A stretch of DNA of 31,601 nt from a virus, in IMG/VR virus record IMGVR_UViG_3300000116_000111, positions 1-31,601 of that record. One strand, 5' to 3'. The notes below the pieces were generated by a model. It made no database searches. It saw only the letters and a list, made by a program, of their open reading frames with translations, and had not been told where the DNA came from. Within the stretch, counting starts at the first letter, position 1. Each line of letters starts with the position of its first letter. This document shows positions 1-31,601 of the stretch, one piece after another. Made by a program: the position numbers and the translations under genes.

Positions 1-187
1 CTACCCGCCTAGTTTGATCCAACTTCAAATCTGATCTAGTTGCTGCCTCTACTACACGAATACGTTCTTTCTCCAATGGAGGTTTAATATGTTCGCTGTT
101 AGGATATACATTAGGGTGTCCATACTTAACTGCTTGTATCTGCTGATACATTTCAAAAGGCATTCCGTTGGTAGGTAAAGTTTTCAT
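1..187 (-). CDS. Hypothetical protein, 3' end outside window
   Basis: The reading frame opens with ATG at 185-187 and stays open to base 1, giving 62 codons with no stop, so the C-terminus lies beyond the left edge. An AGGAG ribosome binding site at about 192-196 precedes the ATG at good spacing. The visible N-terminus begins MKTLPTNGMPFEMYQQIQAV and is followed by a proline- and charge-rich stretch. I do not recognise the family. It follows the 60-residue gene by 18 bases and is probably the next cistron of the same operon. Confidence 0.7.
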   Translation of the reverse strand, partial: MKTLPTNGMPFEMYQQIQAVKYGHPNVYPNSEHIKPPLEKERIRVVEAATRSDLKLDQTRRV

Positions 188-205
188 AAGAGCTCCTATT
201 TGCTC

Positions 206-388
206 TTATTTATCACCAATTCCACCATGCTCAAAGCGTGTCCAAGAGTCCGGATATCTACTTCTGTCACGTCTTTCCAATCGTTGTCGAGAATCCTTCT
301 CGCTAGTTCTGCTACTGTCACTTTTAACCCATCCTGTTAAATTTTCACCTGTCACATCATCACATGGATCTTGTGCTGAGTCAACCAT
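206..388 (-). CDS. Small charged hypothetical protein (60 aa)
   Basis: A short, strongly charged protein rich in Asp, Arg and Ser, with no Cys pair, membrane segment or recognisable domain. Its start overlaps the end of the preceding gene by 8 bases, and a GAGGT ribosome binding site sits a few bases upstream of the ATG. Both features argue that it is translated. The composition (repeated SR, RR and DS pairs) suggests a largely disordered protein. No function can be assigned. Confidence 0.65.
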   Translation of the reverse strand: MVDSAQDPCDDVTGENLTGWVKSDSSRTSEKDSRQRLERRDRSRYPDSWTRFEHGGIGDK

Positions 389-689
389 CTTTACCTCTTA
401 GTGCTTGTAATGCCCATTTGACACGAGTTGGATATTCACCAAGATATGTTCCAGCTTCCAACATCTCTATATTTAGATTATCTTTGTGGAAATGTTCAAT
501 AACATCCCAGAATTCAATCATCTTCTTTGCCAATCTATCAAAGATACTATCCGATAAAATTGGTCTATCTTCAACATAATAAGCATAGGCTGCCATAAGA
601 TACCACGGAACAGTCAGATTAAGATTGTCATCAATATGGTCTAAGCACTGCTTATCGAACAATTCGTTTTTCTTTTTACGCGCGGGCAT
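381..689 (-). CDS. Small protein resembling domain Ia of NAD-dependent DNA ligase
   Basis: A 102-residue protein with a basic start (MPARKKK). Residues about 36-53 read YAYYVEDRPILSDSIFDRL, which resembles the NMN-binding domain Ia of bacterial LigA (Y-H-V-x-D-x-P-x-I-x-D-x-x-Y-D-R-L in E. coli). The D47, F50 and D51 positions correspond to the LigA Asp, Tyr and Asp that contact the nicotinamide mononucleotide half of NAD. No adenylation domain follows, so it cannot be a ligase alone. It could be an NAD- or NMN-binding accessory protein, or a stand-alone relic. A GGAGG site precedes the ATG, and the gene overlaps both neighbours. The match comes from motif memory, not from a search. Confidence 0.75.
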   Translation of the reverse strand: MPARKKKNELFDKQCLDHIDDNLNLTVPWYLMAAYAYYVEDRPILSDSIFDRLAKKMIEFWDVIEHFHKDNLNIEMLEAGTYLGEYPTRVKWALQALRGKDG

Positions 690-1047
690 TAAAAAATCCC
701 TCCGTTAGTTCCTTCTCAAGTGTGTGGGCTTCAATTTCCTGCCAGCGATCTTCGTAGGCGCTTTCAGTATCCATTACCTTACCTTCAAGGTATTGCTTCA
801 CGTGCACGAGTTCGTGCAGTACAGTTGTAATTAGATCTGAAAAGAAAATAGATTTGTTCAGACGAATAGTAAATTCATTATCGTCTTCATACATACAATC
901 GCCACACACTCCTTGTTTTCTGATTGCTTGAATATTTATATAAACATCATCTTCGTGTGGGAATAGTTTTGACACTCCGTAAGCAATTGCTTCACAGATC
1001 AAATTCTCTTTCTTTTTTGAAAACTTTGATTCAAATTCTACTATCAT
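676..1047 (-). CDS. HExxH zinc metallopeptidase-like protein
   Basis: A 123-residue protein with a clear zinc-peptidase motif, TTVLHELVHVKQY, near residue 85. The two His and the Glu of HELVH would bind zinc and activate water. A short Cys pair (CGDC) lies upstream of it, and a Glu/Trp-rich helix follows that may supply the third zinc ligand. The layout recalls small SprT-like or minigluzincin peptidases. I place the start at the second ATG (MIVEF), because GGAGG at 1053-1057 lies exactly five bases before it; the longer start would bury that site. The 3' end overlaps the next gene by 14 bases. The substrate is unknown. Confidence 0.8.
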   Translation of the reverse strand: MIVEFESKFSKKKENLICEAIAYGVSKLFPHEDDVYINIQAIRKQGVCGDCMYEDDNEFTIRLNKSIFFSDLITTVLHELVHVKQYLEGKVMDTESAYEDRWQEIEAHTLEKELTEGFFNARA

Positions 1048-1069
1048 GCTATCCTCCATCTACACTATC

Positions 1070-1098
1070 CTTATCCAGGAATGTTAGACAGAAGTCAA
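1070..1098 (-). promoter_or_regulatory. Possible sigma70-type promoter
   Basis: On the minus strand TTGACT (1093-1098) is followed after exactly 17 bases by GATAAG (1070-1075), a 9 of 12 match to the sigma70 consensus. It lies in one of the few gaps of this region, between the stop of the 206-residue gene and the GGAGG site of the metallopeptidase-like gene. It would leave a leader of about 15 bases. The -10 element is weak, so this is tentative. Confidence 0.3.
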
Positions 1099-1101
1099 CA
1101 G

Positions 1102-1722
1102 CTAATGTACAAAAACTTCTACATTATTTCCAACAGGAACTTTCAAACCATCATGATTGTGATGCAGGACCCATTTTGTATCTTTGAACTCGTTAAAGAT
1201 ACCTTTCCAGATTGGTCTCCAACGATCATTCAATCTAACATTATTAGTTGCCCCACGATCCGATTGTAAAACAAAATCTGTATAGCTACGAAGATTCATA
1301 TCGAATAATGAATCGAATCCATACATATGAATTTCATTAGCTTTAATTTTATTTGCTGTGTAGTGTGCAGCCATGTGGCCACAATTGAAATTGGTATATC
1401 CGTTACCTTGTGTCTCTCCAGGAAACATAGAATAATCCGGTAGTGTTGTATAAAACTCTTTTATCTTATGACCAAATTTCATCTTAAAGTTACCGCGATT
1501 CTGATCATACCAAACCTTAGGTCTGAAACCAAGTACCCAATCATAAGGAATTGTAACGCTACCTTCTGTTAATGCAGCTGACATTTTGAAATCAACTATA
1601 CAGCTTGCATAGCAGTTTTCAATATGCATCGGAGGTTGATTACACGCAATCTTGATTCCCTTTGTGTGTTTGTATAATTGAGCTTGATCTCCGTTCCCTA
1701 TAATATGAGCAACTCGTGTCAT
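1102..1722 (-). CDS. Hypothetical protein with IIGNG motif, possible glycan-transfer enzyme
   Basis: A 206-residue protein beginning MTRVAHIIGNGDQAQLYKH. The hydrophobic strand ending in a GNG loop at the N-terminus recalls the nucleotide-binding start of DUF115/sialyltransferase-like phage proteins. A central part contains a W-V-L-G-F motif, and HMYGFDSLFD lies further on. The ATG chosen overlaps the upstream stop as ATGA; an in-frame ATG eight codons earlier lacks a ribosome binding site. It ends the glycosyltransferase island and is probably part of the same pathway, but the reaction is an inference from context. Confidence 0.7.
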   Translation of the reverse strand: MTRVAHIIGNGDQAQLYKHTKGIKIACNQPPMHIENCYASCIVDFKMSAALTEGSVTIPYDWVLGFRPKVWYDQNRGNFKMKFGHKIKEFYTTLPDYSMFPGETQGNGYTNFNCGHMAAHYTANKIKANEIHMYGFDSLFDMNLRSYTDFVLQSDRGATNNVRLNDRWRPIWKGIFNEFKDTKWVLHHNHDGLKVPVGNNVEVFVH

Positions 1723-2411
1723 CGTTTCCAGTAATCCTTGATCCATTGTTGTGGGTGGTATGTAGCCATTGGTGTTGTAATAGTTTCACTTATTGCCTGT
1801 TCAATACTTGGTCGGCCATGAAAGCAAACAATTGACACTTCCTCTTTGGGAGGTCCTGGATACACATCATACTTATATGATTTTAGTTTGTTGGGATACT
1901 TGTGTTGTAATAACGTACGATGGTATGGATTCATAATTGAGCTTAGATACTCACCATCACCACGATATGAATCAACTACTCGATCATAGCTGAGAACAAA
2001 TGTGTCCCAAATATGTGAGTTGGGTTCAAAATCCCAAGACATAACACCAGTTTGCAACACGTTCTTGAGATGCGGTTGATGAGCATTAACTGCACCAACA
2101 TCTTCAATACCCATAAACCACGAACGATCTTCTAGCAACCAGTCAATGTTACTTGTGATGATTGTATCAAGATCGAAGTAAACCATTCGATCGCTAGACT
2201 TGTTTCCAGGGTCAAACATTTGTAGTTTATTCCACCAACCTTCGTATCCAGGTCGTAGAACCTTTACGTCTACACCTGGAATAGCTCGATCAGAATAACA
2301 TACAAAGTTGTGGGGAACAGTTGTGTTTCGTTCTACCGCTGCCTTTAAGTTATAAACATAATCTAATGAAAACTTTGTGCCCCAATAGACACAAGCTACT
2401 GTCACAGTCAT
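1719..2411 (-). CDS. GT-A fold glycosyltransferase (GT8-like)
   Basis: A 230-residue protein that starts MTVTVACVYWGTKFSLDYV, a typical first beta strand of GT-A sugar transferases. The motif MVYFDLDTIIT (around residues 76-86) carries the DxD signature that binds the divalent metal and nucleotide-sugar phosphates. The C-terminal part has a conserved-looking Cys-Phe-His-Gly (CFHGRP), as in GT8-like enzymes where the late His also binds metal. It likely transfers one sugar from a UDP- or similar donor. A GAGGAAG site precedes the ATG, which starts one base after the upstream stop. Confidence 0.85.
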   Translation of the reverse strand: MTVTVACVYWGTKFSLDYVYNLKAAVERNTTVPHNFVCYSDRAIPGVDVKVLRPGYEGWWNKLQMFDPGNKSSDRMVYFDLDTIITSNIDWLLEDRSWFMGIEDVGAVNAHQPHLKNVLQTGVMSWDFEPNSHIWDTFVLSYDRVVDSYRGDGEYLSSIMNPYHRTLLQHKYPNKLKSYKYDVYPGPPKEEVSIVCFHGRPSIEQAISETITTPMATYHPQQWIKDYWKR

Positions 2412-2412
2412 A

Positions 2413-3060
2413 CTATACTTCCTCTATCACATAGTCCTTGTTATACATATGTTTAGCAAGACATCCCTGTGTTTTTTGAATTGTAGAAAAACTCTCTCTT
2501 ACTTCTACAGGCCATGGATAATATTCTTCCAAAAATGGGAACGTCCCAATGTTCAAAAATATATCAGTTGGCTGAGCTTCTAGTCTAGCACGTTCGACCA
2601 ACACCTTTGCAGCATTAGGTTTTAACCTATATGCATGTGCACCTGGAAAATACCTTTTTGATACTAATCTATTTGTTCCCAGGTTAGGTGGTGTATTGAA
2701 CTTACCATAAGATGGCTTACCAAGTGATATGCAACCATTATAGCTGAATTCAGGGATTGGGGCAACAATTACAGCATCATGTTCAAAAATTGTTACTTCT
2801 TCATTCCGATCGGCACAATACTGCCAGATAGAAAAGTGAGAGCAGAAAGCTGCACGTGCATTATCTTCTCGAGAGTAAGGATTGTTGTTAAATAGTCTAT
2901 CATCAACTTTTTCTTCTTTAATATACTGATGACAGTCCTTAGGAGTAAATGCATCATAATATTCAATCTGCATGCCGTATTTTTCACCCGATGCTACACA
3001 TCGTTCTGCAGCTTGTTCTGATTTTTCATTGCCTTGAATAGTAATAACAAAATTTCTCAT
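2413..3060 (-). CDS. GT25-like glycosyltransferase
   Basis: A 215-residue protein beginning MRNFVITIQGNEKSEQAAER. This is the usual start of GT25 (LPS beta-galactosyltransferase-like) enzymes, in which a first strand is followed by N-x-x-R-S-like residues. The central VTIFEHDAVIV contains the E-H-D metal/donor motif, equivalent to E-D-D in the family. The motif YDAFTPKD before it matches the family's conserved YDA-x-x region. An in-frame upstream extension of 28 residues runs into the previous gene and has no ribosome binding site, so I reject it. It shares a general plan with the two neighbouring EHD proteins at 3063-3881 and 7910-8572. Confidence 0.85.
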   Translation of the reverse strand: MRNFVITIQGNEKSEQAAERCVASGEKYGMQIEYYDAFTPKDCHQYIKEEKVDDRLFNNNPYSREDNARAAFCSHFSIWQYCADRNEEVTIFEHDAVIVAPIPEFSYNGCISLGKPSYGKFNTPPNLGTNRLVSKRYFPGAHAYRLKPNAAKVLVERARLEAQPTDIFLNIGTFPFLEEYYPWPVEVRESFSTIQKTQGCLAKHMYNKDYVIEEV

Positions 3061-3062
3061 AA

Positions 3063-3881
3063 TTAACCTTGTGTTGTTGATGGTGTTCCTTGAACTTGAG
3101 TTAGGTATGGAAACACTTGATAGCAACGAGCAAGTTGGCGGCACAACATAGCATCATTAGGCCAAATTCCATATTGCTTTATGTTTTCAAATGCAGCTTG
3201 GATTGCATTCAAACCAATGTAATATGCTGATCCTCCTGCTATGCCTTGAGGTACCTTTCTATCATCATCTACCCAAGGAGCTTGTACAATACGACGTTGC
3301 GTACCATCCTCATCGGTATAAGTTCTTATATTTGTAGACGCTTCATCAAGCACATGTTGATGGTAAATAGATGATCTTCTAGTAGCATTCATTGGACTGT
3401 TTAATCCTATAACCCCATCTTGACGTCTGAGGCTAGTTGCGGTTTGATTTGTTAGTTTTTTAACAAATAAAGCATCGTGCTCAAGAACAACACCACCCTC
3501 TCCAACATCGCTGCGGAAAAGATCTAAAATTGCCCATGCTCTCATGTGAGAAACTGCACAAGCTATAACTTTATTTTGATCTTGTGCGGCATATCCAGTA
3601 AGCCGTAATCCAGAAGCAAAATCAACTGTTGTTTCACCTTTTTTGGGATATGACCAGAATGAACGATCCATACCAAATTGATCAAGATCATAATCAAGTG
3701 TTTCAGGAGTAGTAGCCTGCATTATAATATATGCTAGTGCACTTTCTGTATTCTGAATAGACTTTATCAGCTTTCTTACTGCAACAAGCGATACTTGGTT
3801 ATTAATATCAGTAATAATAACGGCTCCAAGACGACCATGATCTGCAAAAGGGTCTTCAGGTGTAAAAGTATCTTCTGTCAT
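3063..3881 (-). CDS. GT25-like glycosyltransferase-related protein
   Basis: A 272-residue protein with the segment GGVVLEHDALFVKKL in its centre. This is the same E-H-D-A motif as in the neighbouring GT25-like gene, preceded by an A-x-S-H-x-x-A-W motif that often sits before it in this family. The first 50 residues are more divergent, with an acidic start. The stop lies two bases from the start of the next GT25-like gene, so the pair is probably translated together. A sugar-transfer role is likely; donor and acceptor are unknown. Confidence 0.75.
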   Translation of the reverse strand: MTEDTFTPEDPFADHGRLGAVIITDINNQVSLVAVRKLIKSIQNTESALAYIIMQATTPETLDYDLDQFGMDRSFWSYPKKGETTVDFASGLRLTGYAAQDQNKVIACAVSHMRAWAILDLFRSDVGEGGVVLEHDALFVKKLTNQTATSLRRQDGVIGLNSPMNATRRSSIYHQHVLDEASTNIRTYTDEDGTQRRIVQAPWVDDDRKVPQGIAGGSAYYIGLNAIQAAFENIKQYGIWPNDAMLCRQLARCYQVFPYLTQVQGTPSTTQG

Positions 3882-3882
3882 T

Positions 3883-4461
3883 TTAAGCTCTTCTCTTTAA
3901 GACTGTGTATCCTACATTGTCAGTATTTCGCTCAACAACCTCCCACGGATAGTCCAAACAAAACACCTGGAGGCAATCATATAGTCGACTATCATTTTTT
4001 CCGTGTAGCATGCTTGTATCATGAGCAATAATATATTTATTTATAATAGGAGAATGAAGTCTCAACTCTTTTATCATATGATCAGGATGATGAAGAGAAT
4101 CTATCATTAACATATCAGATCGTTTAGTTGATTTGATACTTGTTGAATCTTCTTCTAATACATAGTTGCGAATATTATTCTCTTTGCAGTATTGTTCAAA
4201 TATTGGTTGTAAGAACTTTTTATACCTAGACATATCTTTGTCTACAAGCTGTATTTGCTCTGGTTTACACAAAGCTGCGGCGGCTGCAGTTCCTCCTTGG
4301 TGAGTTCCCAACTCAATATACGAATCACATTCCTTCATATATTTACGGATTGCATCATGCATAGCACAATAGTGTTCACCATGTGCTTCTTCTTGCTGAC
4401 GAACAATCTCACTGTAGAATTCTTCCATTGTGGTCACGTGACCAAGTTCTGAGTTAATCAT
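3883..4461 (-). CDS. SAM-dependent methyltransferase (CmcI/Methyltransf_24-like)
   Basis: A 192-residue class I methyltransferase-like protein. Motif I is DSYIELGTHQGGTAAAAAL (around residues 46-64), the glycine-rich SAM loop. QLVDKD supplies the acidic residue at the end of strand 2, and MLMIDSLHHPDHM resembles the motif IV region of CmcI/TylF-like sugar and antibiotic methyltransferases. The start at 4461 has a loosely spaced AAGG upstream; a second ATG eleven codons in is possible. It sits among glycosyltransferases, so a sugar or glycan substrate is a reasonable inference. Confidence 0.8.
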   Translation of the reverse strand: MINSELGHVTTMEEFYSEIVRQQEEAHGEHYCAMHDAIRKYMKECDSYIELGTHQGGTAAAAALCKPEQIQLVDKDMSRYKKFLQPIFEQYCKENNIRNYVLEEDSTSIKSTKRSDMLMIDSLHHPDHMIKELRLHSPIINKYIIAHDTSMLHGKNDSRLYDCLQVFCLDYPWEVVERNTDNVGYTVLKRRA

Positions 4462-4505
4462 CTAATTCAACCTTGCTAAATATGTAATCCTGCTGAACTA
4501 CAGTT

Positions 4506-5090
4506 CTATTTTTTTGTTCCTACATCAAGATCTTTAACTTTTTTATTATGCACAAATCCGTGTTGTTCAAAAAAAGAAAAATACTGATCTCTTGTAGGTG
4601 CACCTTGATTATATACAATGCCTTCTACTGGTGTTTCACAATGAATAGCTATACACTTGCTAAGATTAGTCTCAGATAAAATATCTAGTTCAGATCCTTG
4701 TACATCTATTTTTAGGAACTCTGGCAACAGCAATTTATTAGTGTTTATAAAATTGTTAAGAGTATCTGTTGTAACAGTTTTTGTTTTACTCTCACTATGC
4801 TTACCATTGTATGTTTCCATGTACAAACTGTCACCAGTAGTTCCTAAGCTGTAAAACTTTCTTTCCTCTATTGTGTTTGATAAAGCAGTATTGAACCATT
4901 CTATTGTTTCCACATTTTTGCTCCACTTAGGTCTTAGATGAATTGTATTAGCTTCAAATGCATATATAATTGCTTGTGGTTTAATATTATAGACCTTTCT
5001 AGAAAAATCACCTTTGTATGCACCAATATCATACACCACATTAACATTATGATCTACTATAATTTTTTCAAGTTCATTAATAAGAATCAA
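4506..5090 (-). CDS. FkbM-family SAM methyltransferase
   Basis: A 194-residue protein with the hallmarks of FkbM (Methyltransf_21) O-methyltransferases: motif I VVYDIGAYKGDFSR, the IYAFEAN acidic strand, and the family signature LKIDVQGSELDIL near residue 125. The start is TTG at 5088-5090, which overlaps the upstream stop as TTGA and has GAGGT six bases before it. No in-frame ATG lies near, so TTG is well supported. A gap of 44 bases separates its end from the next methyltransferase gene. FkbM enzymes often methylate sugar hydroxyls. Confidence 0.9.
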   Translation of the reverse strand: MILINELEKIIVDHNVNVVYDIGAYKGDFSRKVYNIKPQAIIYAFEANTIHLRPKWSKNVETIEWFNTALSNTIEERKFYSLGTTGDSLYMETYNGKHSESKTKTVTTDTLNNFINTNKLLLPEFLKIDVQGSELDILSETNLSKCIAIHCETPVEGIVYNQGAPTRDQYFSFFEQHGFVHNKKVKDLDVGTKK

Positions 5091-5749
5091 AATATACCTC
5101 GAGCTTTCAACATATAGTAGTTTTCGATCTTTGGTTTCTTTTCAGGTAATCCAAGTTTCACTCTTGGCCTAACATGGATCATAGCAGCTTTCTCTGGCTC
5201 TGGTCTATAGCTACAGTAACACCATCTTTGCGGTAAAGGTTCATCCTCAAGTGGTAGTTCCGCAAGCATTGCTAGTCTATGAGTATAGAACTCATCGTGA
5301 AATCTACCAGGAGCCCATTTTAGATCTTTATCACTAATATGCTTACGTAACCGTTCACGAATCTCTAGTGACATTTTATATATTGCACCACCCCAATATG
5401 CATAACGTCTATCAGATAACTGCGGTAGTTTATTCAAATATTTTTCAAATATTTCTGTTTGATATTCTGTATGCATTCCAACACCTGGAAGTTCAAATAC
5501 ATTTTCCGTCAGATTACGAACACAAATCATGTCTGTATCAACCATTAAAGTATTATCATAATCGTCAAATTCTTCATTAAACATTGCTAGCTTTTGAAGT
5601 TGATCGCTATATCTTTTATCAAATGGATGTCCTGTCAACAGCTTGTAATCTGCGCCAACATACTCAGCATAATCTTTCATGCTTTGTACTGAGATCTTTT
5701 CTAGTTCTCTGAGAGGACCATTCCAGTGTTGTAAAATAATATTCTTCAT
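5087..5749 (-). CDS. Glycosyltransferase, paralogue 1 of a three-gene family
   Basis: A 220-residue protein beginning MKNIILQHWNGPLRELEKIS. LMVDTDMICVRNL holds a DxD motif (DTD) in the expected place for a GT-A enzyme. I chose the ATG that overlaps the upstream stop as ATGA, with GGAAG just before it. Its N-terminal plan (MKxxIxQxW, then a segment with Y-A-E-x-x-G-A-x-Y) is shared with the genes at 5746-6555 and 7165-7953, so the three are paralogues. The C-terminal half has a WGGAIYKMS motif where GT8-like enzymes contact the acceptor. Confidence 0.85.
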   Translation of the reverse strand: MKNIILQHWNGPLRELEKISVQSMKDYAEYVGADYKLLTGHPFDKRYSDQLQKLAMFNEEFDDYDNTLMVDTDMICVRNLTENVFELPGVGMHTEYQTEIFEKYLNKLPQLSDRRYAYWGGAIYKMSLEIRERLRKHISDKDLKWAPGRFHDEFYTHRLAMLAELPLEDEPLPQRWCYCSYRPEPEKAAMIHVRPRVKLGLPEKKPKIENYYMLKARGIF

Positions 5750-6555
5750 GGAAGCTTCCATTCTGACTGTGGTTTGTTAACAATTGTGTGATGCCATGCA
5801 GCATCGTGATGATCTGCACCTCTCAGCTGAACGTGAGTTAGTTTTGCGTTCCAGTGATCACGGCCATCGAATACTGGTCTTGGGACTTCAGCAGCATTGC
5901 CAGCATAATGTATATATGCATTCCAACCTGGATCCATTTCGGTGACATCCATATTAGCAATTGTTAACATTGCATGTAAGTAGTTTTGGTCTAGTTGGTA
6001 AAATTTACTTAGTGAGCTTGTTCTAATTAAGTTAATATATTCTTGGAACGGTCTAAAGTTTTGTCGGGCTTTCTCTCTACCTTTTTTCGTATAAACAACA
6101 ACTCCAGAATTGTATACTTTCATATCTCCGTTATCGTTTATTGGCATGCTCTTTTTATATTTATTCTGCAGCCAACTGTTCCATAGCTTGTCTGTTTTAT
6201 TATTGTTTATACCTTCACCACGGCCTCTGGTAACCTCTTTATGAAGCTCACGGCAGATACCAATGTCTGCTAATTCTTGATCAAAGATATCTTCCTCTAG
6301 ATCATCTACAGCAAATATATCTGTATCAGCAAATAGAATGTTATCATATTGTTCAAAGACATCGGTATTGTAGATTGGTTCAAAAGCACTGTAATATTGA
6401 GGATAAGAACATCTATTGGTTGCCCACGTTGGATTTGTTTGAAAGATATACTCAGCACCAATACGCTCTGCGTAATTCTTGATATTCTCTACACCAGCAT
6501 TTACACCTATTGGTCTTGTATTACCTAACCAATACTGATAAATTAAATTTTTCAT
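5746..6555 (-). CDS. Glycosyltransferase, paralogue 2 of a three-gene family
   Basis: A 269-residue protein that starts MKNLIYQYWLGNTRPIG and carries NYAERIGAEYIF at residues about 28-39, like its two paralogues. The metal-binding DxD is ILFADTDIFAVDDL. VYNSGVVVYTKKG in the centre matches the acceptor-side loop of GT8-like enzymes. The ATG at 6553-6555 shares a base with the upstream stop (TGATG); a GTG one codon earlier is possible but less likely. The gene lies between two FkbM/transferase genes in a single overlapping operon. Confidence 0.87.
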   Translation of the reverse strand: MKNLIYQYWLGNTRPIGVNAGVENIKNYAERIGAEYIFQTNPTWATNRCSYPQYYSAFEPIYNTDVFEQYDNILFADTDIFAVDDLEEDIFDQELADIGICRELHKEVTRGRGEGINNNKTDKLWNSWLQNKYKKSMPINDNGDMKVYNSGVVVYTKKGREKARQNFRPFQEYINLIRTSSLSKFYQLDQNYLHAMLTIANMDVTEMDPGWNAYIHYAGNAAEVPRPVFDGRDHWNAKLTHVQLRGADHHDAAWHHTIVNKPQSEWKLP

Positions 6556-7184
6556 CACACTCTTTCATAAAACTTATCATGACCAATCGCAGCAAATTCA
6601 CTATAACCCAACGATTTCATAAGATCAAAGAATCTTTGATTGTAGCCAGGATCATTAGCTAATTCAATATGCATCACTGGATCATTATTTTCTAATAGCT
6701 TTTTCATACCATTGAGTACAGGAATGTTATACCCTTCAACATCAATCTTAATGAAGTCTACGTCTTTAAAACTATAGTGATCGATTGGCTTACAGGGATA
6801 AGGAGTTGATTCGACTACTAGATTCTTACGGTAGAGATAATCAACAACTCCTTCATGAACAACTGTGCATCCACCTGAGTTGTTGGTATTAATAAACATA
6901 TCTACAGTACCTTCATGATCTGATACTGCATGTTCATATAAAGTTATATTATCAATGTTAGAGGTATTCTGTCTAAAGTACTTTGCGTGAATAGGTTCAA
7001 ACGCATATACTTGCTCGAAGAACTTTGCAAATCTAATAGAAGTTATACCAATGTGGCCACCCAGATCAAGACATGTTCTAAAGTTCTTTATCTTGTTCTT
7101 TGCGGTTTCAAATTGTTCTTTATCCCAGTTTAATCCATCACGAAACTTCCAGGACAGATCCCCCTCAGGGTACACTAATTGCAT
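6555..7184 (-). CDS. FkbM-family SAM methyltransferase
   Basis: A 209-residue FkbM-type methyltransferase. Motif I is CLDLGGHIGITSIRFAK, followed by VYAFEPIHA, and the family signature VDFIKIDVEGYNIPVLNGM sits near residue 140. GAGGAA at a suitable distance before the ATG supports the start, which overlaps the 3' end of the upstream glycosyltransferase by 20 bases. Interleaving with three paralogous glycosyltransferases suggests that it methylates one of the sugars they add. Confidence 0.9.
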   Translation of the reverse strand: MQLVYPEGDLSWKFRDGLNWDKEQFETAKNKIKNFRTCLDLGGHIGITSIRFAKFFEQVYAFEPIHAKYFRQNTSNIDNITLYEHAVSDHEGTVDMFINTNNSGGCTVVHEGVVDYLYRKNLVVESTPYPCKPIDHYSFKDVDFIKIDVEGYNIPVLNGMKKLLENNDPVMHIELANDPGYNQRFFDLMKSLGYSEFAAIGHDKFYERV

Positions 7185-7953
7185 TGAATAATTCCTCTAC
7201 GTTTTCACCCTTCTGAGGCAGTAAGTCTTTCAAGAAGAAATGGATAAAATTACATTCTTCTATACGTGTGTTAGCAGTATACAGTCCATTCCACTTCCAG
7301 TCAAGATGCTTTATGTTCATCTTCTCTTCGCGGATCCATGTGTTAAGAAGTGTTTGATCTGTTGACCATTTCCATGCACCTAATCCATCAATGAATGGTT
7401 TGAATTGTGGACGGGAAAGAAACTGCTTTGGAGTTTCACCATTAAGATATTTCTCAATAGATTTATTGAGAATCATAACACCCATGTTCATGAATTCAGC
7501 TCCTAGCTGATTCCACTTCCAATCTACACTTTTAATGTTGGAATATTGCATACGTGAGTAGTTAGCAATCTTTGCTTTGTACTTCTCAGTAATAGGCATT
7601 TGTCTTTCTACAACAGCACCAAAATGGTAATCAGAACTAACATCAGAGAATATAGAATCAGTGACGCTAAGACGTATATAAACATCAGCATCAATAACAG
7701 CCACTTGATCATATGTTTTTAGATAGGTAAATGCGTTTTCTTTTTCATAGATTGGAAGAAAACCACCATACTTTGCATAGGATTCTGTACTTCTGTTTGT
7801 CTGAAAGATATCAGGTTTAATCATTAGTATTGGATTGCGTTGGACATGATAATCGGCACCAATCCGTTCAGCGTATTGTTTTACCGACTCAGTACACGCA
7901 TCATATAGCTTAGAGCGTTTGCCCGTGTAAACCTGGTATATCAAAGTTTTCAT
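7165..7953 (-). CDS. Glycosyltransferase, paralogue 3 of a three-gene family
   Basis: A 262-residue protein beginning MKTLIYQVYTGKRSKLYDAC and carrying QYAERIGADYHV, matching paralogues 1 and 2. The DxD motif is VAVIDADVYIRL (DAD). MNMGVMILNKS corresponds to the acceptor loop of GT8-like enzymes, and a late NFIHFF motif may provide a metal-binding His. AGGA lies eight bases before the ATG. The start overlaps the upstream gene by 44 bases, unusually long for this operon, which suggests the paralogue was inserted by recombination near gene ends. Confidence 0.87.
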   Translation of the reverse strand: MKTLIYQVYTGKRSKLYDACTESVKQYAERIGADYHVQRNPILMIKPDIFQTNRSTESYAKYGGFLPIYEKENAFTYLKTYDQVAVIDADVYIRLSVTDSIFSDVSSDYHFGAVVERQMPITEKYKAKIANYSRMQYSNIKSVDWKWNQLGAEFMNMGVMILNKSIEKYLNGETPKQFLSRPQFKPFIDGLGAWKWSTDQTLLNTWIREEKMNIKHLDWKWNGLYTANTRIEECNFIHFFLKDLLPQKGENVEELFNAISVP

Positions 7954-8572
7954 AATCTAGTCCTACAAACTTTCTGTTAGGGTTTCTATGATCAATTGTA
8001 TTTAGACCATCATAATTTACTTGTTCAATATAACAATAATCATTCATTTTGACTTGTTTATCTAAACTTAGGGTTGAAGCAAGATGGCCGTCACTGTTCT
8101 GGCGAATTGGTTTTGATACTGCAGTTGCAATCAATCTACTCGCAGCATTTGGTGTTAAATAATAACCTGAGCCAGGTGCTATATGAATTCCTTTTTTTCC
8201 AAAATCTCGGTTCAAATATGATAAAAATTTGTAACCCTCTTTTGACATATCTGGAAGAGGTTTGACTAGCAGCGAATCATGCTCAATAATAACAAGTGGA
8301 CCGTTGTTATAACACTCACACCACAACTCGAAGTGGCTATACCAAACAGCCTTTTCTGTAGACGTGAAATCTCTTTCAGACTTTTGGCCAAACTCCAATT
8401 TAGTTTTATACACTAAATCCTTTGGAGTTACTGCTTCAAATACATCTACTTTGTATCCATTCTTTTTCCAAGATGGTAATACATTTCTTTGATACATGAC
8501 AGACACAGGATGATCTGTCATTGCAATCATTTTTATTTTATAGGATTGGGTCACCATGTTTATAATATTCAA
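7910..8572 (-). CDS. GT25-like glycosyltransferase
   Basis: A protein of up to 220 residues with LVIIEHDSLLVKPLPDM, the E-H-D motif seen in the two other GT25-like genes. It is preceded by AVWYSHFELW and by VFEAVTPKDL, which aligns with DAFTPKD of the gene at 2413. The family's first strand is KIKMIAMTDHPVSV. The start is uncertain: TTG at 8572 has AAGGA five bases upstream, whereas in-frame ATGs at 8557 and 8530 have no clear site. The ATG at 8530 would remove part of the first strand. I keep the longest form. Confidence 0.78.
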   Translation of the reverse strand: MNIINMVTQSYKIKMIAMTDHPVSVMYQRNVLPSWKKNGYKVDVFEAVTPKDLVYKTKLEFGQKSERDFTSTEKAVWYSHFELWCECYNNGPLVIIEHDSLLVKPLPDMSKEGYKFLSYLNRDFGKKGIHIAPGSGYYLTPNAASRLIATAVSKPIRQNSDGHLASTLSLDKQVKMNDYCYIEQVNYDGLNTIDHRNPNRKFVGLDYENFDIPGLHGQTL

Positions 8573-9068
8573 TAATATCCTTAGGTATCATATTATGTAA
8601 ATCGTTACTACCATTTCTTGAATTTACTTTAAGTTGATTTCTTCTAATAAAATTATCAGCACTAATATCATTCATGAGCAAAATACCTTTATGAAAATAA
8701 AGACTGTTAAATTGTAAGGATTTCAAAGGTATATCGCGTCTGAATTCACTATCATCAAAACAAACAATAAAATGTTCTTTGAGTATTCTTGCTTTACGCA
8801 GCACGTTCATGAACGTGTACCATTGCTGTACACCATCAACTCCAACTACTTCTTTTTTTACTGGTAAATTAAAACTAAACTCTTCATCGGAATTGTTTAT
8901 TTTATCCACGCTAACGTAGTATTGTATAGAAGGCTCGTATCCAAAAGTTCTAAGTTGATTAACTATAGTTTCTTTTGATTTCATTTGTATTAGATCGTTT
9001 GGATTGCAAATAACAAACACTTTTGTGTTTTTAGAAAGGTATAACGGATCTTCTATAAAATCTATCAT
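8538..9068 (-). CDS. Hypothetical protein in glycan island
   Basis: A 176-residue protein without a family I can name firmly. It begins MIDFIEDPLYLSKNTKVFVI and holds an HFIVCFDDSEF strand. The latter resembles the acidic strand of GT25-like enzymes (F-E-D-D), so it may be a divergent or reduced glycosyltransferase. It shares a 4-base ATGA overlap with the radical-SAM gene upstream and overlaps the GT25-like gene downstream, so it is part of the same operon. No membrane segment or signal peptide is seen. Confidence 0.6.
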   Translation of the reverse strand: MIDFIEDPLYLSKNTKVFVICNPNDLIQMKSKETIVNQLRTFGYEPSIQYYVSVDKINNSDEEFSFNLPVKKEVVGVDGVQQWYTFMNVLRKARILKEHFIVCFDDSEFRRDIPLKSLQFNSLYFHKGILLMNDISADNFIRRNQLKVNSRNGSNDLHNMIPKDIIEYYKHGDPIL

Positions 9069-10036
9069 CTGTAGTCTTCCAGGCTAAATTTGGTTCCATA
9101 CATCTTGTAGTTTTCTCGATCATGATTAGTATATACTAGAACTTCTGGATCATCAATTAAGAAGTCACAGCCTTCACAATAGCTAGGCCAGTTACCAGTC
9201 TCATGGTCTTTTCTCAGTTGATTGTATTTATCTCCATACCAGATCTCTTCTAGTGAATTTAACGAACCGTGTCCTAGTACAGCTTCAGCATCTCTACCTA
9301 ACACTTGACAGCAAGGGTGTATAGCGCCAGTGGCACCGCCAATACCACCAGCTCTAATAACAAGATCAGGGGAAAATGGTCTACCACAAGTTTTTCTACT
9401 ACCTTCTCTATCATATTCTGGTTCATAAACTCCACTCCAGTTGTGCATCTTCCATATTTCTGTTTTTACATTGGCAGATGTGACAATCTTTTTATATTGT
9501 TCTACTTCATACTCAATGTCATTATTATTTAGAATCAAATGATACGTTGCAACAACACATTTAGATTTTGACTTGACTACGTACCGCTTCATCTCGTGTA
9601 GATTAGAAATTGTCCGATAGAAGTTTTTAGAATTCATCCATTCCTTGTATGTGTCGTAATCATAACCAACAATAGAAAATCTAAAGAAGCCTAATCCAGC
9701 ATCAACACATTCTTCCATATAGTTACCATTCATACGATAGCCATTTGAAAAGATAACGGACTGTGCACCTGCATCAGTAACTACTTTGATATACTCTGGG
9801 AGATTCTTTACGATAGTTGCTTCGCCTGATCCATCTAGGTTAACAACATTGAGGCCTTTGTCTACTAGCTGATTCACATAGCCTTTGAACTCATCCAAAG
9901 GCATCATACCGGTCCAGTCTTTACCTCTGGCACCTGTTCTACCTTCAGCAAATGTCTGTGGACACATTTGACAAGTGTAGTTGCATCCACCATTTACTTC
10001 TATCACTGCGCGATCAATTTCCATCTTACCATCCAT
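9065..10036 (-). CDS. Radical SAM enzyme with SPASM-like domain
   Basis: A 323-residue radical-SAM protein. The cluster-binding motif CNYTCQMC (C18, C22, C25) binds the [4Fe-4S] cluster that cleaves SAM. A C-terminal set of cysteines (CGRPF, HPCCQ, YCEGC) fits a SPASM-type domain carrying an auxiliary cluster. VNLDGSGEATI in the middle resembles the strand-4 GxG region. Such enzymes modify peptides or small molecules by radical chemistry. The first ATG (10036) overlaps the upstream stop; an in-frame ATG at 10024 follows directly after it and is equally possible. The substrate is unknown; context suggests a sugar or a modified metabolite. Confidence 0.88.
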   Translation of the reverse strand: MDGKMEIDRAVIEVNGGCNYTCQMCPQTFAEGRTGARGKDWTGMMPLDEFKGYVNQLVDKGLNVVNLDGSGEATIVKNLPEYIKVVTDAGAQSVIFSNGYRMNGNYMEECVDAGLGFFRFSIVGYDYDTYKEWMNSKNFYRTISNLHEMKRYVVKSKSKCVVATYHLILNNNDIEYEVEQYKKIVTSANVKTEIWKMHNWSGVYEPEYDREGSRKTCGRPFSPDLVIRAGGIGGATGAIHPCCQVLGRDAEAVLGHGSLNSLEEIWYGDKYNQLRKDHETGNWPSYCEGCDFLIDDPEVLVYTNHDRENYKMYGTKFSLEDYR

Positions 10037-10847
10037 TCACAAATCTAAAAAACAGTTGTTTAAAATTATACGCTTTTTCTGTTGCTTGTTCTACCATATA
10101 ATCAAACTTCTTTAAGTGTATATCTATATAGAATCCATCACTAGTCACAACGGCTGCAGGTGTATGCCACGTTGAAATGCTGGAAGTGCTAATGACGATA
10201 TGAGGCTTAAAAAAATTCTTTGCAACATAATGCCACATACCCTCATATGATAAACAACATTCACATGTACGTATGTGATACATAGCTTCTGTTACAGGAG
10301 TTCTATAATCTATTTCAACAACATTCCAACCAAAGTCTAATAATCTTGCAATCAATCTCTCCCACTCCCAATCAAGAAGAATATGTTTATCGTTACCTAT
10401 TTGTTGTGTAAGATTTGTTGTTGGTCTCCATAGTACTATTTTTCTACTAATTGGCGTAGTATCAATAGTGGGGTCCATTGACCAGTATCGATATAATTCT
10501 GAGTTGGGTCTTCTCGTTATTCCCTGATAGAATTTTTTATATAACGAATAATCTTGACTGTTAGTCACTACCTTTACGTTTACGATATCAGACCACATAT
10601 ATCTTTTACGAACATACTCATATCGCTGATACACACTTTCAGGATCTTCAAAGTGATGATAATAATCTTTATCATGAAAGAAATGCAACTCAAACGTTGT
10701 TGGTTTCTGGTTAGCAAAAGCTCTCATATGAGCAATGTTTAAACCATACATCGTATCACCAATACCTACTGTTGTTTTCCAACGTATGGTATCTACACCG
10801 TGGTTATCTCTCCAATCCCCTATCCAATAATTCCATAGGTCCTTCAT
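10026..10847 (-). CDS. Hypothetical protein, possible GT-B glycosyltransferase
   Basis: A 273-residue protein. The first 60 residues hold VGIGDTMYGLNIAHMRA, similar to the gly-rich first loop of heptosyltransferase-like GT-B enzymes (GIGDxL). The second half has a KIVLWRPTTNLTQQ strand, GWNVVEIDY, and LSYEGMWHYVAKNF. The last resembles the donor-binding loop where GT9-type enzymes have a D-x-G-x-x-H-x-A motif. I infer a GT-B-like fold, but key residues differ, so an alternative role is possible. The start overlaps the preceding small gene by 44 bases and has only a poor ribosome binding site. Confidence 0.65.
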   Translation of the reverse strand: MKDLWNYWIGDWRDNHGVDTIRWKTTVGIGDTMYGLNIAHMRAFANQKPTTFELHFFHDKDYYHHFEDPESVYQRYEYVRKRYMWSDIVNVKVVTNSQDYSLYKKFYQGITRRPNSELYRYWSMDPTIDTTPISRKIVLWRPTTNLTQQIGNDKHILLDWEWERLIARLLDFGWNVVEIDYRTPVTEAMYHIRTCECCLSYEGMWHYVAKNFFKPHIVISTSSISTWHTPAAVVTSDGFYIDIHLKKFDYMVEQATEKAYNFKQLFFRFVNGW

Positions 10848-11043
10848 AATAATTAATTATCTCTTTTGCTAATTCCATAGCTTCATTGAAATTTTTACGG
10901 AATCGGTTATTCTTATATCCATTATTTATGAAGTACAAAAGGCTGTCAATATCACTATTGTAATTAGGTAGATCATATGTTTTACGATAAGAAACCATTT
11001 GTTCAAATTGATATCTTTTATTAAGAGCTTCATATAGAGTCAT
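10804..11043 (-). CDS. Small hypothetical protein (79 aa)
   Basis: A helical, Asn- and Tyr-rich protein (MTLYEALNKRYQFEQMV at its start) with no identifiable motif. AAGGT a few bases before the ATG and overlaps with both neighbours support real translation. It could be an accessory subunit of the next enzyme, since the long overlap couples them. No function can be assigned. Confidence 0.65.
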   Translation of the reverse strand: MTLYEALNKRYQFEQMVSYRKTYDLPNYNSDIDSLLYFINNGYKNNRFRKNFNEAMELAKEIINYYEGPMELLDRGLER

Positions 11044-11638
11044 AGTTACCTTCCATCTTAAAAAGGCTCATTATACCTGGTGATCTAGCGTAATATTTTT
11101 GCTCAGAGCTATATTTTTCATTAGTATAAAAATAATATTTTGGATCGTATTTCACATCCCAAAGTTTAAACTTTATCTTAGTTGCGTGTCGAACAGGATC
11201 TAATTCAAGGTTATCTACAAGAATATATCTTGGTTTTATTTTATAACATGATATCAAATCTTTTCTAGGAGCATCACCCATGTGGTGGCCATCTACAAAA
11301 ATTAAATCAACATCGGAATGTCTATGCTCGTTTCCCCAAATAGGTTCTTTGTAAAAATTGAATTTGGGATAGTATTTCTTTATCTGTCGTGCATTTTGCT
11401 CTGAGACGTCTCCTGGATCGTAGCTAACAATTGATTGTAGATTTTTAAATACGTTCATCATTAGCAATGTTCCGTGTCCTGCCCACATACCAATCTCAAT
11501 GACCTTTTTTGGATTAACAATATTTTGAATATCAATCCATGCGTTTACCATATCCGAATTATTTAAATCTGTTCCACCCCATTGATCTTTTGGATAACGT
11601 AGGTAATGATCATCAATGTTTAAAAGATTCTTCGCCAT
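11030..11638 (-). CDS. SAM-dependent methyltransferase
   Basis: A 202-residue class I methyltransferase-like protein. Motif I is VIEIGMWAGHGTLLMMNV, followed by IVSYDPGD and VDLIFVDGHHMGDAPRKDL. The last is typical of Methyltransf_24/CmcI-like enzymes, in which the D-G-x-H segment binds the substrate or a metal ion. IKPRYILVDNLELDP continues the fold. The gene overlaps the oxygenase-like gene upstream by 26 bases and the small gene downstream by 14. The likely acceptor is a sugar or small molecule of the same pathway. Confidence 0.85.
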   Translation of the reverse strand: MAKNLLNIDDHYLRYPKDQWGGTDLNNSDMVNAWIDIQNIVNPKKVIEIGMWAGHGTLLMMNVFKNLQSIVSYDPGDVSEQNARQIKKYYPKFNFYKEPIWGNEHRHSDVDLIFVDGHHMGDAPRKDLISCYKIKPRYILVDNLELDPVRHATKIKFKLWDVKYDPKYYFYTNEKYSSEQKYYARSPGIMSLFKMEGNYDSI

Positions 11639-12209
11639 AATTCTTTATCATTTCTCTGTCAACTACAAATTCTAAATTAGTCGCTATAATAGTTTTTCTG
11701 GTATTGCTTTTTATAATAGGTGACCTGTGTACTAAAAATGTCGGGAAGAATATAATTTGCCCTTCTTTCAATGGGATATCATGGTTTAAAAACTCTGTTG
11801 CTTCACTCATCTCGGGTAGTTCTAAATAGTATACAACAGCAAAGTGTTTATCATGTTGATGCCATCCAAACGCAGTGTTTTGTGTATATTGTTGAAACCA
11901 TGGCATGGCCTTATTATATTCTTTTGCACGTATCATCAGGCCATACATTTCTGCAACATCCACTGCATATGGATAAATTGTCTGCATGAATAATTTTTCA
12001 TAAGTGCGAGGTTTTTTAATATTGTAATCGTACAGATACCCCTCTTCATTAGGGGATATCTGATTAATATCTACCATCTTATCAATTTGATTTAAAAGTA
12101 TAGGCTTTACTGTTTCGTGATCTTCAACATCAAAGATATGAATATTATTAGACCAATTACCCTTGGAGTTGCTGATTGTCGAGTTCGTCATAATCATACT
12201 CATCATCAT
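11613..12209 (-). CDS. 2OG-Fe(II) oxygenase-like protein
   Basis: A protein of about 198 residues with a double-stranded beta-helix signature. GWHQHDKHFAVVYYLELPE (H117 and H119) holds the first metal ligands, GQIIFFPTFLVHRSPI the distal His (H161), and NTRKTIIATNLEF the Arg (R171) that binds 2-oxoglutarate. This matches the phage-type 2OG-Fe(II)_Oxy_5-like family, which hydroxylates proteins or small molecules. The start lies in a run of ATGs (12209, 12206, 12203, 12197, 12191), none with a strong ribosome binding site, so the exact N-terminus is open. It overlaps the small gene upstream by more than 30 bases. Confidence 0.82.
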   Translation of the reverse strand: MMMSMIMTNSTISNSKGNWSNNIHIFDVEDHETVKPILLNQIDKMVDINQISPNEEGYLYDYNIKKPRTYEKLFMQTIYPYAVDVAEMYGLMIRAKEYNKAMPWFQQYTQNTAFGWHQHDKHFAVVYYLELPEMSEATEFLNHDIPLKEGQIIFFPTFLVHRSPIIKSNTRKTIIATNLEFVVDREMIKNYGEESFKH

Positions 12210-12342
12210 ACATTACTTCATTCAACATACGTTTAGAACTTGCATCTTGAACTTCGCGGATACGAAAATCTCTATCTTGAGACTTCGTCTTGTTATTACC
12301 ACGTTTCTTATTGCGGGGATCGAATCTAGAATATTTTGCCAT
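12157..12342 (-). CDS. Small basic/acidic protein downstream of phoH
   Basis: A 61-residue protein with a very basic N-terminal half (MAKYSRFDPRNKKRGNNKTK) and a very acidic tail rich in Asp, Glu and Tyr. It starts nine bases after the PhoH stop and has AGGAAAGG before the ATG. I recall similar small proteins beside phoH in T4-like marine phages, but that is memory, not a search. A charge-polarised, probably disordered protein of this type could bind nucleic acid. Function unknown. Confidence 0.8.
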   Translation of the reverse strand: MAKYSRFDPRNKKRGNNKTKSQDRDFRIREVQDASSKRMLNEVMYDDEYDYDELDNQQLQG

Positions 12343-12351
12343 GTACCTTTC

Positions 12352-13047
12352 CTAATAACCTAGCATTTCCTTTGTCATAATATAATCTCGGACGAAGTCC
12401 GACCTTACAATGTCTTCCCATCCAAAGTTAATTATACAGAAATTTTTCAATTGTTCAACAATTTGTAAGAACTTTATAATTCCATCCTTATCATCATCAT
12501 ACTTAAAATCACTCTGTTTGTAATCGCCACAGAAGATAATCTTACTATGTCGGCCTACTCTTGTTATAACAGAGTCAAGCTCATGGAAGTTTAAATTTTG
12601 CATTTCATCCACAACTATGATTGTATTGTCAAATGTAGTTCCTCGTATAAATGATGTTGATTCAAAATGAATTTGATTAGCAGTAATCATTTTATTATAT
12701 GAGCTCTTATCACCAAATAGTTCATTACAAATTGACTTATAAGGAGTAGTAAATGCTTCTTCTTTTTCTGCTTTTGTTCCAGGAAGAAAGCCCATATCTC
12801 TAGTTGGAACCATTGATCGAACAATAACCAATTCATCATATTCAGTCTCTTTATCTAACACATCTTCTAATGCAAGATAGAGAGCCATAAATGTTTTACC
12901 GGTTCCAGCAGTACCTGTTAGTACTAAGTTATCTCCTTCGTCCCATGCTTTGTAAGCTATTTCTTGATTTTTGGTTAATGGATCAAATTGAAGAAGATCA
13001 TCCAATCTAACCGACATTGAATTGTTCACAGACTTTTGTCGTTTCAT
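12352..13047 (-). CDS. phoH: PhoH-like P-loop ATPase
   Basis: A 231-residue PhoH-family protein. Walker A is GTAGTGKT (residues 45-52), Walker B is IIVVDEMQN (143-151), and KIIFCGDYKQSD (169-180) is the sensor-like segment of this helicase-related ATPase family. PhoH is widespread in phages of aquatic bacteria; its in vivo role is unsettled, with RNA-related ATPase activity proposed for the family. The ATG shares one base with the upstream stop (TAATG), and the gene lacks a strong ribosome binding site, which suggests translational coupling to the 77-residue gene. Confidence 0.95.
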   Translation of the reverse strand: MKRQKSVNNSMSVRLDDLLQFDPLTKNQEIAYKAWDEGDNLVLTGTAGTGKTFMALYLALEDVLDKETEYDELVIVRSMVPTRDMGFLPGTKAEKEEAFTTPYKSICNELFGDKSSYNKMITANQIHFESTSFIRGTTFDNTIIVVDEMQNLNFHELDSVITRVGRHSKIIFCGDYKQSDFKYDDDKDGIIKFLQIVEQLKNFCIINFGWEDIVRSDFVRDYIMTKEMLGY

Positions 13048-13280
13048 TATGTTTGAATCTTACTATGCCTTCCAGCGTTTTTATGAGTCTTTTGCAAAAA
13101 GTTATTCCATTCAGAACCAGCTTGCCTCCGAGCTACATCTCCGTGTCCTGAAATAAATTTTGCTGTAGATAGTTTTTGCTTCCACTTGCCTTCTGCAAGG
13201 AGCTGATCTCGTTCTGTAAATGATAGAACCATTTCTTGTTCTTCACCTGTCTCTGTATCAATCATTGTATATGATGGCAT
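13047..13280 (-). CDS. Small conserved protein upstream of phoH (77 aa)
   Basis: The protein begins MPSYTMIDTETGEEQEMVLS. It resembles FmdB-like or T4-like cyanophage small proteins that start MPxYxxxxxETGE, but it has no Cys, so no zinc ribbon forms. The C-terminal half is basic (NNFLQKTHKNAGRHSKIQT). No ribosome binding site lies directly before the ATG; instead a strong hairpin sits eight bases upstream, with AAAGGA on its far side (see the hairpin entry). Function unknown. Confidence 0.8.
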   Translation of the reverse strand: MPSYTMIDTETGEEQEMVLSFTERDQLLAEGKWKQKLSTAKFISGHGDVARRQAGSEWNNFLQKTHKNAGRHSKIQT

Positions 13281-13288
13281 TTTAATGT

Positions 13289-13304
13289 GGGGGCCGGAGC
13301 CCCC
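13289..13304 (-). promoter_or_regulatory. UNCG-loop hairpin in the leader of the 77-aa gene
   Basis: On the minus strand GGGGGC-TCCG-GCCCCC forms a 6-bp all-G/C stem closed by c(UCCG)g, a member of the very stable UNCG tetraloops. No T run follows on the minus strand, so it is not a standard terminator for these genes. AAAGGA (13307-13312) lies two bases before it, and the ATG lies eight bases after it. Folding would bring the binding site to about 10 bases from the start codon, as reported for T4 gene 38. An RNA-stability role is the alternative. Confidence 0.6.
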
Positions 13305-13316
13305 TTTCCTTTCTCT

Positions 13317-13472
13317 CTATGAAGCTAGTTCCAACGTTGATTTTAGAAACTCACGTTTTCGTTTTAATTTAGATAGCAGGTCGCTTTTATTGGTTTTCAT
13401 TTTAACCCTTTCTATGTAATTATTCAACTCTAACAAATCGTTCTTTAATCTATCAACTTGGATTTTACTCAT
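13317..13472 (-). CDS. Small coiled/helical protein (51 aa)
   Basis: A 51-codon frame reading MSKIQVDRLKNDLLELNNYI at its start and ending in TLELAS. It is Lys/Leu-rich and almost entirely helical by composition, with heptad-like leucines (LKNDLLELNNYI; LLSKLKRKREFLKSTL), so a short coiled coil is plausible. AGGAG (about 13479-13483) precedes the ATG at an ideal distance. It fits exactly in the gap between the DUF6433-like gene and the 77-residue gene. Function unknown. Confidence 0.75.
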   Translation of the reverse strand: MSKIQVDRLKNDLLELNNYIERVKMKTNKSDLLSKLKRKREFLKSTLELAS

Positions 13473-13490
13473 ACAATCTCCTATTAAAAG

Positions 13491-13925
13491 TTACTTGAGA
13501 ATTAAGTCTGGAAATGCCTCCTGTGTTAGTTTCTTTGTAATACCCTTGATTGGCATTTTCTTATTGATCATGCCAACAAGAAGTTCTGCATCTCGAGGAT
13601 GTACTGTCTCGAGAATATCTAAAAATAATTTCTCTCTCTTCACAGCATACATCTGCTCGCCTTGGCCACCTTTGACGAACATTGCAAGTTTCTTATTATG
13701 CTGAGACCATTCTGAAGGATGTGAGTTATCTGGAGCTGGTTCATATGGAACAGGTCCTGCTGGAAGTAACCATTGAACTGCATCATCAAAAGTACCGCGT
13801 AAGATATCTTTTAATGCCCAATTGTTATTATACTGCTGGAGAAGGTTAACTTTGTCAGCGCGTGTCTTTGCAGCTGCAACTTTATCTAAAATTTCGTGAG
13901 CTCTGTATGTAGTTTTATTCACCAT
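13491..13925 (-). CDS. Conserved T4-like phage protein (DUF6433-like)
   Basis: A 144-residue protein with the pattern of a family I recall from T4-like marine phages: HEILDKVAAAKTRADKVNLL, then FDDAVQWLLPAGPVPYEP, then FVKGGQ, and LDILETVHPRDAELLVGM near the end. No catalytic motif is evident. Its stop and start lie within two bases of RNase H upstream, so it belongs to the replication-associated cluster. The family name is from memory and its biochemical role is not known to me. Confidence 0.82.
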   Translation of the reverse strand: MVNKTTYRAHEILDKVAAAKTRADKVNLLQQYNNNWALKDILRGTFDDAVQWLLPAGPVPYEPAPDNSHPSEWSQHNKKLAMFVKGGQGEQMYAVKREKLFLDILETVHPRDAELLVGMINKKMPIKGITKKLTQEAFPDLILK

Positions 13926-13926
13926 A

Positions 13927-14769
13927 TCAAATGAAGTCCTTTACGTCTTCTAATAATCTACGACATCTTTTTTCTATCAAGTAAGGAAACACTTTTTTCT
14001 TATTGTCCCATTTATCTTGTTGTTCATAATTATATATAATTTCTTCTTTGACGGATTCAGGAGTTTCCGACAAATCAATCAATTTTTTATTGCGTTGATA
14101 GTTACGATATATCTCATCACCATGCGATTTGGGATCGTTTATTAGTTGGTCAAGTACCTTCTTTCTCAGAGGTGTTTGACGAATACCTTCCACAAAGCAG
14201 GTATCACCAGATAGCACATTAGGAATTCCATCAGCCTGATCTCCTTTCAAGATCAGCTCCATTAGTTGACGACGAGGAGTCTCCTCAGCAATAAAGCGTT
14301 TCTTCATAGGAGAGTACTGATAGATATTACTATACTTCTGAAGCTGCACAAAGTCTTTATCTGAAGATACAATCAGTACTTCTTCACCCTTGCCAAATTC
14401 TTGAGTATCCTCACACAATACAGCAATGATATCATCAGCTTCACACTTATCATGTCGAACAACCTTGTAAGGAAAGTTTTCGTCAAGCTCATCTAATACC
14501 ATATTAGTGATTCTGAATAACTCATTCCAGTCCATCGTAGATACCTTACGAGCATCCTTACGCTTGAACTTGTAATGAGGGTAAGCATCATATCGCCAAT
14601 TCTTCATACCATCAGTACATATAACCAACTCACCAAACTTCTGATGATGTTTAGAACGATATAAACGAAGGCTATTGAGAATCATATGACGAATTAGATT
14701 TTCGTCTAGTTCTAGTTTCTGTGTCACAACATTGCTAATTGCAATTGCATTGTAGTCAATTAAAATCAT
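13927..14769 (-). CDS. rnh: T4-type RNase H, 5'-3' exonuclease of the FEN-1 family
   Basis: A 280-residue protein related to T4 RNase H, which removes RNA primers from Okazaki fragments. The acidic metal-binding residues appear in order: MILIDYNAIA (D5), CTDGMKNWR, RHDKCEADDIIA (the helical-arch/acid cluster), VSSDKDFVQLQ, and GDQADGIPNV just before the helix-hairpin-helix-like region. Length matches the T4 protein (about 305) with a slightly shorter tail. The ATG overlaps the stop of the SPASM-like gene as ATGA. It is transcribed from the promoter at 15650-15678. Confidence 0.93.
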   Translation of the reverse strand: MILIDYNAIAISNVVTQKLELDENLIRHMILNSLRLYRSKHHQKFGELVICTDGMKNWRYDAYPHYKFKRKDARKVSTMDWNELFRITNMVLDELDENFPYKVVRHDKCEADDIIAVLCEDTQEFGKGEEVLIVSSDKDFVQLQKYSNIYQYSPMKKRFIAEETPRRQLMELILKGDQADGIPNVLSGDTCFVEGIRQTPLRKKVLDQLINDPKSHGDEIYRNYQRNKKLIDLSETPESVKEEIIYNYEQQDKWDNKKKVFPYLIEKRCRRLLEDVKDFI

Positions 14770-15068
14770 AAATCAAGTCTTTCATTTGCTTTGATTTCAT
14801 TTGTTACTGAACACCTCCACTGACATGGAGGTAATCCAATACCGTTTTTCAAATTATTGTAAAATGCTGTCCAGTCATCACTATTGATTATCTCTTCAAC
14901 AGTAGTATCATCTGATAAAGATTTAGCCATATAACTATATTCACTAGTTAATAACTCAGGTGTATCAAACCAACAACAAGGAATAATGTATCCTGTAGCT
15001 GTGTATGCTATGCCTTGATTAGGATAGTCTTTACTATACGTATACTTAAAACATTCAGGATCAATCAT
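14766..15068 (-). CDS. C-terminal (SPASM-like) half of a split radical SAM enzyme
   Basis: A 100-residue protein beginning MIDPECFKYTYSK. It has cysteines in ECFKY, IIPCCWFD and PPCQWRCS, the spacing expected of the auxiliary-cluster tail of radical-SAM/SPASM enzymes such as the one at 9065-10036 (HPCCQ, YCEGC). It has no SAM-binding core of its own. The start overlaps the stop of the radical-SAM core gene as ATGA, so the two halves are translationally coupled and probably form one enzyme. Confidence 0.82.
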   Translation of the reverse strand: MIDPECFKYTYSKDYPNQGIAYTATGYIIPCCWFDTPELLTSEYSYMAKSLSDDTTVEEIINSDDWTAFYNNLKNGIGLPPCQWRCSVTNEIKANERLDL

Positions 15069-15610
15069 ATTCTACTATCTCTTGGTTGTTCAATGTAGAG
15101 GTCTAAGCTATGTTTAGTGGCTAGCTGTTTTATCTGATCTATTTGCTCTATCACATAATCAAATGCTAACACTTGCCATTCAACTTGTAATCCCATTTTT
15201 TTAGCTAAAAGCATTACATCAAATAATTTTTGGCCATCTTGATTAACTCTATACCTATTACTATCCTTTGGCATGCCATCTATTCCAAATCTCCAACACG
15301 CTTTTGTATTAGCTTCAAACGCCTCTTTATACCAAGCAATTGATCTATGAGACGCAGCTGTATTAATTCTAACAGTATCTTTAGTTGCACTCATTTGCAA
15401 AAACTTTATAAATTGTGGGTGGTAAATAGGATCTGAATACTGCCCACAAAAAAGTATACCATCAAAATAATCCAATATTTTTTGAAATTGGTCAACTGTC
15501 ATATCAAAACCAGGAGGCCTCTTTTTGTAGTACCATGTTCGTGTACACTGAGGGCATTGAAGAGTACATCTTGTAGTAATATCTAGATTAATCCAATTGG
15601 GAGTCTTCAT
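15065..15610 (-). CDS. Radical SAM core protein, N-terminal half of a split enzyme
   Basis: A 181-residue protein with the radical-SAM motif CTLQCPQC (C15, C19, C22) in a typical N-terminal context (WINLDITTRC). It continues with FCGQYSDPIYHPQF and FGIDGMPKDSNRYR, the strands that line the SAM site. It stops just where related single-chain enzymes continue into the SPASM-like tail, which is supplied by the next gene. AGGTGA lies at good distance before the ATG. It is the first gene after the consensus promoter at 15650-15678. Substrate unknown. Confidence 0.88.
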   Translation of the reverse strand: MKTPNWINLDITTRCTLQCPQCTRTWYYKKRPPGFDMTVDQFQKILDYFDGILFCGQYSDPIYHPQFIKFLQMSATKDTVRINTAASHRSIAWYKEAFEANTKACWRFGIDGMPKDSNRYRVNQDGQKLFDVMLLAKKMGLQVEWQVLAFDYVIEQIDQIKQLATKHSLDLYIEQPRDSRI

Positions 15611-15628
15611 AAATCACCTCATTGCAGC

Positions 15629-15642
15629 CCCCAACCAAGGGG
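15629..15642 (-). promoter_or_regulatory. 5'-leader hairpin downstream of consensus promoter
   Basis: CCCC-TTGGTT-GGGG on the minus strand gives a 4-bp G/C stem almost exactly at the expected transcript 5' end (about 15643). No T run follows, so it is unlikely to terminate. A 5'-terminal stem-loop of this kind can protect mRNA from RNase E; that role is inferred. Confidence 0.4.
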
Positions 15643-15649
15643 TACTAAG

Positions 15650-15678
15650 ATTATACATGTGAAGTGTTATTTTGTCAA
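15650..15678 (-). promoter_or_regulatory. Perfect-consensus sigma70-type promoter
   Basis: The minus strand carries TTGACA (15673-15678), exactly 17 bases, then TATAAT (15650-15655): 12 of 12 matches to the bacterial housekeeping consensus at optimal spacing. It overlaps the 3' end of the GIY-YIG gene. It directs transcription into the split radical-SAM gene, RNase H, phoH and probably the glycan island. Such a promoter would be used by unmodified host RNA polymerase, as in early phage transcription. Confidence 0.88.
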
Positions 15679-16071
15679 CAGATGTTTTGAATGAATTTTG
15701 CAGCCGATAAACTCATTGTAGAAGTCATTTCTGAGAAGTACATCATACTCAAACTGTAGCTTAGCTTCGTAGTATGAGCACTCTCCTTTAGTCTTACATA
15801 ACTTGAGAATCTCTCGTTTAAACGATTCTACGCCGCGTTCTTCTACTAAACTTTTAACCTCTGCAGAGGAGCCATAGTATGACCGCCAATCGCTTTCTAC
15901 GCGTGTTTTTACGCGTCTCTTGCGTGTCTTTGTCTTGGGAAGTATCTTAGGTTTCCAGAAGAATTTCTTACCGATATACTTCTTGTCGTTGGTAAGATCT
16001 GTTATCATATAAACAAAGCCCTGATATTCTTCAGGAGTTTCATCATACACTTGTTCACTATATGTCCACAT
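15667..16071 (-). CDS. GIY-YIG nuclease-like protein
   Basis: A 134-residue protein with the GIY-YIG fold pattern. GFVYMITD (F-V-Y at 19-21) and KKYIGKK (Y-I-G at 32-34) replace the two signature strands; SDWRSYYGSS provides the catalytic Arg (R64), and ECSYYEAKLQFEYDVL the metal-binding Glu (E103). The basic insert KTKTRKRRVKTR probably contacts DNA. Homologues in T4-like phages are Seg-type homing or recombination nucleases. There is no separate DNA-binding tail. The ATG directly follows the T run of the terminator at 16072-16096, with no ordinary ribosome binding site. Confidence 0.8.
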   Translation of the reverse strand: MWTYSEQVYDETPEEYQGFVYMITDLTNDKKYIGKKFFWKPKILPKTKTRKRRVKTRVESDWRSYYGSSAEVKSLVEERGVESFKREILKLCKTKGECSYYEAKLQFEYDVLLRNDFYNEFIGCKIHSKHLLTK

Positions 16072-16096
16072 AAAAAACCCCGCTATTGCGGGGCTT
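16072..16096 (-). terminator. Rho-independent terminator
   Basis: On the minus strand CCCCGC-AATA-GCGGGG forms a perfect 6-bp stem (extendable by G-T and A-T pairs), followed directly by TTTTTT. It closes the transcription unit of nrdJ and the two small Cys-pair genes. The last T adjoins the ATG of the GIY-YIG gene. Confidence 0.9.
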
Positions 16097-16098
16097 AT

Positions 16099-16233
16099 TT
16101 AGTCTTCCATTAAATCATATTCTAAAGGAGATCCACACATCGGACAATATTGAGGTGCTTCTTCATTATCAAACACCAACACCTGAGTCTCAACTTCACA
16201 AGCCGGACATTCTGCCCAATATTCTTCTTCCAT
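16099..16233 (-). CDS. Small zinc-ribbon protein (44 aa)
   Basis: A 44-codon frame beginning MEEEYWAECPACEVETQVLV with two CxxC knuckles (CPAC at 9-12 and CPMC at 30-33), the classic minimal zinc ribbon, and an acidic ending (YDLMED). AGGAG lies six bases before the ATG. The stop precedes the terminator by only a few bases. Such mini-ribbons can act as nucleic-acid or protein adaptors. Function unknown. Confidence 0.8.
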   Translation of the reverse strand: MEEEYWAECPACEVETQVLVFDNEEAPQYCPMCGSPLEYDLMED

Positions 16234-16260
16234 GCAGTTCTCCTATCTGAAAGTATATAG

Positions 16261-16443
16261 TCATTTTTTCTTTTTAACCGGTTTTAATGTTATTACTGAT
16301 TTGTCCATATTTGGTAACCTAACTTGCCTACAATCTTCGTCCTCTAAGCCGTATACTATTCCATTACATCCAACACATCCCACTGGAAATGCGCTACTAG
16401 GTAACTCCATTACAAGTTCTCTGTTGTGACATATGCAGTTCAT
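16261..16443 (-). CDS. Small Cys-rich protein (60 aa)
   Basis: A 60-residue protein starting MNCICHNRELVMELPSSAFP. It has a C-x-C-H cluster at the N-terminus and GCVGCNGIVYG (a CxxC) in the middle, suggesting one zinc site, and a lysine-rich tail (LKPVKKKK). I chose the ATG at 16441-16443 over an upstream in-frame TTG, which would place the start in the hairpin region after nrdJ. No strong ribosome binding site is visible. It precedes the other mini zinc protein by 27 bases. Confidence 0.62.
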   Translation of the reverse strand: MNCICHNRELVMELPSSAFPVGCVGCNGIVYGLEDEDCRQVRLPNMDKSVITLKPVKKKK

Positions 16444-16480
16444 TTTGGCTAATTGTACCAAGCATTCATGAATAATGCAA

Positions 16481-16501
16481 AGGGCGACCAACAGCCGCCC
16501 T
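16481..16501 (-). terminator. Possible terminator/attenuator after nrdJ
   Basis: AGGGCG and CGCCCT form a 6-bp stem around a 9-base loop on the minus strand, followed by only a short T-containing stretch (TTGCATT). It lies 24 bases after the RNR stop codon. The weak T run suggests partial termination or an RNA-stabilising 3' hairpin. Confidence 0.4.
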
Positions 16502-16524
16502 CTCTACGCAGTATTTGTATCCAC

Positions 16525-18753
16525 TTAAAAAGTGATTTCACAAGCCCCACCTTGACACGCAATTGCACCCATCGTATCTATATCGGTAAACTCTTTCTGC
16601 GATAACTGAGTTTTAAAATCTACTGCTGAAATGTTCTGTTGGATCTTTTCCCACTTATGTAGTAAAAACACATCTTTGAGGCAATACTCTGTTTCTTTAA
16701 GATCACCATCAAAATAGTTATTAGCAAATTTATTGAAACGACGAATCCACTCTGCGCGCAGATCAGATACTTCTCCACGATGCTCTTCTGGTAGCTGCGC
16801 AACCATTGTTGCTTCCCACAGATCACGGAATCCTTGCTTACGTGTGTCAACAATAAGACCAGACGCAAACAATGCTGCTTTACCATACTTGGTAACAATC
16901 TGGTCTTCTGTTAACACTTCTGTCATTGGCGCTTGCGCAAAGTCTTTATCACCCGAGCCCGCCAAGAACGATATACCTGCAAAAGAATGGCGATTGTCAT
17001 AAACGTAATCCTCCACTTCTGACCACATATGTGGCATTACTGTTACCGTGTTTGATACATTGTGTCTGACTCTTGAGTCTGCACATAGTTCTGGATTGGT
17101 TCCTGCTTCGACCCAGTTCTGCTGAACGAGTTTGACTTTTTCAAGTAGGTTGGTTCCATATAGTTCTTCTCTGTATAACGATCCATCAGGTGAAATAATA
17201 GGAAAGCCAATACAGTAATCAGTATTGTTTGCAGACCATACAGACTCCTCGACCATATACGGGTTAGACTCTGCGATAAGCTGGGCAACTTCCGTGTCCT
17301 TGTTTAGCTGTATATGACGGAGATAACGAGCAGAATGCTCAGCATGTATACCGCTCGCCGTTTGGAGTAAAACGGAAGCATTTCCACTAGGCTTAACACA
17401 CGTTGTTCTTGCTGCCGCATTGATTCCAATAAGCTCTGCCACATCTTTGTTAACTTGTTTAACAATTTCGGCTCCTTCCTTTTGTACTTGTTCATCAAAC
17501 AAAACATCTGGGTTGTTCATCCAACCCGTTACAGAAACACCTAGAAGAGCTTCACGATCAAAGATTGCTTTTGTTGTTTGATCTAGGTATTTGAATTCTG
17601 TGTACCCTGCCTGCAGAGTTCCCATGATAGATGCCGCACGACATGCTTTGAAGAACTCTTCTTTGGTTGTACACTTACCACCATTGATCTCAGTAAGGTT
17701 ACATCCCTGCCAACCTGACTGACCATCAATCTGTGGATACATTCCTATTTCAACACAGGGGTTAGTGGTGAAATCTCTATCTTCGACGAAGTAGAATCCA
17801 GGCTCTCCAAACTCTTTGATGGATCCCATAATTGATTTGAATTGATCCCTAGTAATCTCGGAACGAACAATGACAGCACTGTTATTACTACGGCCGCGCT
17901 GAGGATTATCAATGAACCAATTTCCTGTTTTGGCTGAGACCATTTCTTCATCTTCAGCACTAAAGAGACAAATAGTTGCAGAACGACGAACACCGCCAGC
18001 AAGCACAGCGTCAGCAGCATGCATGGCAATATCATATACATCAATAGCTCGAAGACGATTGTGCCCATTTAATACTCTCGATTGAATAAGGTGTTCAATT
18101 TTGTCTAATGCCTTACGTAGCGGCTCTGGTCCTGGTGCTTTGAAGCCACCGTTAATCATTGCGCCTTTAGGACGAACATTATTTAGGTCAAAGTAAACTT
18201 TGCGGCCTGCCATCTCTGGGAACTGCTGATTGTCAGCGAAGTATGATGACATCAAAGCTCCTAGAGCATCAGCCCATCCTTCGACTGAGTCTTCTACAAC
18301 CCAACCTTTAGCTTGCTTCTTACGTTCCATAATATCTGGTAGCTTGTCAACATGATGTTGCTGTACAGAGAAACCGGCTCCAGCACCGCATAGAAGCACG
18401 TAGAACAGCTCTGAGAAGAAGCGAGGGCGGTCAGCATATGTGGAGGTACAGTTGTACATTCTCATCTGGTGTTTACGTAGCTGTTCGCCGCCAAACTGTA
18501 GAGCACGCTGTGCACCTAGAGCATACTTTAGTTTGTATAAAGATTCAGCTTCATCAATCAATTGACTTAGCTCTGGTGTCATTTTGTTCTTATAATAGTC
18601 CCTGTGCATATCCATGACTCGAGCAACAGATTCTTCCCAAGTCTCATAGCGATTACGATCCTCATCCCATCTTGAATACCCTTCATAAAACTTTGTTTCA
18701 GACATCAGAGCACGCAGGTCTGTGTCCTTCCGATTCGGGACTAGTTTAAGCAT
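16525..18753 (-). CDS. nrdJ: Adenosylcobalamin-dependent (class II) ribonucleotide reductase, monomeric type
   Basis: A 742-residue protein, nearly the length of the Lactobacillus leichmannii class II ribonucleoside-triphosphate reductase (739). The active-site set is complete. C333 lies in NPCVEI and is the likely thiyl radical site with N331 and E335; C102 (YNCTS) and C351 (QGCNLTEI) form the redox pair; and C733/C738 in the tail CQGGACEITF shuttle electrons from thioredoxin or glutaredoxin. It reduces ribonucleotides to deoxyribonucleotides for phage DNA synthesis using coenzyme B12, without oxygen. GAGGTG precedes the ATG. It has its own promoter, leader hairpin and downstream hairpins. 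Confidence 0.95.
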   Translation of the reverse strand: MLKLVPNRKDTDLRALMSETKFYEGYSRWDEDRNRYETWEESVARVMDMHRDYYKNKMTPELSQLIDEAESLYKLKYALGAQRALQFGGEQLRKHQMRMYNCTSTYADRPRFFSELFYVLLCGAGAGFSVQQHHVDKLPDIMERKKQAKGWVVEDSVEGWADALGALMSSYFADNQQFPEMAGRKVYFDLNNVRPKGAMINGGFKAPGPEPLRKALDKIEHLIQSRVLNGHNRLRAIDVYDIAMHAADAVLAGGVRRSATICLFSAEDEEMVSAKTGNWFIDNPQRGRSNNSAVIVRSEITRDQFKSIMGSIKEFGEPGFYFVEDRDFTTNPCVEIGMYPQIDGQSGWQGCNLTEINGGKCTTKEEFFKACRAASIMGTLQAGYTEFKYLDQTTKAIFDREALLGVSVTGWMNNPDVLFDEQVQKEGAEIVKQVNKDVAELIGINAAARTTCVKPSGNASVLLQTASGIHAEHSARYLRHIQLNKDTEVAQLIAESNPYMVEESVWSANNTDYCIGFPIISPDGSLYREELYGTNLLEKVKLVQQNWVEAGTNPELCADSRVRHNVSNTVTVMPHMWSEVEDYVYDNRHSFAGISFLAGSGDKDFAQAPMTEVLTEDQIVTKYGKAALFASGLIVDTRKQGFRDLWEATMVAQLPEEHRGEVSDLRAEWIRRFNKFANNYFDGDLKETEYCLKDVFLLHKWEKIQQNISAVDFKTQLSQKEFTDIDTMGAIACQGGACEITF

Positions 18754-18782
18754 TTAACACCTCTTTAGAATATATGTATTGG

Positions 18783-18807
18783 CATCTATGGCCCTATACC
18801 ATAGATG
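18783..18807 (-). promoter_or_regulatory. 9-bp leader hairpin upstream of nrdJ
   Basis: CATCTATGG and CCATAGATG pair perfectly around a 7-base loop (TATAGGG on the minus strand). It lies in the about 75-base leader between the predicted start site and the GAGGTG ribosome binding site. No T run follows, so it is not a terminator. It is too small for a cobalamin riboswitch. It may stabilise the mRNA or bind a regulator. Confidence 0.6.
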
Positions 18808-18833
18808 TATTGTTTCTGACTTTTATTGGTAGC

Positions 18834-18862
18834 ATTATATAGGATTTATTAAGACTCGTAAA
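18834..18862 (-). promoter_or_regulatory. Sigma70-type promoter for nrdJ
   Basis: The minus strand shows TTTACG (18857-18862), 17 bases, then TATAAT (18834-18839): a perfect -10 and a 4-of-6 -35. It lies in the 146-base gap between the SGNH-like gene and nrdJ, with the leader hairpin and ribosome binding site downstream, so it fits as the nrdJ promoter. Confidence 0.6.
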
Positions 18863-18898
18863 CGCGGAAAACACGCGGTTAAAAAAATATATTTTTTT
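18862..18898. repeat. A/T palindrome and direct repeat upstream of nrdJ promoter
   Basis: Seven A, TATA and seven T (18881-18898) form a perfect 18-base palindrome next to the end of the SGNH-like gene. Beside it ACGCGG is repeated directly (18862-18867 and 18873-18878), separated by five bases. The A/T part could act as a weak bidirectional terminator or bent DNA; no firm function can be read. Confidence 0.5.
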
Positions 18899-18899
18899 T

Positions 18900-19853
18900 T
18901 TATTTATGATGCATTGATTGAACAGCAAATCTTCTATGAATTTCGCCTGGATGAGTGTAATCTTCACGGGGCCATTCATCTAATGTTTCGTGTAGCGTTT
19001 CTTCGACTTTTAACCTAGTATTGTTGGTTATGAAATTATACAACAACTCAGCTTGATATAGATGAGAAGCATCGTTAAAGTGAAAATTGTCAGGTCTATC
19101 AAATCCTTTCCAGCAAAGATGATTATACATTCCAAAAAGTTCTGAATTTTCAATTAAGTAATTGCTTCTGTCAATTTGGTTGAAAACGGGGTCAGTTATA
19201 ACTTCTTCTTTTGTACCATAATAGTTATAATTAATTAATCTTATATTATGCAACTTACACATATTTTGAATACTCAATACATTAACTGCATGACGGAATT
19301 CGTTTAACCAAAAAGTTTCATCGCCAATTAAAAACCGCGCTTGCAGTTGCTCTTCCAATAGAGTATCCTGAACGATGTAAGATCCCAGCCCCGTATCTTT
19401 TTTAAATTTTTTAAACTGTTGATCTATACGATCACTGGATCGACTGTCTGGAGCATTTCTGGCTAAATCTATATAACTATTAACTCTATCCGATATTTTT
19501 TTCATCGTTGACCAAGAATATAATTTAATAAATCTTGGTCCGAAGTCATTACTAACTATGGATCTGAGATTGTTTGGTTTCCAAGAACCACTGAATCTCC
19601 AATCGGGAACATGATCTCTAAAATTATCACTATGTTGCCATATAATTATACGAGGTAATTCTTCATTTAAACTTAACTTATGAGAAATAAAAAATAGAAT
19701 CTCAAACGCCATGTAAAAATTATTTTTACTTGGTTCAGATATATTAATTACTTCTTCATCTAGCATACCTTCAAGCAATTTTCCATAATTATTCGATTCA
19801 GGATCTGTACATGCAGTCCCATATGAAAAGGAACATCCGTTAAGAAGAATCAT
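18900..19853 (-). CDS. SGNH-hydrolase-like protein
   Basis: A 317-residue protein starting MILLNGCSFSYGTACTDPES. The N-terminal G-x-S block (NGCSFSYG) fits block I of SGNH/GDSL hydrolases with Ser as nucleophile. A late segment, PDNFHFNDASHLYQAELLY, fits the D-x-x-H catalytic block. An ATGA overlap couples it to the carbamoyltransferase gene. Members of this superfamily remove or transfer acyl groups on sugars and lipids. Together with the carbamoyltransferase it could tailor a glycan; that is inference. Confidence 0.75.
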   Translation of the reverse strand: MILLNGCSFSYGTACTDPESNNYGKLLEGMLDEEVINISEPSKNNFYMAFEILFFISHKLSLNEELPRIIIWQHSDNFRDHVPDWRFSGSWKPNNLRSIVSNDFGPRFIKLYSWSTMKKISDRVNSYIDLARNAPDSRSSDRIDQQFKKFKKDTGLGSYIVQDTLLEEQLQARFLIGDETFWLNEFRHAVNVLSIQNMCKLHNIRLINYNYYGTKEEVITDPVFNQIDRSNYLIENSELFGMYNHLCWKGFDRPDNFHFNDASHLYQAELLYNFITNNTRLKVEETLHETLDEWPREDYTHPGEIHRRFAVQSMHHK

Positions 19854-21343
19854 GTGTAAAAAACCTTTGTCTTTGTGTCTATTTCAAATTGGTAAGCATC
19901 ATACCTATCATTACAGATAGGCTTACCTTTAACATTTAGTGAAGTATTAAGTAGCATAGGAACCTTCGTTTGATCATACCACTCTTCAAGAATTTGTCTA
20001 AGTATCGATCTACTATTCTTAGGTACTAACTGAACTCTTGATGTTCCATCAACATGAATAACTGATTTATAGTCATGCTTTGCCTTTGCTGTAAATTGCA
20101 TATATTCGTTCATAGGACCTTCGAAATAATCATCCGCATATTCTTCAAGAATAGCGGGAGCAAACGGTCTGAACTTCTGCCTATTTTTAATTTTATTAAC
20201 TGTATCTTTTATATCAAATCTAGGATCAGCAAGTAAACTTCTATTACCAAGAGCTCTAGGTCCAAACTCCGCTGGGCCATTTAAAACACCACACATTTTA
20301 TATTTAAGTAAGTGATTAACTACATCCTTGGCGTTTACTTCTTCCCCAGCATTGAATCCAAGATATGCATCTTGCCAGTTTATTCTATCTTTACCTGTTG
20401 CATCACCATATGCTATAGCAGCCGCACCCAATGCAATTCCACCGTCAGTAGGATTGGAAGGTATCCAAACTTGATCAAACATTGAGTGTATTAATGTATT
20501 AGCTTTGATGTTTTGAGCAACACCTCCACTATAACAAAGTTTGCTACCATACTGTCTAGCAATTTTTGCTAGTTTTAATATTTCACGTTCGGCCCATGCT
20601 TGAATGGTCGCTGCAATATCTTCTGGGTTTGGATTAAAAGTGTCACACCATCTAGCTAATGCTCGGAGGAAAGCCTCCCTTTTATCATAAGCATCAGAAG
20701 CACGGCCTGCGGTAATGTTATATAACTGGTCTGAAGCATCCTGATCGAACACAACATCATCACTAAAATATAAATTGATAAGCCTATCAAATGTTTTTAG
20801 ATAAGCTGGCTCACCAAAACTGGCCATACCCATAACAATATACTCTTCTTCAAGCGCTTTAAATCCTAATTGTTTAGTTATTAATGCATACATTGATCCA
20901 ATAGATCTAGGATAAACAACTTCATGCAGAAGTTTGAATTTGTTATTGTATATTGTCACTGATTGGTATTCTCCATACCCATCAATATTCAACATTACAG
21001 TATCTTCAGATGATTCCCAAGGACGAGTAAAAAACGCTGATGCACCATGACTTTTATGATGATGGCCGAAACCTCTCAGTTCACAGTAGTCTTTGTAATC
21101 ATTTATAACATCGTTACGATTATACTTTTCCAAAAACATAGCTTGTTTTCTAAGTTTAGGATCTTCGGGCCAGTATAACAAATCATCTTTTTGTATCATC
21201 CTCTTCAAATAGAGATGTAATCTAGGATCGTTTTTTACCTTCGTATAACGCTCGCTTTGACTAGCAAATTCTATAGTGCCTTGATCATCAACAAACACAA
21301 TGCTAGCGTCGTGAAACCTTTCGTTTATACCCACATATCTCAT
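19850..21343 (-). CDS. Carbamoyltransferase, NodU/CmcH family
   Basis: A 497-residue protein. FGHHHKSHGASAFF (residues 92-105) supplies the metal-binding His cluster of the Kae1-like domain, NIDGYGEYQS binds the carbamoyl-adenylate intermediate, and GPAEFGPRALGNRSLL (356-371) is the signature of the C-terminal domain. CYSGGVAQN (270-278) and TDGGIALGAA complete the ATP-binding core. The enzyme uses carbamoyl phosphate and ATP to place a carbamoyl group on a hydroxyl, usually of a sugar. The slightly short length suggests a compact phage version. It overlaps the outer spanin by one base (TAATG). Confidence 0.95.
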   Translation of the reverse strand: MRYVGINERFHDASIVFVDDQGTIEFASQSERYTKVKNDPRLHLYLKRMIQKDDLLYWPEDPKLRKQAMFLEKYNRNDVINDYKDYCELRGFGHHHKSHGASAFFTRPWESSEDTVMLNIDGYGEYQSVTIYNNKFKLLHEVVYPRSIGSMYALITKQLGFKALEEEYIVMGMASFGEPAYLKTFDRLINLYFSDDVVFDQDASDQLYNITAGRASDAYDKREAFLRALARWCDTFNPNPEDIAATIQAWAEREILKLAKIARQYGSKLCYSGGVAQNIKANTLIHSMFDQVWIPSNPTDGGIALGAAAIAYGDATGKDRINWQDAYLGFNAGEEVNAKDVVNHLLKYKMCGVLNGPAEFGPRALGNRSLLADPRFDIKDTVNKIKNRQKFRPFAPAILEEYADDYFEGPMNEYMQFTAKAKHDYKSVIHVDGTSRVQLVPKNSRSILRQILEEWYDQTKVPMLLNTSLNVKGKPICNDRYDAYQFEIDTKTKVFYT

Positions 21344-21717
21344 TATTCAGTTACTTCTGGTTCCTTAGGCTCTTCAGGTGTTAGAGCTTCTTCATAGTAA
21401 GCAATAATCGCTTGCTGATCCTTGACATATCTACGAAGCTCTGCAATACCTAGTGCTAGATTCTCATACCCTTTTGGCGTAATAGCAAATACAACAACAT
21501 TGCCGGTCTTTGAGTCAATCTCTGCAATCTTCTCTTCAAGATTCTCTTCAGTAATCACAAACCAATCAACAGGAGGAAACTGAACAGCTTTGGGCCGTTC
21601 TTGAATAGGAATATTCTGTTCTTGATATTGAGTGGTTACTACTACCTCAGCCTCCGGAGTTCTCCCCCCGCACGCTGTCAGTAGTATCGGGCTCATCAGA
21701 AGGAGGAGTAGTTTCAC
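21343..21717 (-). CDS. Outer-membrane spanin lipoprotein (o-spanin)
   Basis: A 124-residue lipoprotein. Starting from GTG at 21715-21717, the N-terminus reads (M)KLLLLLMSPILLTAC, a textbook lipobox (LTAC with Cys16), followed by GGRTPEAEVVVTTQYQEQNI. AAGGA six bases before the GTG decides this start; the in-frame ATG 21 codons upstream would destroy the signal peptide. The gene begins inside the inner-spanin gene in another frame, with a 71-base overlap, the nested Rz/Rz1 arrangement. It would anchor in the outer membrane and join the inner spanin to disrupt it at lysis. It is long for an Rz1 protein and has a Pro/Glu-rich tail. Confidence 0.88.
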   Translation of the reverse strand: MKLLLLLMSPILLTACGGRTPEAEVVVTTQYQEQNIPIQERPKAVQFPPVDWFVITEENLEEKIAEIDSKTGNVVVFAITPKGYENLALGIAELRRYVKDQQAIIAYYEEALTPEEPKEPEVTE

Positions 21718-22081
21718 TTTCGATCCTTCCAATAAGTTTGTTAACGGCGTTGTTAACTCTGTCTTCCAGTCCTTGTGCATTTGTCAATGCCTCCATAGTC
21801 AAGTCAATTTTTGCAAACACACCTCTTAGTTTATCCAAGTGCTCTTGCGATTGTTGTAATCTCTTTGTGAGATCTTTATTTAGTTGTTCATTCTTCTTTG
21901 CATCTGCAGCCATCTTCTCAACTGTATTCTGAAGAGTCTCTGCAGCTGTCTTTAACTTTACATTATTCTCACGCAAAGTTCCAATTGTTTCTTGTGACCA
22001 CATATAGTAACTATACCCAGCATACCCTACTCCTGAAAGTAAGGAAACAAGAAACAAAAATAAATATATCTTAGCCATCAT
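21647..22081 (-). CDS. Inner-membrane spanin (i-spanin, Rz-like)
   Basis: A 144-residue protein with an N-terminal membrane anchor (residues 4-27, IYLFLFLVSLLSGVGYAGYS) and a long periplasmic coiled coil (about 33-120, Lys/Gln/Glu/Leu-rich), the Rz architecture. The tail is acidic and Ser/Thr/Pro-rich. Two ATGs in tandem open the frame (22081, 22078), overlapping the preceding gene. Its C-terminal coding region contains the whole signal sequence of the outer spanin in another frame. Together the two proteins would complete lysis of a Gram-negative host. Confidence 0.87.
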   Translation of the reverse strand: MMAKIYLFLFLVSLLSGVGYAGYSYYMWSQETIGTLRENNVKLKTAAETLQNTVEKMAADAKKNEQLNKDLTKRLQQSQEHLDKLRGVFAKIDLTMEALTNAQGLEDRVNNAVNKLIGRIESETTPPSDEPDTTDSVRGENSGG

Positions 22082-22433
22082 AATACTTTCTGAACCTCTT
22101 TAGTAATCGAGGTTGCTTGTCTTTTCTACGGCGCCGATCAGTTACATTAATTGGTAGACCCATACGTCTACGGAAGATATGAGTTGGCAAACGAGAGGGG
22201 CCCATATTCTTTGTGTCCTGAGGAATACCTGCATCAGCAGCAGTCATAGCTTCTTCTTTCTGCATATTGATGAAAAAGTTTGCTTGCTTCTTATCCAATG
22301 TAGTAGCTCCTGGTCTGTTCTTCAATGCGCGTGCCTTTGCAATAGTCATCTTACCTTTGACCTTTGCTTTAAGAGTTCCTGGTGCACCTCTCTTAGAATG
22401 ACTCTTCTTAATTAGTTCTGATGTCTTACTCAT
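22071..22433 (-). CDS. Very basic conserved phage protein (120 aa)
   Basis: A Lys/Arg-rich protein (MSKTSELIKKSHSKRGAPGT at its start and a DRRRRKDKQPRLLKRFRKYY tail). The middle (FINMQKEEAMTAADAGIPQD) is of a type I recall in T4-like marine phages. High charge suggests nucleic-acid or capsid-interior binding. The start overlaps the upstream stop as ATGA. No enzyme motif is present. Function unknown. Confidence 0.75.
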   Translation of the reverse strand: MSKTSELIKKSHSKRGAPGTLKAKVKGKMTIAKARALKNRPGATTLDKKQANFFINMQKEEAMTAADAGIPQDTKNMGPSRLPTHIFRRRMGLPINVTDRRRRKDKQPRLLKRFRKYYDG

Positions 22434-23029
22434 CTTGACAACTCACCAATTGTTACGTAAATGTTCTTGTTAGTTCTTACATGAGTCACTTCATATATGT
22501 TAATACCAAACATTTCACCTGCTGGATAACAATGCTCGTCAACACGTACCTTATCACGAGTATTGACCATTTCATCTAATGTATCATTTAGTACCTTATT
22601 ATTTAGTACTTTATAGATGCCTGGCGACAATCTGTTATCTTCAAGAACAAACCACTCACTCTGCTCTGTCATGAAGTCTAATGGATCGATTCCAAGTGCT
22701 TCTAATGCCTCATTGATCTTCTTATCTGAGATACTAAACTTTTCTCTAAGAAGATACAAAGCAGTTGCATATGATGCTAGTCTACTACCACCACCAGGTG
22801 CCTTGGCCATAATCTTTTTAATATTGAAAACTAATCTGTGAAACGGTGTATAGTATTCTGCATACTTGTCACGGTTTGTACTTGTGTTGAGGGTAAACTC
22901 TTTATTACGTTTACCATCTTTATCAATGATACCTTGCTTGAATGCTTCTGTTTCTTCAAAGGGAGTTGTAAGAAGCCGCAGGAATCTAAACGTATAGACT
23001 AGGTCGCCAGCGCGTTTAATAATACCCAT
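22430..23029 (-). CDS. Conserved T4-like phage protein (199 aa)
   Basis: The protein starts MGIIKRAGDLVYTFRFLRLL and continues with TTPFEETEAFKQGIIDKDGK, a pattern I know from uncharacterised T4-like cyanophage proteins, then an RLVFNIKKIMAKAPGGGSRL segment. AAGGA lies at good distance before the ATG, which shares one base with the upstream stop. It has no catalytic signature and, given its neighbours, may be a minor structural or assembly protein. I cannot say more. Confidence 0.78.
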   Translation of the reverse strand: MGIIKRAGDLVYTFRFLRLLTTPFEETEAFKQGIIDKDGKRNKEFTLNTSTNRDKYAEYYTPFHRLVFNIKKIMAKAPGGGSRLASYATALYLLREKFSISDKKINEALEALGIDPLDFMTEQSEWFVLEDNRLSPGIYKVLNNKVLNDTLDEMVNTRDKVRVDEHCYPAGEMFGINIYEVTHVRTNKNIYVTIGELSR

Positions 23030-23397
23030 TATATTTTCCTTAACCTATCTATTACTTCCTTGTCCATACCAATGTAAGTATATTGATCATTGCGAATATG
23101 TTTTAAGTAAATCAAAAATGGCTTTAACACATGCCAGTACTTTTGATCAACCTGATACTCTAGCATCTTTAGTGCTGGTTTGATATCAAATACATTAAAG
23201 ATTACAATTAAATGATTTAATATTAATCTTTCAGATAACTCACCAGACTTATCATAACGATTAAATAGACGCTTGAGATACATGAATCTCTTTAGATCAT
23301 CATAAAACTCTTCAGCGTCTATTATATTTGGCTTATAGTAGCACCTAGCTGCATATAACAAAAAGTTCTTTTCGTCAAGTGTATCAAATATTTGCAT
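23029..23397 (-). CDS. Conserved T4-like phage protein (122 aa)
   Basis: The sequence LDEKNFLLYAARCYYKPNII, then EEFYDDLKRFMYLKRLFNRY and LILNHLIVIFNVF, matches a helical family that I recall from T4-like marine phages. No catalytic motif is present and it is predicted all-helical. It lies one base from the next gene (TAATG) and is probably co-translated with it. The ribosome binding site is poor. Function unknown. Confidence 0.78.
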   Translation of the reverse strand: MQIFDTLDEKNFLLYAARCYYKPNIIDAEEFYDDLKRFMYLKRLFNRYDKSGELSERLILNHLIVIFNVFDIKPALKMLEYQVDQKYWHVLKPFLIYLKHIRNDQYTYIGMDKEVIDRLRKI

Positions 23398-23421
23398 TTG
23401 TCATCCATAGAGTGTTTAGTT

Positions 23422-23787
23422 CTATTTAGACAACAAATTCCTCATCTGTCCTACTAATGTTTTTCTTGTCTTTCTACGATCAAGCTCAACTCCATGTTCA
23501 CGACCTAAAAGCTCTAATTCTTTTTTAGTCATAGATTCTAGTTCGTCAATTACACCGTCCTGGTTCAAATCTTCAGCTTGCCACTCATCTTCAACAACAG
23601 GCTCAGCAGCTGTTACTTCTTCATGAACAACTTGTACCTCTTCAATAGAAGGGATACCATAAAATTCATCAATCTGTGCTTGGGTGAATCTCGAAGATAC
23701 GAGAACTTCACCTGAATTTGGATCTACCCAGCCTTTGTTTTTTTCTGGGACAGCTCCTGCACACCATGCTGGAGGTCTAATTGCCAT
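23422..23787 (-). CDS. Hypothetical protein with EF-hand-like loop and SAP-like tail
   Basis: A 121-residue protein in three parts. The N-terminus (PPAWCAGAVPEKNKGWVDPN) and RFTQAQIDEFYG recall phage structural-associated proteins. DLNQDGVIDELE (residues 73-84) fits the canonical 12-residue EF-hand calcium loop at every ligand position (1, 3, 5, 9, 12). MTKKELELLGREHGVELDRR and the following helix form a SAP/Rho-N-like helix-extension-helix fold that often binds nucleic acid. AAGGA precedes the ATG. It may be a calcium-dependent virion or DNA-associated protein; this is inferred from motifs. Confidence 0.75.
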   Translation of the reverse strand: MAIRPPAWCAGAVPEKNKGWVDPNSGEVLVSSRFTQAQIDEFYGIPSIEEVQVVHEEVTAAEPVVEDEWQAEDLNQDGVIDELESMTKKELELLGREHGVELDRRKTRKTLVGQMRNLLSK

Positions 23788-23788
23788 A

Positions 23789-24778
23789 TTACATTCCTTT
23801 CATTGGAGTTGCAGATGGAATAATTTTCTTATCACCTGCTGCATTGTCACCTTTACGAGCTGCTGCATTTGGAGCAGCATTCGCAGCTTTTGTCATTTGA
23901 TCACCGGCTTCTGGATTATCAATAGTTGGACCTTTATGATCCTTTTTCATATCCATAGCGCCTTTGTTGTTCTTTTCTTTCTCATTCCAATCTTCTGAAT
24001 CAGCAGCTTTTGCATAATGCTTCCCATCTTTATCAGCAGTGCCACGAGCTTCCATGATACGTGCATAGATTGGAGGTAGAGTACTCTCTTGTGCCATATT
24101 ATCAGTCTCGGTAGACTTCTCTTTCTTCTCTTTTTTAGGATTCATTACAACTTCTTCATCGTCTTTAGAACCGTTGTATAGACCACGCTTCATTTTCTCC
24201 TTTGAAGACATTTCATTCTTTGATTTCTTCTTAGCGTGGCCATGAGACATTTCTGCAAGAATTGTTAAATCTTCTACAGCAACATCTTTTTCAATACCAT
24301 GCTCAAACATTACATCATAATGGGTTACATAACCTTCGCCAGGCGCTGTTTCCACAATTGTGTGCATCTCTGAGATAGGCTTACCTTTGCCCCACTTTGC
24401 ATGCTCAACATGAGTTGCACAATCATGTTTAATAGCTGCATCAGCGTTTGCTTTGTTAAGATCAGCTGCTTCATTCGTTGAAGAATTGACAGCTTGTGCA
24501 GTATCCTTCTTCATCGTCACTGGATGCTTTTTGCCTCCAGGCATAGTAAAGTGTGTCTTACCAGCCTTGTGCGCTGCTGCTGCTTTTGCCATGAACATAT
24601 CACGTTCATCTACAGGTACATCTTCTGGAATCTCAAAAGGTGCCTTTGGAAGCGTTACCGCTGCCTTACCCTTTTCAGAACTTGCGGAAGCTTTGGCAAG
24701 TTTCTTTGCCAATGCTGCTTTTTGACTTTCGTTGACTTCAGAATATTTCTCAGCCAACCTTCTGATCCATTCGCTCAT
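23789..24778 (-). CDS. Modular Lys/Ala-rich virion-associated protein
   Basis: A 329-residue protein. From the ATG chosen (AAGGAG lies a few bases before it) it starts MSEWIRRLAEKYSEVNESQK, a recurring opening in T4-like marine phages. A HFTMPGGKKHPVTMKK element, then a KWGKGKPISEMHTIVE/YDVMFEHGIEKDV module of about 60 residues, then STLPPIYARIMEARGTADKD, another recurring cassette, follow in order. The rest is low-complexity Lys/Asn/Ala. The upstream in-frame ATG (18 codons earlier) lies within the preceding gene and lacks a binding site. The composition and neighbours suggest a capsid-interior or scaffold-like role. Confidence 0.72.
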   Translation of the reverse strand: MSEWIRRLAEKYSEVNESQKAALAKKLAKASASSEKGKAAVTLPKAPFEIPEDVPVDERDMFMAKAAAAHKAGKTHFTMPGGKKHPVTMKKDTAQAVNSSTNEAADLNKANADAAIKHDCATHVEHAKWGKGKPISEMHTIVETAPGEGYVTHYDVMFEHGIEKDVAVEDLTILAEMSHGHAKKKSKNEMSSKEKMKRGLYNGSKDDEEVVMNPKKEKKEKSTETDNMAQESTLPPIYARIMEARGTADKDGKHYAKAADSEDWNEKEKNNKGAMDMKKDHKGPTIDNPEAGDQMTKAANAAPNAAARKGDNAAGDKKIIPSATPMKGM

Positions 24779-24788
24779 TGTTTTCTCC

Positions 24789-25067
24789 TTACATCCAAAG
24801 TTGAGCTGCGATTGATCCTGAAATAGCAACAATTGCTACCCAGAATAATTTATTTATAATTTGAACCGTTCTGGCATTATCATCAACTTTACGTTCTATC
24901 TCATCAAGTTTAGAAGATAGACGGTTCATTCTTTCATATGCTCGATCATGATCTTGTTTAAGACCAGCTAGCTTCTCTTCAGCACGGGCCATAGCAACCA
25001 TTGCTTCAGCCAGCTGATCCAGCTTAGATTCAATTCGATCAAGACGTGCGCTGTTTGTCTCTGCCAT
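24789..25067 (-). CDS. Coiled-coil protein with C-terminal membrane anchor (XhlA-like)
   Basis: A 92-residue protein: residues 5-65 are a heptad-patterned coiled coil (RLDRIESKLDQLAEAM; RLSSKLDEIERKVDDN), followed by one membrane segment (IINKLFWVAIVAISGSIAAQ) and a short tail. This plan resembles the XhlA hemolysin/holin-accessory family, membrane proteins that assist lysis. The ATG overlaps the stop of the upstream gene (TAATG); an in-frame start four codons earlier is less likely. A lysis-accessory role is possible, but spanins lie 3 kb away and no holin is visible here. Confidence 0.7.
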   Translation of the reverse strand: MAETNSARLDRIESKLDQLAEAMVAMARAEEKLAGLKQDHDRAYERMNRLSSKLDEIERKVDDNARTVQIINKLFWVAIVAISGSIAAQLWM

Positions 25068-25348
25068 TAACAGTTCCACCTTCTACGAGCTGCTTTGCCT
25101 CTTTCGCCAGTCCAACTTCTTGAACGAGAGCAGAAGGCCTTTCTTCTTTTAGCCGCCTTACTACCAGGCTTCAAGGTACTGGGCTTGGCGGTTACAGCTG
25201 TTTGTAATTTACTTCCAGGGTTACGTCTACGATAAGCTGCAACCCCTTTCTTTGTCATGCCAGCACCTTTGTCTACAGGACGTTTGTGTCCTGAGCTTAC
25301 TGACATGCCCGACATGTCTTCTTGGATAAATGTCTTGAAAGAAATCAT
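25067..25348 (-). CDS. Small basic protein with capsid-targeting-like N-terminus
   Basis: A 93-residue protein. The N-terminus MISFKTFIQEDMSG matches the pattern of T4 internal-protein capsid-targeting sequences, with I-Q-E as a possible prohead-protease site. The rest, KKGVAAYRRRNPGSKLQTAV, then KPGSKAAKRRKAFCSRSRSW and a RRRWNC ending, belongs to a recurring phage domain with this exact C-terminus. It is strongly basic, suited to binding DNA inside the head. The ATG overlaps the preceding stop as ATGA. Confidence 0.78.
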   Translation of the reverse strand: MISFKTFIQEDMSGMSVSSGHKRPVDKGAGMTKKGVAAYRRRNPGSKLQTAVTAKPSTLKPGSKAAKRRKAFCSRSRSWTGERGKAARRRWNC

Positions 25349-27198
25349 TTCTTCTTAACCATTTTTTTTAGTCTGTCTAACTTAGTGGTGACGTTGATAG
25401 CACCCTTCAGTCTATTGTTAGCTTTTCTTGAACCACTAAACGCATCATCACCTTTGGTTTTGTCCCAATATGATTGCATTGTGTCTTTGGAAAGCTCATT
25501 AACTGATTCAATATTCATACGCTTTGCTTTAGTACCCTTATTTCTTGCTTCTTGAGACATATTGTTAGCATGCATAGTTAGATGGTATGCCATATGCATA
25601 TCCTTTGCTTTTTTTTGAATAGAACCATCTTTATCTGCACCTGAACTAGAATGAGAAGCATTAAAGTGTGCTTCTGCTGCCTTCTTATGATGGACTGAGG
25701 CTTGGTGATGCAATCTTTGTAAAGTTGGACTAGAAGATTTTTCACCTGCCTTTGTATGAGCATCCGCAACCTCAATGTGATGTGCAGCAGTTTTATCATG
25801 AGCATCTGCTTGACTACTCGTTACAGTATGACTCTTATTACCGCCACCTCCGATGCTATTTGTGTCACGAGAATCTTTCCCAGAATACTTTTTAGTATGA
25901 CTCGGTGGCTTTACTGTCTGGTGTGTAAGATCTTCATCAAGCTCATTAACTGATTCAATATTCATAGCTTTAGATTTTTTAGTTACCATGCCACCCTCTC
26001 GGGCAAGACGTTTAAATGTTCTAGCTTGTCCACGTGATGCACCGTGTCTAGCTTCGTGCTTGTGGCGGTCTGCGAAAACAGAATGTTCGTATCCTTGGTC
26101 ACCGTGAGCTTCAGCAGCTTCATGATCGCCGTTTTCCTTAGCTGCATCCATTGCTTTCCAATGTTTATGGGCCATACTCCTATGATGTTTTTCAGCCTTA
26201 CCGTGAGCATCTTTATAATTATCAGTTAGAGCTTCTTCAAGCTCTACTTCTTCACGGATTTTAACTTTAAACATTTTTTCAACAGTTTGTTTGCCCATGT
26301 GCTTTGCCATGACTCTAATGATCTTTTCATAAACTTCCGTATCTTGACCATCAACAAACTTGATAAGAGCCATCCCTGCTTTGCCAGATGATAACATCTT
26401 GGCTGCTTTCATAAAGTCAGCTTTATCTATGCCACCACTTTTCTTTGCATATGAATTAAGTTCATCCGCAGCTTTTTTCATAGCAGGTGTTGCAGCTTCG
26501 TTCACGTCTTCTGTAGCAGCTACTTTAGCAGCAGATCCTTTGCCTTGCATTTTACGCAACTTATCATCAGCCATCTTCTGACCGCCAATACGCTTGTCCT
26601 GTGTACGAGCTGATTGACGAGGCTTACCAGCATCTGCAGCAGATTTTCTCATATAGTTGCTGAGTGTTTTGGATGATACTTCTGCAACTCTTTTAGCTGT
26701 GGCTGTTGCAATAGCCATCTTTTTGTCCATTGGCATGTCTGGGTCGTCCCTCTTGATGGCTTTTGCTATTTTATCTCTTTTACGAATCTCAGCAGGAGTA
26801 AGAGTCTTCTCTTTTTTCATAGCAGGTGTTGCAGCTTCGTTAACTTTCTTTTTAAATGTTTCCAAACCCTTTTTACCTCCTGATGCCATGCGGTCTGCTT
26901 TATTAGACTGAGTAGTAGCAATACGCTTCATACCACCTTCATCCATCTCCGCTTTCTTAACTTTACGACGAGCCAATTCAGCTTTAGCGTGAGTAGCCTG
27001 AGGATGATTTGGATTACGAGCAATAGCACTTAATCGTCTGTTATCCATTGACTGTGGATCTGCGTCTAAACTTTCTTTTATCTTCTCAAGGTGATCTCCA
27101 TACCTATGTGGAAGATCTTCAACTTTGTATTTTTGACCTTTATGAAATTCGTGATTTGGATCTTTTGCAGCTTTTCTCACTTCATGAAAATTTGCCAT
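25345..27198 (-). CDS. Mosaic modular protein with internal repeats (617 aa)
   Basis: A long, Lys/Ala/His-rich protein built of short modules. In order: an N-terminal RKAAKDPNHEFHKGQKY unit; MDNRRLSAIARNPNHPQATHA; VNEAATPAMKK (119-129) repeated at 232-242; a VSSKTLSNYMRKSAADAG unit (174-191) whose relative ELSKDTMQSYWDKTKGDD occurs at 568-585; a His-rich helical stretch (333-395) and another (461-545); and MNIESVNEL at 412-420 repeated at 561-569. No enzyme motif is evident. AAGGA precedes the ATG. Its neighbours carry capsid-targeting-like tags, so a head-interior or scaffold-like polyprotein is likely, though unproven. Confidence 0.75.
   Translation of the reverse strand: MANFHEVRKAAKDPNHEFHKGQKYKVEDLPHRYGDHLEKIKESLDADPQSMDNRRLSAIARNPNHPQATHAKAELARRKVKKAEMDEGGMKRIATTQSNKADRMASGGKKGLETFKKKVNEAATPAMKKEKTLTPAEIRKRDKIAKAIKRDDPDMPMDKKMAIATATAKRVAEVSSKTLSNYMRKSAADAGKPRQSARTQDKRIGGQKMADDKLRKMQGKGSAAKVAATEDVNEAATPAMKKAADELNSYAKKSGGIDKADFMKAAKMLSSGKAGMALIKFVDGQDTEVYEKIIRVMAKHMGKQTVEKMFKVKIREEVELEEALTDNYKDAHGKAEKHHRSMAHKHWKAMDAAKENGDHEAAEAHGDQGYEHSVFADRHKHEARHGASRGQARTFKRLAREGGMVTKKSKAMNIESVNELDEDLTHQTVKPPSHTKKYSGKDSRDTNSIGGGGNKSHTVTSSQADAHDKTAAHHIEVADAHTKAGEKSSSPTLQRLHHQASVHHKKAAEAHFNASHSSSGADKDGSIQKKAKDMHMAYHLTMHANNMSQEARNKGTKAKRMNIESVNELSKDTMQSYWDKTKGDDAFSGSRKANNRLKGAINVTTKLDRLKKMVKKK
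25493..25519 (-). repeat. 27-base direct repeat, copy A
   Basis: These 27 bases are identical to 25940-25966. On the minus strand they encode MNIESVNEL in the 617-residue protein. Exact identity at DNA level, including third codon positions, points to a recent duplication or recombination between modules. Confidence 0.9.
25940..25966 (-). repeat. 27-base direct repeat, copy B
   Basis: Exact copy of 25493-25519, in the same frame of the same gene, about 447 bases away. Recombination between the two would delete one His-rich module while keeping the frame (447 is a multiple of 3). Confidence 0.9.
26472..26502 (-). repeat. 31-base direct repeat, copy A
   Basis: Identical to 26811-26841. It encodes the NEAATPAMKK element in the 617-residue protein. 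Flanking bases diverge immediately, which marks the module boundary. Confidence 0.9.
26811..26841 (-). repeat. 31-base direct repeat, copy B
   Basis: Exact copy of 26472-26502, 339 bases away, also a multiple of three, so exchange between copies would keep the reading frame. Confidence 0.9.
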
Positions 27199-27274
27199 GT
27201 GTTTTTTCCTTGTTCGTGATCTGGGTGTTTTGGATCAGCAGCAGCTCTTCTCTTAATTGAAAAAATGTTTTCAT
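27182..27274 (-). pseudogene. Degenerate or frameshifted module between two modular genes
   Basis: AGGAGG (27284-27289) lies nine bases before an ATG that opens a 30-codon frame (MKTFFQLREELLLIQ...). A -1 shift at the six-T run just after the ATG changes the reading to (M)KTFFSIKRRAAADPKHPDHE, which resembles the start of the next protein (MANFHEVRKAAKDPNHEFHK). That second frame is also the in-phase continuation after the TAG stop of the gene at 27288. So this looks like a decayed or frameshift-expressed copy of the RKAAKDPNH module. The strong ribosome binding site is out of proportion to a dead frame. Confidence 0.55.
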
Positions 27275-27287
27275 TGTTTGTAGCCTC

Positions 27288-29084
27288 CTAAGCTAAATCC
27301 TTATCGTGGTTGAGACCACCAGTTTTCTTCTTTCTAATAAACGCGTTAACACGCGCGTGGCCCCATTGTGACGGGGTTGTACCAGGTCTATGACCTGTCT
27401 TCCATGCGGCAACCCCTCTTTGATAAACTTTCTTTAGAGTGCCTACTGAAATTCCTGATGCTTTTGACTTATCAGCAAATGATGCTTCTTGCATTGGCTT
27501 TTGTTTTAAATAATCCTTACGAGAGATCTTTGGACCACCATATTCATTCATGTTGGCTACTTTTGTATCTCTCATACGAGCTTTATCCATCATACGATCG
27601 TGTTTCTTTTTATCCATCTCTTTCTCACGATCAATCTTTGCTTTAGCTTGATCGGTATGAGAATTCTGTTCACCCATCATCTTACGGACAAATGTTGTAT
27701 GCTTGGATGGTTTAGTCTTGGCTGTCTTATCGCCTGGTGCTGGCTTATATGCTGCAGGATCGTTATCAGCCATTTTAGTTTGTTTCTTAAACTGACGGTC
27801 GCGAGCGATCTTTGTTGCCTTTGATAGACCTTTGTGGTAACGAGCAGGTTGAGTACCTTTACGATCAGCAATATCTTTATCTTGTGGAGTTGTTGCCTCA
27901 CCTGGAGTCATATCTTTTGCTTTTTTAGTTGACTCTGGTGTTCCCCACTCAGGTTTAGTACCCATAGTACCTTCAGGTAAACGAGACTTAGCATGTTCTT
28001 TACCATGAACTGTATCATGCCATTCCCAATCATGACCACCGTATGGATTCTTCTTTTTGACCTCGATACGATACTCACCTGTGTGACGATCATTATGATC
28101 ATAATTCTTACGAACTCTCCAAGTCTGACCTTTGTGCTGAGTATGAATTTCTCCATCAGAGCCACCACGCTTCCACTTTTGAGCTTCGTTTAGTGATTCT
28201 CTAACTACACCATCAACATCGTCTGTCTTAATACCAGCATCATCCCACTTTGGTTGTGTGTTAGGATCTGTCTTTTCAATGTCATTTAGCCAAACTCTCC
28301 AAGTCTCACCTTTGGATTCAACAATAACATAGTTTGCCCCAAGATGTTGGATATTACCAACAATATCGTGCTTGAGCATTACTACTTCATCACCGACCTT
28401 GTAGATACCATCCTTGATGTATGCTTCACGCAAATCTGATACAGGCTCTAGCTGAACATGATTCTTAAACTCTGTAGCCTCTTTAAGACCCATTCCCTTA
28501 CGTACAGCATTGAATAAACGCTTAGCATCAGGGTTAGACATTGCTTTTGGAAGACCTTGAGCAAATGATGTAAAGTCATTCTGCTTAGCATTATCTCTTT
28601 GCTTGGATGCTGACATACCTTCAACACCTTCAGCGTCTGGGTCTCTTTCACCAGCAGAAATTATATTGATCTTATTGAAGTTATAGAAACCATGACGTGC
28701 TTGCTTGCCATTGTATTTGTTTAGAAGTACGTCGAATTCTCTGATGCGATCAGATCCAACAACCATTACTAGGTTTCTGAATCCTTCATCATATAGAGCT
28801 ACAGCAACATCAATTGCTGTCTTTACTTTGTTGTTAATCATTACAGAACGAGCATGTTTAGGGAACATCTTCCTAACATGTTTCACTTTGTCTTTATACT
28901 GTAGTGGATTTTTATTCTTATCTTGTGACTGAGATACGTAAACACGATAAGGATTCTTACCAGCTTTTTGAGCTAGTTTATCAAATAACTTACCATGACC
29001 AATAGTAGGAGGGTTCATTCTACCAAAGGTAAAATAAACTGTCTTTTCCTCTTCAACAAGAAACTGACTGAATCTGTTAATCAT
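27288..29084 (-). CDS. Cytidylyltransferase-fold (NadM-like) modular protein with DUF5824-like tail
   Basis: A 598-residue fusion. The N-terminus MINRFSQFLVEEE is capsid-targeting-like, with L-V-E at 9-11. Residues 15-175 resemble a nucleotidylyltransferase: FTFGRMNPPTIGHGKLF has the (T/H)xGH motif (27-30) and GMSASKQRD the second signature. Later parts are a KOW-like module (221-270, KVGDEVVMLKHDIVGNI), a TWRVRKNYD module (302-368), low-complexity Lys/Asp linkers, and a C-terminal SGISVGTLKKVYQRGVAAW/HRPGTTPSQWGHARVNAF domain (about 543-598), as in DUF5824. L-x-E-(A/G) sites at 200-203, 218-221, 298-301 and 369-372 punctuate the chain. The enzyme may act on NAD or nucleotides; the substrate is inferred. 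Confidence 0.82.
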   Translation of the reverse strand: MINRFSQFLVEEEKTVYFTFGRMNPPTIGHGKLFDKLAQKAGKNPYRVYVSQSQDKNKNPLQYKDKVKHVRKMFPKHARSVMINNKVKTAIDVAVALYDEGFRNLVMVVGSDRIREFDVLLNKYNGKQARHGFYNFNKINIISAGERDPDAEGVEGMSASKQRDNAKQNDFTSFAQGLPKAMSNPDAKRLFNAVRKGMGLKEATEFKNHVQLEPVSDLREAYIKDGIYKVGDEVVMLKHDIVGNIQHLGANYVIVESKGETWRVWLNDIEKTDPNTQPKWDDAGIKTDDVDGVVRESLNEAQKWKRGGSDGEIHTQHKGQTWRVRKNYDHNDRHTGEYRIEVKKKNPYGGHDWEWHDTVHGKEHAKSRLPEGTMGTKPEWGTPESTKKAKDMTPGEATTPQDKDIADRKGTQPARYHKGLSKATKIARDRQFKKQTKMADNDPAAYKPAPGDKTAKTKPSKHTTFVRKMMGEQNSHTDQAKAKIDREKEMDKKKHDRMMDKARMRDTKVANMNEYGGPKISRKDYLKQKPMQEASFADKSKASGISVGTLKKVYQRGVAAWKTGHRPGTTPSQWGHARVNAFIRKKKTGGLNHDKDLA

Positions 29085-29086
29085 TT

Positions 29087-29617
29087 TTACCCGCGTTTTT
29101 TACCTAGTTCTGCCTGTCTTAATTTTGGTAACATCTTCTTAGCAAGTCGAGTTACTCTAGGCGCCATCTTATCTAGGCGCTTTTCAATCTCTTGCTTTCT
29201 TGCGGGAGTGAGATCTGCTTTTGCTATACCCTTTGTGAGTTTCTTAGCAATAGCATTACGTGCAGCTTTACGAGCACGTTTTGCGAGACGCTTTGCGTCT
29301 GCAACTTTCATTGAGGCTTTCTTACGACCAACTTTAAGACGAGCCTGATACTTTTTCATCTGACGAGCCTTAGCACGTCTTTGAGTCATTGTCAACGCTT
29401 CAGTAGTATGTTCATGATCGCAATCACAGTTTGGATCTGGATTGTCAATATCACATCCACACATCTCGCATTTAGTAGCTTCGTCAGTCGGTTCCACAGC
29501 TTCTCCTGTGTTACCAGTTGGAATATGTTTCTTGCGTTTGACTGCTTGACGTTTGATTAAATCATCTTCGCCAGGCATATAGTCTACAGGTGTAAAGTCT
29601 TTAAATTTAATTGCCAT
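29087..29617 (-). CDS. Very basic phage protein with Cys cluster
   Basis: A 176-residue protein. It starts MAIKFKDFTPVDYMPGEDDL. Residues about 50-67 hold CEMCGCDIDNPDPNCDC, a Cys-rich cluster likely to bind metal, followed by HEH. The remaining 100 residues are a Lys/Arg/Ala-rich helical domain (TMTQRRAKARQMKKYQARL; LTPARKQEIEKRLDKMAPRV; KKMLPKLRQAELGKKRG) that I recall as a recurrent domain in T4-like marine phage proteins. GAGGA precedes the ATG. Nucleic-acid binding in the head or on host DNA is plausible. Confidence 0.78.
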   Translation of the reverse strand: MAIKFKDFTPVDYMPGEDDLIKRQAVKRKKHIPTGNTGEAVEPTDEATKCEMCGCDIDNPDPNCDCDHEHTTEALTMTQRRAKARQMKKYQARLKVGRKKASMKVADAKRLAKRARKAARNAIAKKLTKGIAKADLTPARKQEIEKRLDKMAPRVTRLAKKMLPKLRQAELGKKRG

Positions 29618-30844
29618 TTAAGTCCTCGTTGGCTTGTCCCATCCCTTTAATATATCTGGTGAAAAGTTGTTGTATGAGAACTCCATACGATCAACAATTT
29701 TCACCGCGTCACCACCAATTTTATCAATTGCTACATAACCTTCTTCGCCAGTTACTTTGTAACCATTGCGTGTCTTAACAAAAGTACTAACATTACTTAG
29801 TTTATTGAGAGTATTTATAAGTTTTAATTTTGCCAAAACAATCACTTTTTGTAGATCAAACATGTATTTCAGAGAAGTTTTATTCTCCTCTGAGAAGAAA
29901 GAGAGTATCTTATCTAGCTTCTGCTGCTGAGATGCCTTCCCTCTCTCACTCTTACGCTTTGCGATCTCTTTTGCATATTTAAGTCTGATCCACCTAATGA
30001 GCATTGATACATGTCGTCCTGAATCTCCAATGACTTCGCCTTTTCTAACATACTTGTTGTTGAATTGCTCAATGAGGCGCGGTAGCTCATCATTCGTTTC
30101 AAGCTGTCTGAGTGTTGACCCAGCAATTTTGTTGAAGAGGAAGCCAGCTTTCGATAGATATTCATTAACAATTTCTGTATCCTTTTTACTCATAGTGACT
30201 CTTGTAAGGTCTCTCAACATAGCATCCTGAGACCAGACGTTTTTAGATTTCTTGAATTTACTTACATCGACTCCATACGAAGCTCGCATAGACTCGAATG
30301 TGTTACCTTTATAGGTTGTATGCCAGACAATTCCAATTTTTGCTGACTTAATTGCCTTAGCTGCATCCGACTTTGTTGGCACAGCATAAACGATAGTATT
30401 TGGGTGAAAAGTAAGATAGGACTCTCCTTTGATCTTCTGTGTCTTTAAATCACCAGGACCGTATAGAAAGTCTCCTTGCACTACTCCAGTAATCCCAAGC
30501 TCGGGAAGATACTTGAGAGCAAGTTTAAGTTTAGCAGCAAGATCACCAGAAGTGTCAGTGTCCACGTCTGCAGCAGACTTATAAACTTTAGGATTCTTGT
30601 TGAAGATTCCTTTCTTAGCAACAAAGAAATTGCCATCGCTGGGATCAATGCCAGCAAAGATGGCAGGTGCTCCGTCCCACTTAACGCTGACAGATCCATC
30701 GTGAACTCCTTTCAACATATCACGCAGTTCACGCAGAGCAAGAATTGCTTGACGTGTACCAGTAACACCACCGTAGATTACCTTGTCTTCGATGTGTGTC
30801 ATGTGAGTGTTTTTTTGTTCGGTTATAAATTCTGCGAAGCTCAT
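29618..30844 (-). CDS. Ligase-fold-like nucleotidyltransferase with capsid-targeting-like N-terminus (DUF6267-like)
   Basis: A 408-residue protein. MSFAEFITEQ at the N-terminus matches the T4 capsid-targeting pattern with I-T-E. SVKWDGAPAIFAG holds K55-W-D-G, the KxDG motif I of DNA/RNA ligases, in which Lys is adenylylated. GVVQGDFLYG (121-129) and KIGIVWHTTYKG (169-180) fit the places of later motifs (D/E-G-E and E-G-x-V-like). FFVAKKG lies between them. The C-terminal half is a Lys-rich helical domain. I recall a conserved family of unknown function (DUF6267-like). Whether it seals nucleic acid is unproven. The ATG follows the upstream stop directly, with GGAG before it. Confidence 0.8.
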   Translation of the reverse strand: MSFAEFITEQKNTHMTHIEDKVIYGGVTGTRQAILALRELRDMLKGVHDGSVSVKWDGAPAIFAGIDPSDGNFFVAKKGIFNKNPKVYKSAADVDTDTSGDLAAKLKLALKYLPELGITGVVQGDFLYGPGDLKTQKIKGESYLTFHPNTIVYAVPTKSDAAKAIKSAKIGIVWHTTYKGNTFESMRASYGVDVSKFKKSKNVWSQDAMLRDLTRVTMSKKDTEIVNEYLSKAGFLFNKIAGSTLRQLETNDELPRLIEQFNNKYVRKGEVIGDSGRHVSMLIRWIRLKYAKEIAKRKSERGKASQQQKLDKILSFFSEENKTSLKYMFDLQKVIVLAKLKLINTLNKLSNVSTFVKTRNGYKVTGEEGYVAIDKIGGDAVKIVDRMEFSYNNFSPDILKGWDKPTRT

Positions 30845-31601
30845 TTACTTCTCCACTAGTACAAGATCAAAAGATGCGCTAACTGTAGTACCAGTGGAAG
30901 CAATAGCTCTTATTTCAATATCAGTTCTTGCTGGTATTCTAAGTGGTATATCATAATTTCTTGTGTGATAACCTCCTGGAACATCCATAATATCTCTTGT
31001 TCTAAAACTCAGATATCCAGTATCAAATAAACGAGTATATAACGAAACCGTAGCGCTACTGTTATAGCCTCCTATACCAACATTCCAAGTTGTTAAGTAT
31101 CCAGTACAATGTGCTGGAATTGTATATAAAGCAAGTTGTGTTTGGCCCAATCCAAAAGTTGTTCCAACTCCTATGGTACCAATATCTGCTAATACTGTTC
31201 CGCTTCCACCAGCTCCAGTTGTAACTCTCACATCACCAACATTTGTTCCAACAGATCCTGACTCGACAACAAAAGCTCGGAACACTCTTAAAAATTCTAC
31301 TGTTCCAACAGATCCGCCTACTGTTAATGTTTCTTGTACATTGTTATAGTCTCCATCCAATCCTTGGACTGTAACGGTTCTTGCTCCAGTTCCAGCAGCA
31401 GCATCAGCAGCATCATCACTTGTAACATAAACAGTAGAAGGAGAAGTCAAATATGAATAAACTCCACCTTGCATCCAAATGGTTTCAGGTGCACCACCCA
31501 CATTTGGATTTCTACCAAACTTGTGTATGTAATCTACATTAACAACTCTTTTTTCAGAAATATCTACTTTTTCTGCTAAATGAGTGTTTGCTAGATATCT
31601 A
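30845..31601 (-). CDS. Virion structural protein, C-terminal part (5' end outside window)
   Basis: The frame is open from the right edge with no stop, so the N-terminus lies beyond base 31601. A GTG at 31501 is only an internal codon. The visible 251 residues start RYLANTHLAEKVDISEKRVV, then VDYIHKFGRNPNV, then a Gly/Thr/Val-rich beta domain (TGARTVTVQGLDGDYNNVQE; VGGSVGTVEFLRVFRAF; TLYT/LYTIPAHCTGYL-type). This domain recurs in tail-fibre or structural proteins of marine T4-like phages. No catalytic motif is seen. It heads the modular-protein operon in this window. Confidence 0.85.
   Translation of the reverse strand, partial: RYLANTHLAEKVDISEKRVVNVDYIHKFGRNPNVGGAPETIWMQGGVYSYLTSPSTVYVTSDDAADAAAGTGARTVTVQGLDGDYNNVQETLTVGGSVGTVEFLRVFRAFVVESGSVGTNVGDVRVTTGAGGSGTVLADIGTIGVGTTFGLGQTQLALYTIPAHCTGYLTTWNVGIGGYNSSATVSLYTRLFDTGYLSFRTRDIMDVPGGYHTRNYDIPLRIPARTDIEIRAIASTGTTVSASFDLVLVEK

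Follow-up and report, generated by a model that had tools for sequence, protein, structure and literature searches.

What would lead a marine bacterial virus to place one short peptide at the start of proteins that otherwise look like enzymes? The stretch of viral DNA considered here (the window; IMG/VR record IMGVR_UViG_3300000116_000111, 31,601 nucleotides) carries on its minus strand three open reading frames (ORFs) whose products start MSFAEFITEQ, MINRFSQFLVEEE and MISFKTFIQED (the first of these starts was read directly), with coordinates that agree with those first assigned to them. Capsid-targeting sequences (CTSs) are known from phage T4, and the original prediction was that these starts are of that type and serve to pack nucleotide- or nucleic-acid-acting enzymes inside the phage head. 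As we describe below, the virus probably does load its head with CTS-tagged enzymes and inject a small enzyme kit along with its DNA. The features on which this reading draws are collected in Table 1.

Table 1. Coordinates of tagged proteins, tags and possible polyproteins in the window.
Feature	Coordinates	Strand	Description	Basis
DUF6267 protein, 408 aa	29618..30844	-	CTS and ligase-fold nucleotidyltransferase-like body (predicted)	Pfam DUF6267 5.9e-102
CTS MSFAEFITE of DUF6267 protein	30818..30844	-	Predicted gp21 cut after E9	Motif test
176-aa basic protein	29087..29617	-	Degenerate CTS MAIKFKDFTP, without E	
598-aa protein	27288..29084	-	In order: CTS, PPAT/NMNAT-fold adenylyltransferase (predicted), linker, C-terminal DUF5824	
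CTS MINRFSQFLVE of 598-aa protein	29052..29084	-	Predicted cut after E11	Motif test
617-aa protein	25345..27198	-	Excess [ILVM]xE sites; possible internal polyprotein	Shuffle test
DUF6321 protein, 93 aa	25067..25348	-	Basic, with CTS	Pfam 4.9e-09
CTS MISFKTFIQE of DUF6321 protein	25319..25348	-	Predicted cut after E10	Motif test
347-aa protein	23789..24832	-	Excess [ILVM]xE sites; possible internal polyprotein	Shuffle test

The proposed common N-terminal pattern is borne out: [FY]xx[FY][ILVM]xE follows the start of all three by no more than a few residues, and a scan of the window with any start codon allowed yields matches in 3 of 48 non-overlapping ORFs. For comparison, 419 spacing-permuted versions of the motif gave a mean of 0.13 matches and a maximum of 2, with none reaching 3. 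When a Shine-Dalgarno-like 4-mer is required as well, the gene at 29618-30844 is the only window match, and a count of 1 is reached by 5/419 controls. Under the same permutation test the nearest isolate, C48C1, shows 7 matches including one that proved false on inspection (control mean 0.32, maximum 2), and T4, which is a weak positive control, shows 3 (reached by 3/419 controls with any start and by 2/419 with the Shine-Dalgarno requirement); there is one strict match in DLP6 and none in S-PM2 or HTVC008M. Several candidates were discarded, namely C48C1 19371-20918 (by eye a helicase, with an internal start), a Melnitz-3 match at 139555 (by eye clamp-loader-like, with a TTG start), and matches at S-SCSM1 79482 and S-SZBM1 4192 that lie away from the annotated start. 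The presence of a T4-type CTS on three window proteins is thus a confirmed observation. The C48C1 gene at the position equivalent to 29087..29617 starts MLSFKQFVSE, the two proteins being taken as related because they share a position and a basic body, as seen by eye.

The tag is conserved among relatives and spread over different protein types. Across 80 related contigs and the window, a CTS is found on 125 of 1069 ORFs other than DUF6267, a count inflated by homology; the controls average 1.77, none of the 419 reaches 125, and their maximum of 52 belongs to the same peptide shifted by one residue. Besides DUF6267 and the nucleotidyltransferase, about 20 other sequence clusters bear it. Among 20 further tagged proteins compared with Pfam, 16 have no match at 0.01; the others are L144 (kinase-like AAA_33/zeta), L092 (HAD-like), L129 (AAA_16, under its cut-off) and L080 (marginal DUF5754), and a PHROGs comparison that took in 10 of the 20 matched L144 and L092 to polynucleotide kinase (2.4e-08 and 8.2e-11). 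With the frame chosen by best score, which favors the motif, the tag positions read F/L in 70, Y/F in 56, I/L/V/M in 74 and E in 71 of 75 DUF6267 homologs, and F in 74, Y/F in 75, I/L/V in 67 and E in 73 of 76 nucleotidyltransferase homologs. (The DUF6267 count includes 75 of 80 related loci, leaving aside L102 and L109, which are cut off, L108, with a divergent start, and L078 and L112, with an in-frame stop.) These four positions match residues 4, 7, 8 and 10 of T4 IPIII, which the available text of a mutagenesis study describes as important for targeting and processing (PMC9026906). The strict tag is absent from the HTVC008M and DLP6 nucleotidyltransferases and from the S-PM2 and S-SZBM1 DUF6267 proteins, so its use differs by lineage.

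In seven divergent relatives the tag is separated from the enzyme by an in-frame stop with matched codons on both sides, mostly next to a homing-endonuclease gene or what is left of one. This arrangement is a candidate for a natural "stop hop"; the consensus RNA fold at the site is weak, with an unfavorable covariation term.

A T4-type tag would be removed by a gp21-type protease. In relatives the predicted cut would follow FLTE in S-CREM2 gp154, FIIE in S-SZBM1_140, YITE in the Melnitz DUF6267 and FLAE in the DLP6 DUF6267. No such protease was found in the 31.6-kb window, by a search that likewise matched no control genome and so carries little weight. It is present in 5/5 DUF6267-bearing phage genomes of the first test, in 6/7 reference records and in 4/7 larger contigs that hold close relatives. 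A major capsid protein was identified in 11 genomes, and all 11 have L-x-E (for example FLTE, LLTE or ILTE) in it at the position matched by eye to the T4 gp23 cut. Sites of the same kind are frequent in two further window proteins: the 25345..27198 product has 10 [ILVM]xE sites (shuffle mean 5.7; reached by 21/500 shuffles) and the 23789..24832 product also 10 (shuffle mean 4.8; reached by 5/500), which makes both possible internal polyproteins.

We next consider what the tagged proteins may do. The earlier assignment of a ligase fold with KWDG to the DUF6267 protein holds at the level of residues: across 73 sequences K, D and G never vary and W hardly does. The fold itself is moderately supported. 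The invariant residues are K55, D57, G58, Q123-D125 (QGD), E368, G369 and K382, and we take the KxDG (motif I), EG (candidate motif IV) and K (candidate motif V) elements, which occur in the ligase order, to correspond to the ligase motifs; known ligases have E where the QGD element (motif III) has D. The structure model has a pLDDT of 86.1, falling under 50 over residues 1-13, and contains a large helical insert at residues 220-349. All 50 of the 50 VIA-align matches listed for it are polynucleotide ligases, led by 5cou (Z 7.6, in the tool's ambiguous range; rmsd 4.0; 185 aligned), and the best Foldseek match is weak (E 0.047). NAD-dependent ligases do not occur among those 50 matches, an absence that excludes nothing. 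Ligase homology at the sequence level was rejected, as two sequence searches detected none (probability 0.2 in one). The structure alignment comprised the window protein and 67 of the 75 counted homologs, and a literature search for DUF6267 found no paper. Overall there is moderate support for DUF6267 as a predicted ligase-fold nucleotidyltransferase.

For the 27288-29084 protein, the originally proposed cytidylyltransferase fold with TxGH stands as to its residues, T, G and H being invariant in 53 sequences, but the modeled fold is that of an adenylyltransferase (PPAT/NMNAT). Pfam reports CTP_transf_like (3.4e-05) and DUF5824 (7.2e-19). VIA-align places PPAT 3otw (Z 13.8, rmsd 2.7, 148 aligned) and NMNAT 4yp7 (Z 13.1) in a tie, and the best Foldseek match is NadD (E 5.8e-05); a search of the PDB by sequence gave no useful match. 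Candidate substrates are NMN, NaMN, phosphopantetheine or another compound. In an alignment of the window protein with 52 of 76 listed homologs, NPPTxGH is invariant and MSASKxR mostly invariant or close to it; these are presumably the H/TxGH and C-terminal SxSxxR-type motifs of PPAT/NMNAT-type adenylyltransferases. The DUF5824 domain occurs both alone and in fusions: a strict CTS is borne by 14/21 copies that stand alone, and [ILVM]xE lies directly before the domain in 16/16 fused copies (5.7 expected), both counts being inflated by homology. In S-PM2, DUF6267 and the NMNAT/PPAT-fold protein are fused in one chain. The third tagged protein, with DUF6321, is small and basic and not an enzyme.

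The virion proteomes of four cyanophages provide an independent test of the tag. Genome-wide, S-CREM2 has three strict tagged ORFs, gp6 (SAM hydrolase), gp14 (kinase) and gp154 (nucleotidyltransferase), and all three appear in the published virion protein list (3/52 detected proteins versus 0/155 other ORFs; Fisher 0.015). Relaxed motifs (5/52 versus 1/155) were rejected as post hoc, having been picked after seeing gp12, gp13 and gp136. Pooling S-CREM2, S-SM1, S-SCSM1 and S-SZBM1, 6/9 tagged matches at annotated starts were detected, with P 0.0015 if independent and with approximate gene totals; four of the six are homologs of one another and so not independent. The tagged SSCSM1_30, S-SZBM1_191 and S-SZBM1_192 went undetected. 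The S-SZBM1 DUF6267 protein, which has no CTS, is not among the 30 virion proteins listed, while its tagged neighbor is. Virion presence of tagged homologs has thus been demonstrated by others.

The head-packaging reading is supported by the conservation of the tag at T4-relevant positions, its occurrence on many unrelated sequence clusters, gp21 in tag-bearing genomes and the published mass spectrometry of relatives. We consider it likely that the window comes from a T4-superfamily (Kyanoviridae-like) myovirus and lies in its head-cargo locus, where CTS-driven loading is followed by gp21-type trimming and entry with the DNA. The 9-11 residue N-terminal CTS would bind the prohead core and so bring its protein inside the prohead; cutting after (I/L/V)-x-E would fall to a gp21-type protease whose gene presumably lies beyond the window fragment; and the mature cargo would stay in the head and enter the cell with the DNA. 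We infer that this cargo comprises the DUF6267 ligase-fold nucleotidyltransferase, the PPAT/NMNAT-fold adenylyltransferase, with DUF5824 as a second domain behind an internal site of cut-site type, and the small basic DUF6321 protein. It would most likely serve early on, before phage genes are expressed, in the chemistry of nucleotides, NAD or nucleic acids, for repair or counter-defence.

Other readings share parts of this evidence. That the N-terminal likeness reflects chance, or common ancestry of three genes, might be suggested by a short motif, only three genes and the lack of a clear Shine-Dalgarno sequence in two of these; however, a chance origin is rejected on the permutation controls in the window and related contigs, dissimilar bodies bear the tag (21 blastp clusters), and the DUF6321 homolog of podovirus HTVC028P, whose record has no gp21 match, lacks a CTS, leaving this reading scarcely credible. 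It is also very improbable that the enzymes are cytoplasmic, act late in infection and contaminate virions, the tag binding, for example, a replication or membrane partner. Some of the genes do adjoin replication genes (S-PM2, HTVC008M), and authors of two of the virion papers allow for contamination by highly expressed proteins, but the S-CREM2 and pooled detections, the finding of gp21 in relatives and the agreement of the tag, at the positions that matter for function, with a sequence proven to target (PMC9026906) all speak against it.

A tagged cargo in the prohead core could instead be structural or DNA-condensing, its enzyme folds idle after ejection. T4 internal proteins are mostly basic, and several tagged proteins here (DUF6321, DUF5824 and the 176-aa type) are small and basic; yet catalytic-type residues are invariant in 73 DUF6267 sequences, as is NPPTxGH in 53 nucleotidyltransferases, and in S-CREM2 the tag sits on proteins that include a SAM hydrolase and a kinase, so that we regard a purely structural role as unlikely. 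Somewhat less unlikely, though still doubtful, is an extension of the head-cargo reading in which marine T4-superfamily phages possess a general protein-injection system, with CTSs and internal cut sites in polyproteins loading many exchangeable enzymes, and in which DUF6267 and the NMNAT/PPAT-fold protein form a self-recharging repair unit. The ligase-fold enzyme would spend a dinucleotide such as NAD, the adenylyltransferase would remake it from the freed mononucleotide, and kinase-/phosphatase-like cargo would be added in some relatives, the target being the damage that host defences do to DNA or RNA at the moment of entry.

Compared with T4 internal proteins, the head cargo proposed here is alike in its tag (at the four IPIII-relevant positions of PMC9026906, two aromatic residues followed by I/L and E), in its (I/L)-x-E cut type and in the gp21-type protease of the window's relatives. 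It differs in not being confined to small basic proteins: part of it resembles enzymes and is modular (predicted ligase and adenylyltransferase folds), it includes kinase-/phosphatase-like proteins in relatives, and it has one domain that also occurs within fusions behind internal sites. The virion NMNAT/cytidylyltransferases of S-SM1, S-SCSM1, S-SZBM1 and S-CREM2 are homologous, tagged and detected by mass spectrometry; the available text of those reports gives no entry route into the virion, whereas we identify a CTS, and the window protein has an extra DUF5824 domain. With RNA ligases (Naegleria RNA ligase, T4 Rnl1/Rnl2, Trl1), DUF6267 shares the order of the KxDG, EG and K elements, and its 50 listed structural matches are all ligases, but it differs in lacking a sequence-level match, in the D of QGD and in its helical insert.

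In the literature searched, no account turned up of CTSs being widely used on the enzymes of marine relatives. If our reading is true, the scattered "metabolic" enzymes of cyanophage virions would become a partly predictable class, and because the tag is readable from sequence, lists of candidate head cargo could be drawn up for genomes of the T4 superfamily. DUF6267 would gain a candidate function, and the finding would suggest that injected enzymes form an early layer in marine phage takeover or counter-defence.

The original prediction gave three proteins of the window a T4-type N-terminal capsid-targeting sequence (CTS), and this tag proves to be a real motif: with any start codon allowed, M.{1,4}[FY]..[FY][ILVM].E occurs in 3 of 48 window ORFs, against a mean of 0.13 and a maximum of 2 for 419 spacing-permuted controls (one of the three remains if a Shine–Dalgarno 4-mer is demanded). 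By the same any-start scan, Phage C48C1 (Kyanoviridae) has seven motif ORFs (one false on inspection), Melnitz-3 four (one doubtful), T4 three (a count attained in 3 of 419 controls) and DLP6 one; HTVC008M and S-PM2 have none. C48C1 is the closest relative of the window among annotated phages (DUF6267, 65% identity over its full length; nucleotidyltransferase, 64% at 70% query coverage), and the annotated start of its "cytidyltransferase" is probably too late, with an upstream GTG adding MIKNFSQYLLEEE. In the T4 genome, the strict matches are a 54-aa ORF (18966-19130, minus strand) with the start MKTFKEFIKED and two ORFs, adjacent and internal-protein-like, at 65.4-66.4 kb.

Features of the window (gene order along the minus strand) and of related IMG/VR contigs
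Feature	Location	Strand	Remark
phrog_8198-matching gene	window 30845-31600	-	first in order
DUF6267	window 29618-30844	-	after phrog_8198-matching gene
Basic protein	window, between DUF6267 and nucleotidyltransferase	-	
Nucleotidyltransferase + DUF5824	window 27288-29084	-	downstream of basic protein
617-aa protein	window, between nucleotidyltransferase and DUF6321	-	
DUF6321	window 25067-25348	-	then more small proteins
Tagged kinase-like cargo (zeta toxin/polynucleotide kinase)	L144 884-1540		relative of window locus
Tagged HAD phosphatase-like cargo	L092 6330-6947		relative of window locus
Stop-bearing DUF6267 gene	L211, start 5132	+	relative of window DUF6267
Stop-bearing DUF6267 gene	L212, start 1481	+	relative of window DUF6267
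Stop-bearing DUF6267 gene	L213, start 182	+	relative of window DUF6267
Stop-bearing DUF6267 genes	L214, L215, L216, L217	-	relatives of window DUF6267

Elsewhere in the window, which is an IMG/VR fragment of 31.6 kb, a series of small ORFs (1102-9068) resembles, by eye, glycosyltransferases and FkbM-type methyltransferases, in a number notable for a phage fragment.

Across 80 related contigs (the best 80 among the matches listed in a DUF6267 profile search), the strict motif is present on 43 of 75 DUF6267 ORFs, and the glutamate of the tag is conserved in 71 of the 75 while adjacent residues vary. Outside DUF6267, 125 of 1069 ORFs in these contigs and the window carry it (control mean 1.77), forming 21 blastp clusters with dissimilar bodies, among them nucleotidyltransferases, free-standing DUF5824, basic proteins, and zeta/polynucleotide-kinase-like and HAD-like proteins. 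Judged from these alignments, the tag behaves like a signal, in that the glutamate is kept, its neighbours vary and dissimilar bodies share the peptide. Its fixed positions coincide with the T4 IPIII residues that serve targeting (4, 7) or processing (8, 10) according to the accessible part of PMC9026906, where packaging of varied proteins by T4-like phages via the CTS is already suggested.

The CTS together with the prohead protease gp21 is a classical, already known system. The gp21-type profile PF03420 matches six of seven reference records (C48C1, S-PM2, HTVC008M, Melnitz-3, DLP6 and T4); the seventh, podovirus HTVC028P, has no match, and its DUF6321 homolog starts untagged (MAIRRTTKG). 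Four of seven larger IMG/VR contigs holding relatives also match, the remaining three being 48-85 kb pieces. The window contains no major capsid protein, and all 11 genomes in which one was found have L-x-E at the place (matched by eye) where T4 gp23 is cleaved.

The CTS predicts virion enzymes, because tagged genes are found in virions in six of nine cases over four cyanophages (four of the six mutually homologous); the virion-detected tagged enzymes are proteins other than DUF6267. The motif had already been fixed when these genomes were retrieved, and it was left unchanged, although three of their N-termini had been read before the scan. Virion lists come from the accessible parts of the papers. 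In S-CREM2, the three strict ORFs (gp6 SAM hydrolase, gp14 kinase, gp154 nucleotidyltransferase) all lie within the 52-protein virion table (PMC10665884; 3 of 52 versus 0 of 155 other ORFs, Fisher 0.015). The single tagged gene of S-SM1, SSM1_190 (T4-GC190), is reported in its virion (PMC3037559); of the tagged S-SCSM1 genes, ORF91 is a virion protein (PMC9602691) and ORF30 is without a virion label; of those of S-SZBM1, _140 was detected, and _191 and _192, like the untagged DUF6267 protein _141, are absent from the 30 virion proteins in the part available (PMC9146016). In S-PM2, the cytidylyltransferase domain is part of an untagged fusion, and the "citidylyltransferase" is reported as undetected in its virion (accessible part of PMC3037559), the mapping of cluster numbers being uncertain; the part of the S-CREM1 virion paper at hand does not mention one (PMC9964418). 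Within a limited literature collection, no paper was found on DUF6267 or a cyanophage "cytitidyltransferase", and capsid targeting was co-mentioned with cyanophage only through a reference list; three papers were listed that combine the capsid targeting sequence with marine phages.

In S-CREM2, gp12 (7704-10313; L207, 4205-6814), a Cas9-like, virion-reported nuclease, has a CTS-like LRFASFMAEA about 16 residues in, and the adjacent gp13, likewise detected in virions, starts MKDLHSFLTEQ. Separately, small proteins in three of these phages (S-CREM2 gp160, L146 14343-15236; S-SCSM1_97, L154 8122-8307; S-SM1, near 152859; two of three virion-detected) carry a GFTGxxAxxGPxAGYDPLM-type peptide mimicking the mature N-arm of their own major capsid protein, possibly a second way to dock cargo on the capsid.

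Two of the tagged proteins had been described as a ligase-like and a cytidylyltransferase-like enzyme; the former description has moderate support from structure comparison, and the latter gives way to a PPAT/NMNAT match. All 50 VIA-align matches listed for the DUF6267 AlphaFold2 model (pLDDT 86.1; residues 1-13 below 50) are DNA, RNA or tRNA ligases (top match 5cou, Z 7.6, rmsd 4.0, 185 aligned); Foldseek matches were weak and sequence methods found no ligase kinship. Its invariant residues (K55xDG, QGD 123-125, EG 368-369, K382) fit the order of the nucleotidyltransferase motifs. The nucleotidyltransferase model (pLDDT 79.3) ties between PPAT (Z 13.8) and NMNAT (13.1), with NadD by Foldseek (5.8e-05). 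The two proteins probably work together, because they form a single chain in S-PM2 and phrog_455 spans both.

Putative internal cleavage sites hint at polyproteins. Free-standing DUF5824 has a strict CTS in 14 of 21 cases. All 16 fused copies of DUF5824 have [ILVM]xE immediately ahead of it, where linker windows taken from these proteins would lead one to expect 5.7; the proteins are homologs and hence non-independent. A modest excess of [ILVM]xE, reached in 21, 5 and 15 of 500 residue shuffles, respectively, occurs in the window 617-aa protein, 347-aa protein and nucleotidyltransferase, and none in DUF6267 (248 of 500).

Two related contigs (L078 and L112) have a stop codon in their DUF6267 frame, which runs tag-KNTHMTH-Leu-STOP-Leu-ED; the window gene has no such stop. 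Scanning viral_contigs for NTN codons flanking TRR gave nine contigs, seven distinct, with contexts CTT TAG CTT, CTG TGA CTT, CTT TGA CTT (three), ATT TGA ATT and CTT TGA CTA. In these seven DUF6267 genes, which are divergent, a stop codon with matched codons on either side separates the tag from the enzyme in frame. With nine bases free and the Thr codon fixed as ACG, 17 contigs were recovered, the same nine plus eight unrelated genes (by eye), and therefore no DUF6267 with a sense insertion at this site. Beyond the stop, the reading frame of each complete body continues for 386-396 codons, and the bodies look conserved (pN 0.15-0.29 and pS 0.68-0.84, the latter largely saturated, in seven pairs with the nearest non-stop relative). 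The genes are scattered on a tree without support values (seven parsimony changes), and share a strong Shine–Dalgarno and GCCGATT ahead of the ATG (each 7/7 versus 0/71 others) and the ACG Thr codon (7/7 versus 4/74). In L214, the gene is directly preceded by a SegE-type GIY-YIG homing endonuclease (Pfam 5.2e-07), and five of the six other loci have, by eye, C-terminal remnants of one in this place; the two remnants compared with Pfam gave nothing significant. An insert beside a homing endonuclease or its remnant recalls T4 gene 60, in which the insert guards against the homing nuclease and is bypassed.

Leaky readthrough is a rival explanation for the open bodies, but gives no reason for the matched codons flanking the stop; these could in turn have come from tandem duplication. 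Matched-codon stop hops are described for synthetic constructs, with no natural in-frame case known in 2016 (accessible part of PMC5009743), and no title among the matches listed in the bypassing literature since then reports one. From their sequences, the seven stop-bearing DUF6267 genes are candidates for a natural in-frame stop hop.

Follow-up and report, generated by a model that had tools for sequence, protein, structure and literature searches.

The minus-strand gene at positions 27288-29084 of the virus record IMGVR_UViG_3300000116_000111 (31,601 nucleotides, all of which were analysed and which are referred to here as the window) encodes a 598 amino acid, 68 kDa protein of the Kyanoviridae (T4-like phages), in which a cytidylyltransferase/NMNAT-fold enzyme is fused to a KOW-like unit, a unit termed TWRV and a DUF5824 domain. 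We infer, with a probability of roughly 0.64, that this protein is tagged cargo for the head of a marine T4-like phage, that the prohead protease gp21 trims its tag and cuts it at least at E300/A301 and E533/A534 (the slash marks a candidate scissile bond) and that the pieces remain alongside the DNA, probably to be injected. The closest complete relatives belong to the Kyanoviridae: phage C48C1, pelagiphage HTVC008M, the Methylophilales phages Melnitz and hundreds of cyanophages.

Domain organisation

Read as coding sequence, the plus strand of 27288-29084 contains stops throughout and was ruled out. A Pfam scan of the minus-strand product identified a cytidylyltransferase-like domain (PF01467, above cut-off) and DUF5824, whilst PHROGs placed the chain among the phage cytidyltransferases (phrog_3041, 2.8e-84). 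An NCBIfam search returned a nucleotidyltransferase domain only, below cut-off, a PDB sequence search with the chain gave no match and PADLOC found nothing convincing. AlphaFold modelling (43 sequences, pLDDT 78.6, pTM 0.42) yielded reliable domains in an arrangement that is not reliable. In order, the model comprises the enzyme (residues 12-202), a KOW-like barrel (217-271), a disordered stretch (279-309), the TWRV beta unit (313-367), a patchy helical region and DUF5824 from about residue 531. The basic linker and helical region (residues 373-530, 27495-27968, minus strand) includes low-pLDDT stretches, and residues 372-533 have a pI of 9.9 and a net charge of +17.

The enzyme unit (28479-29051, minus strand) is assigned to the NMNAT/PPAT fold by PF01467, phrog_3041 and structure alignment. 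Model residues 12-202 can be aligned with solved structures of PPAT and NMNAT, which score about equally (Z 13.9 and 12-13), and the GRMNPPTIGH motif is present within the nucleotidyltransferase fold, as in NMN/NaMN adenylyltransferases. The enzyme may act on NAD or on other nucleotides, the structural comparison favouring neither PPAT nor NMNAT. One homologue (L040 1048) has a degraded active-site motif (TMDNFNPPAISHG) and retains both the tag and the remainder of the chain; it is perhaps a packaged pseudoenzyme. In the C48C1 record (L027 8001-9410), the annotated start of the cytidyltransferase is an ATG inside the gene (8067), so that the tag and the first part of the enzyme fold are missing; homology favours a start at 8001.

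An N-terminal capsid-targeting-like sequence

The best-supported site of the chain, FSQFLVE/E (residues 5-12), was overlooked in the original prediction. Together with the preceding residues it forms the sequence MINRFSQFLVE (29052-29084, minus strand), with a predicted cut at E11/E12. In T4 internal proteins the tag has targeting positions at 4 and 7 and processing positions at 8 and 10 (reviewed in PMC9026906), and the record of one such protein begins MKTYQEFIAE/A. In T4, a D at the tag position prevents processing while leaving targeting unaffected (PMC9026906). The window protein likewise has aromatic residues at two targeting positions three apart, followed by (I/L)xE. The pattern F..[FY][LI].E is found in 49 of 53 distinct homologues, and the cyanophage orthologues examined begin MKKFSAFLNE/A (S-SM1), MKSFLQFLKE/A (S-SCSM1), MKSFSQFLTE/T (P-SSM2) or similarly. 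Within the window, targeting-like starts occur in three of 41 genes, all between 25 and 31 kb, and at none of 241 internal methionines. Taken together, these patterns suggest that residues 1-11 are a capsid-targeting sequence of the T4 internal protein type.

Orthologues have been found in virions. The S-SM1 protein, the product of a cyanophage core gene, was detected by virion mass spectrometry (PMC3037559), as was its S-SCSM1 counterpart (PMC9602691), which is annotated as a virion protein along with the products of several neighbouring genes. A cytidylyltransferase was also detected in S-CREM2 virions (PMC10665884), although the authors of both the S-CREM2 and S-SCSM1 studies allow for the enzyme having co-purified as a contaminant (PMC10665884, PMC9602691). 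The S-PM2 copy is rearranged, lacks the tag and was undetected in S-PM2 virions, an absence that is consistent, if weakly, with a role for the tag. Homologues in jumbo phages also lack it. A literature search for 'capsid targeting' together with cyanophage returned a single T4 review.

The joints ahead of TWRV and DUF5824

The original prediction was of a self-contained polyprotein cut by the prohead protease at L-x-E-(A/G) sites lying between modules. The residue positions given for LKEA (200), LREA (218), LNEA (298), LPEG (369) and MQEA (531) agree with the translation; the mass given for the chain, 66 kDa, was slightly low. The chain contains four [LI]xE[AG] motifs against a mean of 0.38 expected (P 0.0002, 5000 shuffles) and none in reversed form. 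The AlphaFold model bears out only in part the claim that the motifs lie between modules: LKEA 200 closes the enzyme fold, LNEA 298 falls within the disordered stretch, LPEG 369 comes just past the last TWRV helix and MQEA 531 opens the first DUF5824 helix, but LREA 218 is inside a KOW helix (217-225).

LNE/A (298-301; 28182-28193, minus strand) is a candidate cut ahead of the TWRV unit (303-368; 27981-28178, minus strand). TWRV is a small mobile beta unit found alone or in other proteins at 80 loci. Modelled by itself it reaches an AF2 pLDDT of 82; comparison of its fold with the PDB gave no confident match and tblastn of the phage collection found no copies. Upstream of TWRV, 19 distinct contexts out of 20 have an [LIVM]xE motif, where 5.1 would be expected, with L or I at P3 in all 19, and A, G or S occupies P1' in 18 of the 20 (A in all 18) compared with one of 20 for the reversed motif. 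Where TWRV is a separate gene, as at L163, it can carry a tag of its own, MLTFGEYITE/AK. Within the enzyme family there are several TWRV fusions involving different TWRV variants (L180, L182 and the pair formed by L114 and the window), and the joint is present in each. This comparison gives strong support to the LNEA 298 joint as a predicted internal cut site.

MQE/A (531-534; 27483-27494, minus strand) is a candidate cut ahead of DUF5824 (residues 534-598 plus stop; 27288-27485, minus strand; PF19141, 7e-19, 68.6 bits against a 25-bit cut-off), and its position matches that of the tag and cleavage site in stand-alone DUF5824 genes. The DUF5824 piece has a pI of 10.8. In most relatives an independent gene, lying immediately downstream and beginning with a tag, encodes the domain; examples of such tags are MINFKAYITE/D, MHKFKNHIVLE/AS and MNFKEHLINE/N. 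Where it is instead fused, to parents of several kinds, [LIVM]xE is found just ahead of it in 15 of 17 distinct long forms, one or two of which are separate genes with a mis-called start, compared with 2.45 expected (binomial 2e-11). Across all contexts the count is 26 of 28 (3.2 expected). Since these site-specific counts come from related sequences, with contexts limited to less than 65% identity, and motifs were picked after examples had been seen, the P values are indicative. P1' varies at the DUF5824 joint (G, K, D, A or E), which counts against cutting there. The spacing between the glutamate and the domain varies as well, making it unlikely that the joint E is a fold residue. MQEA has M rather than L or I at P3. 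That this could be accepted is plausible, as the major capsid proteins of the clade read GGFLTE/T, GFMTE/A or GFMTE/N at the equivalent of the T4 cut. The comparative evidence thus strongly supports the MQEA 531 joint, too, as a putative internal cut site, interchangeable with that of the separate gene. No mention of DUF5824 turned up in the open-licence literature searched. The domain also occurs in the small pelagiphages HTVC202P, HTVC111P and HTVC026P (phage collection hits H68-H70) and is therefore not tied to T4-like phages.

Other motifs in the chain

LPE/G (369-372; 27969-27980, minus strand) lies at an order/disorder border in the model, directly after TWRV, a unit found in few close relatives; it is a plausible candidate for a further cut. 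Another mobile unit, ADAGIPQDT...DRRRRK, is encoded within the window at 22071-22433 (minus strand), and elsewhere (L002, L183) it follows TWRV behind EE(A/V).

At the end of the enzyme, LKE/A (200-203; 28476-28487, minus strand) is likewise a plausible candidate: the pattern G[ML]G[LI]xE is matched at this position in 46 of 53 homologues, with E, A, Q, T or S at P1'. As the site sits at the end of the enzyme fold, residue 202, its conservation may be structural.

LREA 218 was rejected. It lies in the KOW-like unit (217-271; 28272-28436, minus strand), which AF2 models as the helix 217-225 and strands; homologues have L, I, T, R or V at P3 and A, Q, S, K or N at P1', and a stand-alone KOW gene in S-PM2 has AVQQNF, with no LxE, at the same position. 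A further motif unlisted in the original prediction, IVES 254, occupies a KOW strand in the model and is unsupported as a cut. Just ahead of the KOW unit, residues 203-213 (around 28446-28478, minus strand) include EFKNHVQLE, which resembles the tag of a separate DUF5824 gene (KFKNHIVLE) and is perhaps a relic of an older fusion.

The expectation that sites would be conserved in homologues while their flanks vary is thus borne out at the 298 and 531 joints and fails at 218. Nor does LxE mark linkers in general: 10,744 amino acids of homologous linkers contain 76 forward and 67 reversed motifs, and we rejected bare LxE enrichment as evidence. When module starts were taken unselected from the borders of all-against-all BLAST matches, [LIVM]xE[AGSDE] was found at 28% of them compared with 12% at random, whilst reversed E.[LIVM] was likewise raised (34% compared with 20%), so that the specific excess of the forward motif over the reversed is only modest.

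A proposed protease acting in trans

As neither Pfam nor PHROGs scans detect a peptidase family in the chain, it is not self-contained, contrary to what had been proposed, and the protease would be gp21, acting in trans. A search for the gp21 family (PF03420) was positive for 11 of 13 related records, among them C48C1, HTVC008M, Melnitz and relatives of 122-221 kb, and no record above 112 kb lacked it. The window's own record has no match to the family, which for a 31.6-kb fragment is uninformative about the whole genome. The predicted gp23 cuts of the clade fit gp21 processing. The proposal that the chain is a substrate of T4-type prohead processing therefore holds up with regard to its N-terminal capsid-targeting-like sequence, the protease of related genomes and the conserved sites at the TWRV and DUF5824 borders; it does not extend to LREA 218.

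Neighbouring genes

Two neighbours also have targeting-like starts: the upstream gene at 29618-30844 (minus strand; phrog_455) begins MSFAEFITE/Q and a small, basic downstream gene at 25067-25348 (minus strand) begins MISFKTFIQE/D. Together these look like a head-cargo cassette. The arrangement in C48C1 (L027) is similar to the window's tagged cluster.

Next to the fusion gene, the gene at 25345-27198 (minus strand) encodes 617 amino acids with no family hit and is punctuated by [LV]xE: VNE/AATPAMKK occurs twice, and ELEE/ALTDNYKDAHGK and SVNE/LSKDTMQ lie ahead of distinct units. This product may be another chain with joints. Elsewhere, the product of S-SCSM1 gene 93 (L197 5005-5214), annotated as a virion protein, has a targeting-like sequence, TFKEFLEYIE, at its C-terminus. 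Finally, the long run of minus-strand genes at 1719-10847 appears, by eye, to encode glycosyltransferases, methyltransferases and a radical-SAM protein, and is possibly a surface or glycan modification block.

Proposed processing and alternative explanations

On the reading we prefer, the first 11 residues would bring the whole chain into the prohead core, where gp21 would take off the tag after E11 and cut at least ahead of TWRV (E300/A301) and ahead of DUF5824 (E533/A534), with possible extra cuts at E202/A203 and E371/G372. The products would be an NMNAT-fold enzyme plus KOW piece of ~33 kDa (or, if the 202 site is cut, pieces of 22 kDa and, for KOW, 11 kDa), an 8.5 kDa TWRV unit and two basic products, a helical piece of 18 kDa and a DUF5824 peptide of 7 kDa. 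All would remain in the head with the DNA and probably be injected with it, the basic character of the helical region and DUF5824 being suited to DNA contact. The LxE/A joints would allow one tag to carry several small proteins; most relatives use a separate tagged DUF5824 gene instead, and a joint within a fusion and a tag on a separate gene may be two answers to one need.

The most serious alternative, which we nevertheless regard as unlikely, is that the cargo is trimmed only after E11 and the fusion otherwise remains whole inside the head, its internal LxE motifs being relics of ancestral separate genes. A DUF5824 gene fusing to its upstream neighbour would indeed bring part of its old tag with it, one relative (L010) has an intermediate split point and bare LxE is, as described above, unenriched in linkers. 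Against this, the joints persist across several unrelated parents whilst the F..Y of the tag is lost and the spacing drifts, and 18-19 of the 20 TWRV contexts retain L or I (P3) and A (P1') at the joint; this persistence and retention suggest selection on the cut site. We consider it improbable that the protein is an ordinary cytoplasmic enzyme with accessory domains, in which the motifs reflect chance and fold residues. LREA 218 and IVES 254 are fold residues, and the untagged homologues of S-PM2 (unseen in the virion) and of jumbo phages would be expected of such an enzyme, but the conservation of the tag, the presence of tagged orthologues in virions and the tagged neighbours all argue otherwise. 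Least credible of all is that the conserved glutamate merely caps the first helix or strand of TWRV and DUF5824, with no protease role: the model does place MQEA across the beginning of the first DUF5824 helix, but the distance from the glutamate to the unit varies by several residues, L, I or M is kept at P3 as well, and stand-alone TWRV genes (L002, L121, L183 and L020) begin directly at the unit without the glutamate.

More tentatively, and at somewhat less than even odds, the reading of the window protein as cleaved head cargo may extend across the Kyanoviridae. (L/I/M)xE/A joints would then be exchangeable connectors, with TWRV, DUF5824 and other small effector or DNA-binding units shifting between tagged genes and chains, and gp21 would free all of them in the head, to be injected as one dose of several proteins, an NMNAT-like enzyme among them.

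Relation to known systems

T4 targeting tags, gp21 processing and virion-associated NMNAT-like enzymes are all of known kinds. The window protein resembles the gp21-processed T4 proteins IPI-III and Alt in its tag of ~10 residues, two aromatic targeting positions and (I/L)xE cut, as well as in having orthologues in virions and gp21 in related genomes. Each T4 internal protein, however, is one unit with one cut (Alt is cut at both ends), whereas this chain has several units with sites at internal joints. The product of cyanophage core gene T4-GC190, a virion-associated cytidylyltransferase/NMNAT-like protein, has the orthologous enzyme and KOW unit, a tagged N-terminus and a similar neighbourhood but, in the members examined, lacks TWRV and DUF5824; we found no mention of its targeting tag in the literature searched. 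The polyvalent proteins of phages and conjugative elements are likewise multidomain cargo thought to be delivered with DNA, and have been compared by their authors with polyproteins (PMC5512222). These contain embedded peptidases, mostly zincin-like (PMC5512222), whereas the window chain has none according to Pfam and would rely instead on the prohead protease acting in trans at LxE joints. In phiKZ and SPN3US, ejection proteins are head-internal cargo with propeptides and redundant sites cut after E by a gp21-like protease (PMC9026906), much as we propose here, but the motif in phiKZ is S/A-x-E and the outcome is propeptide removal rather than the release of several units at LxE. We found no account in the open-licence literature of a link between tag, gp21 and enzyme, or of site-bearing joints that connect exchangeable units; the closest concept there is that of the polyvalent proteins (PMC5512222).

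Cyanophage virions have repeatedly yielded cytidylyltransferase/NMNAT-like proteins that could not be separated, as cargo, from contamination (PMC9602691, PMC10665884), and a targeting tag offers a concrete reason for such enzymes being in the head. Should the joints indeed be cut, a single gene of a marine T4-like phage would supply cargo made up of several proteins, and the tag and the joint motifs would reveal from sequence which proteins these abundant viruses inject.
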